Made by a program: the position numbers and the translations under genes
NCBI GenBank assembly: GCA_015178975.1
Contig: WHVD01000009.1
Location: 1-64,000 of the forward strand
DNA length: 64,000 bases
Reading direction: 5' to 3'
DNA from: Hysterangium stoloniferum
Taxonomy: Eukaryota > Basidiomycota > Agaricomycetes > Hysterangiales > Hysterangiaceae
Part shown: in pieces, positions 1-64,000 of the stretch
Layout: each line of letters begins with the position of its first letter
Numbering within the stretch: position 1 is the first letter of the stretch
Notes under the pieces: model-generated
Told to the model about the DNA's origin: nothing
The model's input: the letters and a program-made list of their open reading frames with translations, nothing else
Database searches by the model: none

Positions 1-4
1 ATTC

Positions 5-1186
5 TTGAATGGTGAACTTGAAGAGGAAGTATACTTGCAGCAGCCTGAAGGTTTTCACCAAGGTGCTCGTGATGAGTTCTTACTTCTTCTGAAAGGACTA
101 TATGGTTTACGCCAGTCACCACGTATCTGGCACAAGAAGTTGAATGCTGTCCTGCTCAGTTTGGGTTTCAAACAAGTGCTATGCGATCATAGCATTTGGG
201 TCTTCCAAAAGGGTGATGTCAAAGTCATTATACCAGTATTTGTAGATGACATGACTATTGCATCTAAATCCAAGGAGGCTATCAAAAAGCTCAAAGATGA
301 TCTAAAGAGCCACTTCAAATTGCATGATCTTGGTCCTACTTCTTACTTGTTAGGTGTTGGCATTGAAAGAGACAGGACAAAGCGTACTATTACTCTATCA
401 CAGCGTCAATACATCTTGGACATGTTACAGCGTTATGGTCTTGCTGACTGCAATCCCATTGGTACACCTATGATACCTAACTCAAAATTGAGTAAAGACC
501 AGGCTCCAGTGTCTCCTGAAGAGATTGCATACATGAAGGACATTCCATACATCCATGCTGTTGGTTCTTTTATGTATTTGGCTGTTGCCACTCGTCCAGA
601 CATTGCCTATACTGTTGGAGTATTAGCCAGATTTAATCACAATCCAGGAAAGGCTCATTGGCTAGCAGTACAACATCTCTTTCGATATCTCAAAGGCACC
701 CTTGACTTGGGCTTGACCTTTGGCCCTAGTAATGACAGGGAATTGTTTGTGTCTTATTCAGATGCTGACCATGGAGGTGATAAGTCAACTGGAAAATCTA
801 CTGGTGCATATGTGGTTAAGATGGGTACTGGAGCCATTAGCTGGCAGAGCAAACTCCAGACTATTGTAACTCTCTCTACTACTGAAGCAGAGTATATTGC
901 AGCAGTGTCAGCTGGTCAGGAAGTGCTATGGTTGCGAAACTTATTTGAGGAATTGGGATATCCTCAAAAGACTGCATCCACTTTGTATCTTGACAACCAA
1001 TCTTCTATTGCAGTTGCCAGAGATCCTGAACATCATGGCCGTATGAAGCATCTGGATTTGAGAACATATTGGTTAAGGCAGGAAGTTGATAGTGGGAAGA
1101 TCAAAGTTGTTCATCTCCCTACTTCAGAGATGCCTGCTGATTTATTGACAAAACCATTGGCTAAGCCAAAGGTAGAATACTTATGA
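5..1186 (+). mobile_element. Ty1/copia polyprotein, C-terminal part (RT-RNase H)
   Basis: This is the 3' end of a copia-type Pol; the 5' part lies outside the window. The open frame runs from the window edge with no stop for 393 residues. It contains the reverse transcriptase end with the active-site motif FVDDM (about residue 79), the copia connection region (Y-LLGVGIERD) and a full RNase H domain with the motifs SDADHGGD, STTEAEYIA and the HHGRMKHLDLR signature. The C-terminal motif DLLTKPL is typical of copia elements. A purine-rich tract (AGGTGGGAG, about 1219-1228) and an LTR follow directly, as expected at the 3' end. The visible frame is undamaged, so the element may be recent. Identity as copia is secure; autonomy cannot be judged without the 5' half. 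Confidence 0.93.
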
Positions 1187-1228
1187 AAACTACTGGGACT
1201 AGCATAGAGCTGTCTCATCAGGTGGGAG

Positions 1229-1536
1229 TGTTAGAGTATGATATTACAGCTCTTACATAGTCTATGATGTTCCCTATATTTTTCTGATATTTGTAGTATT
1301 TTTCCCAGCACTGTAGGTGCAGTATTGAGTGAGTTACCTAGTAAGGTAACTGATGTGTAGGTGCTTAGGTAAGCACCCTGTAGTATACTCCGCTGTGGGT
1401 GTGGGAAAGTCTCCTTAGTGTTTACTTTCCTCACACTCACAGGTATGTAGTTATTTCACAGTTGAATACATTAAGTGTTTACTTTCCTCACACTCACAGG
1501 GTGTTTGTCAAGAGTTATTCAACTGTTTCAACAACA
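1229..1536 (+). repeat. 3' LTR of the copia element
   Basis: The LTR starts with TGTTAGAG right after the polypurine tract and probably ends in ...TTCAACAACA. The exact end is uncertain by a few bases because the upstream LTR is not in the window. Inside are two 27-bp direct copies beginning AGTGTTTACTTTCCTCACAC, at 1417-1443 and 1474-1500. Confidence 0.75.
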
Positions 1537-1539
1537 TAC

Positions 1540-2255
1540 TTCAAGATGGAGAGTCAAGTTGAACGTACTCATGATAACGAAATCCATATCCCGCTACATC
1601 CACTTTGAAGAAGAAAAGCAAAACCTCAGCATTCGGTTTTCATTGATAACTGAAAATTTACTACATCGTTGAGTTCCAAGAACGCCTAACACCCTGCCAT
1701 GAAAGTTAAATGGCATAGTAAACGCACTGGTATATCAGATGCGCTCGATTCATTGTTGTAATTTGCAATTTCCCGACGCTCGTGATCAGCTAACATAGGA
1801 GGTGCCTTCGTCTTTTAATCAGGTTATTCCATGGTCTAGAGCCTTGTGGGTCTCGCATTAACGGAATGCCAAAGAGTAAAATATATGTATCTAGGTATTT
1901 ATTGGTACACGTGAGCTCGTTTCTCTGAAGAATTCTGAATACAATATTATTCAACTGGCCTTCAACGTTCAGTTTTTGGTCTTGATCAGAAGTATTGAGG
2001 GAAGGATTTCACATCTCACTCTGATGCTTCAAGTTCAGGTCAGTTTTGCTCAGGTTCCTCGCAACAGAAATGGCGACCTCTTATTAAATGTATGTATGTT
2101 TTTCACCAGTTTATAATGCTATGTTGTCTGTATTCAGACTCACTAAAAAAAAATTAAAAGTAATTTCAGGATAAAACCGACAAAACTTACTGAAGCATCC
2201 TATGGTTAATAATGAGCCTTTTCTTTTTCGACTGATACGCATTGTCTAGTATTTT
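1540..2255. other. Intergenic DNA, no supported gene
   Basis: No reading frame here has recognisable protein sequence, and no RNA gene is evident. The stretch is AT-rich and full of stop codons. It separates the copia LTR from the decayed secreted-protein gene copy that follows. Confidence 0.6.
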
Positions 2256-2259
2256 TTGG

Positions 2260-3085
2260 ATTTCCGCTGCTCTGCATTACCCCTCACCTCCCCGGTAGTG
2301 ATAGTGATTTCTTATAAAGGGAGGGCTCTCGCGTCGCTCTCGCCCAACTCTTCCAGAGTCCTCATCGTAGCCCGGATATCTCCTTTATGGGCTTGTTAGC
2401 CTGCGCCGCTATTCTTCTACAATCTGCACCATCCTCTAAAGCGGTTGCTACGAAGTGTAAGCATCGTCTCGCCAAAAGCTCACTGGCAGCAGGATTGATT
2501 AGACCTAATGAATTTATTTCTAGTCCCGAAAAGGTTTGATCACATAGTTTTCATTTACGTTGGTCCTGGATGAATACGTTGATAGATCATTGTACGACAA
2601 AGCTGCAGGTGAGCGTCTTCAAGTTGTGAGCACTGTGTTATTGAATAGTATGGTAATGACGCTCAGCAAGTTACGAGCGGCACATGGAATACTAGTGTTT
2701 ATCCGTCTCCGAAAGTCCTCTGTCTGTCGTGACACATTATTCCCCTCTTTTAACCAGAGAGTTTCAGTTCTACTAGACAAAGCGGAGGTCGCCACTTTTG
2801 AAGGATCAGGCAGAAATATGACAATGACAACGTTGTTCTCTGTAAGTAATATGTTCACCATACAGCAACAGGTCAAGCCGCCAACCGTTGCGCTCGTGTT
2901 CTAGTTCGACGATGGAACCAAGTCCGACTTTAATGCAGTCGTCAGCCAAACCCAAAATCAGGTCGAACGTTAAACCCCTGTTGAGTATTACCGTATTCCT
3001 ATGTCGAATTCTTGAAGCACCCGTACTACAGACTGCATTAGATAGGTTATATTCACCAGCAGATACTCACGGATTCTCATAGATC
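2260..3085 (+). pseudogene. Orphan secreted-protein gene, decayed copy 1
   Basis: This stretch aligns by eye with the reverse complement of 3690-4625, so the two form an inverted duplicate pair. The shared part includes a promoter-like block (GTAGTGATAGTG, then a TATA-like TTATAAAG), a start codon near 2386 and a signal-peptide-like beginning (MGLLACAAILLQSAPSSKA) followed by a GTAAGC splice donor. Further on, short blocks match the second copy (for example around 2590-2610, 2660-2700 and 2750-2790), but frames shift and stops intervene. A second diverged block at about 2930-3085 is repeated in the same orientation at 4910-5020. No known domain was recognised. I infer a dead member of a small secreted orphan family. 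Confidence 0.55.
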
Positions 3086-3689
3086 ATGTCGTGGACTTGC
3101 CACTTCGACACTGGAATGTATGGGTGAATTCAATCTCAACCCGTTTCACAATAAACCTCTTGAAATTTTATGCCAGTTTACCTCAAGGCTTCAAATAAAT
3201 TGTATAGCCATTATGAACTGACACGATGTTGGGCTTACTGTGGGTCAAACACGCGGCAGTTGCTATAAAATACAAAAATTTCGATCGTCGAAACATCTTT
3301 ATAATACAATATTACAAACAAGAGAGATTCTCATCCCGAATGGAAAGAATATCACAGCTACGCACTCAGTGCCAGAAGAGATCATCTAGCAAGGTTGTTT
3401 GACTATCGTTGCCGACGGAGACTCGAAAAACAAAAAACTTTCCTCTAGAAATAAAGCGAGCAGCCCATTGGCAGGCCACTCTGTCCAAATTCGAACTTGA
3501 ACGTCGGCTATACATGGAACTTAGGTATGTACTGACTTGCGGACGAGCAGGAGCACTAGTAGTTGACGGAAGAGATAAATTCGAGCAGATATTCGAGATA
3601 ATGATTCGATTGCCTTCAGAATACATGTTGTCAATGGCATATCTAAGTCTGTGACTCAACAAGAAATCATATTCCATCCCCATTGCTTA

Positions 3690-4625
3690 TCACTCTGGCG
3701 AAACTATCGAGGCAAAGGCTGCGGCTGAACGGGCTAGGGGGAAGAGAAGCTCACTCGAATATACGAGTTGGAAAACTACGTCGTTGCCACCGTCGTCGGT
3801 TGAATCTTGAGAGCCGATTTCTATTCTAGTAACACCGTCAACAACTTTTTGGCTTGGGGCATTTTTGACAACTGCATTTTTGACCCCATTGCCGTCGCTG
3901 AACTGGAAAGTGAACACAATGTCGTACGCCTCGTCCCGTGCTCCTATGACGAAGTGGTCATCGCCTGGGCCATCGCCTCCCTGTTCGAGTGGTTCATCGG
4001 CTACATCAACGGCATGGCAGACCATTGTCGCATTTTCTCCTGATCCAGAGCAGTCGCCAATACTCACTCCGCCCCAAAAAATATCGACTATTTGGTTGTT
4101 GCTGGTGAATGTTTTTGCAGAACCGTCCACTTGCATTCTAGCTGGAATTGTTATCGTGACAGGGTTAAAATTAGGCCCAGAGAGAGCGAAAGCACTAGTA
4201 TTCCGTGCGGCGTTCGTAACTTGCGGAGTATAATTAGCATAAACCAGATGACATGGTATTCACAAGACATTGCAGCTCTGTCGTACAATGATCTACTGTA
4301 TTATCAGTTGTGGGCTTCATCTATGAAAATTGCGATCTGACCTTTCCGAAACTAGAAAAAGTTCGCTGGATATTAGTACTGCTGCCAGTGAGCCAACTTG
4401 TGTCGGGATGGTGCTTACAATTCCTAGCAGCTGCTTGGAGACTGTACAAGAATAGCAGCGGAGACTAACGAGGCAACGAGGGAGAAATGCATTGATTTTC
4501 GGACTTTGACAGTGGCTCTGAGTTGAGTGAGAGTGAAGCAGTAGAACTCTTCCTTTAATAAGACACCACTATCACTACTTGGCAAAGTGATCTGTCATGC
4601 GGAGCAGCGGTAATCCGCAAAATAC
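3690..4625 (-). pseudogene. Orphan secreted-protein gene, copy 2
   Basis: Inverted partner of copy 1. The main open stretch (about 4240 down to a stop at 3690) reads as an extracellular-looking protein rich in Asn, Asp, Gly and Ser, with segments such as YTPQVTNAARNTSAF, FWGGVSIGDCSGSGENATM and VTRIEIGSQDSTDDGG. Upstream, at about 4475-4390, a signal-peptide-like exon (MHFSLVASLVSAAILVQ) runs into an in-frame TAG just before the GTAAGC donor that copy 1 shares. Relative to copy 1 about 11 nt are missing there, which suggests a frameshift. The frame in the main exon is good, so a different 5' exon could still rescue it. I do not recognise the family and assign no function. Confidence 0.5.
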
Positions 4626-4689
4626 CAGGTAGTGCATAAGAATCGAGGCAGGTCATGAGCAATGACAGAATCATTCAGTGGAGTGTACT

Positions 4690-5020
4690 ATCCCGCATTG
4701 AAAATAATGGGCAATATATAGGACCAGGAGTGGGCTATGTTAGAGGTGACAATATTCGGCAGATCTGAATACAGCATTCTCAGGTGACGGAACGAGATTG
4801 ATAAGGCGCCGTCACTGTTAGTGCGAATGAACACAGGAATTGGGGTCACTTCGAAGCAATAGATTGATGTCATCTCCATACTCCCGAACAGGAATAAAAG
4901 GAGACCGAACATGGAACCCCAGTTGAGTAGTATTTTATTTCTATAATTCTTGAAGTTCCCGTTAACACAATAGTATATAGATTTTATTCGCCAGTAGATT
5001 CTCACAGATTCTCATAGTTG
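4690..5020. repeat. Diverged repeat block shared with 2930-3085
   Basis: The segment from about 4910 to 5020 resembles 2930-3085 in the same orientation: both have CCC(A/C)GTTGAGTA, then a TTCTTGAAG block, then TTCACAGATTCTCATAG or a close variant. The sequence before it carries a minus-strand open stretch with no recognised domain. Confidence 0.45.
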
Positions 5021-6329
5021 TTTTGTCTGTGTTCCTTCGTGACTGATGGTCGTTGTCGCTCGAATGAAAATTTCGATATGCTAGTATGTTATATACACCT
5101 CGTTAAAGTGGAACCCACTGCAAAGCTCTGCGTCATTGAGTAACCTGATCAGCGGACGAGGGCACATCCAACTTGAAGGTTAGCTGATACCTGCATTAAT
5201 ATCACCAGACACAAGCGCAATGCGATCTGGCTGTATACGAAGGATATGGCATTATTAAATAAGACCAAGGCCAGGTTGACTGTCGAAGCATAGTTGCTTA
5301 GTTCGAACTTAATGTGAACATCGGCTGTAGAAGGGGATCTATGAATGCATTTATTTTTTTCAAGGTTGAGGACTCTGACTAAAGTTCCTTCTGGTGTAAT
5401 AAGGCATGAAAGTTAAATACCATTGAAGATAAAATGATCGAGGCTAGTTGATAGAGATTATCAAATCAAGAGGAAAGCGGAATCTGACATCGCTACTTTC
5501 TCTCAGACCAGAGCTGCTAGTAGCACCACCCTGCAAGTGCCAGCCGGGCCAAGATTGAGATACGTTTATTCCAGAACGGTCAAAGCTCACAGAAGAGAAA
5601 AAGCTGTAGGCATAGTCAATACCATTGTAGAGAAGCGAATTCGATCTGCCTAGGGTTTGTCGAGGCACAGTAATTATGAGGCGAGTTGTTAGCAACGAGC
5701 GCAAGAGTCTCTCAAGTCTATAACTAAATCGTAATAAGTTGAAATTACTCTTACACGATATCGTGTCAGCACAAACTTTTTAAAATTTTGATTTTGGCCC
5801 ACACTCACTATTATTTGAAAATTTTTAGAAAGGAAGTTTGGGAAAGAAAGTTTTTCGGAGCGGATTTCAGAAAGTGACTCATGCCATGGTAATGACAACA
5901 AGATCTAAGTATATCTATTCCACTACACCATCCCGGAATGTTACTGTATACCTTCCGCACATGAACGACTTCTGGGTCGGAAGTACATAAATCATTCTCG
6001 CCGATTACTGCACCGTTTTGTAGACATCATTCCAATTGAAAAAAATACAGTCTGAAAATTTCACTGTTCGTTGAAGCAGTCTCAACGCCTTCTGGTGTTT
6101 GGGAACACCTAGTACCGTGTCCTTGAATGCCCATTCACTTTATCGTGTGTCGAATCTGTGTAGAAAGAATTTTACTTACAATCAGTGCATTGCACACTGA
6201 AAGATACCAACACTTGCATAAAAAACAGAGTTGGGATTGCGAGGACGAGCATAATAAAAATATGCCTAACATTATAGATCTGATACAAGGATATATGCCC
6301 CTAAATTACATGTGCGCTATAATCTCGCT
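5021..6329. other. Intergenic DNA, only weak open frames
   Basis: The longest minus-strand frame (5444-5704) contains a plausible-looking stretch (SFDRSGINVSQSWPGWHLQ), but it has no recognisable domain, no supporting splice sites and no repeat partner in this window. I treat it as unassigned. Confidence 0.4.
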
Positions 6330-6735
6330 AGGTAGATTCTCACATTAAACTGAGGGCATGATCACAACTGTATTCAATATGTCGTGAGATGATGAAATGC
6401 GCGATGTGTAGTAGAGCTATCTCAGAATCATCGTGGGGGAATATACGGAGGCGATTGGGGGGAAATAAATCTCTTTAAGAGATTATTCAACTGAGGGTGC
6501 GTAGTGGATTCCGACTTCTGACATCTCCAGATCAAACGCATCATACCATTTAAGACGTATATTCACATCGTTTTCTCCCAAAGAAAAGTCAGCAAGTAAA
6601 ACGCTGATAATCTCACCTTTAACTCGGTTGGCACAATTTGCAACACAGGCCAGCCAGTGCTTCAAAGAGAACTCATGTGGGGCAGCGCAAACGTTTGTGA
6701 CCACGAGGGATACCAGCATCCCAATAACGCGCTTT
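6330..6735 (-). pseudogene. TAO3 gene fragment (duplicated exon-intron-exon)
   Basis: This aligns with about 18825-19270, inside the intact TAO3 gene and in the same orientation. Matching peptide remnants include LVVTNVCAAPHEFSLKHW against LVVTSVCVAPHEFFLKHW in the intact gene. The stretch spans the end of one exon, the whole intron (recognisable by TTTAACT...GTCAGCAAGTAAA at about 6590-6625) and the start of the next exon. Because the intron is kept, it arose by DNA duplication and not by reverse transcription. Substitutions and small indels break the frame. Homology stops sharply on both sides. Confidence 0.85.
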
Positions 6736-6975
6736 GGATGCCGTATCGGCCGGGATTGAGACGTATGGAACCGTGGTTGCACACGACTTGGAGAAGGGCG
6801 TATGTTCTCAAACACGTTAATGCGGGGCGTACGAAAGGTCCTACAGGATTACCCGATTTTGATGTTGTCCACGATGCAGAACCCTCACCCCTTTCTAGAC
6901 TTGCACAGCGACTATTGGCCGAGTTGGCAACATTCTTCATAACAAGGTAGTCTTAGAGAGAGCAGGACGCAAACC

Positions 6976-7131
6976 ATGGCTGGGAAGACGTCCGAAGGTC
7001 CGAGGTATGGCAATGAAATTATATTTATACACTTCGGGTTTTGCACTGTGAACGCTAACGTGTCTTTTTTGTTCAGTGTGGACCACCCCCGTCGTGAGAA
7101 ATTGAAAGGAAACAAGCATGGAATTGGCTGA
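6976..7131 (+). CDS. Possible small two-exon ORF, 27 aa
   Basis: An ATG at 6976 starts a frame that, after removal of a plausible intron (donor GTATGG at about 7004, acceptor TTGTTCAG near 7075), gives a short basic peptide, [27 protein letters not shown], ending at TGA 7129-7131. It lies about 250 bp upstream of RVB2 on the same strand. I do not recognise it. It may be an upstream leader peptide, part of a longer transcript, or chance. Confidence 0.25.
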
Positions 7132-7378
7132 CCAAGGTACACCTCTTTGCTATGGATAGAATGTTAATTTTACTCCTTCGTGGAGGTAACCGGACACGTT
7201 GGTCCAAAAAAACCCAAAAATAGTAATAAGATGGGAGAGGCCTCGTGGAGAAGGAGCAAGAGCCTTGATCCTTAGAATTAATTTTATTTAGGCGCCTCTA
7301 CTTCTGGGTATACTTGTTGTTTTTATGTAATTACAATTACGTAAACCAAGTCTGCACTCTGGTCAGCAACAAGGAAAA

Positions 7379-9506
<2,128 letters not shown>

Positions 9507-9665
9507 TGAAAATGTACCAACTATATAACGTGTGTATCATCTGTGGCACTCGGAAATGGTATTCGATAATCTACTCTCAAGAGGCCAAATGGTTTATGAA
9601 AGTGTTGTTGTTTTTTTCTTTTTCTTGCGCGGTAATAACACATTATTTCCAAATTATAATCTAAG

Positions 9666-9780
9666 TATTTTGAAACCGCATGTATTTTGAAACCGCATGT
9701 ATTTTGAAACCGCATGTATTTTGAAACCGCATATATTTTGACGCCGCATGTATTTTGAAACCGCATGTATTCTAAAACCC
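9666..9780 (+). repeat. 17-bp tandem repeat, about 6.5 copies
   Basis: The unit TATTTTGAAACCGCATG is repeated head to tail, with a variant copy (GACGCC in place of GAAACC) near the end. It sits about 160 bp downstream of the RVB2 stop codon. A minus-strand frame through it is only a translation of the repeat. Confidence 0.95.
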
Positions 9781-9894
9781 CACTGTTAAAATAAATCAAC
9801 TTTTATTTTATTCACACAAATAGACACTATTCTCACATAGTCACAATAAACCCTAAACCCTGGAAAATGAGAATCACTTCCAGTTGAATCAAAC

Positions 9895-10035
9895 ATTGGC
9901 ATGGTGGCTTACATCCACCTTCTGCTGATCACCCCAAAAATGGACATATTAATCCCATAATCTTATATTCACGACGAATAAAAGCCAAAAGGCTGTGACT
10001 CGTCCTCTTCTCTTCTCAATGCATCCTAATTTACA
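9895..10035 (+). promoter_or_regulatory. Promoter segment D of an orphan family A copy
   Basis: This block is conserved upstream of every family A start in the window (also 29546-29714 and 33746-33910, and inverted at 25222-25365). It holds CCCAAAAATGGACATATTAA, a TATTCA block and a TATA-like GAATAAAA about 60 nt before the ATG. Conservation at all copies suggests the core promoter moves with the gene. The promoter role is inferred from position only. Confidence 0.6.
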
Positions 10036-10860
10036 ATGGCACAATCTCTTCCGCCGCCCTCTTCGCCAAATGTTGCCAACATAAACACGGCCGTCAATGG
10101 AATGACCGCGGAAAGCAACACATGGTCAATATATCACTCTGAAAAGAATATACACCTCCTACATGACCCCCAAACAAGTTGTAACCCTCACTAGCTCAAA
10201 CTGACTTGACCATTGGCGTCTCTCTGTGGATCGGGCATGCTGGTGGTTACTGTTCCTGCCGGTAGGAAAAGTAGGGCCTCGGTTAATCACACCTCTCAAT
10301 TTAACAATACTCCTCTGGATATTCGCCTGCGTCCAGTGGACATCAACAAATGCTCAGAGCCAAGCTGGCACGGTGTCGTAATTTGGGAACCATGCCAGCT
10401 CAACTGTGAGTGTTTGTTGGTGTCCACTGAATGCAGGCAAACATGCATGGGACTATCGCTGAGTTGAGGGGCTCGACCCCTGCTCAGTATGTATTGCAAG
10501 TACTTGCTTTGTTAGGATATGTTGTCAAGCCCTGCTGCACAAATTTTGGAACATAATGCTCAATGGAGAACGCGAGGCGGTGATGTGCAGCGTTGAACTT
10601 TGCGCTAATCCGCTCAATGGTATCATACCAGGCTTCTGTGACACCTGACGCAATATCAGTGATGACAGGGACCCTTCTGGTTTTTCTTTTCTTTTCCCCA
10701 GGTCCGCTAAATTGTTCTATGCAGCGATCCAATGTCGTGGCATACTCAGCTGCCTGTTCCTCGGCGCCTTCCGGTCAGACATCTCAGATGTCTGTGCAGA
10801 GGACGGTCGGACTTCCAGCTATCTGAAGGCTTTACAGAGGCAAGTGGTCATGGGAACGGC
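10036..10860 (+). pseudogene. Orphan family A, decayed copy A1
   Basis: The start (MAQSLPPPSSPNVANINTAV...NGMTAESNT) matches the N-terminus of the intact copies at 29715 and 33911, then breaks off at about 10125, where an inverted-repeat element begins. Diverged remains of exons 2 and 3 follow at about 10480-10860, ending with a GGCTTTACAG block that matches the sequence after the stop codon of the intact copies. The gene is interrupted and frameshifted. It is the most diverged A copy here, so it predates the array at 23-35 kb. Confidence 0.65.
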
Positions 10861-11023
10861 CCAACACACGATTAACCATGCTCTCTTCAAGGCCCTACTT
10901 TCCCTACTAGCAGGAACCCCGATCCACAGAGATGCCTGGTTAAGTTGGTTTGAGGTAGTGAGGGTTACAACCTGCCCGGGGGTCATGCAGGAGGTCTATA
11001 TTCTTTTCAGAATGATATTTTGA
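10126..11023. mobile_element. Fold-back element with about 160-bp imperfect TIRs around A1
   Basis: The left end, TCAATATATCACTCTGAAAAG at 10126, matches the reverse complement of the right end ending at 11023 (TCAAAATATCATTCTGAAAAG). Similarity continues inward for about 160 bp, including ACCTCCT(A/G)CATGACCCCC and GTTGTAACCCTCACTA. Between the arms lie a second imperfect inverted repeat (10325-10370 against 10393-10438, beginning GCCTGC) and the A1 exon remnants. No transposase frame is visible and no clear target-site duplication was found. This is a non-autonomous fold-back element or an inverted duplication. Confidence 0.7.
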
Positions 11024-11071
11024 TGATATATTCGATGTTTTATTTTTGAAGAAGATAGCTGAGGAACAATA

Positions 11072-11260
11072 CTATATTGGACTGGATCACCGTCACACCT
11101 TGAATGAAAAGTTACACTCTACGAAAATTTGAATATATACTCTGTAGCCTGTTTTAACATGATTCACATAATTTTCTCCCAAAAAAAAAAACGTTTAGAA
11201 TCAGTGAGTGTAACTCAAGTTATTTAAGGGTGATTGTGATGGTGATCCGGTCCAATATAG
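11072..11260. mobile_element. MITE, 189 bp, TA target site
   Basis: The ends are CTATATTGGACTGGATCACC and its near-perfect reverse complement (one mismatch over about 20 bp, with further matching to GTCAC). The element is flanked on both sides by TA (11070-11071 and 11261-11262), the signature of Tc1/mariner-type transposition. There is no coding capacity inside. Confidence 0.85.
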
Positions 11261-11263
11261 TAG

Positions 11264-11660
11264 AGATGTTGTGCTGCCGAAGTGAAGTTCGACTAAACCC
11301 CGTCGTTAAGTTGACTAAGAGACTATCGTGAGTTTTGTTTTGCTCAAGAAAATATAGTTAGAACAGGTATGTGTGAATGGACCAAACACTACAAAAGGTT
11401 GAGATTTTGGCTATCAGAGGAAAGTGAATAAGAAGGATGATCAAAACCCGAGATCCTTTACGTAGGATCGGAGAGAATCAACTTGTGGCGAAACTTGTCG
11501 GAGGAGCAAGTGCTTCAAGTCACGATATGTGATATACATTCGCTTTCTATATACACTGCGAAACGAGATGAGAAATACTTGATTGATCCTGCGAAAAGTA
11601 AGGGGAACCGAAGGTTAGCACCGGCCAGACGCAAAAAGATCTCAAACCACAACACCTTAT
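11264..11660. other. Intergenic DNA, no supported gene
   Basis: Lies between the MITE and the 3' end of the DUF6593-like gene. No recognisable frame or RNA gene was seen; the minus-strand frames here overlap the next gene's 3' region out of frame. Confidence 0.5.
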
Positions 11661-11668
11661 AATTCAAT

Positions 11669-12678
11669 CTAACTATAGCTGCCCGCAAGAGCACCCCCCG
11701 CCGCCCACATACCGTACTGCGCACCAGAGATTGGTGTCTTATCCCTGAACGGCACACCGCTCTGGTACAGGACCGCAACAAGCAAGACGTACTCAATGAA
11801 ACTGTTTCCGAGCGCGAGTCCCGGGGGCGTCACCTCCATCTCTGTCATACCGTTCGGATCGCGGATGATGGCGTGGGTTTGGTTGGGCGCAGATTTGGGG
11901 CGGAACTGGCAGCGTGCATGGGTTATTAAACACGATTGGTCGCGACGAGAGGGCGGCTTGTGACATCGATACGTACATAGACAGTCCCCTCAATCTCGAC
12001 AACATTGTATTCATCATTCTCGTACCTAATTCTCCTGGTATGTTCATCATCCCCAGGCGGGACAAAGTCCCTAGGGTGGCCCTTGTATCCCTTGAACTCC
12101 ATGTCCGCCGCAGAGTGCGAGTGCCATTTTAGATGCCCAATAGTCGTGCCGTCCATCTTCTTGATGCATGTCTCCTTCTTCGAGGGCGAAGCCACGCTCC
12201 ACGCAATGCGACCCCATGGGTCAGTGAAGGTGCTATTGAGGATGCCACTACCGGGAGCAGAGCACTTGAAGACAATATTCGGCTGTTGCTGCTGCTGTGG
12301 CGGCTGCTGGTACTGGGAAGGTGCAGGGTACGCGCCCTGGTGTTGTGGGGGCGGAGGAGCACCATATTGACCCTGTGGAGGAGGCGGACCGGATTGTCCT
12401 GGGGGTGGTGCACCGTATTGTCCTGGGGGTGGTGCACCACCGTACTGGCCTGGGGGTGGTGCACCGTACTGGCCTGAGGTTGGCGCACCGTACTGGCCTG
12501 GGGTTGGTGCACCGTATTGGCCTGAGGGTGGTGCACCGTACTGGCCTGGGGGAGGTGCACCGTACTGGCCTGAGGGTGGTGCACCGTATTGGCCGGGCGG
12601 GGGCGGGTATTGTCCTTGTGGTGGGGGTGCGCCATACTGGCCAGGAGGCGGGGGGGTATTTTGGTAATTGTACGACAT
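11669..12678 (-). CDS. Pro/Gly/Gln/Tyr-rich DUF6593-like protein, 312 aa
   Basis: Two exons, 12678-11977 and 11905-11669, split by a 71-bp intron with donor GTACGT and acceptor CTGCCAG. The sum is 939 nt, whole codons, 312 residues. Residues 1-145 are low complexity with about a dozen repeats of PGQYGAPP or a close variant, then a Gln run. The C-terminal part (for example [45 protein letters not shown]) has the layout of the basidiomycete DUF6593 (tubby-like) family, often linked to membrane surfaces. Family assignment is by pattern memory, not by search. The function is unknown. The repeat array gives long open frames in all frames, which are shadows. Confidence 0.75.
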
Positions 12679-12699
12679 GATGCTCGATCGTGGAAGAAT

Positions 12700-13499
12700 G
12701 AAAGTTCAGGATTGAGTTCAAGGATTGAGTTTATAAACAATCGATATCCACGCATCGACGACGTCATCGGTCCCCATCTTTGTTCGTTGTTGTTCGTTGA
12801 TCGCTATTATTCTCCCTATTGGTGCAGACAAGATGGTCCTTGTTGGAAAAACTGTTGCCATAGCTTTGTTAGCATACTTTCCCCATTCGGGACATCTCCG
12901 GATCCGGACTCCGGGAGTATATTTGATTAAGGCAATTAGTCCTGCACAGGCTGTGCTGCGTATGATACATCATCAGGAGTATTGGACACTCCTGCCGTTG
13001 TACTGTCAACGTAAAATTAGCTGAAGTCATAGTTGACGGCACGGGGAGCCAATCAGCATAGAAAGTCCTACGACTGCTTATAGGCTTTAAGCTTGACAAT
13101 TTCACTGGAAACATCAAGAAACCGAGTCTGAGCTCACATTAGTCTACTCTAATTCGCGTCCCGTAACAGCCGTCACGCGCCGCATCACACCTTTGCAAAG
13201 ATCCGGGTAATAAGCAATAGAACTCTTTGCCATGATAACGAAACTTGGGTTGAATAAAATTATCCAATGATACATGTATACGATTGTGGAGATGATGCAT
13301 TTGTAATGAGAGTGTGCCAGTGCAGACATGCCATGTGAGAAAAGACGAAGCAAAGCAATGTGAATTGTGAATTGGGAGCCTGGCCTGAGCAGGACTAACC
13401 GAGGACAACTCGGTGGGTTGAAACCCGATTTTGAAAAAAAGAAAAAGGAATCGACAGAGAGAGGAACGCTAATAAGCAACTACGGAGATGCGAAGCTAC
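12700..13499. other. Intergenic DNA between the DUF6593-like gene and TAO3
   Basis: Nothing with recognisable protein sequence was found. The last TAO3 exon ends at a TGA that is itself inside a consensus donor (GTGAGT, 13503-13498), so a small extra TAO3 exon could lie in this stretch; none could be identified. Confidence 0.4.
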
Positions 13500-16400
13500 T
13501 CACGATCTCGCCTCCATGCGCATCCCCATCCCGTCGAATATCCTGCTCTTCCGATCGAATGCAAAGGAGTCTTCATCGCTCACGGTGAGTATCTCCATGT
13601 CATCACCCTCACTTAGTTCCTCTTCATCCGAATCACCGAAAATATACTCTCCTGGGGATGGTGGCGCGACATCGAAAAGCTGGTCTGCCAAAGGCGTTTC
13701 GGGGATCATTTCAGGGTGGCTCGAATTTGAGCTGGATTTACTTAAAATGGCCTGTGCACGCTGTAAGGCTTCTTCGCTAGGCTCAGCGCCTTGATCTTTG
13801 AAATAGGTATTTAGGCCTGCAAGTCGACCTAAAAGATCCCCCAAGTCGACCTCTGGCATCTCGTATGAGTATGACATCTCGGGACCGGGTTCAAGCTCTG
13901 GTTCAGGCTCAAATATCAGTAGGGATGGTCGAGGCATGCGACACATGTCATATGTTAACATTATGTTTAACCTCGTATCGTGTGTCGTGACTTCGGGTTG
14001 AGCGATGCACCAGCCTGTATCGGAAGGAATGCCGAAAACGGCGCATTGTTCGGGCTTTATTGGGTTTACCTGCATACTCATGCGCATGCTCATTCGGAGA
14101 ACCTAAAAAGATCTTTGTCAATACTCAATACTATGCTCTGAACTTTTTTACTTACTTGTGTTGCCTTTGGTCCACCGCCAACAATTGTCACGGGCTCATC
14201 AAGGACTTCAAGTGCCTGCGATGCCAACTCTGTTTGCAACAAGCGCAAAAGCGGCATAAGCAACTCCGATCCGAGCAATTCCAAGGGATTCCGTGATTCG
14301 CGATGTGAGAAAAGGCCCTTCAGAACTTGCATAGCTTTAACACGCAGCCATCGTTGAGGATTCAGTACCAGACTGAGCAGAAGTGTCACGACTTCAGTCC
14401 AGTGTCTCGGCGCGAAATTATCCCGCAGACAGGCAACAGTCTGCCGCAGAAAGTCCTCCTTAGTTCGAAACCGGCTCTTCGCGAAGGAGGTCATAATGCG
14501 AGACAAGTTTGAAAGTCCAGCCTTCTCGGCGAGACGGGCAAGTTTCTCCCCAAACGTGATCGCACTGGCAGACAGGGATTCCGCATCCATTGCGTTCAAA
14601 CACCAAGGCAGACTCACAGTGAAAAGGTCACGGAGGCGACCTTGTGCAGAGTCTAGCAGCTCATTGTCATCGAATTCAGATAGTCGACAGAGAATCTTAA
14701 AACTAGCCGAGCTAGTCACCGACGATTTGAGGCCGTTGATGATCAACCGTTGCAATCCATGTGGTGGTCCAGCCCATTTTTCCGGTTTCCTATCTAATAA
14801 TTCCTCAATAATAGTGGGATCATGGAAGTCAATTTTATCCAAAAGAGCGTCCATCATTTCCAGTGCTTGTGCAAACTCCTGCTCCACTGTTGTCGACAGA
14901 CATGCATAGGCAGACCAGAAATACTGCGGAAGAAGTGAAGTGCCAAGTTCCTCCGAGCGTGCCAAAGCTGTCAGAGTCAGCAATAGCTCGTTAGTGAAAG
15001 TTTGGATACTCTCGTCTGGATCGGCAATGGTATTCGATAATCGACCCAAGAGGCCAGATAGAGTGTTACGGTTGACTTTGGGCATCAGAACGCGGAATAA
15101 CTGCAAGGAACGAACAGCAATAGGCCGACTCGCACATGCTGTTCCCCATTGAAGTGCGACTTCTCCCCATTCCTGACGCAATTGGTGATGTAGCGGCTCA
15201 AGTAGTGCGAGCATCTCGTTACACAAACGCGCCATCTTAGCTGCTGCGACTTCAGACGGGTCATTTTCTGACCAAAATAATGACGATCCTTCTTCCTCCA
15301 AACTATCAATGGTTCTCTTTAGTGCCGAACATGTAGGATACTTGCCACGATCCGGTAGCTCGTCATAGCCGGGAATCCAGGCACGTAATAGCTGGAAAAG
15401 CATTTTTTCAGTTTGCTCTGCTACACGTCCCAATCTGTGATCGAAATGTGTGAAAAGCGCATGCAGAAGAACGGACAGCTGATGATGCAAATCCCAAGAA
15501 CGTTCCAGTGCGACGTCCGCCAAGAAAAGCATTGCTAGTTCACCCGTTCCCAGTGACGGTCGTGGCTGGTCCGGGGGTAATAAGGATTTTAAATCCGCCT
15601 TGAAATAACTGCCAACTTCCTCTGGCAGATTACATTCCGGTTCTGCGGCTTGTGACATCCCCGTGGGATCGATAACGCTGCAGAGATCTTCGAAAGTTCT
15701 TTGACCAACTGGCGTGCGGGATAGACAGGCAATGACACGTCCTGCATATGTGATAAACTTCATGCTCCCTCGGCGAGCAGCGTGTTCTAGGAGGAACTTG
15801 ACGGTGGCACTACTGTTCATTGGAAACTGCTGTTCAACCAAACGACTCCATAGCGCTTGGATATGGTCGGGATATCGGTCAACATACCGGTACGTCAAAG
15901 AGAACAAATTACATAGAGAACGGTGCCCTTCGGGAGATAACTGCGAGTAGCCCTCTGGCATCAAATCGATGGTGGCCATCCATGGTTCTAGAAACTGCAA
16001 GATCCGCTCATGCAATGACTGTCCCATATTATCGTATACTTGGGGGAGTCTCATGGCACACTGCGCGAGAATCGCACCACCCTGAGCAGAGTGCTCATGG
16101 GCTAACGAATCCGACAACTGTCGTTGAGCGTGTAGATAGACCGTCGCAGCGGAGCTGCCGATGGCAGACTCGAATTGTGCGAGGGACAGTTGCCCGTCGG
16201 ATTGTGTATGTAGTGCCTCTAGGAGGTTAAAAGCTGTTCTCCGGACTTCCGCGGCAGGATACCCGAGGTTGCAAAGGCCTAAGCATGCAATTTGCCCAAA
16301 ATTGAAGTGGTGTTCTTCGAATGTCCTAATGACATCCACAACGACCTCGAAAAACCGGAATTTGCTTAAATGTGCCCCACTGGGTGATGTGATAAAGGAC

Positions 16401-19400
16401 CATCGAACAGCAGCGTCCGTTAAAGTCGGGTCATGCTCGTATGGATGTCTCAAAAGTGATGTTAATGCTTTCCTAAATATATAACTTTGACTTCAGTAAA
16501 TTAGCTACTGGCAGTGATTCGTGCTTACCTTCCGCTATCATTCACCGAGGTAGAGCTTGAGGCAAACATATCAATAATACGCTCCAAAAGTGAGTCTACT
16601 CTGAGTATCTCCATATGCTCTGGAGGGCCCATGTCTGTTGGAGATGTAGAGGTGTCCGAACAGAAAAATGCACCTTGCTATAAGAAAATACATGTGAGCC
16701 TGAGATAAAAAAAAAAATTGCAGAATGCATTGCTCACACATAAAGCAGCCATGGCGCCGTACGCAGCGCCAGCCAACGAAGCCAGATCAGCCTCAGCGCG
16801 ATTTCTAGCCTCCGCAGCATGTGGGACAGCATCACGCCGCTGCTTGTTCTCGGCCGGTCGTGCAAGTTGACACCATTCTTCACAAAGTCTATAAAGACCC
16901 AAGCGAATATTTCGTGAAATGAATCGATCCGAATCTTTGAGCGTGTTCATACGATCAAACACCTGTTCAACAACACCACAAAAATATCGTCGAAGGGCAT
17001 GCAAGTCACTGTCTCCTCGGTTGTCCGCTCTGACCAAAAAATTTCTAGTCTCTCGCACGAACGAGAGAAGGAGGTGCAATGAAGCATGATCACCTAATGA
17101 ACGAGGATCATGGACGAAATGTGCAGTTAACTGGTATATATGAGCGACCGATGCGTAAAGATGTTCTTGGCCTTGACCCCGCTGAACAATTTTACGGCCA
17201 TCGATGATATGCCGAGTCATTGGCTTTAGTTCCACTAATAACATTGCAAACACGCTCTGATGGATAGACCCAAACGCAGAGACTACATCATCTCGGAAGG
17301 TCGCATGCTCCGAGGCTAGAAAAGCAGTCAAATGTCGGAATAGCCCCTTTGCAGTGGAAAGTCTCTCCTGCTGAACTGCGAGATCGGACGCCGCTCTTGT
17401 ATGATCTCGTACAACTGGTGGTCGGCTATCTGAAGAGGTTGCGGCAGCACATAGAGCTCTGATCCAGAAGTGCCACTGCTCTATGGTTGCGGAACACTCC
17501 GCAACAGATTTTTCACGTTCCTGCAAACCAGCATATCCCGTTGAGACCGGTGAACGCCCCGTAATCCCAGCTAGCGCAGACATAAGGGAATGGTACCGAA
17601 CAACCGCCGCATTGAGAGTATCGCGCCACTTATCCACAACAAGAGGATGGTTGTCCGTGCAGAGTTTTATAAACGAAGGAAATACGAACCGCCAAAGACG
17701 ATTATCGACCTCTTTGTCGCTTTCGGCGAGTCGAAGGAAAGCGTCCGAAGAATGGTGCTCGCGCCAGAAAAGCAGCTGCTTGCGGTCGACTGCATGGAGA
17801 AGATGCCCCTTATCATCCAGGAAAAGGCGTCGCATGCCTTCTCCGTTGAGTATATCGATAATGTCTGGCATTCTCGGCCTTGAGCTAGCTTCATCGTCAT
17901 CTTGTACCTCTTTTTGAAGCAATGGGGTTACTAAAGGCAGTTGGCGAAGCACTTTGATCCCAGCCGTGCGAATCTGGCGCTGGTTATAGGTAAGTAGGAA
18001 CAAGGCACCAGCCTCCGTATTATGGAGTGCAGAACGTGCGCCAACCAACCATGCCAACTTCGAATCAGCGGCAGTGTCTAGGTCGGACACTGCCGTAATG
18101 CGTTGCACCCACATATCAATGACAGCATCCCACAGTCGCAGTATACCAGTACTCTCTACGAATAGACGTGTACCTCCGCCTTCACTCAGTAAATAGTACG
18201 ATCCGAAAAGGAAGCGATTAAACCGATTCAAAACATCTGTGACCCGCAGACCATCACTCGCGAACCGAAGCAGCGAGTGAGTTGCAGCGTCAGCAACAGC
18301 AGGTTCGACATGTATTAACCCACGGAACAGCATATCCAAGGGTTCCTGTACCGGCGACTTGTCATTGATACAACGTGGCCAAGAATCGAACACGGCGATC
18401 AATAGATCGATCTGCGAAGATGCGCTTCGAGGATATGCAACCTTTCCTTCCGGGTGGTGACGAACAATATGCGGTTCAGCCTCCTCCGTGAACAACTGCG
18501 GCCGATACGCCCATTTATCATCGAAAATAGACATGTAGCCCACCGTCTGTGAAAGAATTCTGGAAATAGTTGTTACGAGAGGAAGGAGTCGTTCCACAAA
18601 CGCTTCTACACCAGGCTTTGACAAAACAGTGTCTGGAAGCTTTTCGCCTGACACAGGCCAATCAGATGAGGTATCATTTAAGTAGCTGAAGTCGCTGCTT
18701 GACGGCCACGCTGGGTAACGCTTATCCTTCTCCATAGCGGTCAATGAGAGTAATATAGCTCTGAAACCAATCAGAGTTCGTTCCGGTGCAAGAGCTTCGA
18801 TGCTTATTGTCCGTTGCTTGCCAGACGTCAAGGTAGATTCTTGCATTAAACTGAGGGCGAGATCACAACCGTATTCAAAATGTCGTGAAATGATGAAATG
18901 CACGATGTGGAGTAGAGCCACCTCCGCATCATCATGGGGGAAGATGCCGAGGCGATTCGGGGGAAAGAAATGTTTTAAAAGACTATCCAACCGAGCGTGC
19001 GTCGTGGATACCGACTCCTGGCACCTGTACAAATATGTCCAGATCAAACGCATCATACCATTTAAGACGTATATTCGCATCGTTCTCTCCTGAGAAAAAA
19101 AAGTCAGCAAGTAAAGACAAAGAAATATTACAATGTCACCTTTAACTTGCTGACACAACTCTCAAAGCAGGCCACCCAGTGTTTCAAAAAGAACTCGTGC
19201 GGGGCAACACAAACACTTGTGACCACGAGGGGATACGCAGCATGCCAATAACGCGCTTTGGACATCATATCATGCGCTTTAGGATATATAGTTTCGATAG
19301 CTTTCGCCCAAGTCGGATGATTAACTTCATGTTGTGCCGTCTATGCATATCGATTAGATATGTTAAACAATACGAAGACGGGGGAAGCGATCCAACCTTT

Positions 19401-21396
19401 CCAACAGAATGGAGTAAATGTGTTAAAGTCTCAGCAAACGCTTTCTTTAACCGGAAACCATGGGCTCGTTCAAAAGACTTTGATATGGCCAGCAAAAATT
19501 CTGCTCCTTCATCAAAGGCCTCCGGTGGCCACACCTGATATCCCAAATCAATCGATCAAAATCAAGATAATAGAAGTGATGCATTTCTCAAAATACCTTA
19601 ATCTGGATATGTCGGATGCCTTGAACCAAATTCTCGTACTTGGGGTCGCCGTCTCTAGTAACGTAGCCCGCGGTGATAGGTTTCAACTCGGCAACAAAAC
19701 GGTCAGTTACGGTCTCAAAGCGAACGCTCGAAAGATGTCCAAGCAGCTGCGCGGCAATCTCGACATTAGCACGATGGCTTGCGCTCAATGAAACCATTTT
19801 TATGTCCTGACGTCGGAATTGTTCGAATGTGATCTCTTCTAAACTGTTTCCGAGTCCAGCGCCAAGCTGATCTTTGTGTATCGACCTGAATACCACTATC
19901 AATGCCCGACAGGCAATATAGATGGAGACCAGCTTGGATAGTGTCAAGATGTATAGATGGGGCTGATAATAAAATGACTTACAGCTTTCCGTTGCCTCAG
20001 CGTAGATGAAGTGTCATGGGCGAAGGTCGAACGATTGCTGGAAGGCGATCCGTTCCTAAAGCTCATGTTAGATTAGTCCTATTAACCACCGTACGACCTA
20101 CATGTGCAATCGCAGAAGAGACTCGTTCATCGTCTTGTTTTGATCCTGCCTCCATCGAAGAACAGATTCAACCACACGCTTGAGCTGCTTCTGCGCCAAG
20201 CGCGCCAAGGAATCAAGTAGCTCATCGAAAGCCCTATCAACGCCCTCTCCAACAAAGTGTGGCAAGAACGGCGGCTCTTGATTCTGTGCGAACATTTAGA
20301 CACGGATGATACAAATCATCACAAACACACCAGTCTCGATTTTAAGTATAAGCCAACTTTGTGGTCTGCTGAAACGACGAATCGAGTGAAAACTGCGTGC
20401 AACGCGTACTCCGCTGGCGTCTTGGGTTCTTTGAGGACAAGCTGGTGTTCATCACTGTCTGTCAAGGACGGTGTGCGCATATGTTCCTGTGAATTTGATT
20501 GAGAAGTGCCGTTCATATAGCCTTGAGGCATCTTTGGTACTGGAGGAGGCGAAAATTGTAGAAGGTCACTTCCTGGATCTGACTGATAAAACGAGGAGCT
20601 GGAATGGACATGTCCCTGACGCGAGAGCGAGGCGCTTCGCTTTGGGATATGACGACCATTAGCTGGTGCAGATGGTGTAGAAGGCCGTTGAGGTGTCGCC
20701 GGACGGGCTTGAGGCGATCCGCCGTTCGTTGTGACAGAAGGTCGACGCGGAGAAGGCACGCCAGTCATAGCAACGTGGGCCAGCGATGAGTTTGACCGTG
20801 GAAGAATTGGATTTATTAGGCCATTGGGATATGGCTGGTCCAAGTACGGTAAGGGCGGTGGTGCCTCGCTACCCTTTCCTTTAAATGCATTGCGAATTGA
20901 AGCGAATGAGGACTTGCGGCTTTGAATAGAATATGAAGTTGTAGCAATGGAACTGTTGGACGAATGTGCGACTAAACTAGGAGTCGTTGGTATTGAAGAC
21001 TTTACGCTACCGGGACCGGACCTGACGCTACTCGACTTATGAGACTGGCCAGTGCTATGAATTGAGCTTTCTGACGTGACTGAATCTCCCCGATTATGGA
21101 AATATGATCTGTCGCTCCTCTCTATCCCGGCTGAGGGCGTTGTTGTAGGGGATTCGTCATGTATACCAAAGCCGCCTCCGTGCCCACTAGTAGGCGTCCC
21201 AAACCCGCTTGTTGAATTTCCTCCAAATCCCGTGCCAGCACCGAATCCGGAGGAGCCATAACCGTTAGAACGGCCGAAAGGGATTGTTGCAATATTGAAT
21301 TCGTCATCGTCGAACGCTATGGGCTGGATTAGGATACTCAAACACAACTGGCAATAACTCACTTGGGATCGTTATTTGAAATCCCTCGCTAGACAT
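13500..21396 (-). CDS. TAO3: Cell morphogenesis protein Tao3/PAG1 (Furry family)
   Basis: A giant HEAT/ARM-type scaffold of the RAM/NDR-kinase pathway (Tao3 in yeast, Mor2 in fission yeast, Furry in animals), which controls polarised growth and cell separation. Start ATG 21396 gives MSSEGFQITIP, followed by a 46-bp intron. Exon 2 (21316-20331) is a Ser/Gly/Pro-rich disordered N-terminus. Further exons at 20283-20102, 20055-19983, 19932-19597, 19534 downward, 19341-19143, about 19089-16741, a short one near 16680-16510, 16453 to about 14147 and 14110-13500 carry the conserved Furry blocks, such as SIYIACRALI, KYENLVQGIRHIQIKVWPPE, RYWHAAYPLVV and GMMRLIWTYLYRCQES. The total is about 2,470 residues, as in other fungi. 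The C-terminus (FDGMGMRMEARS) is acidic upstream and its end is uncertain. A fragment of this gene is duplicated at 6330-6735. Confidence 0.93.
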
Positions 21397-21399
21397 GTT

Positions 21400-23325
21400 G
21401 GCAACAAGTAAAAGGGCCTAATGTAGAACACTGCGAACGGCCTGCAAGTGGTTTGAAGGACCGTGCTATAATAGCACTTGACTGGCTACTAAGAACCAAC
21501 CAACTGTTTCCGAGATCATTGATGACCCTTGTGGGTGCTCAAAGACATGCCATGTGCAGAATTCCTGGGCCGCCGTGTTGAACTCGTCCTAATAGCTCCA
21601 AATCAGAACAAATCCCGACACATGGAGTTTGATTAATATTTTCTATCAATTTGCATTCATTTGGAAACCCTCCCCCCCCCCTCCCGGGACACATTCAGAT
21701 ACTAGGCATTGCAATTTGCTAGAAAGACAATATTAATATGCTGTTCTCCTCCTCAACGGACCTGAAAAATGGAAGCCAGCCCTCGGGGAAATCTTTCCGA
21801 GTATTCTTGCTCTGGTCATAAGACATATTGGTTGATCCATTAAGCAGGATGTAAATGTTTTTGAGATATTGGGTTGGTACGAATATATATAAAGAGTGAT
21901 CTTAATTTCTCATTTGTCGACCTATTCTGCTCAATTTCGTCGTCGGTATTCGCCATTGTTTCATCGGAGCTGAGCGAAAGCCAACAAAAGATTTCAAACC
22001 TTCCATTTATTCAAATGTGTCAGAGGTGGCACTTCTTCTCTGCCAGTGTTGCCAACATGTCCAATTGATGACATACCAAGGTACAGTTTTGTCGCGTGTT
22101 GTTCCAGGATTTAGAGCCGGATAGGCCGAGTTCAGTTTTTCATTCATCCAATAATTGACGCCTCTGTGACATGCAGGTCTTTTTTGCACACATGCCGAGC
22201 TTGATTCTCCCCTGTAGTGCTACTATAAAATTTTATGACACTTTCATCCAACCGACGAATCGGAAATGTACAGCGTTATTGAGAATGAACCACGCAAAAT
22301 AATATCAAAAATAAAATTGGTATGTTGTCACAAAGTTGCGCGCCCAGGATCGTGGATGCGTTAGATGGGCTTGGCACCACACCAAGTATGATCCGGTTAT
22401 GCCCATGAGCAACCAAGGCACAAACAATACTAGGGAGGATTAACCATCAGTGTGTTTTCACGTTGTTCATATTGCAAAGGACAAGATCATTCATGAAAAA
22501 TTTGCTAGACTTGTATCAACGCATTCTCGGCATCCTTCAGCATCCCCTTTTGACTTCTCTAATGTCTCCTGTCTCAACTTGTCACCACGTCATCGCTGCT
22601 GTCTCTCGCTGGTGTCGCCCTTTATTCGCTCGCTATCTACTATTGTGTACTGCGCCTCAATGTTTATGAATCTCAAGCTACATTCCCGCATCTCATACAG
22701 CCAATCCACCTGCCAGCCGTGTCTCTCACCTCGTCTCCCGCTTTATCCCACGCTCGCCTCTTCAAGTTTCTGGCCCGTCTTCTACTTTTGGCGCCGCTTC
22801 ATTGGCTGCATCTCTTACCTGTCAGGTTCTCTCATAATGTCACTCCGGTCACTTTTTATCCTGCCTGCATCACTATATACAGTTTGATCAATGGGTGCTC
22901 TTTTCATGTCCTCGCAATGTCTTCGCGTTGTGTCGTTAGACTGGCCCAGTGCGATTCCTCATGCCACTTTCTGCTTTCTCTTTATCGTCTCAGTGTCTTC
23001 ATGGGTATGCCTTTGACTTTGGGCAGTGTGTGTGTTGACAGACCGTTACAATTACCATATAGATGTGAGTCTGGTTGGATGTGGTTATATGGTCGGCATG
23101 CGGAGAGGCTGGATGAGATTGTATGCCTATCGATAGAAACGGTTATGTGATGATATATGTGTCTCGCTATATCCATACGCAATAGATCGACATGATTCTA
23201 TATATATATAGGCAGTTTAAATTTTCATATGACCACGAGCTACCCAGACCAGAACGTCGAACGCGCTAGAAAGTCCATTATGTGATTCTATATAGTTCGA
23301 TTTGACAGTAGCGAGTTCTTACTGG
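21400..23325. other. Intergenic DNA upstream of TAO3
   Basis: Contains the TAO3 upstream region, a C-run (about 21671-21682), a diverged MLH1 remnant (entered separately) and a pyrimidine-rich stretch. The plus-strand frame at 22450-22887 is low-complexity Ser/Leu/Cys sequence without a domain, and I do not accept it as a gene. Confidence 0.5.
21921..22110 (-). pseudogene. Old, diverged MLH1 fragment
   Basis: Several blocks occur in the same order as in the intact MLH1 gene at 35336-35565: CTCAATTTCGTC(G/C)TCGGT, then GCGAAA(A/G)CC-ACAAA, then AATTGATG(A/C)CATA, then AAGGTACAGTTTTGTCGC. Spacing is similar but indels are frequent, so this copy is much older than those in the array that follows. 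Confidence 0.55.
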
Positions 23326-23329
23326 GGCT

Positions 23330-23935
23330 CAGTAAGGATTGTGAGTCCTTACTTTGTTAAGAGATGTTGCTGATGTTCTTTTCTGCACAAATTTCCGAAC
23401 GTGGATACTCAGATGCAGAACGTGAAGGTGGATCAGGAAAGTGGGAAGATCAGGAAGTATGCCGTCTATATTGTCTAGAGCCATCTAGGAGAGCTAACTA
23501 GCTCGGCTAGACTCGGCTAGACATTAGTCGGTATAAAAGCTTACTATAGATCTAGGGTGTCTAGGAAGGCTAGGGAGTCTAGATAGTGGGTGTAGACATT
23601 CCCAAATCCCTGATGTGGACAGGCCAAACCAACCTTTAGTCCCAAGGCACAGCGTTCAACTGCGCCCTAATCCTCAAGTGCCTATCAATCTCCCATTTCC
23701 TGGCCATCCCTGACACAATCACGGTGATGACAAGTGGGTTCCCTTCCAGTTCTTCTTTTTTCTACGTTTGTTGAATTGTTTCATGCAGTGCCCAGATGTT
23801 GCGATTTGTTCAGAATCCTGGACACACCCCTCAACAGGCGGGGTCAGACAGTTGTGAAGAGCTGTACAGATGGCAGTCAGACTACCTGGTGTATAAGGCT
23901 TCACAGCGGCAATGGGTCATGAGAATGGCATTGTA
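23330..23935 (+). pseudogene. Orphan family A, remnant A0 (exons 2-3)
   Basis: Matches the end of exon 1, intron, exon 2, intron and exon 3 of the intact A copies, including the CAGTAAGGATTG donor region and the closing CTACCTGGT(A/G)TATA. Exon 1 is missing. Exon 2 is split by a 182-bp insertion (23433-23614). The sequence after the stop, up to TTTTGGTCC, is shared with copy A3 at 30437-30535, so A0 and A3 descend from one duplication. Confidence 0.8.
23433..23614. mobile_element. Small insertion with a 5-bp target duplication
   Basis: GTGGA stands at 23428-23432 and again at 23615-23619, and the A0 exon 2 sequence resumes after it. The insert starts TCAGGAAAG and ends AATCCCTGAT, so TCAGG/CCTGA form a short terminal inverted repeat. 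Its interior is rich in CTAGA/CTAGG words. It could be a solo-LTR-like or a small DNA element. Confidence 0.55.
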
Positions 23936-24009
23936 AACTTAATTTGTACTATAACAGCATGCATACACAATAGTTTACATCACTGTTTTGGTCCTCACAA
24001 GTGTATATA

Positions 24010-24214
24010 TAAATGATGAATACAGATCCTCTTGCCCACTTTTTAGTCTCAAATACACGGCAGATTAACCCCTCATAACATTTTTCAGTCATGGAATAAC
24101 TTCCTCTGTTTTAGTCATTTTCGTCAAGGATACTTCATGGGTGAGTAGTACTCACCCACGACAGGCACTGAACCGACGTACCAGTGTGAACATATCATTC
24201 CTCCTTCTGTCAAT
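24010..24214. other. Spacer between A0 and the first MLH1 fragment
   Basis: No gene is seen. It contains a 10-bp perfect palindrome with a 1-nt centre (TGGGTGAGTA, G, TACTCACCCA) at 24138-24158. Confidence 0.5.
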
Positions 24215-24874
24215 AGTCTAGTCCTGGTCTGATGTGCGCACTTTGTTGTAAGAGTAGAGTTTCTTTTGAACAGACGGTGATGCGAATTGAGTATAAAACG
24301 ATTGATCGTTATCCACTGAACAACTTACACGGCTCCGCAACATCATTTTCGCTGATCGGACCCTCCTTCCTCTCCTTTGGCCGTTCCGTGTCCTCAAGGA
24401 CGCCACCAGTGAGTAGCGTCTAACAGGCATTAGCGGTGCTCTATGAGGTATATCAACACCCACACCTGATACTGAAACGTCCTGCTCCCGCTGTTGACAA
24501 CCAATGCCTCTTGGATAGCATCACATATTCTCTGCGTTATGATTTTCTCATCCAAAAAATGCACCTCTCGTTTCGTGGGATGAACATTAACATCGACAGC
24601 CTTTGGATCAAGATGCAGGCTGCGTCGAGCTTAGTACATTTATATTAGACACTGCAGCTCTCACCTCAGATATACGAAAGCACAAGTCCCCCTTGGCAAA
24701 ACACCACTGTATACTGCTTCAATGGCTTTCTTTATCCGCGGTGACTCCACGAGACGATCTGTCGACGTCCAATATGATGTCGCATGAAAGAAATCCTGAG
24801 GCACTTGAGAACGTACAATTGATGAAAAGCAAGAAGACCATCTTTTTTGTGTGATAATTAACATCAGTTGTGTA
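24215..24874 (-). pseudogene. MLH1 fragment B1
   Basis: Collinear and nearly identical with 35835-36490 of the intact MLH1 gene, same orientation. It covers the exons encoding the linker after the ATPase/transducer part, including the sequence for [17 protein letters not shown]. It lacks both gene ends and is cut at 24875, where a fold-back of family A exon 1 begins. It also differs from the intact copy by small indels. Confidence 0.9.
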
Positions 24875-25221
24875 CCTGTTCTCTCCTCAACTTATTCCAA
24901 TGGCACAACCTCCTCTACCAAATATTGCAAACATGAATGCTGCCGTCAATGGCATGACCGCTGGAAGAAAACACAATTGCTCAAGAGATGCAAACCTTCA
25001 CTGGCCACCAACAATCGCGTATAGTCGAGCTAGCGCGATTCCCAAATGTTGTAGTTTGGGAATCGCGCCAGCTCGACTACAAGCAAATGTTGGTAGTGAA
25101 GGTTTGGAGCCCTTGAGCAGTTGTGTTGCTTCCAGTGGTCATGCTGTTGACGGCTGCATTCATGTTTGCAATATTTGGCAAAGGAGGTTGTGCCATTGGA
25201 ATAAGTTGAGGAGAGAACAGG
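24875..25221. repeat. Fold-back of family A exon 1, arms about 170 bp
   Basis: The left arm (24875-25046) is the family A start region in plus orientation with ATG at 24900; the right arm (25055-25221) is the same sequence inverted. Only 8 nt (TGTTGTAG) separate them. The arms differ by a handful of bases. Copy A1 at 10325-10438 has an inverted repeat at the equivalent exon 1 position. The plus arm has an extra base after MTAG that shifts the frame, so no A protein is made here. Confidence 0.9.
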
Positions 25222-25365
25222 ACGAGTCGTAGTTTTCAAGCTTTTTATTCATAATCTGAATATACAATTTTGGGATTAATATGTCCATTTTTAGGACAAT
25301 CAGCGGCCCCAACCAACAGGTGGACTTAAGCCGGCAAACCGCATAGCAGCTGGAGAAGTAAGCTC
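25222..25365 (-). repeat. Promoter segment D, inverted copy
   Basis: Reverse complement of the D block that precedes the intact A genes, including TTTTTATTCATAATCTGAAT and the ATATGTCCATTTTT block. It ends in a short piece of MLH1 exon 1 (GCAGCTGGAGAAGTAAGC), after which MLH1 fragment B2 begins. The exon 1 piece shows how the 5' end of MLH1 was joined to D. Confidence 0.8.
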
Positions 25366-27390
25366 AGAGCATTACACTGACGGCGTTCTGTCACCTTCAA
25401 AATCGGGTCTCACTTCAGATCCAAAGCCCTGTGCGGGGAATAATGGTACTACAATTACTGTAAGTCTCTTTATATCCACTCATTCAATCTCATGGCTATT
25501 GAAAGGCCGAAGACCTCTTTCATTCAACACCGCTCCGACTGGCTGCCCTCAAGTCACCATCAGACGAGTATGCACGTATTCTAGATGTCATGACCCGATA
25601 CGCGATTCATAACCCTTCTGTATCGTTCGTATACAAGAAGGTGAGGATCTATTGGTGCCAGTGATGAGATACTGAATCCAGATGCAGGCTGGATCCACGT
25701 CGCCTGACCTATCCATACCCTCAGGGAGCGCTATCCAGCAGACAATTGATTTATTATATGGATCAAGTGTAGGAAAAGCTCTTCTTCATGTTTCTGCTAC
25801 TGGAACGCCGAAAGCGAAATCGAACTCGAAACCTGTCCGTGAACGAGCGGTGGCAACAAAAAAGGATCTTAAGGGAAAGGGCCGAGCAACGGAAGATGAC
25901 GAACTGGACCAACAGGAAGAGGAGGACGACAGTAATAGTTCCGAACAAAGACAGGACGATGCATTTTTGTGGGAGGCCGAGTCATACACAACTGATGTTA
26001 ATTATCACACAAAAAAGATGGTCTTCTTGCTTTTCATCAATCGTATGTTCTCAAGTGCCCCAGGATTTCTTTCATGTGACATCATATTGGACGTCGACAG
26101 ATCGTCTCGTGGAGTCACCGCGGATAAAGAAAGCCATTGAAGCAGTCTACAGTGGTGTTTTCCCAAAAGGGACTTGTCCTTTCGTATATCTAAGGTGAGA
26201 GCTGCGGTGTCTAATATAAACGTACTTGCTAAGTTCGACACAGCCTGCATCTTGATTTAAAAGCTGTCGATGTTAATGTCCATCCTACGAAACGAGAAGT
26301 GCATTTTTTGGATGAGGAAAACATAACGCAGTGAATATGTGATGCTATCCAAGAGGCATTGGTTGTCAACAGCGGGAGCAGGACGTTTCAGTATCAGGTG
26401 TGGGTGTTGATGTACCTCATAGATCATCGCTGATGCCTGCTAGACGTTGCTCACTGGTGGCGTCCTCGAGTACAAGGAACGGCCAAAGGAGAGGAAGGAG
26501 GGTCCGACTAGCGAAAATCATGTTGCGGAGCCGTGTAAGTTGTTCAGTGGATAACGATCAATCGTGTTATACTCAATTCGCATTAGCATCTGTTCAGAAG
26601 AATATCTACGCTTACAACAAAGTGCGCACATCAGGCCAGGACCGGACTATTGACACCATGTTTCCCGCGACGAATCCGGCACAAGCGACCATTAGCAAAT
26701 CTGATAAAGCCAGTAGAATGACGGATATTAAAGAATCTGATTGCGTACTTACCTCCGTTCGAACTTTGCGAGCAGATGTAGTGCGAGGACGACATGAGGG
26801 TATGGCTGACCGACTCGCTTTTTAGCCTATAATTGATCGTAATGCATATAACTAGGTCTAACCGAGATCCTGGAAAAAACATGTCTTCGTTGGGATCGTG
26901 GACTTGCACAAATGTCTTTCGCTGGTCTAACATGCAACAAAACTGTACCTTATCAATCATGATTCTCTAGCGTATGGCATCAATTTAACGTGTCGGGAAC
27001 AATTTGATAAATCATTGTCCTAGGGAGGAGTTGTTCTATCAGTTGGGATTACGACAATTTGGAAACTTGGTCGTTTTCGCCTAGATCCGCCTGCACCTAT
27101 GCGCACGATTATTTCATTGGCGGTGGAAGCCGAGGACGAAATTGAACAGAATGGGCTGGAAAAGGACAAAGTAATTGATGTATCTTTCTGCCATCCGTTG
27201 GGACGATGATTCAACTTACACCTATCCAGGCTATACTAGAAATACTTACATCACGACGTGAGATGCTCAACGAATATTTTTCGATGTCTATGAATGCCGA
27301 GGACGAGCTCGAAAGCTTGCCCCTTTTGCTACAGGATTATTCGCCAAACCTAGATAAACTCCCGCTTTTTCTCATGCGGCTGGCCCTCCT
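25366..27390 (+). pseudogene. MLH1 fragment B2 (inverted relative to the intact gene)
   Basis: Runs from the exon coding TDGVLSPSK through the C-terminal-domain exon coding LPLFLMRL, so it is the longest partial copy. The N-terminal ATPase motifs (the ENSLDAG and DNGCGI exons) and the final exon are missing. A nonsense codon (TGA at 26332-26334, after NITQ) breaks the frame; the same change occurs in B3 at 29043-29045 but not in B1, B4 or the intact gene. It ends at 27390 in inverted family C sequence. Confidence 0.92.
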
Positions 27391-27505
27391 CAGTAATGTT
27401 GTAGAGCTGCCATCGTCGAGACTACTGTCGACCACATCGCCACCAGCACGTTCTATGCGTATATACCGAATACCGTACTCGGGATGGTCAATTCTAACAG
27501 CTTGG
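27390..27505 (-). pseudogene. Orphan family C, short inverted fragment
   Basis: Encodes on the minus strand a remnant of YGIRYIRIERAGGDVVDSS, the conserved block of family C. It joins MLH1 fragment B2 at a TAATGTTG microhomology and meets the plus-strand C copy head to head at CTGGCCCGGCGTAT. Confidence 0.75.
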
Positions 27506-28470
27506 GACGAAACCATCTCTGGCCCGGCGTATCGCCAACGAATGGAGAGCATTTAGATATTGGAGTTACTTCGGAAGGAGAGATCTGGTGTCAATTACGA
27601 ATATTTCGCTAAAAATTGAACATCCTGAGTGCGGTATTCGGTATATACGTATAGAACGTGCTGGTGGTGATGTGGTCAACAGTAGTCTTGACAATAGCAA
27701 CTCTGCAGCATTATCAGATCCTTCAAGTTCTTTTATATCACGTGCGGCGAAAGACTCCGTCACTTCAAGTAAAAGTCTTTCCAGAAATGACAAGACAATT
27801 GAAAGAGCCATAGCCAAGAACATACGCCTTGTTGATATCGCCATTGCCGCTAAAATAGTGCATGACCACGACAAGAGGTATCAGGGTCTGAAAGGCCAAT
27901 GCTTCTGGTATTCAAACATGATTATGCGGATTCTAGAGAATCATTTCATAAATGCGGATGTCTATGGGAACTTCACAAACCTCCAGGTTCATGGACCTCT
28001 CCTTGGACAAGAGGACGCGTACGCACCAAACTGGAAAGCCAAAACACTCTCAAAGGAAGGCGGGAAAGCGTCCCATATCCCTATTTATACTCTTAGAAAG
28101 GCGGATGTCACGAAGTTGTCCGAGATTTTCAAAAAGGAGTTGAAGGATTGTGCGGAAAAGGTGTGATTTCTCCCCATTTTTCTACCTTATTGACCTAATT
28201 ATTGTATGTGTGTATAAGGTACAAGTTGCAGAGGCAGAGATTCAGGCAACGGCTGGTGTACGGGAGCAAGCGAAGCGGTTGCAGAAGAATATTGCGTTGG
28301 AAGATGAAATGGAGTATCCTGCAGATCCCATTAACATTGTATACTGAGAGGAATATCTTCGATGTAAAGCATTTTCTTGGGACGAAACCATCTCTGGCCC
28401 AGCGTATCGCCAGCAAATGGAGAGCATCAAGGTATTAGAGTTACTTCGGAGGAAGGAGAGATCTGGTGTC
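27505..28470 (+). pseudogene. Orphan family C, copy C1
   Basis: Encodes an Agaricomycete-type orphan protein with the blocks GIRYIRIERAGGDVV, KTIERAIAKNIRLVDIAIA, LKGQCFWYSNMIMRILENHF and, after an intron (28164-28218), EAEIQATAGVREQAKRL. I know similar Cys-Phe-Trp-containing proteins from mushroom-forming fungi, but no function is established. C1 is broken by stops at about 27555 (TAG in place of a sense codon) and 28347 (TGA where copy C2 has TGG). Its end passes directly into MLH1 fragment B3. Confidence 0.7.
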
Positions 28471-29545
28471 AAGCAGCCACGATCCCAACGAAGACATGTT
28501 TTTCCAGGATCTCGGTTAGACCTAGTTATATGCATTAAGATCAATTATAGGCTAAAAAGCGAGTCGGTCAGCCATACCCTCATGTCGCCCTCGCACTACA
28601 TCTGCTCGCAAATTTCGAACGGAGGTGAGTACGCAATCAGACTCTTTAATATCCTTCATTCTACTGGCTTTATCAGATTTGCTAATGGTCGCTTGTGCCG
28701 GATTCGTCGCGGGAAACATGGTGTCAATAGTCCGGTCCTGGTCTGATGTGTGCACTTTGTTGTAAGCGTAGATATTCTTCTGAACAGATGCTAATGCGAA
28801 TTGAGTATAACACGATTGATCGTTATCCACTGAACAACTTACCCGACTCCGCAACATGATTTTCGCTAGTCGGACCCTCCTTCCTCTCCTTTGGCCGTTC
28901 CTTGTACTCGAGGATGCCACCAGTGAGCAACGTCTAACAGGCATCAGCGATGATCTATGAGGTATATCAACACCCACACCTGATACTGAAACGTCCTGCT
29001 CCCGCTGTTGACAACCAATGCCTCTTGGATAGCATCACATATTCACTGCGTTATGTTTTCCTCATCCAAAAAATGCACTTCTCGTTTCGTAGGATGGACA
29101 TTAACATCGACAGCTTTTGTATCAAGAAGCAGGTTGCGTCGAACTTAGCAAGTACGTTTATATTAGACACCGCAGCTCTCACCTTAGATATACGAAAGGA
29201 CAAGTCCCTTTTGGGAAAACACCACTGTAGACTGCTTCAATGGGTTTCTTTATCCGCGGTGACTCCACGAGACGATCTGTCGACGTCCAATATGATGTCA
29301 CATGAAAGAAATCTTGAGGAACTTAAGAACATACGATTGATGAAAAGCAGGACCGTCTTTTTTTGTGATAATTAACATCAGTTGTGTATGACTCGGCCTC
29401 CCACAAAAACGCATCTTCTTGTCTTTGTTCGGAACTATTACTGTCGTCCTCCTCTTCCTCTTGATCCAGTTCGTCATCTTCCGTTGCTCGGCCCTTTCCC
29501 TTAGGATCCTTTTTTGTTGCCACCGCTCCGTCAGTGTAATGCTCT
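28471..29545 (-). pseudogene. MLH1 fragment B3
   Basis: Same orientation as the intact gene, collinear with about 35590-36640. It starts abruptly at CCACGATCCCAACG inside the exon coding IVDLHKC and ends in the acidic linker exon ([18 protein letters not shown]). It shares the nonsense TGA (29043-29045) with B2 and also has a small deletion near 29345. B2 and B3 are therefore an inverted duplicate pair with arms of about 1 kb. Confidence 0.9.
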
Positions 29546-29714
29546 GAGCTGACTTCTCCAGCTGCTATGTGGTTTGCCGGCTTAAGCCCACCTGTTGGTT
29601 GGGGCCGCTGATTGTCCCAAAAATGGACATATTAATTCCAAAATTGTATATTCAGATTATGAATAAAAAGCTTGAAAACTACGACTCGTCCTGTTCTCTC
29701 CTCAACTTATTCCA
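29546..29714 (+). promoter_or_regulatory. Promoter segment D upstream of A3
   Basis: Conserved upstream block of family A, with CCCAAAAATGGACATATTAA, TATTCAGATTATGAATAAAA (TATA-like) and TCCTGTTCTCTCCTCAAC just before the ATG. It begins with a scrap of MLH1 exon 1 (CTTCTCCAGCTGCTAT), marking a breakpoint. Confidence 0.6.
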
Positions 29715-30437
29715 ATGGCACAACCTCCTTTGCCACATATTGCAAACATGAATGCAGCCGTCAACGGCATGACCGCTGGAAGCAACACAATTGCTCAAGA
29801 GATGCAAACCTTCACTGGCCACCAGCAATCACTTGTCGTTGAGCTAGCCCAATTTCCAAACTACAACATGGATCACATACAACAACAACTCGCCGGCATT
29901 CAGGCCAGCATTGCCGCTATCCAGGCGATGCAAGCCAATGTCCAGGCGACGCTGGCCAATGTCCAAGCGACGCTGGCCAATGTCCAGGCAGACATACAGA
30001 CAGTGCAGGCGAGTGTGGGTGATTTGACAGCCTTAACTACTGCGCAGTAAGGATTGCAAGTCCTTACTTTGTTAGAAGATATCGCTGATATTCTTTGATG
30101 TACAGGTTTTGGAATATAGATGCTCGGATGCAGAACGCGGCGAAGGTAGACAGGCCCACCCAACGTTTAGTCCCATTGCGCAGCATTCAACGTGGTCCTA
30201 ATCCTCAAGTGCCTGTAAACACCGCAATACCAAATTTCCCAGCCAACGCTAATGCAATCACGGGAATGTCAAGTAGGTTCCTCTTCCAGTTCTTCCCCCT
30301 TTTTGCCGTTTGTTGAATTGCTTCATGCAGCGGTCGCATGTCGCAATTTGCTCAGAAGCCTGGGCAAAACCATCCCTCAAGGGGTCGCAAAGCAGCGAAC
30401 GGCTGTACGGAAGGCAGTTGGACTACCTGGTATATAG
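29715..30437 (+). CDS. Orphan family A protein A3, 201 aa, coiled coil
   Basis: Three exons (29715-30046, 30106-30272, 30331-30437) sum to 606 nt, whole codons, giving 201 residues. The N-terminus is MAQPPLPHIANMNAAVNGMT. Residues about 60-110 are a Gln/Ala-rich heptad array (repeats of QATLANV) predicted to form a coiled coil. A second region (SIQRGPNPQVPVNTAIPNFP) and the C-terminal motif RRAVGLPGI-like KAVGLPGI close the protein. No catalytic residues or signal peptide are seen. If the first intron is retained, translation stops at once (TAQ-stop). Similar short coiled-coil orphans are common in Agaricomycetes; the function is unknown. It lies downstream of fragment B3. Confidence 0.65.
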
Positions 30438-30527
30438 GTTTTACAGCGGCAATGGGTCATGAGAGTAGCATTGTAAACTTAATTTGTACTATAACAGCAT
30501 GCATACGCAATAGTTTACATCACTGTT

Positions 30528-30708
30528 TTGGTCCTTATCAACATCGCTTGACCAAAGCTTCCGGGTTGTCGTAATCCCAACTGATAGAACAACTCTTCCC
30601 TGGGACAATGATTTATCAAATTATTCCCGACACGTTAAATTGATGCCATACGATAGAGAACCATGATTGATAAGGTACAGTTTTGTCGCATGTTGGACCA
30701 GCGAAAGA
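30528..30708 (-). pseudogene. MLH1 fragment B4, 3' piece
   Basis: Begins with CCTTATCAACATCGCT, the end of the MLH1 coding sequence. It then jumps by deletion to the exon coding [11 protein letters not shown] and its intron, and ends inside the IVDLHKC exon at GAAAGACAC. There the C-family insert (30709-32228) begins. After the insert the same MLH1 exon resumes with CCACGATCCC, so this is the left part of one interrupted MLH1 copy. Confidence 0.8.
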
Positions 30709-31290
30709 CACAAACCACACCTTTTCCTCACAATCCTTCAACTGCTTTTTAAAAACATTGGACAACTCCTCGACATCCGCCTTTCTGAAAGTATAAATAG
30801 GGATATGGAACACTTGCCCCACCCTCGTCTGAGTGTTTCGGCATTCCAGTTTGGTGTGTATGCGTCCTTCTGTTCAAGGTCAGGTCCAAGACCTGGAGGT
30901 TTGTGAAGTTCCCATCCACATTGCTATTTATGAAATGATTCTCTAGAATTGGCATAATCATGTCCGAATACCAGAAGCATTGGCCTTTGAAAACCCGATA
31001 CCTCCCGTCGTAATTGTGGTCTATTTTAGCAGCAATGGTGATATCAACAAGGCGTATGTTCTTTGCTACAGCTCTTTCAATCATCTTGTCGTTGGTGGGA
31101 AGAGTTTCACTTGAAGTGATGTAGTCTTTTGCCATACAGGGTGTAAAAGAACTTGAAGGATCTGATAATGTTGTAGAGCTGCCATCACCAATACTACTGT
31201 CGACCACATCGCCACCAGCACATTCTATGCATATATACCGAATACCATACTCGGGATGATCAATTCTAACAGCTTGGGACGAAACCATCT
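30709..31290 (-). pseudogene. Orphan family C, inverted copy
   Basis: Minus-strand frame with the family C blocks YGIRYICIECAGGDVVDSS, RAVAKNIRLVDITIAAKI and KGQCFWYSDMIMPILENHF. It differs from copies C1 and C2 by many substitutions, so it is a separate, older paralogue. It faces C2 head to head and is fused at its 3' end to the cut MLH1 exon. Frameshifts follow the NFTNLQV block. Confidence 0.7.
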
Positions 31291-32228
31291 CTGGCCCGGC
31301 ATATCGCAGATATTGGAGTTACTTCGGAAGAAGGAGAGATCTGGTGTCAAGCACGAATATTTTGCTTTTAAAATTGACCATCCTGAGTGCGGTATTCGGT
31401 ATATACGTATAGAACGTGCTGGTGGTGGTCAACAGTAGTCTTGACAATAGCAGCTCTGCAGCATTATCAGATCCTTCGCGTTCTTTTATATCACGTGTGG
31501 CGAAAGACTCTGTCACTTCAAGTAAAAGTCTTCCCAGAAATGACAAGACAATCGAAAGAGCCATAGCCAAGAACATACGCCTTGTTGATATCGCCATTGC
31601 CACTAAAATAGTGCATGACCACGACGAGATGTATCAGGGTCTGAAAGGCCAATGCTTCTGGTATTCAAACATGATTATGCGGATTCTAGAGAATCATTTC
31701 ATAAATGCGGATGTCTATGGGAACTTCACAAACCTCCAGGTTCATGGACCTCTCCTTGAACAAGAGGACGCATATGCACCAAACTGGAAAGCCGAAACAC
31801 TCTCAAAGGAAGGCAGGAAGCGTCCCACATCCCTATTTATACTCTTAGAAAGGCGGATGTCACGAAGTTGTCCGAGATTTTCAAAAAGGAGTTGAAGGAT
31901 GGTGCGGAAAAGGTGTGATTTCTCCCCATTTTTCTACCTTATTGACCTAATTATTGTAGGTGTGTATAAGGTACAAGTTGCAGAGGCAGAGATTCAGGCA
32001 ACGGCTGGTGTACGGGAGCAAGCGAAGCGGTTGCAGAAGAATATTGCGTTGGAAGATGAAATGGAGTATCCTGCAGATCCCATTAACATTGTATACTGGG
32101 AGGAATATCTTCGATGTAAAGCATTTTCTTGGGACGAAACTATCTCTGGCCCAGCGTATCGCCAGCAAATGGAGAGCATCAAGGTATTAGAGTTACTTCG
32201 GAGGAAGGAGAGATCTGGTGTCAAGCAG
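31290..32228 (+). pseudogene. Orphan family C, copy C2
   Basis: Nearly identical to C1. A 5-nt loss in the RAGGDVV codons (about 31425) and a single-base loss near 31818 shift the frame, although the later Trp codon (INIVYWEEYLRCKAF) is intact here. The tail (KVLELLRRKERSGVKQ) repeats sequence found at the head of the copy, so C units overlap end to start. The copy ends in the split MLH1 exon. Confidence 0.7.
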
Positions 32229-33745
32229 CCACGATCCCAACGAAGACATGTTTTTCCAGGATCTCGGTTAGACCTAGTTATATGCATTAAGATCAATTAT
32301 AGGCTAAAAAGCGAGTCGGTCAGCCATACCCTCATGTCGTCCTCGCACTACATCTGCTCGCAAAGTTCGAACGGAGGTAAGTACGCAATCAGATTCTTTA
32401 ATATCCGTCATTCTACTGGCTTTATCAGATTTGCTAATGGTCGCTTGTGCCGGATTCGTCGCGGGAAACATGGTGTCAATAGTCCGGTCCTGGCCTGATG
32501 TGCGCACTTTGTTGTAAGAGTAGATTTTCTTTTGAACAGATGCTAATGCGAATTGAGTATAACGCGATTGATCGTTATCCACTGAACAACTTACTGACTC
32601 CGCAACATGATTTTCGCTAGTCGGACCCTCCTTCCTCTCCTTTGGCCGTTCCTTGTCCTCGAGGACGCCATCAGTGAGTAGCGTCTAACAGGCATCAGCG
32701 ATGCTCTATGAGGTATATCAACACCCACACCTGATACTGAAACGTCCTGCTCCCGCTGTTGACAACCAATGCCTCTTGGATAGCATCACATATTCTCTGC
32801 GTCATGATTTCCTCATCACCTCTCGTTTCGTAGGATGTACATTAACATCGACAGCTTTTGGATCAAGATGCAGGCTGCGTCGAGCTTAGCAAGTACCGTT
32901 TATATTGGACACCGCAGCTCTCACCTCAGATATACGAAAGGACAAGTCCCCTTTGGCAAAACACCATTGTATACTGCTTCAATGGCTTTCTTTATCCGCA
33001 GTGAGTCCACGAGACGATCTGTCGACGTCCAATATGATGTCACATGAAAGAAATCCTGGGGCACTTGAGAACATACGATTGATGAAAAGCAAGAAGACCA
33101 TCTTTTTTGTGTGATAATTAACATCAGTTGTGTATGACTCGGCCTCCCACAAAAATGCATCGTCCTGTCTTTGTTCGGAACTATTACTGTCGTCCTCCTC
33201 TTCCTCTTGATCCAGTTCGTCATCTTCCGTTGCTCGGCCCTTTCCCTTAAGATCCCTTTTTGTTGTCACCGCTCGTTCACGGACAGGTTTCGAGTTCGAT
33301 TTCGCTTTCGGCGTTCCAGTAGCAGAAATATCAAAAAGAGCTTTCCCTACACTTGAGCCATATAATAAACCCATTGCCTGCTGGATAGTGTTCCCTGAGG
33401 GTGTGGATAGATCAGGCGACGTGGATCCAGCCTGCATCTGGGTTCAGTATTTCAACACTGGCACCAACAGACCCTCACCTTCTTGCATACGAATGATACC
33501 GAAGGGTTATGAATCGCGTATCGGGTGATGACATCTAGAATACGTGCATACTCGTCTGACGGTGACTTGAGGGCAGCCAGACGGAGCGGTGTTGAATGAA
33601 AGAGGTCCTCGGCCTTTCAATAGCCATGAGATTGAATGAGTGGACATAAAGAGACTTACAGTAATTGTAGTACCATCATTCCCCGCACAGGGCTTTGGAT
33701 CTGGAGTAAGACTCGGTTTCGAAGGTGACAGAACGCCGTCAGTGT
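32229..33745 (-). pseudogene. MLH1 fragment B4, 5' piece
   Basis: Continues the interrupted MLH1 exon and runs through the linker to the exon coding [11 protein letters not shown], same orientation as the intact gene. Exons 2-3 with the ATPase motifs are deleted, and TDGVL is joined to a scrap of exon 1 and then to segment D. A 10-nt deletion near 32817 (loss of CAAAAAATGC relative to the intact gene) shifts the frame. A chimeric open frame that starts in D antisense (ATG at 33827) enters this copy. Confidence 0.9.
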
Positions 33746-33910
33746 AATACTTCTCCAGCTGGTATACGGTTTGCCGGCTTAAGTCCACTTGTTGATTAAG
33801 GCCGCCGATTGTCCCAAAAATGGACATATTAATCCCAAAATTGTATATTCAGATTATGAATAAGAAGCTTCAAAACTACGACTAGTCCTGTTTTCTCTCA
33901 ACTTATTCCA
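33746..33910 (+). promoter_or_regulatory. Promoter segment D upstream of A4
   Basis: Third plus-strand D copy, with CCCAAAAATGGACATATTAA and TATTCAGATTATGAATAAGA (TATA-like) before the A4 start. On the other strand it gives the start codon of the chimeric MLH1 frame, so it may act in both directions. Confidence 0.6.
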
Positions 33911-34656
33911 ATGGCACAACCTCCTTTGCCAAATATCGCAAACATGAATGCAGCCGTCAACGGCATGACCGTTGAAAGCAACACAATTGCTCAAGATCTC
34001 CAAACCTTCACTGGCCACCAGCAATCACTTGTCATTGAGCTAGCCCAATTCCCAAACTACAACATGGGACAAATACAACAACAACTCGCCGGCATTCAGG
34101 CCAGCATTGCCGCTATCCAGGCGATGCAGGCCAATATCCAAGCGACGCTGGCGAATTTCCAAACGACGCTGGCGAATTTCCAAGCGACGCAGGCGAATAT
34201 CCATGCAGACGTACAGATAGTGCAGGCGAGTGTGGGTAATTTGACAGCCTTAACTACTGCGCAGTAAGGATTGCGAGTCCTTACTTTGTTAGAAGATATC
34301 GCTGATATTCTTTTCTGTACAGGTTTTGGAATATAGATGCTCGGATGCAGAACGCGGCGAAGGTAGCCAGGCCCACCCAACGTTTAGTCCCATTGCGCAG
34401 CATTCAACGTGGTCCTAATCCTCAAGTGCCTGTAAACACCGCAATACCAAATTTCCCAGCCAACGCTAATGCAATCACGGGAATGACAAGTAGGTTCCTC
34501 TTCCAGTTCTTCCTTCTTTTTTCTACGTTTGTTGAATTGTTTCATGCAGCAGCCGAATGTCGCAATTTGCTCAGAAGCCTAGGCAAAACCATCCCTCAAG
34601 GGCTCACAAAGCTGCGAACGGCTGCACGGAGGGCAGTTGGACTACCTGGTATATAG
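33911..34656 (+). CDS. Orphan family A protein A4, 208 aa, coiled coil
   Basis: Exons 33911-34263, 34323-34489 and 34550-34656 total 627 nt, whole codons, 208 residues. It is collinear with A3 and exactly seven residues longer: the heptad array has one more unit (QTTLANF, QATQANI variants), so copies change length by heptad gain or loss. It ends in RRAVGLPGI. The gene is intact and lies tail to tail with the intact MLH1 gene, 136 bp apart. The role is unknown. It is a good candidate for the ancestral A neighbour of MLH1. Confidence 0.68.
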
Positions 34657-34792
34657 GGCTTTACAGTGGCAATGGGTCATGACAGTGGCATTGTAAAGTT
34701 AATTCGTATTAGAGAGATGAATATCAGGAACCAATTCAGTTTGCTAATGTATATTAGTTGAAAATACTCTCTATCATCTGTTTTAATCCTTA

Positions 34793-37694
34793 TCAACATC
34801 GCTCGAACACTTTGTACAGATCTGGAAGACTGGCTACTTGTACCACATCTCGTTCAAGTAGGCTTTTTGGCGCATTCAGATATTTGCGCATTGCTGGAAA
34901 GACAACATGCTGGATCTGCCACCTCTCTGACTTTTCAGAAGTCTGATCCTGATGATTGATGGAAGTAGGTAGCAGAGGGCCTGGAACATGGAAGAACGCA
35001 AGCTCTCGGAGAAATGTGTCGAAACATTCTCGCTCGTTTGTCCAATTGACCTACGTATCTCATTAGCGACAAGCAGCGCTTCAGGATATTACTCACCTGA
35101 GGACCCAGCCGCATGAGAAAAAGCGGCAGTTTATCTAGGTTTGGCGAATAATCCTGTAACAAAAGGGGCAAGCTTTCGAGCTCGTCCTCGGCATTCATAG
35201 ACATCGAAAAATATTCGTTGAGCATCTCACGTCGTGATGTAAGTATTTGTAGTATTGCCTGTATAGGTGTAAGTTGAATCATCGTCCCAACAGATGGTAG
35301 AAACATACATCAATTACTTTGTCCTTTTCCAGCCCATTCTGTTCAATTTCGTCCTCGGTTTCCACCGCCAATGAAATTAGCGTACGCATAGGTGCAGGCG
35401 GATCTAGGCGAAAACGACCAAAGTTTCCAAATTGTCGTAATCCCAACTGATAGAACAACTCCTCCCTGGGACAATGATTTATCAAATTGTTCCCGACACG
35501 TTAAATTGATGCCATACGCTAGAGAACCATGATTGATAAGGTACAGTTTTGTTGCATGTTGGACCAGCGAAAGACACTTGTGCAAGTCCACGATCCCAAC
35601 GAAGACATGTTTTTCCAGGATCTCGGTTAGACCTAGTTATATGCATTGCGATCAATTATACGCTAAAAAGCGACTCGGTCAGTCATACCCTCATGTCGCC
35701 CTCGTATTACATCTGCTCGCAAATTTCGAACGGAGGTAAGTATGCAATCAGACTCTTTAATATCCTTCATTCTACTGGCTTTATCAGATTTGCTAATGGT
35801 CGCTTGTGCCGGATTTGTCGTGGGAAACATTGAGTCAATAGTCCGGTCCTGGTCCGATGTGCGCACTTTGTTGTAAGAGTAGATTTTCTTTTGAACAGAT
35901 GCTAATGCGAATTGAGTATAACGCGATTGATCGTTATACACTGAACAACTTACACGGCTCTGCAATATCATTTTCGCTGATCGGACCCTCCTTCCTCTCC
36001 TTTGGCCGTTCCTTGTCCTCAAGGACGCCACCAGTGAGTAGCGTCTAACAGGCATCAGCGATGCTCTATGAGGTATATCAACACCCACACCTGATACTGA
36101 AACGTCCTGCTCCCGCTGTTAACAACCAATGCCTCTTGGATAGCATCACATATTCTCTGCGTTATGTTTTCCTCATCCAAAAAATGCACCTCTCGTTTCG
36201 TAGGATGGACATTAACATCGACAGCTTTTGGATCAAGATGCAGGCTGCGTCGAGCTTAGCAAGTACGTTTATATTAGACACCGCAGCTCTCACCTCAGAT
36301 ATACGAAAGGACAAGTCCCTTTTGGTAAAACACTACTGTATACTGCTTCAATGGCTTTCTTTATCCGCGGTGACTCCACGAGACGATCTGTCAACATCCA
36401 ATATGATGTCACATGAAAGAAATCCTGAGGCACTTGAGAACATACGATTGATGAAAAGCAAGAAGACCATCTTTTTTGTGTGATAATTAACATCAGTTGT
36501 GTATGACTCGGCCTCCCACAAAAATGCATCGTCCTGTCTTTGTTCGGAACTATTACTGTCGTCCTCCTCTTCCTCTTGATCCAGTTCGTTATCTTCCGTT
36601 GCTCGGCCCTTTCCCTTAAGATCCTTTTTTGTTGCCACCGCTCGTTCACGGACAGCTTTCGAGTTCGATTTCGCTTTCGGCGTTCCAGTAGCAGAAACAT
36701 GAAGAAGAGCTTTTCCTATACTTGATCCATATAATAAACCAATTGTCTGCTGGATGGCGCTCCCTGAGGGTGTAGATAGGTCAGGCGACGTGGATCCAAC
36801 CTGGATCTGGGTTCAGTATTTCATCACTGGCACCAACAGACCCTCACCTTCTTGCATACGAACGATACCGAAGGGTTATGAATCGCGTATCGGGTCATGA
36901 CATCTAGAATACGTGCATACTCGTCTGATGGTGACTTGAGGGCAGCCAGTCGGAGCGGTGTTGAATGAAAGAGGTCCTCGGCCTTTCAATAGCCATGAGA
37001 TTGAACTCGAATGGATATAAAGAGACTTACAGTAATTGTAGTACCATCATTCCCCGCACAGGGCTTTGGATCTGCAGTAAGACCCGGTTTCGAAGGTGAC
37101 AGAACGCCGTCCGTATAATGGGCTCTGGCTTGAATATTAGACCTTGGTTGAAAAAGTTTACACGAAACATACTTCCAAGCACAACTCTCTTCTCTGATCT
37201 TTGTTACAACACTCAGATGCGCGACATGTGAGATAGATGCCAACGCCTCGCCACGAAAGCCATAGGTTTGCAAGGACGACAAATCAGAAAATGTGGTCAA
37301 TTTTGACGTTGCAAATCTCGAAGCAAGAAGGGGTAAGTCGGCTTTCTACCAGCAAATAATGTTAGGAGGGTGTCATGAGCGAAATTGTCGCAAATACACG
37401 TATGCCACACCCGTTGTCTTGAATTTGAAGCAACTTGAGGCCGCCTTCTTTCACAGTGACCCGGATAGATGTAGACCCAGCATCCAATGAATTCTCGAGC
37501 AGTTCTTTAAGAGCTGATGCTGGGCGATGAATGATCTGGTTGAGACTTGGAATGAGACGTTTTATTAGAAAGTGTATGCATCCCAAGCTTACTTCTCCAG
37601 CTGCTATACGGTTTATGAGAGTCTCATCCAGACGACGAATAGGCAACGGTCCGGAACGAGTAGGGCTAGGCGAACGAGAATATCGAGAGTCCAT
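34793..37694 (-). CDS. MLH1: DNA mismatch repair protein MutL homologue 1
   Basis: MLH1 pairs with PMS1 (or MLH3) as MutL-alpha, which acts after MutS recognises a mismatch. Start ATG 37694 gives [17 protein letters not shown]. Conserved blocks follow in order: [25 protein letters not shown] (ATPase motif I), DNGCGI (motif II), [18 protein letters not shown] (motif III), [30 protein letters not shown], the [15 protein letters not shown] region and [17 protein letters not shown]. The end is [11 protein letters not shown], the near-universal MLH1 C-terminus. Short introns of about 50 bp were recognised at each boundary checked and frames join. A long acidic insert ([15 protein letters not shown]) lies in the linker. 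It is the only complete copy; at least five partial copies lie within 16 kb. Confidence 0.93.
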
Positions 37695-38059
37695 TGAAGC
37701 AGCAAATGTTATGTATGTTTGCACTCAAGAGTCTAATTATACACACTCGCGCCTAAGCTCATGGACGCGTTGTGAACATAAATCTTGAGGCGAAACACTT
37801 CATGAAAACTCTCTATGAAGTGAAACTTCTATTTAAATGGTCCCGTGATGTATGTATCTCCTCTAACTGGCAGTGCGACAATTACTTTGAGGGCATCAAC
37901 AACACTCATTCTTCACTCAATATTGGCCCTTTGCATGCGTATTTTGAGAAGGTCTACGGCCTTGGACTATTATGAGATCTACCAGGAATTGTAATACACG
38001 GATGGCACAAACCCAAAACATGACATTGCATAAAAGGCTTCACAAGCACACGCATTGCT

Positions 38060-38415
38060 TCACGGCAGATAAGGCGGGGGAGGGTGCCTACTTGTCGGAA
38101 TAATAGTTTGTGATTGAATCGATAGACTTCGTGGCGCATACGCTGGTTCGACGGATTTGATTGCTGGTGTCTGTTGCGAAGAGGTCATATGAGGATGAGG
38201 TCTAGCGTTTTGCCCGGACTGAGTAGGAAAAGTAGTGTTTAACACAGGAAGCTGATGCTGATTGAGGGTTAACGAACAATGGGTAGTGGTGATGAACTTG
38301 CCTTCTGCGCTCGTCTCTGACAAACCATCCCCCTGAATATGGCACCAAGAATTATAACATAGAAAGCCAGTACACTGAAGATCAGTACACCGACGATCAT
38401 TGTGTCGGGCATCAT
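38060..38415 (-). CDS. Small single-pass membrane protein, 103 aa, GC-AG intron
   Basis: Exon 1 (38415-38302) starts MMPDTMIVGVLIFSVLAFYV and continues as a hydrophobic segment (about residues 6-27) followed by basic residues (CQRRAQK). A 44-bp intron (38301-38258) has a GC donor in perfect context, AG|GCAAGT, a TTAAC branch-like site and CAG acceptor. Exon 2 adds a Ser/Gln/Pro-rich tail ending PPPPYLP. The PY-like end could bind a WW domain, as in arrestin-related or Nedd4-recruited proteins; that is inference. No known family was recognised, and an upstream exon cannot be excluded. The gene is about 370 bp upstream of MLH1, same strand. Confidence 0.5.
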
Positions 38416-38419
38416 ACTG

Positions 38420-39095
38420 TCTCGTCTTGTCGTGTTTATGGTACACGTTCAATAATATGTAATACTAAAATGATGGGTCATGATGACATCAACATGGGTA
38501 AAACATATCCAAAAGCCTTCCTCATTTGGAGCACCCGACCCACTAAATTCCCGTCAGCTTTCCGTTCTTCACCGACTATCTCGGTTCCTGCAAAGCAGAG
38601 TACCTGATGAAGCCGGGGTGCTCGTCATTAGTCTCTCGTCGGAGACTCAGCGAGTGTGGATCGTCATCATTCGGGAATCATGTGGCCACTCATAACGATG
38701 GTAGACAACCTACCAAACACTCGTGACTAGGCAAGACATTGGAAAAGCAGGTATATTATCCCCTACAGATGATGCTAAGTAATATACAAGACGTAGAGAT
38801 AATAAAGATGTGTCCCTCTCCGGTAAGGAGGACGCACCACGTTGACCTTGGTCAACCACCTAGGCAAGTGCGGACTCCAGCTGAGATGATCAATTCCTCT
38901 GTGACCCGCAGTAGGCTCTCACAACGGAGTCCATTGCTGGATAATTGCGAGGGGACAATAAAGTGGGTCATGAAATGAGTGAAGAAAAAGAAGTTAGACG
39001 CCAAACCAACGATATTTGTACACTCACATCACGTGATCTATTCTGTGTGCCGTAGTCCCGGGTCAGCTTCTGGACAGATTTTCACATGTCAAAGG
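38420..39095. other. Intergenic, presumed divergent promoter region
   Basis: Separates the minus-strand small membrane protein from the plus-strand ABC transporter. No coding frame was recognised. Confidence 0.5.
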
Positions 39096-39099
39096 TGCA

Positions 39100-42000
39100 A
39101 TGACATCTCTCTCAGACCTCCATCGAGCACTTCATTCGCTTTCAAAACCTCGAAGGGTTTCGTATATCAAGCTTGCCGTTGTTGCTGTATTTTTATTGCG
39201 ATCGCGTCTCTTCAGTGTGCCCAGGAATTTGCTAAAGCTTAAAGTAAAAGCCGCTGGGCTTGTCTCCAATGGTAATGGTGTAGATCCGAATTCCACAACA
39301 ACCCATGAGAATGTACCACTTTACCTGGAGGAAGAAAATGGCTCGAAAACGTTGCTAGTTCCATTCAGAGGACGAATATCGAAGGTGAATCGAATCATAT
39401 AATCCATGATAATGCTAATTAAAATATCTATGCTCTAAGGTTAAAATTACACCCGTGTCTGCTTCGTATATTGCTGCTACAAGAACCCTGTTTCCGCGAT
39501 TACAGCCATCCCCTGATGATCCCCATTCAACTTCACAAAGCTCTAAGCCCTCTAAATCCACGGTTTCACAGCTTATTTCTATCTTGAGGATAGCATTTCC
39601 TTCAATCCGATCAAAGCAAACCCTCGTTTTGATTCTGCATTCTGCATTCCTTGTTTTGCGGACATACTTGTCCGTCTTGGTTGCAAAGCTAGATGGCCGC
39701 ATTGTCAGAGACCTTGTAAGTAATCACGTCTAATACTATTTTGGCTTCATAACGCCTCTGCATGAGTGCCCATATCTTACAATATCTCCGTTCGGCAGGT
39801 CAGCGCCAATGCAGCTGGTTTCGGACGAGGATTGATATTATGGTTCCTCCTTGCGATACCAAGCACATACACCAATTCCATGGTACATTCCCTTCATATA
39901 TGCGGCCGCCCAGAATTGGTCTCACTATCATTGACGTTTTAGCTCCGCCATTTACAGTCGAAGTTATCTTTACACTTACGCACAACGCTCACCCGTTATG
40001 CGCATGATCTATATTTTTCGCCTGCCCCACTTCTGCGATACTATCGGATCTCTCACGGGCAACCGTCTGAACGTTTGGAAGGCGTTGATCAGTCCGTCCA
40101 TGTCACATCGTATCACAGCCCGACATACCTAACTCTCCCCGACACAGATACATAACTGCAGACATCGCAGCATTCTGTGATTCGCTATCAGCGCTTTAGT
40201 AAGGCCTCCTAGATGTCTTCCATACATCCAGTCGGGCTGATTTACCTTCAAAGCGGGAATATAATGAAGCCATCTCTAGACATGCTCATCTTCACCTCCC
40301 AACTATCGCGTTCGCTAGGCTTTCGCGGTACAGTGTTACTTTTCCTCAATTACTATGCGACGGCGAAGATTTTAAGATCGGTCACGCCGGCATTTGGGCG
40401 ACTAGCAGCGGTGGAACGCGGTTTGGAGGTTTGCGATTTTGCCAATTAGTCCAAGAAGACTGATGAATTTTTATATTAGGGTGAATTCCGAGCCGGTATG
40501 GGAAGGGTGGGACGAGAAAGCGAAGAAATCGCGTGAGTACACAGTTTTCGACAAGTGATCACAGAATATTGAATACTCCGATGCGGTCAGTTTCTATGGA
40601 GGAGGTCCAAGGGAGCGAGATATTCTTTGGCGAGCATATTTGCGTCTCGTGAAACATATTAACTCTATTTTCAAGGTAATGTAATCCTACTCCCATGTCC
40701 CGCCAAAATAAAACAAAATAGTCCTTTTGGATCCCGAATATAAGGATACACGTGATGTCATCTGTAGGAAGTAGTTGGAACCGTATGAGATTTCCAATTA
40801 CCTCCTGCAGAGATGACTCCAAGGATATCCTTTATTCTGGATCTAGCAGGATTATTTTCATTTGATCTTTGGATACTGTCTAATATCATTATGCATGTAT
40901 AGATCCGCATAGCATATGAATGGACGGAGGATTTCGTTATAAAATACGCATGGTCTGCTGCAGGTTCGTCTTCGAGCATTTCCTTGCCGAGCAATCGTTC
41001 ACGTTTATGTCGTTTAGGTTATCTCCTGATCTCCATCCCGATCTTATTCACCCGGCGACAACGTTCCGTAGCAGTCCAGACTTCGTTACAGCATGCTGAG
41101 ACTGTCGATGATGCCGTAGCAATCCGCACTGAAAGTATGCCGAATCATTTCTCTACTCGATCAATTATTTATATTTCATTTTGTCAGATTACATATCAAG
41201 CCGGCGACTGCTGCTTTCCCTTGCCGATGCCGGCGGACGTCTCATGTTCGCCTACAAGGACATCTTAGAGCTCGCCGGACTTTCCTCGAGGCTTTATATG
41301 CTCTTCTCGACCCTGCATACCATAGAAAGTCCGCCAGAATTCGTACGAAACGCAGACCGCGTTGCGCTTCACCACGTAAACATTGAGGTTCCCGGTGAAC
41401 ATCTGCAACTAGTGAAGGGTCTTAATCTCGAGTTACCAGCGTCCACCGGGAATGGCGCTGAAGACTTGGACTTTGAACCCGTTACAGAACAGGGAGAGTC
41501 GACTTCAATTGGGGATCACATCTGGAAGATGAATCCCGGAGAACATCTAATGATCACCGGATCGAATGGTGTTGGCAAGACAGCCATTGCGCGAGTCATT
41601 GCCGAATTATGGCCAAGCGTTGGCGACGTGTTGGAGCGTCCCGATCGTGGGGTTAATGGCATTTTCGTGTTGCCACAGCGGGCGTATATGGTTGTCGGAA
41701 GTTTGCTGGATCAGTACGCAATATCCTTCCTCATCTTCTGCGGTACTGACGCCAAGATCCTGACATTGGCTTCTTTAGAATAATTTACCCACATTCGCAT
41801 GCCCAATTTATTCATTCTGGGAAGACATTGGACGATCTAATGAACATTCTCCGGACGGTACATTTGGAATATTTACCAGAACGAGAAGGCGGGTGGGGTA
41901 CTGTCAAGGAATGGCGAGATGTGCTGAGTGGTGGGGAGAAACAACGGGTATGCGCCTATGTTTTATACGCAAATTCCGTCTCATCCAGCGTCTCTTTATC

Positions 42001-42497
42001 AAGATGGGGATGGCACGAGTGTTTTATCACAGACCAAGATTTGCGGTGTTGGACGGCACGTCGTCTCTAGCTTCAATGGTTTCTGGTTTAATCTCTTCCT
42101 CTCACAGAGTGCACAAGTGCGGTATCCAGCGACGTTGAGGGCTTAATGTACCAACACGCAAAAGATGTCGGAATCACCCTCATCACGATATCCTTACGGT
42201 AAGTCGCTTTTGTAATTCACCCCCCCCGAGTCCTCTCACCAACGTACCAACATACCTGACTGCTGACACAGACCATCCTTGGCAAAATACCATACACGCA
42301 TGCTGTCGCTCTTGGGAGATGGAACCGGAAGATGGACCATGACACGAGTGGGCACTGCCGAAGAACGTATGGGTATTGATCGCGAGATCGTGAGCTTGGA
42401 GGCGAAATTGGCTGAAGTTGGGAAATGGGAAGCTAGGATAAAGGAGTTAAATGGACTCCTCGGTGTAGAAGCTGATACCAACCTGGTTGATACGTGA
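39100..42497 (+). CDS. Peroxisomal ABC half-transporter, subfamily D (PXA1/PXA2-like)
   Basis: ABCD half-transporters dimerise in the peroxisomal membrane and import long-chain fatty acyl-CoA for beta-oxidation. The N-terminus ([19 protein letters not shown]) is followed by membrane segments, the [12 protein letters not shown] block, [18 protein letters not shown] and, after a splice, the ABCD signature [14 protein letters not shown]. The nucleotide-binding domain has Walker [10 protein letters not shown], signature LSGGEKQR and, across a splice, [17 protein letters not shown] (Walker B and D-loop). The intron between LD and ECTSA (about 42056-42108) needs a GC donor (G|GCACGT). About a dozen introns are needed; the one at 40676-40902 is unusually long. 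The protein ends at 42497. Whether it is the PXA1 or PXA2 orthologue was not decided. Confidence 0.9.
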
Positions 42498-42499
42498 AG

Positions 42500-42910
42500 G
42501 AAGTCTATGCATATTGTAAGTTATTTACACTAGATACATGTTCTTGCTGTGGTTTAGTTGGGTAAATCGCGTTCATTTGTTATTGCATCTGAATCCTAAG
42601 ACATAATATGGAGATCAATTTTCCCCGCATAGAAGTGTGCCAACAATGACTCCCGGCCTTGTGCAAACAAAGCTGAATACTACAGTGACTGCACCGACTT
42701 TCGGGTCCCTCGCCAAGAACATGTCGAGTGATTACAGGACCCGGTACTGGGGGCGTTATGGGGGTCTTGTCCACTGTGGACAATTATCCAGTCGTCAACA
42801 ATAAGGTCGGTCAAAGCGACAAATTGGAATGTTCCTGTGGTTTTAAAGACATCCCAACGGATGACTCAACCTATAGGAACCAGCCAACCAAGGATAAATA
42901 TTAATACATA
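42500..42910. other. Intergenic, convergent gene ends
   Basis: Lies between the tail-to-tail ABCD transporter and SET-domain genes. No coding frame or RNA gene was recognised. Confidence 0.5.
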
Positions 42911-42914
42911 ATCA

Positions 42915-44278
42915 TTACAACCGCAACTTCCAACTCCAATGGCCCGTAAGATCCTTCATAAACTCCTGCATCGCCAACACATCAGGATGTTCCGGTCCCG
43001 CTTCCAGAACGCCCGACTCCACCGCCAACGCTGCATACTTCAACGCAACGTACTCATCGCCCACGCCGCTATACGCCAGCGCCGCATACGTATACGGCAC
43101 CGCCATCGGGGCATACAGGTGCTCCTGGTTGTACAGCGACACAAGGGCATCGGCCATCTGCGGGGTTGCGGTCGTGCCGTCCGACCAGTCATCCAGGAGG
43201 GCTTCCAGCTTCGATATGAGCTTGAGGCGCTTGTCGGACTCGTGGATGAGGGCTTCGGGGAGGCTGCACAGGGAGCAGGTGCATTCGAATCCCCAGGAGA
43301 ATTGGATTGCGGCCTGGCGTTCGGCGCGGGGGAGCATCATGTCGGTGTCTGTGTGGATGTACAGTTAGCTATGAAAATGGAGATGGAGTGTGGCGGACTG
43401 ACAGGAAAGGCTAAGTTCTTCCCCGGTATGGATTGTGCGTGAGGCGACTACATGGTGTGTTAATGTATTCTCGTCAAAATAGTAGTGAGCACTGGAAAAA
43501 AATATAAGCATGGGGGCTCATATGACTGGACAGCAGACATTACTTGGGTCGACAATCGTGGTTTGTACGCTACAAAAGCTAAGCAACTGTTGGCGCCGTC
43601 ATTTGGGAAAAAATAACTCACGGCCGCCTCCGGAAGAATAGCATTATGCTCCACTCCATCCTCCCCAAAGTACACCTGGAACGAATTCGTAAAAAGGATG
43701 TCATTGACCCTGTCGCCTCCAAACTGGCCGTATAATTCCAGATATAATTCCCGGGATGGATCAGGGAGTAAATCAACAGCTCGATTCTGCATTTCAAACC
43801 GCACACTATCCTCCAAAGTACTAAACGTAGTACGATGGACGATCAGCAGGGGGGTATGTGAGAATATCTTGTCCCCTCGATGGAGTGTACGGGTGGCGAA
43901 TAGCCCGACACCTCGTCCTGGTATCGACTGAGAGACATACGGGCGATTTAGAACGGTGTTAATGTCCTTCAAAGACTTGGGCTGTGTGAACGCATGCATC
44001 TGGGCAATATATGTCGCCATCTCAGGGGTGGTAATCAACGAGATCCCGCGTCCGCCTGCAAAAGTAGAGTTACTATAAACACAGTAGACTGCAGAGCCAT
44101 TTGGAGTATCAGGCCCTTCTGTCCATGGCTGTTGGGGCAGCACCATCTGAGCTTTGGTTTTAGTGATGGGCGAGGCTAAAGCTGACATGTGCTGCAGCTT
44201 CGGGTGTCCTGTTGCTATCAAGGCACAGATGGGAAAGGAGTGAACATGGAGGTTCCCTTGGGAGAATGAAATGTCCAC
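42915..44278 (-). CDS. SET-domain protein (SMYD-like)
   Basis: A probable protein lysine methyltransferase. Starting at ATG 44278, a long N-terminal exon reaches the SET core with SIPGRGVGLFATRTLHRGD (AdoMet-site G-G-R-G-type loop). After a short intron comes the catalytic-site motif RTNHDCRPN, then HYYFDENTLTHHVVASRTI and GEELSLSY. The post-SET exon (from 43340) has the zinc-binding pattern CTCSLCSLPEA, followed by a helical C-terminus with tetratricopeptide-like length. The Cys/His pattern of a MYND finger was not seen. The substrate is unknown. The true start may be upstream, because the N-terminal sequence begins abruptly without a typical initiator context. Confidence 0.83.
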
Positions 44279-44464
44279 ATGGCATGTGAGCAGCCGGGGC
44301 GGAGGGGGTTATTATGGTCTTGAAGTCGATAGGTATAGTGTTTGCTGGGGGTGAGAAGACAAGTCATGTATATACCCTAGATTGTTCGCAGCTCATAACA
44401 ACAATTTATAGCTGAGCTTTGGCCTTAGACGCTTATAAATTTATGGTCAGATTCAATTTCACAC

Positions 44465-45778
44465 ATGCCTTCCATGGACACCCCGACGCCCAAAGTAACT
44501 CAACGCCAACGTCTCAAAATATACACTCTAGAGGATGTTCTTACGCATAAACAGTCCGGTGATTGTTGGGTAGTTCGTAATGGCAAAGTTTACAATATCT
44601 CAGCCTTCTTACCGGACCACCCAGGAGGAGACGATGTTATTCTAGAGTGGGCTGGAAAGGATATTGGCGACGTCATGAAGGACGGAGAACATTCTCATTC
44701 GGACTCGGCGTTCGAGATGATGGCAGAGTACCTCGTTGGTCGGATAGGGACCGCTGAGGCACTTGTTGGTGACGGTGAGCCTAATTGTGATTGTATCTAG
44801 TCTTCACTCAACGACTCTCAACAGACTGGGAAGCCTCGGAGGATTTCCACCCGGATGATACAGACGTTGCAGTGGACTTTCAGAAAACCGAGTTTCTTGA
44901 TCTCAGCAAACCTCTCCTCCGGCAAGTTTGGGAAAGTAATTGGTCAAAGTCCTTCTACCTGCACCAGATCCATCAGCCACGCCATGTCCCAGAATCTGCA
45001 CGTCTCTTCGGTCCTTGGTATTTGGAGATGCTCACCCGCACCTCCTGGTTTGTCGTGCCTATATTCTGGCTCCCAATTGCGTCCTATATCTTCACCCTCT
45101 CAATGCTCCAATTCACATATCCTGCTCCATACGCCCGCTCATCCTTCCCCTATACTGCGCCCCCCACCTTCGCCTTGGATGCCCTGATGAACATTCCAAC
45201 CGCCTCATTCACTAAATCAATAGTGTGCTTTCTTATTGGCAATCTTATCTGGACATTCCTCGAATACACTCTGCACCGCTTCCTCTTCCATGTCGATGAG
45301 ATGTTACCCGACAGACCTTTTTTCCTAATGATCCACTTTTTGACACACGGGGTCCACCATTACCTCCCCATGGACCGTCTTCGCCTCGTCATGCCTCCCC
45401 CTCTCTTCATCGTCCTCTCCTTCCCATTTACGCGACTTGCCTACATTCTCTTCCCCACAGCTATCGCTAATGGCATCATTAGTGGCAGTTTCACATTCTG
45501 TACGTCCACGCAGGTCGCGGCAACTGATCATGCATAACTGATATCTTTACCATAGATGTATTGTATGACTGCATGCACTTTGCTCTGCACCACACCAAGC
45601 TCCCCGCATATATGCGCGAGATGAAAAAGTACCATCTTGCCCATCACTATAAAAACTTTGAGCTTGGCTTTGGAGTCACCAGTGCGTCCCGTATCACTTG
45701 TCATCAGGTTATTCGTGCTAATCCTTGTCCCTAGGTAAATTTTGGGATATTATTTTCAATACAGTCTTGCCTGTTTAA
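44465..45778 (+). CDS. SCS7: Sphingolipid fatty acid alpha-hydroxylase (cytochrome b5 fusion)
   Basis: Scs7/FAH1 adds the 2-hydroxyl group to very-long-chain fatty acids of ceramides in the ER membrane. Exons 44465-44774, 44825-45499, 45556-45681 and 45735-45778 sum to 1155 nt, whole codons, 384 residues. Residues about 15-100 are a cytochrome b5 domain with the haem loop LPDHPGGDDVILEWAG and the second His in EHSHSD. The hydroxylase half has the di-iron His boxes HRFLFH, THGVHHYLPMD, HFALHHT and HLAHHYKNFELGFG, with hydrophobic membrane stretches between. Everything expected is present. The gene is divergent from the SET gene, with 186 bp between start codons. Confidence 0.96.
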
Positions 45779-45974
45779 AATGGTCTTTTTATCGGACTAG
45801 TTATATTCAGTACAGGCTACTCTTAGTATACTTTACTCTACGTTATCTCAGCTTAGTGTTCGTTATCTTATGTCTTAAGCCGCATATACACATGCACTGC
45901 ACATTAGGGATCTGAGATGCAGATACGCTCTTTCTTCCCGATATAATTAATGGATTTGACCCATCTACTATCTA

Positions 45975-47179
45975 CTATCCAAATCTAGAGTTGAGACTAT
46001 CATATATCAAGAAAATCATAGCGTTACTGGGGATCGCCCTCGCCACTGTCACTCCACAGCCCGCATAGAACCCTCTAATACCCTCCTTCTTCCACATCTT
46101 CATAGCCATCTGCCCAATGCTCGTCTTACTTCCAGGACGCAGCTCCTCCTCAGTTTGCACAGCCGATTTCACCGAGTCCGCAGGGAACAACGCAAAATTG
46201 AACGCGACACCAGCACATGCCCCAGCGAACGCAAGCTGGTACCACGTCAAGTCCTTCTTGCTCAACTCCGCGCGCGGGCGATCCGTCTTTCGCGCCAGCC
46301 GATCCAGGAGGAACGACGACACCACCTCATTCGATCCAAACCACGCCGCTCCGCCGCCGGTCTCACGAATAAAGGTCCCCGTGTGGCCCAGCCATAGCCC
46401 GCGCAGGCCATGCTGTCGCACGACAGACCTGATGATCGAGAACGGGCCCTGGAGGTCGCGGAAGGACGGGCGGGCGGGGACTGTTGCGGCCGTCGCCGCT
46501 GCGTGCAGGAGCGATCGCGTTTCCGTGGCGAGCATCTGGACTTGCATTTTGCATTTGACGAGCTCGATGGGTGTTCTGTGTGGGCAGGCATATAGGGTGA
46601 TGTAAGTGGCGCGGTGCGCGGAAAGTGGGGTGGGGGACAGCGTACAATAGAAAGCTGGCAACGCTGCCTGCGCCTGCTGCAGCGATCGTGAGTTGCCCGA
46701 GGGATAGAGGCGTTGAGGCTGGGATATCCTGCACGCGGCGGATAACGACCTGTAGCTCGTTGTATGTTAAAAAGAGGGCCGCATTCTCTGCCATTGCGCC
46801 GACTATTGGCGCGGGTAGGCCCTACAAAGGCACTAAGCGTGTTAGTGACGTGCTGTAATAAAAACGACAATACACACGCGATACAATCCTCTCAACCCCT
46901 CCTTGTGGAAAGTCTGTCTCAGACAATCTATCGGTCCGTTGAACCGCGCAGATTGGTCCATGACCTGCGACTGCAAGCGGACTTTACACAAGTCAAAAGG
47001 ATGCTCGAACACCTTCGACATCATCCCCGCAACCTAGCCCATTCCAATGCAAAAATGTTTGTCAGCCAGCGTCCAAAAAGGCTCAAATCGCGAGACAAAC
47101 ATACACTACCGAATGCTACATCCTTCAGCCCCCGTAAGGCAGGGTTAGAGGCCACAGTCGGGGCATAGGCATCGTCCAT
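45975..47179 (-). CDS. ORT1: Mitochondrial ornithine/arginine carrier (ORT1/ARG11 type)
   Basis: A six-helix carrier of the inner mitochondrial membrane that exports ornithine for arginine synthesis. ATG 47179 gives MDDAYAPTVASNPALRGLKD. The three SLC25 signature repeats are visible: EHPFDLCKVRLQ, TPIELVKCKMQ and FPADSVKSAVQT. Typical block ends such as KEGLRGLYRGL, QHGLRGLWLGHTGTFIRE and KEGIRGFYAGCGVTV follow. Four exons at about 47179-47124, 47058-46880, 46825-46650 and 46575-45975 are needed. Assignment to ORT1 rests on the N-terminal wording (GSVAGMMSKVFEHPFDL) that I know from fungal Arg-11; other basic amino-acid carriers are close relatives. It is convergent with SCS7, about 200 bp apart. 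Confidence 0.87.
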
Positions 47180-48858
47180 CTAGTAGAGGTAGGAAAGAGG
47201 GAGGAGGGTGAGGGGGTAAATTATAATTTAGGCTATTATTGCATAGGGTAGGTATGTCGCAAGCGCGTGGCTCGTAAGCGCGTGAGGCTGAATTTTGATC
47301 GGAGTGGGCGGCGACGCGATGCAGCGCAGGCGGCAGTGGTCTCAATTCCTCCTGGTCGAAGTATGTACCAACACTTCATCTACTACATAGCCTTGTTTTG
47401 CATGATATTACACCAGATCAAGGCGGGGGTATTCTAGATGTGGTTATAACCGTACTTATCTCAAAGCGCTGAAAGACGATCTGATAGTCAGGGATTCTAG
47501 GCACAGCGTGCGCATCCCTGCTATATCAGGATCCGAGAGAATTCGTGTCCACACCATAGCGGAACCAGAACTTGAATCTCTTTTATGAAACCGCCCAATT
47601 ATTCATCGGGAAACATATCTACGTGAAGGTGCTGGCTCATCCGAGCCTCTTGCAGCTACCCTTTGCTTGCCTCTCTACACCATCTTCAGCCGACATGCCA
47701 GCGACAACAGCCGTGTCCTCCTCAGTTCTCTTTCTTATGCAAGCAAGTGCGCCGTTTTGCCGAGGACCCCGATATTCTCGTAGACTTACCATGCCAATCC
47801 TGGATCGCATGTCTTTCTAATGCCCAGACAATCTCTCAATGCATGGCATCTTATGCTACTGCAGTGAGCAAAACTCGGAGTCAACCCCGGGATCTCTTCC
47901 TTTACATGGCCATATTGTCTCGTGAATCCGTTCTGCTTCATTAGAATTCAGAGTCATGGATGGCCTGCGTCTGAGCAGCGACAACCTGGGAAAGCACGCC
48001 GATGTACATATCGCACAGAACGCAAAAGGCGCTATATCTTAGTTTTCCTTGGTATTCTTCACATTGTCTGACCCGCGTTCACGCCCTCGCTCGTCCACTT
48101 CTTGTTGTAGGTTGCGACCTGGGCGTTTCTAGCTAGCCGCTTCCCCCCTACATGAATTATTGGAGATTCTTTATTGAAACCATCAATTATATCCTGTCAG
48201 GTAAGATTATTCTGCAAATGACAAGAATAACAATCTTTTCTACTCTCAATACGTGATCATGAGCAGCTCCCCAACCCACAGGAAGCAATTTCATAACATT
48301 AATATTCACGGTCAAATTCTCGATTTCGGAATATCCTCTAAAATTTGTGAGAAGATACAGAATGTTTAAATTTTTTGGAAAATGTGCGGGAAATTTTATA
48401 GACCTCGCTCCCAATGGTCCGACTGAAAAGACCAAGGAAACATGAAAAGAATAAAAAATTCATAGAATAACATAACAAGAAAACTATATTCAGAGAATCT
48501 AACTGTATCGGTTTCAGCCCAAGCATCTTCTATGGCAGCCCGGAAGCAAGAGCGGGCGCTTAGGCTTGGTCCCTTTAATCTGCCCTCTATCTTGTAAAGT
48601 ACACAGAAAAATTTATATAGCTTCCTGCACATTATCAAAAAAATTCAATCTTCACAAAGTTCATAGATATTTCCTACAATTTTTAGAGGATATTCCGAGA
48701 ATGCGTTGTGGTTACAAAGCAATATTTGTAATCATTGTTGCCCATCACGTGATGCGTAGCCTTCTCCACGTGACTTCGAACCTTCATCGCGTCGCAGCTT
48801 GCCTCTCATACTCATCAGCGCTCCCGCTGACGGGTGCTCCCAGAAGCAACTTCTCAAC
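47180..48858. other. Intergenic DNA with a MITE-like element
   Basis: No gene with recognisable protein sequence. Plus-strand frames at 47572-47944 are short, without domains or splice support. An inverted-repeat element is entered separately (48327-48698). Confidence 0.5.
48327..48698. mobile_element. MITE-like element, about 372 bp
   Basis: The outer ends CGGAATATCCTCTAAAA (48327 on) and its reverse complement (ending 48698) match almost perfectly. Looser similarity extends about 90 bp inward on both sides, including AATGTGC(A/G)GGAA. There is no coding capacity and no clear target-site duplication. It lies about 160 bp upstream of the BIR-kinase gene and may carry part of its promoter. 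Confidence 0.65.
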
Positions 48859-51149
48859 ATGCAGGCAGAAGCAGCTCGTATCGCGTCCTTCAAAAAGGCG
48901 AAGAAATTTTCACGTAGATCCAGTATACAAGGCTCCAGAGAGTGGCCCCATCCAACAGACGGCACTTTTGCGGCACAACCAGAGTCGCTCGCCGAGGCAG
49001 GTTTTTATCACGACCCGTATGCTCTATATCCTGTAAGTGGAGGCATTCTTCATAGAATTTTGTATCGAGTATAGCTATCCCAATGCCAGGACAATGTGAC
49101 TTGTTTTATTTGTAAAGAAGAATACTCCGAATGGGAGCCTGAGGATGACCCTCATGAAATACATATCAAGATTTCACCAAAATGTCCTTGGGCACTCGTG
49201 CGTTGTGCTCTAGAGCTTGACAAGGACGAGGAGGGAAAGTATGTAACTCGTCCCATCTTCCTTGACAATCCTTACGGATATTGATTTTGCACAAAGCTTC
49301 GAATTCCGCACAAAAGGACGGATACCAACCTCTAGGACACTCGAAAAAGCCCGCATGGACTCCTATGGTGGAAAAACTGCGAACTGGTGGCCACATGAAT
49401 CTGCATCCCATGGATGCAGTGCGAAGAAGGTACGCAATGCTCCCTTACCATGTACCTCAAGAAGGGAAATGACATATCACGGTTCAGATGGCAAAGGCGG
49501 GTTTCGTTTTCACACCTGAGACAACCCCTGGCGATGATACGGCCACATGCATGTACTGCGACACCACTCTGTCTGGCTGGGAAGTCGAGGACGATCCGCT
49601 GTATGCATCTTCACTGCTTTTTAGTCAAGTCAGCTGACTTTGCTTCTCCTCCTCGCAAAGAATTGAACATGCCCGGAGGCCAGCTGGACAGCAGTGTGCG
49701 TTCATTCTCGCACTCAATCTCACTGCGAAACCAAAGGCTGCAAAGCGCGTCCCCAATAAAGATGAGTATCGGGAGAAAGAGGTTTTAGAGTCAGAAAGCG
49801 ACTATGAGGGTCAAAAGATTGTCGTCAAGAAGAAATCGAAGCCTAAAACCAAAGCTAATAAGGTTGCCGCACCCAGTCCAGCGAAGAAAGCCGCCCCACC
49901 TCGTCAAGCCCTTGGTGCACTAAATGTCAATGTCCCAGCTGCAGCAGTTGAACCAGTTAAAGCCCTTAAAGACGCTTTGGTCATCAAGCCAACTTCTGGC
50001 AGACATCGTGAGATATTTGGTGATTACCAAACGATTAAGAAACTCGGGGCCGGGACGTTTGGAGAGGTTTATCTCGGAGTCGATCTTGTTTCCAACCGAC
50101 AGGTCGCGATCAAGCTTGAATCTGTGAAGGCTGCCTATCCAATGTTAAAGGTCGAAGCAGAAATGTATGCCAAGCTACGAGGCTCGGCAGGTGTTCCAGT
50201 TATGAAGGTGAGTGAACGGGAAAATATATTCGTTCCTTCGAGTTAGTCATGATTTTACAGTGGTACGGCACAGTGCGTGATTGCAATGTCCTGGTTCTCC
50301 CTGTACTTGGGCGAAGTCTCGGAAGTGTTCTGGATGCATGCGGCGGCCGCTTCAGTCTGCCCACTGTGCTTATGATGGCTGATCAGCTGGTGAGGTCTTG
50401 CCTGGGAGGTTTTCGTATTGAGCTAAACATTTATAGATTGCTCGTGTTCAATCATTACACGCAAACGGTATGATTCACAGGTAAGTTGTATCCTTTGGCG
50501 TTAGAAGCACCCTTCAATGTTTAACAGAGACCTGAAACCCGACAACTTCCTCATTGGTCGTGAACTTTGGGACAAGACAATATACGTCATAGATTTGGGA
50601 ATGGCAAAGGTTTGGCGCGACCAGCGAGGCATGCACATCCCTTGGAGGACCGGCAGAGGCTTCTGGGGAAATGCCCGTTACGCCAGTTTGGGATCACACG
50701 ACGGCCATGGTTAGTGCAGCTCGTGTGATTTAGCTGGGCGTGTTTCGATGATTTTGTAACAGAACAAAGCCGACGGAATGATATGGAGGCCTTGGCGTAT
50801 ATTTTCATAGACTGCCTGAAGGGAAGCCTTCCATGGCCTCCAATCAAAGTAAGATTTCTTTTTTTTCCTTTCTCAGAGACACCCGTTCCCGTCTGACTAG
50901 AACATCGGCGAGCAGCAAGGTCCAGATGGCTACGACGATTATAGGCCAGTGGGGGAAGCAAAGCGGTCAATAGCCCCAGAGATACTGTGTGCAGAGTTGC
51001 CTGACGAATTCACAATCTTCCTCCGATACGCAAAGTCGCTTGCTTTTGAAACCAAGCCAGACTATGAAGGTATGAGGTTCATGTTCCAAAGACTCTTCTG
51101 GAGGATGGGCTACAGTCCTGATATGCCGTACGACTGGGTGGGACGCTAA
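48859..51149 (+). CDS. BIR-BIR-CK1 kinase fusion protein, 601 aa
   Basis: Ten exons (48859-49032, 49090-49238, 49297-49429, 49488-49600, 49661-50207, 50261-50389, 50437-50480, 50528-50709, 50763-50848, 50901-51149) sum to 1806 nt with every phase matching. BIR1: W29, C63, C66, H83, C90, the canonical C-x2-C-x16-H-x6-C. BIR2: AKAGFVFTP, C173, C176, H193, C202. Residues 206-305 are a Lys/Ala/Pro-rich linker. Residues 309-600 are a CK1-like kinase: glycine loop GAGTFGEVY, K341, HRDLKPDN (D431), DLG instead of DFG (452-454) and GNARYASL. One exon carries both the BIR2 His/Cys ligands and the kinase glycine loop, and its first in-frame Met (about residue 351) comes after K341. BIR proteins of this type (Bir1/survivin) act in the chromosomal passenger complex; the fused kinase is unexpected. 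Confidence 0.88.
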
Positions 51150-51418
51150 TAGTTTCTGGGTGACAGTATATATTTGGGAATTTATCTACATACATCAACA
51201 TACGTTTTGTGCTTTGTTAGGGAATATTTTTGTTACGCCACTTTGTTTTGTACTTCCTAGAGACTTGAACAGAGGGAAAGTGGCCGGAGCGTGATTTACC
51301 AAATTGGGAAAATCTCTATCCATCACGTGACCTTATTAAAAATTCTCTCTCAAGTCGTTCACGATCGCGTTCATCAGATTGAACGTTATCCATCTGAACG
51401 TTGTTGACATTGTCCAGG

Positions 51419-53948
51419 ATGTCTGAATCTGTAAAGGTATATACTGTGAATGGCGCTGCCACAGGCTCAGCGTCTTCTCTACCTGACTGGCTGATACGGA
51501 AACGAGCAGCAAAGGGAAAGGGCAAACGATCAGTCCGAGAACATGTAGAGGGTACCATTGATCTTATCCAACACTTTGAATTCCCCGAAGCCAGTGTACG
51601 GATACGCACTACCCGCGACGGCCACCATGCCATCGCTACCGGCGTGTACAAGCCCCAAATGCGGGTGTGGGACCTAGACCAACTCAGCATGAAGTTCGAG
51701 AGACATTCAGACGCGGAGAATGTGGATTTTCTGGTACGCCCGCCGCGTCGTCCCGCCTGGGGGGGCCATTGACGACTCATTTTACTGACAGGCGTATGCA
51801 GATTCTGTCGGACGACTGGACGAAGAGCGTGCATCTGCAGACGGACCGCACGGTCGAGGTGCACACGCAGGGCGGATTCCACTACCGCACGCGCATCCCC
51901 CGCTTTGGCCGCGGCCTGGCGTATCACTTTCCGTCGTGCGACGTGCTGGTGGCGGCCACTGGCCACGAGGTGTACCGGCTGAACCTCGCCCAGGGCCGGT
52001 TCATGGTGCCGCTCGACATGGCCAGCGGGGACGTGGAGGGCGTGGAGGGCGTCCACGCGGCGAATGTGAACCCCGCGCACCAGTTGTTTGCATTTGGGAT
52101 GGAGGGAAATGGGACGGTGCAGTTCTGGGATCCCCGCGCGCGCGCGCGGGTTGGCATATTAGATTTGCCAGGGTCTGTGCTGCTGTCCGGTGCAGCTAAT
52201 AAAATGAATTCTCTTAGCGCCACGGCCATTGCGTCACGGTCGGACGGGCTCTCGTATGCCATAGGGACTTCCACAGGGCATACGCTTCTGTACGATATAC
52301 GATCGCCTCGTCCGTACGCGATAAAAGATCAGGGATATGGTCTACCAGTGAAATGTGTGGAATGGGTTGAAGGCGGGAGCCGGGTTGCTGGAGATGGAAT
52401 GGTCATCAGTGCGGATAAAAAGGTTGTGAAGATTTGGGATCGTAATTCGGTGTGTTTCAAATCACACGTCGAGGTCTTTTAATTGGCTTAATATTGACCA
52501 TATAGGCAACTACAAACTTTGCTTCCATCACTCCTTCGACAGATATAAACCACCTCCATCAAGTCCCTGGCTCAGGCCTCTTAATGCTCGCTAACGAAGG
52601 CATTCAAATGAATGCCTATTACATTCCACAATTAGGCCCGGCACCTAGATGGTGCAGCTTCTTGGATAATATCACTGAAGAGATGGAGGACCAAACAGGT
52701 CGCAGCATGTACGAAGATTATAAGTTTGTGGAGCGCACAGAGCTTGCGAGGTTTGCCTTTCTATCAACATGTTGTCGAGTAGTACTAAAGTTCGCTTTTA
52801 GACTTGGTCTTGACCATCTTGTTGGAACACCCGCTCTCAAGCCATATATGCACGGCTATTTCCTATCGCTTAAACTTTACGATGCTGCCAGAGTCATTGC
52901 CAACCCCTTTATTCACGAGGAGCATCGTGAAAGAGTCATCAAGGACAGGATCGATAAACTCAGCGAGACTAGGATTCGTGCGAGGAAAGATGCCCCGAAG
53001 GTCAATAAGGCATTGGCAGAGAAGATTAGACGGGATCAAGAGCGCGAGCTTAAGAAGGACGAGAGACGGAAGAAGCAAAAGGGCAAAGAGATTGCTACGG
53101 ATGAAGTGGAGGGTGAAGCTAGTGCCAAACCCAATCTTCTTAACGACGATCGATTCAAGGCTCTGTTCGAGGATCCGGAGTATGAAGTTGACAAGACGAC
53201 GAGAGAGTATAACTTATTGAACCCTTCAGCTGCTGCCATGGTGCGCATACACTTTTCGATAAGCAGTTTCGTTACTAATGTGATCGGCAGAAGGGACGAC
53301 GGACAGCTGTTGAAGAGGAGGAGGATGAAAGTGATAAGGTTTCGTCGGATGGCCTTGGAGAAAGTAACAGTGACGAGGAGGAGGGAGAGTCTGAAGGTAC
53401 CACAGATAGTAGCGATGCCGGTGGTGAGTTCGCGTACCCCATTGCCATTTCCCCTCTCTTGACGAGTATACGACTTAGATCTTGATCAATTCAACCCACG
53501 GGCACGCCAGGCCTCGACCTCAAAACGTACGCCACTTTCTTCCAATCGGGATGCGAGTGGGCGACAACCAAGACTCGTTAGTCTGCAAGCTCTGACCGAG
53601 GCAGGGACAGCTTTCAACGCGCGTGCGGACAAGAATATGTCCTTTGACGAACGACGCAAATTCGCGCCGTCCTCCAAAGCAAAGCGGCCGATAGATCAGG
53701 ATGGAGATGGGGCTATGGAAATGAGCTGGATACCCAGCACGACAGCGGGGGATGATGACTATTCTGGCGACGAAAACACCAAATCCCGCAAACCGAAGAA
53801 GGTGAAAGGTGTAGAGACGTTCGGCGCTGGGATGGAGAAGGGCAGAAAACCTGCAGAGCTGGAGGGGGATGAAGCCTCGAGATCTGGCCGAACCAAGAGG
53901 AGGAGCGGCGTGAGAAGCGGAAGTCGTAATGTTTTCAGGAGGTTATAA
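51419..53948 (+). CDS. ENP2: Nucleolar WD40 protein Enp2/NOL10
   Basis: Enp2 is a small-subunit processome factor needed for 18S rRNA maturation in the nucleolus. Start ATG 51419 (MSESVKVYTVNG) follows a consensus NOL10 opening. The N-terminal beta-propeller has HHAIATGVYKPQMRVWDLD, DDWTKSVHLQTDRTVEVH, KKVVKIWDRNS and LMLANEGIQMNAYYIP. The NOL10-specific middle region reads EEMEDQTGRSMYEDYKFV, then HLVGTPALKPYMHGYFLSL and LLNDDRFKALFEDPEYEVD. The C-terminus is Lys/Arg/Glu/Ser rich, as in the family. Introns follow DFL, WDRNS, the ELAR codons (about 52752-52801), AAM and GEFAYP-like sequence. It lies 270 bp downstream of the BIR-kinase gene, same strand. Confidence 0.93.
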
Positions 53949-54142
53949 CATATATGTTCCGTATGGTTTAATGCTATTATATTGTACAGTGCGTTAAATG
54001 TATCATTGTGTAAGGAAGGCTACAGGACATACAACCAGTTGTACAGCACATGTTTACACGTGATCCAATACGTCATCAATTCGATCGACGGCTCCTTTAA
54101 AAGACCCAACTGCGGTTGTCTTGTTTCCTCCACCAAAGTTTT

Positions 54143-54647
54143 ATGGCTCCTGCTGAATTTTTCATCCGTTTACAACATGGTACCGTTTCATTTCATTTGG
54201 AAAACATGTCCGACATCTTACACTTTACTTACAGGGATCACTGGCGGATTTGTACCCCCAAGTCCCAGCGCAATACACACGATCACACGATCCGAAGATA
54301 GCCCCGCGGAGCTTGTTGTTCAGTCTGCAAGGAAGGCAGATGGTATGGGTTCGCTCTCCGAAGCCATGCCCGACTTGAAGCGGATCGCGGTTGATCCCCA
54401 CGAAGCTCTTATCGACGAGCTTGAATCCATACTCAAGGCGCTCCCAGTTGAGTCACCCCGCGGCAGCGAGGATATATACGGCTTTGATATATGCATCCTC
54501 TACGGGAGTAAAAGCCTGCAGTGGAACAATGCCGGTCCTTCTGGGTGTGGTGGTGGAACCAGTGAGACGAGGGCTACAGAGGAAGATAAGAAGAAATTTA
54601 AACGGGCGATAGATATCATCGATGAGTTGGTCAGCAAGGAGGCATGA
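54143..54647 (+). CDS. Conserved fungal protein of unknown function, 149 aa
   Basis: Exons 54143-54179 and 54235-54647 sum to 450 nt, whole codons. The N-terminus is MAPAEFFIRLQHGITGGFVP, followed by PPSPSAIHTITRSE and then a helical region. A conserved block, ESPRGSEDIYGFDICILYGS, is followed by WNNAGPSGCGGG and an acidic/basic helix. I recall this layout (GxTGGF near the start, PPGSEDIYG in the middle, GCGGG near the end) from many fungi. No function is established as far as I know. No signal peptide or membrane segment is seen. Confidence 0.75.
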
Positions 54648-54659
54648 GTCATAATACAG

Positions 54660-55050
54660 CACGAGTTCTGTAAGTTAATGGGTTTCTTGATTGGATTGGC
54701 TATGATGATGGCACTGTTGTATATCGTAAATAGTTACGAAGGGCAAATATAGGAAGTAAAAGAGGCTAGTCAGGTCAGACTCTAGGATGTGATCCACAGA
54801 TGAGCTCAGGCCCGCAGCCCAAGGTGTGGGTAGCAGCAAAAGGCCCCTATGACCATGATCGGAGTATTAATGGATGTTCATCGCTAATAATAGACCGGGA
54901 TCATGGCGGAGCTTCAGATCCGCCAAATCACGGTGACAAATCTGTTGGCTTGGAGCTCATTCTCGCCACCTAGCATTGCTTTATTCTTCCGACTGCCTTG
55001 TCTTGTACTTATAATAACACGGAAGGGGCATAACAGTTCTCTAAACCCCT
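54660..55050. other. Intergenic, promoter region of the F-box gene
   Basis: No coding frame or RNA gene recognised. Confidence 0.4.
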
Positions 55051-55054
55051 GTCA

Positions 55055-56567
55055 ATGGACGGTAATCGAATTGCATCTGAAAAGGCCTCCCCAGACTTGC
55101 CTTTCGAATTATGGTACATCTTTCCAACTTTTCTGACGCGATACAGATATTCATTTGATTAATAGGAGACCCATCTTCCAGATTGTCTTTGCCACCAAGA
55201 CCTGTATATCCAATCCTAAGGATTCCGATTGGGAATTCTCTCCCCTACACGCAAGATTAAACGTCTACAGATGTCTAGCCTCCGTCTCACGAACTTGGCG
55301 AGTAAATGCACGCGATGTATTTTTGGAGCAACTCGACGTATTCACGCAAGATGCCCTCGCAGGATTGATCAGACTGTTCCAAAATGCCAGGCATCTAGCT
55401 CTCGCCGTCTCTCGCATTAGTTTCTCCTTTGGAGAATTTAGATGCAGTGCTAGCGTTCCCAGGCGTCCTCGTGCCTTGCGCTCGCAGTATGCAAGTGTCA
55501 GCCAAGCTATTCCGAATAGCAGCCAGCCACAGTTTCATCCTGTGTACAATCCCCCACCCCCACCCGATTGGAAAGTAATCCACAGACGTACTGCGAGCAA
55601 GTATCAACCATCTTCCACCGCTCAGGGACGTCATTGGGCTCGCTGGCATGCTGATGTTGCGCAGCTTCTAGCCATGTGCACATCTCTGTCGGAGGTTTCC
55701 ATCGACTCTACAAATCAATACTATTATATCAATGGGCCAATAACACACTGGTTCCCTCCTCCTGACATGACGAATGACCACATAATCACCAGTCTCTCGC
55801 ACTCTTCGAACTTGAAGTCTCTCTCGCTCGTTGATCCCACGCCACTCGAAATGTACGGACCCGCTCTTACCTCCTGGGACCTTTTGGAAAATCTGAGTAT
55901 TGAGCTGACACGGGACTTTCCCGAGCTGGCAAGCACAGAATTCATCCCACCCAAGTCGTTGACTTCCTTCCGCTTCCACGACGGATCTTCAGGAGTGGCG
56001 CCGTGGCCTCTGGCTTCAGATCTCGCTCGGTGCACTAACCTACAAGTACTCGATCTCGCCATCGCTTCACTCCATCCAACGACAATGATGGCGATAGGCT
56101 TTCTCTTCACGTCTTACCAGCATTCTTTACGGGAACTTGTCCTTAGCATCACGCCTGGAGGCGCTCTCTTCAATTCCATTTCTTTTCAAAGCATTTTCGA
56201 ATCATCGAAGCTACACTTTACTAACCTCGAGCGCCTTCGTCTCCTTCAGGCTAACTACGATACAACTATTTTTTCTTATTTTACAGCTGAAAAACTGAAA
56301 TACGTCGAGGTCCACTGGCTTGATGTGGGGCCTGGACAAGGGAGTCTGGAAGAGAAATGGAGCAGGGGGTTTGCCCATTCAAGTTTGAAAGCGGTCACGG
56401 AGTTTGTTATCAAGCTCGACGATCATGATGCGCATCGGAAGAATGCCCTGATGAAAGTGTGTGAGGAACTTGGTATCAATCTTATAATGGGCCAGTCACC
56501 TACCGAGCGGGGGGAGGTTGCCAGAGTCGACGATGACGAGCCTGACTTTGAGGTGGTGGCTATATAG
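55055..56567 (+). CDS. F-box/LRR-like protein, 486 aa
   Basis: Exons 55055-55113 and 55166-56567 (intron donor GTACAT, acceptor TTAATAG) sum to 1461 nt, whole codons. The spliced N-terminus gives an F-box-like start, DLPFELWRPIFQIVF, and a second part, LNVYRCLASVSRTWR, typical of basidiomycete F-box proteins that recruit substrates to SCF ubiquitin ligases. The rest has irregular leucine-rich repeats (NLKSLSLVDPTPLEMYG, TNLQVLDLAIASLHP, NLERLRLLQ). This class is greatly expanded in Agaricomycetes. The substrate is unknown. The frame is intact. Confidence 0.8.
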
Positions 56568-56702
56568 CTTCTTGTGTACTTGTGTCTCGATTGCATTAGC
56601 TCGCTTAGACTGTCGACTTTCCAGTGTACTTTATTATTATTATAACAATCAATACATTTAGCTGTCACCTACGGATGTATAGCCATAACAATTGATACGA
56701 TA

Positions 56703-57494
56703 TTAGTGGTCTTGGGGTGTTCCATCGGGCGTGGGTGGCAGCGCCCAACTATTCAGCTTCTCGCCTTTCCACCATAGCCCAGGCCGGCCGACGCCACCAT
56801 GAATCGGTCTTTCCCAGCGCGCCTCAATCTCGCCCCGCAAAAGACCATACGACGCACCGAGCGCAGGATTCCAGACTGCCGACCCGATTCCGCCCTGCAC
56901 GCCTCCGTCGCTGCTGCCGTCCGCGTCGGCCTCGGGCTCCGGTGGCAAATGGAACAGGAACAGCGGCATCGGCGACGAGAACGCACACAGCACGGTCGCG
57001 CGCGTGAACGGCGACTGCGAGACCACGAGGCCGACGTTGGCCTGCTGCGCGTCGCCCCGCCGGGTGGTGTACCGCGCGAGCACGCCCTCGAGCTCGCGCA
57101 CGTACCGCGGGCCGAGCTTCTTCGCCTCGGCCTTGCACTGCCCCAGCACGCGGATGCGGCGGCGCACGATGCCCCCGGGCGATGTCCACGTGAGCACGTC
57201 CCGCGCCGCGCCGTCGCTGGGCACCGGGAGCCACCACCAGCCCTGGAGGTCGATGCCGCCGTCGGCCTTGCCGCCCACTTTGGTGAGCGACATGGAGAGC
57301 TGGGACTGGAGCACGTGGAGCGAGCGGTTTTCGAACGTGGTGCCGATGTGGGTGGTCGACAGCGGTCTTGTAGCCCTGCTGCGGATGGTGGCCATGATAA
57401 AGTCGCAGATCGCGCCGGATGAAAAGTATTTCAGGCTCCGCTTGGCCGGATACTCTCGCACAGACAATGACCTCACTCGAGCCATCGCATCCAC
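56703..57494 (-). CDS. RRG7: Mitochondrial PD-(D/E)XK-fold protein Rrg7-like, 263 aa
   Basis: Single-exon gene. Rrg7 is required for respiratory growth and maintenance of the mitochondrial genome in yeast. The start is Arg/Ser-rich and acid-poor (MDAMARVRSLSVREYPAKRS), as in a mitochondrial presequence. The core has the Mrr-like endonuclease pattern GGKADGGIDLQGWW, then after about 35 residues RVLGQCKAEAKKLGPRYVRE, where D and QxK are the presumed catalytic positions. The locus is very GC-rich, so long overlapping frames exist on the other strand; these are shadows. A later Met (MATIRSRATRP) is an alternative start. It is divergent from the next gene, and the two start codons overlap if both first Mets are used. 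Confidence 0.85.
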   Translation of the reverse strand: MDAMARVRSLSVREYPAKRSLKYFSSGAICDFIMATIRSRATRPLSTTHIGTTFENRSLHVLQSQLSMSLTKVGGKADGGIDLQGWWWLPVPSDGAARDVLTWTSPGGIVRRRIRVLGQCKAEAKKLGPRYVRELEGVLARYTTRRGDAQQANVGLVVSQSPFTRATVLCAFSSPMPLFLFHLPPEPEADADGSSDGGVQGGIGSAVWNPALGASYGLLRGEIEARWERPIHGGVGRPGLWWKGEKLNSWALPPTPDGTPQDH

Positions 57495-58099
57495 CTAACT
57501 TACGACACGACCGTGCATTGCGAGGACAAGCCCCAACGCACAGCCGTGGTAAGAAAGCGACGCTATCCATTCCAGATCTCCGCTTTGAGCAGAGCTACCT
57601 GCGGTCACTCCGACGGTTTATACACTTTGAGGATGTAAAACCGCAAGAAGACAAGGAGGGCAAGAGCGTACGATCGGCCGAAGCGGCGGGATCAGGGCCA
57701 TACGGTGTTCCGCTAGTAATTGACTGGGGATGGGTTTTGTATGTTACTGCCAGGGATCAGGTGAGCTGCTCTCGGTTTGGTTAGTACCGGACGTAAGTCT
57801 TACCCTGGCACTGCAGATATTGTCGCCGTTTGCCCAAGGAGCCGTGCTGTATGTATATAGCATTTACCTCCCTCTGATATTATTCTAATGGTATGTACAG
57901 GGCAGTCGCAGCACTCTATCTACGCCCGTTCCTCCGCGTTCTTGGTGCGGGGATCCGCACAAAAGTGGTGGGAACATGGCGATCAGCATTCTCACCAACA
58001 GAACCCCACGTTCAACACAGTTCGGGTTGGACACGTCGACCACTGCGGGATATGGGTGCCATTGGTATCGCTACGAACATTGCCCTGGCAAAGTGAATA
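57467..58099 (+). CDS. Small fungal membrane protein (DUF1770-like)
   Basis: ATG 57467 gives MTSLEPSHPPNLRHDRAL. A conserved-looking block, LSIPDLRFEQSYLRSLRRF, is followed by PLVIDWGWVLYVTARDQ. After two introns (about 57761-57817 and 57850-57900) come LSPFAQGAVLAVAALYLRPF, a hydrophobic segment, and a basic tail ending NIALAK at 58099. The PDLRFEQSYL wording resembles the fungal DUF1770 family; this is from memory and unverified. Function unknown. It is divergent from RRG7 with a 28-bp overlap of the two N-terminal coding parts, and convergent with GPI12 (24 bp between stop codons). Confidence 0.72.
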
Positions 58100-58123
58100 T
58101 CGTGTTTCCATTGTACATCTCGC

Positions 58124-59062
58124 TCATACACCAGTAATCTTGACTTCGGCCCATTCATTGACCCATAGATAGCGGGAGAATAGCACGTATAGCCAGCGAA
58201 ACCAAACCAGCTGACTTTGATGACGATACATAGCGAATAGCGCAGAGCAATAATCAGTGATATCTCCAACAAAGGACGGACCCTCTGGTCTTAGCCAGGG
58301 CATTGTGTACGTGGCCTTTGTTAGAGGGTGTGAGAAGGGCCCCATGTACTTTGATAGGAGTGGAACGGTTTTTAGTGTGTATAGATAAATCTGTGGTGCC
58401 GGTGGGTTTCCCAAAAGATGTGCGACTCCTCGAGGCAGAGAAATGTGATTAGGATGCTGAGATATTCCGCGCTCGTCAAATGTGAGTATCTTCAGAATGA
58501 TTAAGCACTGTTTCAGGAGATAGGAGTCTGGCTACTGACAGTAGTAATATTGTGGGCAATGATGTAGGGCTTGACAACCCCAGCGATTATTTCAGGATCC
58601 CATTCTTGGGTGAAATTATCTTGCAGTGACCTGATTGCGTACATATAGAATTAAAAAATACTTGCAAGGAACAGCGCTTACGGATGGTCAACAATCTGCG
58701 ACCTTTCGGGGGGGATACCGAGTACACTCAAACTTTCCTTCAGCTCTATGGCTCTCGTCTCTCCTAAACCATCAGCGTTACCTGATAGAGTTAGAAGGAC
58801 TAAAGGAAAGGGGACAACAGCAATGTCATTCACCAGTGGATAAACACAATGAATACACAGGGACAGCTTCCCGGACTAGAGCTAGGATTGTCGGAGCGAA
58901 GAACATACACTCGTCATCTGGATGTGCAGTCAAGAGCAACACCGAAGTAGTGCGCGTGGAAAATCCTGCGGTAGAATTTGATTGTGCATAGAGAAATAGT
59001 GAGACTACCCATGCTGCAATGGGGAACAAAAGTGTATATCTCGCGATAGGAAGAAAAGCCAT
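58124..59062 (-). CDS. GPI12: GlcNAc-PI de-N-acetylase (PIG-L/Gpi12)
   Basis: Carries out the second step of GPI-anchor synthesis: deacetylation of GlcNAc-PI on the cytosolic face of the ER. ATG 59062 gives MAFLPIARYTLLFPIAAWVV, a membrane anchor. The zinc-site motif AHPDDECMFFAPTI follows; then, across introns, GNADGLGETRAIELKESLSVLG and VVKPYIIAHNIT, then the second His motif DERGISQHPNHISLPRG (H-x2-H). The C-terminal part has GNPPAPQIYLYTL and a hydrophobic end. All expected elements are present at normal length. Confidence 0.92.
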
Positions 59063-59069
59063 GCCAGCT

Positions 59070-59545
59070 GGGCTGTGAAACCATATGGGCCAGGAGCCAG
59101 GAAATCGGACTGCACTGCAAAGCAGCGCGAACTTCTCAAACGCCACACATAGCATGGAAATAGCATGAGCAAAGCTTCTCCGCCACATTCCTGTCCATAA
59201 TACTGGGCAACTTGCTACGCAGAACTGCGCGGCGCAATATAAGCATGCACTATATAATCAACCCGTTTGTAACTCATGAACTAGTGGTGCATTTATAAGG
59301 TCTACGGGAGGTCCACTAATTGGTAATACCAATGTTAGCATTTTAGAGGGGTTGGTAAGAGAGTCAGAGGATTGAATTGAACATAGCCAAACCACATTAG
59401 GTTTCGTCCATTGTATACCAGGCGTGCCAGGATGCTTCTCAACACAACTTCTGGATGGCCTCCTTTCGCCGGTGCTGTACATACATATATAAACCTCGAA
59501 CTTGAGTGCCAACCCAAACATTGTCCCACTGACAAAATCCTGACT
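59070..59545. other. Intergenic, no supported gene
   Basis: Minus-strand frames at 59258-59535 have no recognisable domain. It is the presumed divergent promoter region of GPI12 and the esterase gene. Confidence 0.4.
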
Positions 59546-59546
59546 G

Positions 59547-60752
59547 ATGCTTAACTTTTTATCTCAAGCGTTCAATCCGCTATCTCGACTTGAAGTAAGC
59601 TTCCAACTAAAGTGAAAGCAATTGCACAATTTCTTACCCCCTCAACAGAACACAGAGAAATCGAGTGATGATGGATTAGGAGTTAAAGTTCTCGCAGATG
59701 GGGTTAATCCTACTGTCGAGTGAGTGAGGATGGAGCGCCACTGCTGATCGTGAAAATGACATATGCTTGTTCTGTAAGTATCGTGGCAATCCATGGGTTG
59801 GAGGGACATAGAGAACAGTCGTGGACAGCCGCCAACGGCGTGCTATGGCTCCGTGACCTGTTACCCAATGTCCTCCCACAAGCAAGGATATTGACATATG
59901 GCTACGACGCCCACATGATCAATCATGCTAAATATCCAGAGTCGATACTGCAGGAATATGCGGAGAATTTCATCGCACGCCTTGCTAGGTTCAGGACGAC
60001 AGCAGACACCAGGGTGCGCAGCATTTTTGGGGGCCTAATGAACTAAACAATTTATATGTCTAGGAGCGGCCTATCATCTTCGTTGCCCATAGCCTCGGAG
60101 GGATCGTTCTAAAATCCGTGCGTCTATTCAATTAACAGACTATAACGACTGATCGATAGCCAATTCAAACCGTAGGCACTTATACATGCTAGTTTATCAG
60201 GCCAACGCCACCTCTTCGATCATAAACAAATTTATTTATCCACATATGGCATTATATTCCTTGGGACGCCACACCAAGGCACCGAGATTGCGTGTACGGC
60301 CGTTCGGATGCTCAAACTCTCTTCCATCTTCAGCAAAAACAACCGGAGATTATTGCAATATCTGACAACTAACTCCGAGACGTTGCAGCAGCAGCAGTCT
60401 CACTACATTGGAATAAGTCTGGATTTTAAGACCAAGTTTTGCTACGAGGAGTATAAAACCCCTCTCGTTGGTGGGATCACGCAGTTGGTCGGTGGTATAT
60501 TTCTCATTTCTGATTCATTTTCGTGACAAGTTTTCTTAGATCGTCCCTCGGGCGTCTGCTGTCATACCTGGTACGACAGATGCTGAACCAATAGGTTTAC
60601 ATGCAGATCATCTGGAGATAGCAAAATTTCCCTCTGCCGATGGAGACGATTTCCGGGTGGTTGCTGAGTCCTTGAGAGAGATGGCGGATAAAGCCTCGCC
60701 GGTGGTAAAATCCAAATGGACAGAGTTCCAGAGCGGCCATACAGAGACGTAG
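59547..60752 (+). CDS. NLR-type alpha/beta-hydrolase (serine esterase) domain, stand-alone
   Basis: ATG 59547 gives MLNFLSQAFNPLSRLE. After short introns the frame reads IVAIHGLEGHREQSW (oxyanion region), LRDLLPNVLPQARILTYGYD and, after an intron, PIIFVAHSLGGIVLKSALIHA (nucleophile elbow, Ser in HSLGG), GIIFLGTPHQGTE, and across the last intron IVPRASAVIPG and EPIGLHADHLEIAKF (catalytic His region). This is the N-terminal effector domain of many fungal NLR proteins, where it is followed by NACHT or NB-ARC and repeats. Here the frame ends at TAG 60750-60752, and no nucleotide-binding domain follows. It is either a solo effector or a truncated NLR gene. Confidence 0.8.
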
Positions 60753-60883
60753 CAGTGAGTACTCTGAAATATTTAAAACATGACATTGGTGACTGGGATT
60801 ACCGGTACTAGCAGTGCTCACTTGGACCTGCTCTTGACATCAGGCGCACACGACATCATCTTGCGTATTACTTTACAACTCTA

Positions 60884-61060
60884 TGCCCTATCGACTCGTG
60901 TTACCCCCTACTCTCTATACCCGATAGACTTGTATTACCCTCCTACTCTCTATACCCTATCGACTCGTATTACCCTCTCACTCTCTATACCCTATCGACT
61001 CCGTATTTCTCTACACCTTATCGACTCGTATTACCCTCACTACTCTCTATTCCTATCGAT
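60884..61060. repeat. Imperfect tandem repeat, unit about 35-40 bp
   Basis: Repeated words CCCTATCGACTCGTATTACC and CTCTCTATACCC alternate about five times. It starts 130 bp after the esterase stop codon. The frame across it (YSLYPIDLYYPPTLYTLSTR) is only repeat translation. Confidence 0.85.
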
Positions 61061-61780
61061 TATTGCTTTGAAATACGCCTTCAAGAATCGTTTAGGTTTA
61101 CCTGTCCATATCTCACGATCCGTCTCCAACTAATTTAATTTATTGGATCAGCCTGAGGATTTCTTCTCCTCCTGTTAATTTTCAAGGGAGAACCATTATA
61201 TATATTTTGGCGGTTCTGCGTAGTGATTGTACTAGGCATTCCGCTTTCATCCTTGAGAATATTGTCCTGGGCTATTTCGCAAGTAGATGAAGTATCATAA
61301 AACTTTCGGTTTCTCTCAATAACCACTTGGTATTGGCAAAATGTCCCACGCCATGGTGCGCCAAGTCAGATGTTAGCCCTCAACCCCTATCTCTTTCAGG
61401 TTACCAATTAAACGGCAAAACCATGACAGATCTACGTTCGATTACCCTATGGGGCGGGCGGCACTACATCGACCTGTCCCATCAAACTGGATAATGTTCG
61501 TGTTTTGTGCGGGTCCTATTAGATAGCTATAATTTTACTACCACTCACTCACCTGAGCAGCCGAAGTTCAGTTTGGAAAGGCCGGAGAGCTTCCACATCT
61601 AAGTGGACCTGAGTTATTCGGCTAACACACAAGGCACATCGATATTTTCTTACATTCAATCGCTAATATGTTAATTTCTCTTGTACGTAGTATTCACCAG
61701 CTATATCAGTAACACCTTTTGAGAATCCGTTCCGAGTCGCCAGCATTATAAGTTGCCCCACTCTTCAAAACAGCTTACTT
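61061..61780. other. Intergenic DNA with a block shared with 63543-63600
   Basis: No gene is recognised. The stretch at 61712-61765 (CACCTTTTGAGAATCC, then CGAGTCGCCAG, then TGCCC) recurs at 63543-63600 in the same orientation. Confidence 0.5.
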
Positions 61781-61783
61781 CAC

Positions 61784-62886
61784 ATGCCGATAACCAATTC
61801 AGACAACCTACAGGCAATTAAACTGTCGCGACAAGCTGTCGCAGCTGAATTTGCCGGACAGTACAGGGAGGCTGGGGAGCTCTATGGCGCAGCTGCCGTT
61901 TCCGTCCAGAAAGCCATTTCAGTCCTCAAGAAGAAGTCTGAGGAGCGTAGAAGAGCAAAGCTCCAGCTTAGAGCTGCAAACGAGCGGAGGTTAGCTTTGC
62001 AGCCATGCATAGCAGGCACTGGTCCACCGCCTGAGATTTTGCCATCGTCGGACACATTTCTGCGCGAAGTTACACATCCTACCCCAGGAACACTGCTCAT
62101 AACAATGGTATGGCGCATAGCGCTTGCCAATACGTGACGATTCACAGTTGACCGTGTTTGTAGGTCCAATTGGGACGTCGTGCCGTCATGGCGGAAGCTC
62201 CCCAGCTTTTACAACAGGAGCCTCAACATGATCCAACGCAGCCTCCGCTCCTAAGCAACCTGCTTTCGCCAACTCTCCCCAATTTGACATATCATGTGTA
62301 TGCCGAAAGAATCACTCGGACGAATGGCACCTGGATATACCTGCACGTAAAGAACGAGGCAAAAGCCCAAATTCTATACACTCTAGAAGCGTGCAAGAAG
62401 GCACGGTACCAAATAAGCCATTCCACCCTGTCTCGTGCCGCGGAATACCACGGTGCATGCGCCATGGCCATTATCACCCCAGTACGGCCGCGGAAGTACG
62501 AGTACGAGCACAGGGTCGTCGGACGTCCGTTCAAAATCCACATGCTGGAGACGAACGTCGAGATTTCCGAGTCTCCGGATCGGTTCGAAAAGGACTGGAA
62601 TCCCCGGCGGTTCACCTACGCAGGGCGGCGGTTCGTGTGGAAATACAAGGGGTCCACGAACCGCGTGAGCTCGCTCCACGAGGTCGCGCGGGAGTGGCCA
62701 GATCCCCACAGCAAAACCGGAAAAATACTGGACGAAATTCATCCCCGCGCCCTCGTTTGGGGGGAGGACAAGTTTGCAGTGGAGAAAGTGTGTACCATCC
62801 ATATGGTCGGCGGGCTGGATCAGACGTTCCGCGAATTCCTCCTGGTGAGTGAACTGACCAAGCAACTAATTCAAGTTGGCGGTTGA
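61784..62886 (+). CDS. Protein with MIT-like N-terminus and orphan C-terminal domain
   Basis: Exon 1 (61784-62107, 108 codons) gives MPITNSDNLQAIKLSRQAV, a helical bundle with the pattern of a microtubule-interacting and trafficking (MIT) domain (LSRQAVAAEFAGQYREAGELY). Exon 2 from 62164 is in phase and adds about 220 residues, with YHVYAERITRTNGTWIYLHV, GRPFKIHMLETNVEISESP and RFTYAGRRFVWKYKGSTNRV, a beta-rich region resembling tubby-like/DUF6593 modules. The family was not identified. The 3' end is uncertain: the frame reads to a stop at 62886, but a consensus donor (CTG|GTGAGT, 62847) suggests a further exon. MIT domains usually bind ESCRT-III; that role here is inference. Confidence 0.65.
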
Positions 62887-62889
62887 TTT

Positions 62890-64000
62890 GGCTCGGGGAT
62901 TGATGTTTTTGCAATGTTTTGATGTCATACTTACTGTGGCGACCGGGCTATGGTAATTGAGCACGACTGTAACAAATGTAACTGATATGATATTTAATGG
63001 TTATATAAAGTGAAGTAATGGTCAATTTCAACCCTCGGTATGGTTCCAAGTTCCCATGCATAAAGTATGTTGTCAACGAAGAACATTTATTATTTCTTCT
63101 TACATCAAAGTCTATGCTTTAGGCTTTGTTACTCTTTTAGATACTAATTTTAAAATACTCTCCATTGAGTCCGCCAATTAATCCAAGGGAATCTTTTTGT
63201 CCTAATATAACGAAGACCATTATAGACAAGATTGGAATTTAAAAGATGAGTGTATAAGTTATCTTGAAAGAGATCTACTAAGCTGAGGCCTTTCTCTAAA
63301 GAAAATATTTCATGAAAGTATTTGTGATTTCGAGATACATGCCATATTTTTGATCCTACTGGATTTATTAAATGACTAAATCATCTCTTCTCCTGGAGAT
63401 GAACGAGCATAGCACATGATTTATGCACTAAAATAGCAAACAAGGAGGCAATGGGAAAATGGGAACCAAAAGAACAATTAAAGGGACCCCAGCTTGGATG
63501 ATGCTCGAAATCTAACAATCTAAGTCAAGGTTTGCTTGTGGTCACCTTTTGAGAATCCCTTTGCCCGACCTCCAAGTCGCCAGGCTGCCCTACTATTCAA
63601 AGGTCAACCACAGTGCTGAACTTTTATATTTCACCTATGATTTCTTCTTACATCATACATGCCATATTTTCTTTGATCCTACGTACTGGATTTATTAAAT
63701 AACCAAATACCCTCTCCTTAATGAAAGAGCATCACATTATTTTATAGCGGACTATACTTTAGTGGATGATACTGAAAGGAACATCGCTCTTATTATTTTT
63801 AAAAACCATTCCAGAAATGCAAGAGTATTGCTGATAAGCCAAGACTCGGAAATGAGCGAGAATCAATTACCGACAAACCGCGCTTATGTAATAAATTCGA
63901 ATTACCATTCGCCAGACCATGGCGGCAGTGAAAGCAGCAGCAGCCACGACGACTTTCGAGCCTGCGATGACATCGTCGAATGCCATGCACTTTTCATACT
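62890..64000. other. AT-rich tail with diverged direct repeats
   Basis: No complete gene. A block at about 63327-63425 (CATGCCATATTTT, GATCCTAC, TGGATTTATTAAAT) recurs at 63655-63748 with insertions. A possible first exon of a minus-strand gene, MAFDDVIAGSKVVV followed by a hydrophobic AAAAFTAAMVWRM and a GTAATT donor, lies at about 63986-63905; it would extend leftward, and no second exon was found. Confidence 0.4.

What the first reader, a model, noticed from the sequence alone, without database searches (positions are those of the whole stretch)
23330..37694. Array of truncated MLH1 copies next to one intact MLH1
One complete MLH1 gene is accompanied by partial copies at 24215-24874, 25366-27390, 28471-29545 and 30528-33745 (interrupted), and an older scrap at 21921-22110. 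They mix with copies of two orphan families and of one promoter segment. The three orders A0-B1..B3, A3-B4 and A4-MLH1 suggest a tandemly repeated A-MLH1 pair later rearranged. The copies are nearly identical, so the process is recent. A mismatch-repair gene as substrate is notable, because copy conversion could switch repair on or off.
Basis: seen in the sequence. Interest (0 to 1): 0.85.

Follow-up and report, generated by a model that had tools for sequence, protein, structure and literature searches.

The report
Dead copies crowding a repair gene
In what looks like a fungal genome, one intact MLH1 DNA-repair gene sits beside a patchwork of decayed partial copies of itself, in both orientations and partly repeated on a second contig; it resembles the pseudogene cluster of the human repair gene PMS2 and shows no clear sign of a working on/off switch.

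Summary
The window (start of contig C544, 111-Mb genome, fungal by inference) holds one intact 14-exon MLH1 gene (34793-37694, minus) and five partial copies near the stated coordinates, mixed with pieces of two other genes (A, C). The "older scrap" is real and larger. Three things change the interpretation. (1) What was amplified was already damaged: at the five junctions examined exon 4 is fused to the end of exon 1, so exons 2-3 are missing. (2) The copies are not "nearly identical": they differ by 3-9%, keep introns, mutate evenly over codon positions, and 7 of 8 carry a frameshift, stop or lost splice site; older remnants show a long-running process. (3) A second array (C486:533986-540341) shares these junctions, and C57 holds an old A-MLH1 3' end. 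I read it as repeated DNA-level tandem and inverted duplication of an A-pseudoMLH1 unit, with exchange among dead copies. Conversion into the intact gene is not supported. Against certainty: part of the left flank has a 93-98% second copy on C64, so haplotype structure is unresolved. Closest known: human PMS2 and its pseudogenes. Boldest reading left open: inverted repeats making small RNAs against MLH1 (about 5%).

The parts
34793..37694 (-). Intact MLH1 gene, 14 exons, 754 aa; the only place where the genome search found MLH1 exons 1-3
   Evidence: splice model; PDB; Pfam; genome search
33749..34708 (+). A4: gene A (118-aa first frame) with its 5' segment, convergent with MLH1
32229..33748 (-). 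B4: MLH1 pseudogene fragment (exon 11 to exon 4), with 10-bp and 1-bp exonic deletions
31353..32228 (+). C3: piece of gene C, joined to MLH1 at the shared C::35588 junction
30712..31307 (-). C2: inverted, more diverged piece of gene C (82-83% to C1 and C3)
30489..30711 (-). A-MLH1 intergenic piece with the MLH1 3' end, then B3.5 (MLH1 exons 11-12 at 30550-30711)
29552..30488 (+). A3: copy of A, 91% to A4
28477..29551 (-). B3: MLH1 pseudogene fragment (to 29528), then a short exon-4 stub and the exon-1 end joined to A3; 4-bp exonic deletion, stop, lost splice acceptor
27394..28476 (+). C1: piece of gene C; spacer of the MLH1 inverted repeat
25360..27393 (+). B2: longest MLH1 pseudogene fragment (exon 4 to exon 13), inverted relative to MLH1; 2 exonic frameshifts, 2 stops
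25046..25359 (-). A2: inverted 5' part of A, joined to B2 through the exon1::exon4 junction J1
24875..25046 (+). A1: 172-bp 5' piece of A
24208..24874 (-). B1: MLH1 pseudogene fragment (exons 10-6), stop and lost splice acceptor
23327..23995 (+). A0: older A copy (77-82% to A3 and A4) that still reaches the A-MLH1 intergenic; holds an inserted dispersed repeat at about 23429-23618
21785..22362 (-). Old MLH1 remnant: exons 13-11 and intron 1/exon 1/5' UTR

Best explanation
This is a pseudogene array. It arose by repeated DNA-level duplication of a unit made of gene A plus a copy of MLH1 already disabled by loss of exons 2-3 and of its own 5' region. Early copies were tandem. Exchange between copies, inversion, insertion of pieces of gene C and deletion then produced the patchwork, and an array with the same junctions stands at a second locus (C486). 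The copies decay neutrally and have exchanged sequence among themselves. The intact MLH1 alone can make the full protein; the array most likely has no function. Shown here: shared junctions, retained introns, lesions, even codon-position changes, mosaic tracts. Inferred: the order of events, the direction of copying between the two loci, and the recombination mechanism.
For: Junction J1 (exon 4 fused to the last bases of exon 1, then the A 5' segment) occurs at 25359/25360, 29551/29552, 33748/33749, C486:536956/7 and C486:534057/8; the exon-1 part is a 24-32-bp match. Junction MLH1 35097::C is at 27393/4 and C486:539773/2; junction C::MLH1 35588 is at 28476/7, 32228/9 and C486:538476/5. C486 reads K3(inverted)-C-K1-A-K2-A. 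Introns are retained. Copy singletons by codon position are 39/528, 50/530 and 49/530, with 42/432 in introns. Exonic frameshift indels occur in 6 of 8 fragments, in-frame stops in 4 of 8, any lesion in 7 of 8. B2 and B3 share a stop at 36156. Mosaic: B2 is mostly B3-like at 36341-35878 and B4-like at 35853-35699 (p 0.0012, best of 20 quartets). Identical runs: B2-B4 228 bp (p 0.0015), K2-K3 165 bp (p 0.001), among 24 pairs.
Against: Informative sites shared by subsets of sequences favour third positions and introns (11/528, 7/530, 23/530 and 20/432), so some changes seem to have arisen under constraint. Either the intact gene seeded or converted copies more than once, or allelic lineages contributed; one founding dead copy is too simple. 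Junctions show at most a few bases of homology by eye, so the recombination route is not identified. Part of the left flank has a 93-98% second copy on C64, so some allelic or duplicated sequence may be in the assembly. No reads, strains or relatives were available.
Confidence: 0.83

Rival explanations
1. Conversion reservoir or switch: recombination between array and intact MLH1 turns repair off and on.
For: Copies lie about 1-10 kb from the gene at about 95% identity; exchange among copies is detectable; INT-B4 has a 161-bp identical run (p 0.010), INT-B2 146 bp (p 0.026) and INT-K2 142 bp (p 0.025); site patterns hint at contributions from a constrained lineage.
Against: None of the INT runs passes correction for 24 pairs; the intact gene has no premature stop or lost splice site in the part examined (exon 4 to the end) and differs by at least 3.9% from each of the 8 copies; exons 1-3 have no full donor elsewhere in the genome search, so damage there could not be repaired from the arrays.
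Confidence: 0.05
2. Natural RNA-silencing locus: the inverted MLH1 arms (B2 against B3 or B4, around C) yield double-stranded RNA that lowers MLH1 expression.
For: Arms of about 1.05 kb at 96.7% and about 1.85 kb at 93.3%; 593 of 1037 distinct B2-arm 21-mers also occur in the B3 arm and 191 of these in the MLH1 coding sequence; 1023 of 2245 MLH1 coding 21-mers occur in one of the two arrays; Piwi and RNase III domains occur in the genome.
Against: No transcript or small-RNA data; arms are separated by 1.6 kb or more and the copies change neutrally, as if not maintained.
Confidence: 0.05
3. Assembly or haplotype artefact: copies are collapsed or misjoined alleles.
For: Repeat-rich region; ploidy of the assembly is not known; window 11645-14517 and 16884-17908 have a 93-98% second copy at C64:17769-21544, which could be an allele.
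Against: Same junctions on two contigs with private mutations; right flank single-copy apart from two short pieces; C64 stops matching at 17908 and its next 1.5 kb matches nothing in the window; older layers.
Confidence: 0.05

Closest known systems
Human PMS2 with PMS2CL and the other PMS2 pseudogenes on chromosome 7
   Same: A MutL-family repair gene with many partial pseudogenes, one from an inverted duplication with an internally deleted exon, and sequence exchange between copies (passages of PMC3398144).
   Different: There the gene is PMS2, the duplicon is 100 kb and 0.7 Mb away, and exchange reaches the functional gene; here the gene is MLH1, the array is compact and adjacent, and exchange into the functional gene is not shown.
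Soybean I locus (inverted-repeat CHS cluster)
   Same: Inverted repeats of gene copies related to intact target genes (abstracts seen in the listing).
   Different: There siRNA silencing is reported; here only the geometry is seen.
Bacterial mutL allele-conversion switch
   Same: A MutL-family gene proposed to toggle mutability (title and start of abstract of PMC2955026).
   Different: As I recall it, that switch works by short tandem repeats inside the gene; I did not read the paper, and no such mechanism was looked for here beyond the tandem-repeat scan, which lists no array inside the MLH1 gene.

Membership tests
MLH1 (intact gene) | N-terminal ATPase domain, transducer domain, Mlh1_C domain and FERC C-terminus (the FERC label is recalled) | tested here: met
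Unprocessed (duplicated) pseudogene | Introns retained, disabling lesions, no codon-position bias | tested here: met
   lesions in 7 of 8 fragments, none in the 162-bp B3.5
Processed (retro-) pseudogene | Introns absent, poly-A tail | tested here: not met
   introns align in the copies; poly-A was not looked for
Conversion-active gene/pseudogene pair such as PMS2/PMS2CL | Tracts exchanged between pseudogene and functional gene | tested here: inconclusive
   between dead copies yes; with the intact gene only nominal p values
RNA-silencing inverted-repeat locus such as soybean I | siRNAs from the repeat that lower the target mRNA | not testable with these tools
   only geometry and RNAi domains
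RIP- or MIP-type repeat mutation | Strong excess of C-to-T in a fixed context | tested here: not met
   25 of 79 C>T/G>A singletons at CpG, about 1.5-fold per site

The most novel reading that the evidence does not exclude
The inverted psiMLH1 arms around C are a natural small-RNA source that keeps MLH1 expression, and so the mutation rate, adjustable or heritably switchable without changing the MLH1 gene itself.
Probability: 0.05. Interest if true: 0.85.

Novelty: new member of a known kind. Interest (0 to 1): 0.38.

Why it matters
If only a decay product, it is a likely fungal counterpart of the human PMS2 pseudogene family: a repair gene whose neighbourhood has repeatedly broken and duplicated, leaving layers of different age. 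It also warns that automatic annotation may call several MLH1 genes here. If the repeats act on MLH1 through small RNAs or conversion, they would offer a testable case of a eukaryote tuning its mutation rate.

Tried and rejected
Rejected: retroposed copies (introns retained); RIP-like mutation; transposon capture of MLH1, since the dispersed repeats found at about 22406-23329, 23429-23618 and 34714-34780 sit at or inside array pieces and none of them frames the array as a unit (other repeats were not searched for). Simple allelic duplication of the whole locus is disfavoured by the right flank but not closed, because of C64. A plasmid-collection search gave no match and was not informative for a fungus. 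Gene A has no Pfam hit above a curated cut-off; gene C has none at E 0.01 or better. Papers: the listings showed no title about a fungal MLH1 pseudogene array; these papers were not opened, and the library is partial. Species and strain comparison was impossible: the tool says that no relatives are held.

They turned the C64 match, already, into an item against my reading, and I lowered the main confidence from 0.85 to 0.83 and raised the artefact rival from 0.03 to 0.05 for it. The silencing rival was set from 0.06 to 0.05 only to agree with the section on the most novel reading.
Full report
Setting. The window is C544:1-64000 of a 111.1-Mb, 554-contig genome. That it is a fungus, probably a basidiomycete, is my inference from gene content and short dense introns; no tool named it. 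Contig C544 is 1.51 Mb long and the window starts in sequence that looks copia-like to me (recalled likeness). The TTAGGG motif and its complement occur only singly in the window.

Observation. The intact gene has 14 exons, at 37694-34793 on the minus strand, and gives 754 aa (exon borders set by me). It matches human Mlh1 in the PDB (E 1.9e-111) and Pfam Mlh1_C, DNA_mis_repair, HATPase_c_3 and HATPase_c above cut-off. A six-frame search of the genome finds exons 1-3 only here; outside the two arrays the MLH1 protein hits only C301, at 48-49% identity, presumably another MutL homologue. Short DNA remnants of exon 1 remain at J1 and in the old scrap.

A second and a third locus. C486:533986-540341 carries three further MLH1 fragments, K1, K2 and K3, with A and C pieces. 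Read on its minus strand the order is K3(inverted)-C-K1-A-K2-A. The last A appears to continue at 528394-527212 beyond about 5.6 kb of other DNA; the two parts meet at A positions 33817 and 33830. C57:618497-618740 holds an A end, the A-MLH1 intergenic stretch and the last coding bases of MLH1. The copying is therefore not confined to the window.

What was copied. At the five places examined (three in the window, two on C486) the MLH1 fragment does not simply stop near 37119. Exon 4 is joined to the last bases of exon 1 (a 24-32-bp match within 37586-37614, E between 0.007 and 2.6e-5 in a small database), and this is joined to the 5' segment of A. Exons 2 and 3, which by recall hold the ATPase motifs, are absent there. 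The junction has two forms: at 33748/9 and C486:536956/7 it is 11 bases shorter than at the other three, and B4 and K1, which carry the short form, also share changes at 37084, 36929, 36896 and 36824. Two other junctions, MLH1 35097::C and C::MLH1 35588, are shared between window and C486. The simplest reading is amplification of an already disabled A-psiMLH1 unit. The old remnant at 21785-22362 differs: it keeps more of exon 1 and 5' UTR sequence, so it belongs to an earlier duplication.

Age and decay. The copies differ from the intact gene by 3.9-5.8% and from each other by 3.3-8.6% over the pairs with more than 100 shared sites. Singleton changes in copies fall evenly: 39/528, 50/530 and 49/530 at codon positions 1, 2 and 3, and 42/432 in introns. 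Of eight fragments, six have exonic frameshift indels, four have in-frame stops, and seven have at least one lesion; only the 162-bp B3.5 is clean. B2 and B3 share one stop, probably inherited from a dead parent. Older layers: A0 at 77-82% to A3 and A4; the C486:527-kb A at about 82%; C57 pieces at 72-87%; an A-like stretch at 9924-10135 at 71%; the old MLH1 scrap at 68-90% over 30-76-bp pieces. So the process is long-running, not one recent event.

A result against the simplest story: sites shared by subsets of sequences are biased to third positions and introns (11/528, 7/530, 23/530 and 20/432). This suggests that some of that variation arose in a constrained lineage, so the functional gene may have contributed sequence more than once.

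Exchange between copies. In the quartet INT, B2, B4, B3 the site patterns cluster (6 runs in 21 sites, p 0.0012; best of 20 quartets with INT): B2 is mostly B3-like at 36341-35878 and B4-like at 35853-35699. Three other quartets are nominal (p 0.022-0.037). Among the 24 pairs longer than 500 sites, identical runs pass correction in B2-B4 (228 bp) and K2-K3 (165 bp) only. Runs with the intact gene (INT-B4 161 bp, p 0.010; INT-B2 146 bp, p 0.026; INT-K2 142 bp, p 0.025) do not, nor do B3-B1 (p 0.0065) and B1-K1 (p 0.028). The permutation test ignores constraint on exons, which would itself lengthen runs with the intact gene.

Haplotype question. The right flank has only a 125-bp and an 85-bp match elsewhere. 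On the left, window 11645-14517 and 16884-17908 match C64:17769-21544 at 93-98%; 14518-16883 has no counterpart there, and the next 1.5 kb of C64 after the match finds nothing in the window. C64 may be an allele that differs in structure or a segmental duplication. I could not tell which.

Genes C and A. Relatives of C stand as four tandem open frames at C52:111-122 kb, 71-75% identical in protein; the search gave 54 matches, array pieces included. Gene A gave ten matches, seven of them in the window's array or the C486 A copies (57-100%, some very short); the other three are at 38-58%. Neither has a Pfam family above cut-off.

Silencing geometry. B2 and B3 form inverted arms (25845-26901 against 29528-28477, 96.7%), and A2 with B2 pairs with B4 and A4 (25046-26901 against 34065-32229, 93.3%). 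593 of 1037 distinct B2-arm 21-mers are also in B3, 191 of them in the MLH1 coding sequence; 1023 of 2245 coding 21-mers have an exact match in one of the arrays. The genome has Piwi- and RNase-III-domain matches above cut-off. This is permissive only; nothing shows expression.

Comparison. The best parallel is human PMS2, with 15 pseudogenes on one chromosome, one of them (PMS2CL) from an inverted duplication and lacking an internal exon, with reported exchange with the gene (passages of PMC3398144). The soybean I locus (listing and abstracts) shows what an inverted-repeat copy cluster can do. Paper listings showed no title on a fungal MLH1 case; the library is partial.

Verdict. Real, larger than described, and best explained as an unprocessed pseudogene array of long standing next to its parent gene. 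The regulatory readings remain possible but unsupported.

Noticed in passing
window 22406-23329: Fragment of a dispersed repeat (15 further places, 80-86% identical) that ends within a few bases of where A0 begins; the five copies viewed share a flank further left, so this one looks truncated.
   Followed up: partly
window 34714-34780: Short dispersed repeat between A4 and the MLH1 3' end, found at about 30 other places, often as back-to-back inverted halves; absent from the corresponding stretch at A0, A3 and C57.
   Followed up: partly
window 11645-14517 and 16884-17908; G000 C64:17769-21544 (part in L031): Partial second copy at 93-98% of the region left of the array, lacking 14518-16883; allele or segmental duplication not decided.
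   Followed up: partly
window 6330-6738 and 18831-19262: A direct repeat of about 430 bp at 81%; the second copy overlaps the 5' end of the MOR2-PAG1-like frame 16678-19158.
   Followed up: no
L022/L023: C486:528395-533985: About 5.6 kb of DNA with degenerate inverted repeats that seems to interrupt an A copy, sharing 97-98% stretches with window 1229-1535.
   Followed up: partly
G000 C101:343538-344706 and 355380-356542: Two sets of Piwi-domain matches about 12 kb apart with equal or close scores, possibly a duplicated gene.
   Followed up: no
L025: C486:555129-556068: Contig end made of a 70-bp tandem repeat.
   Followed up: no
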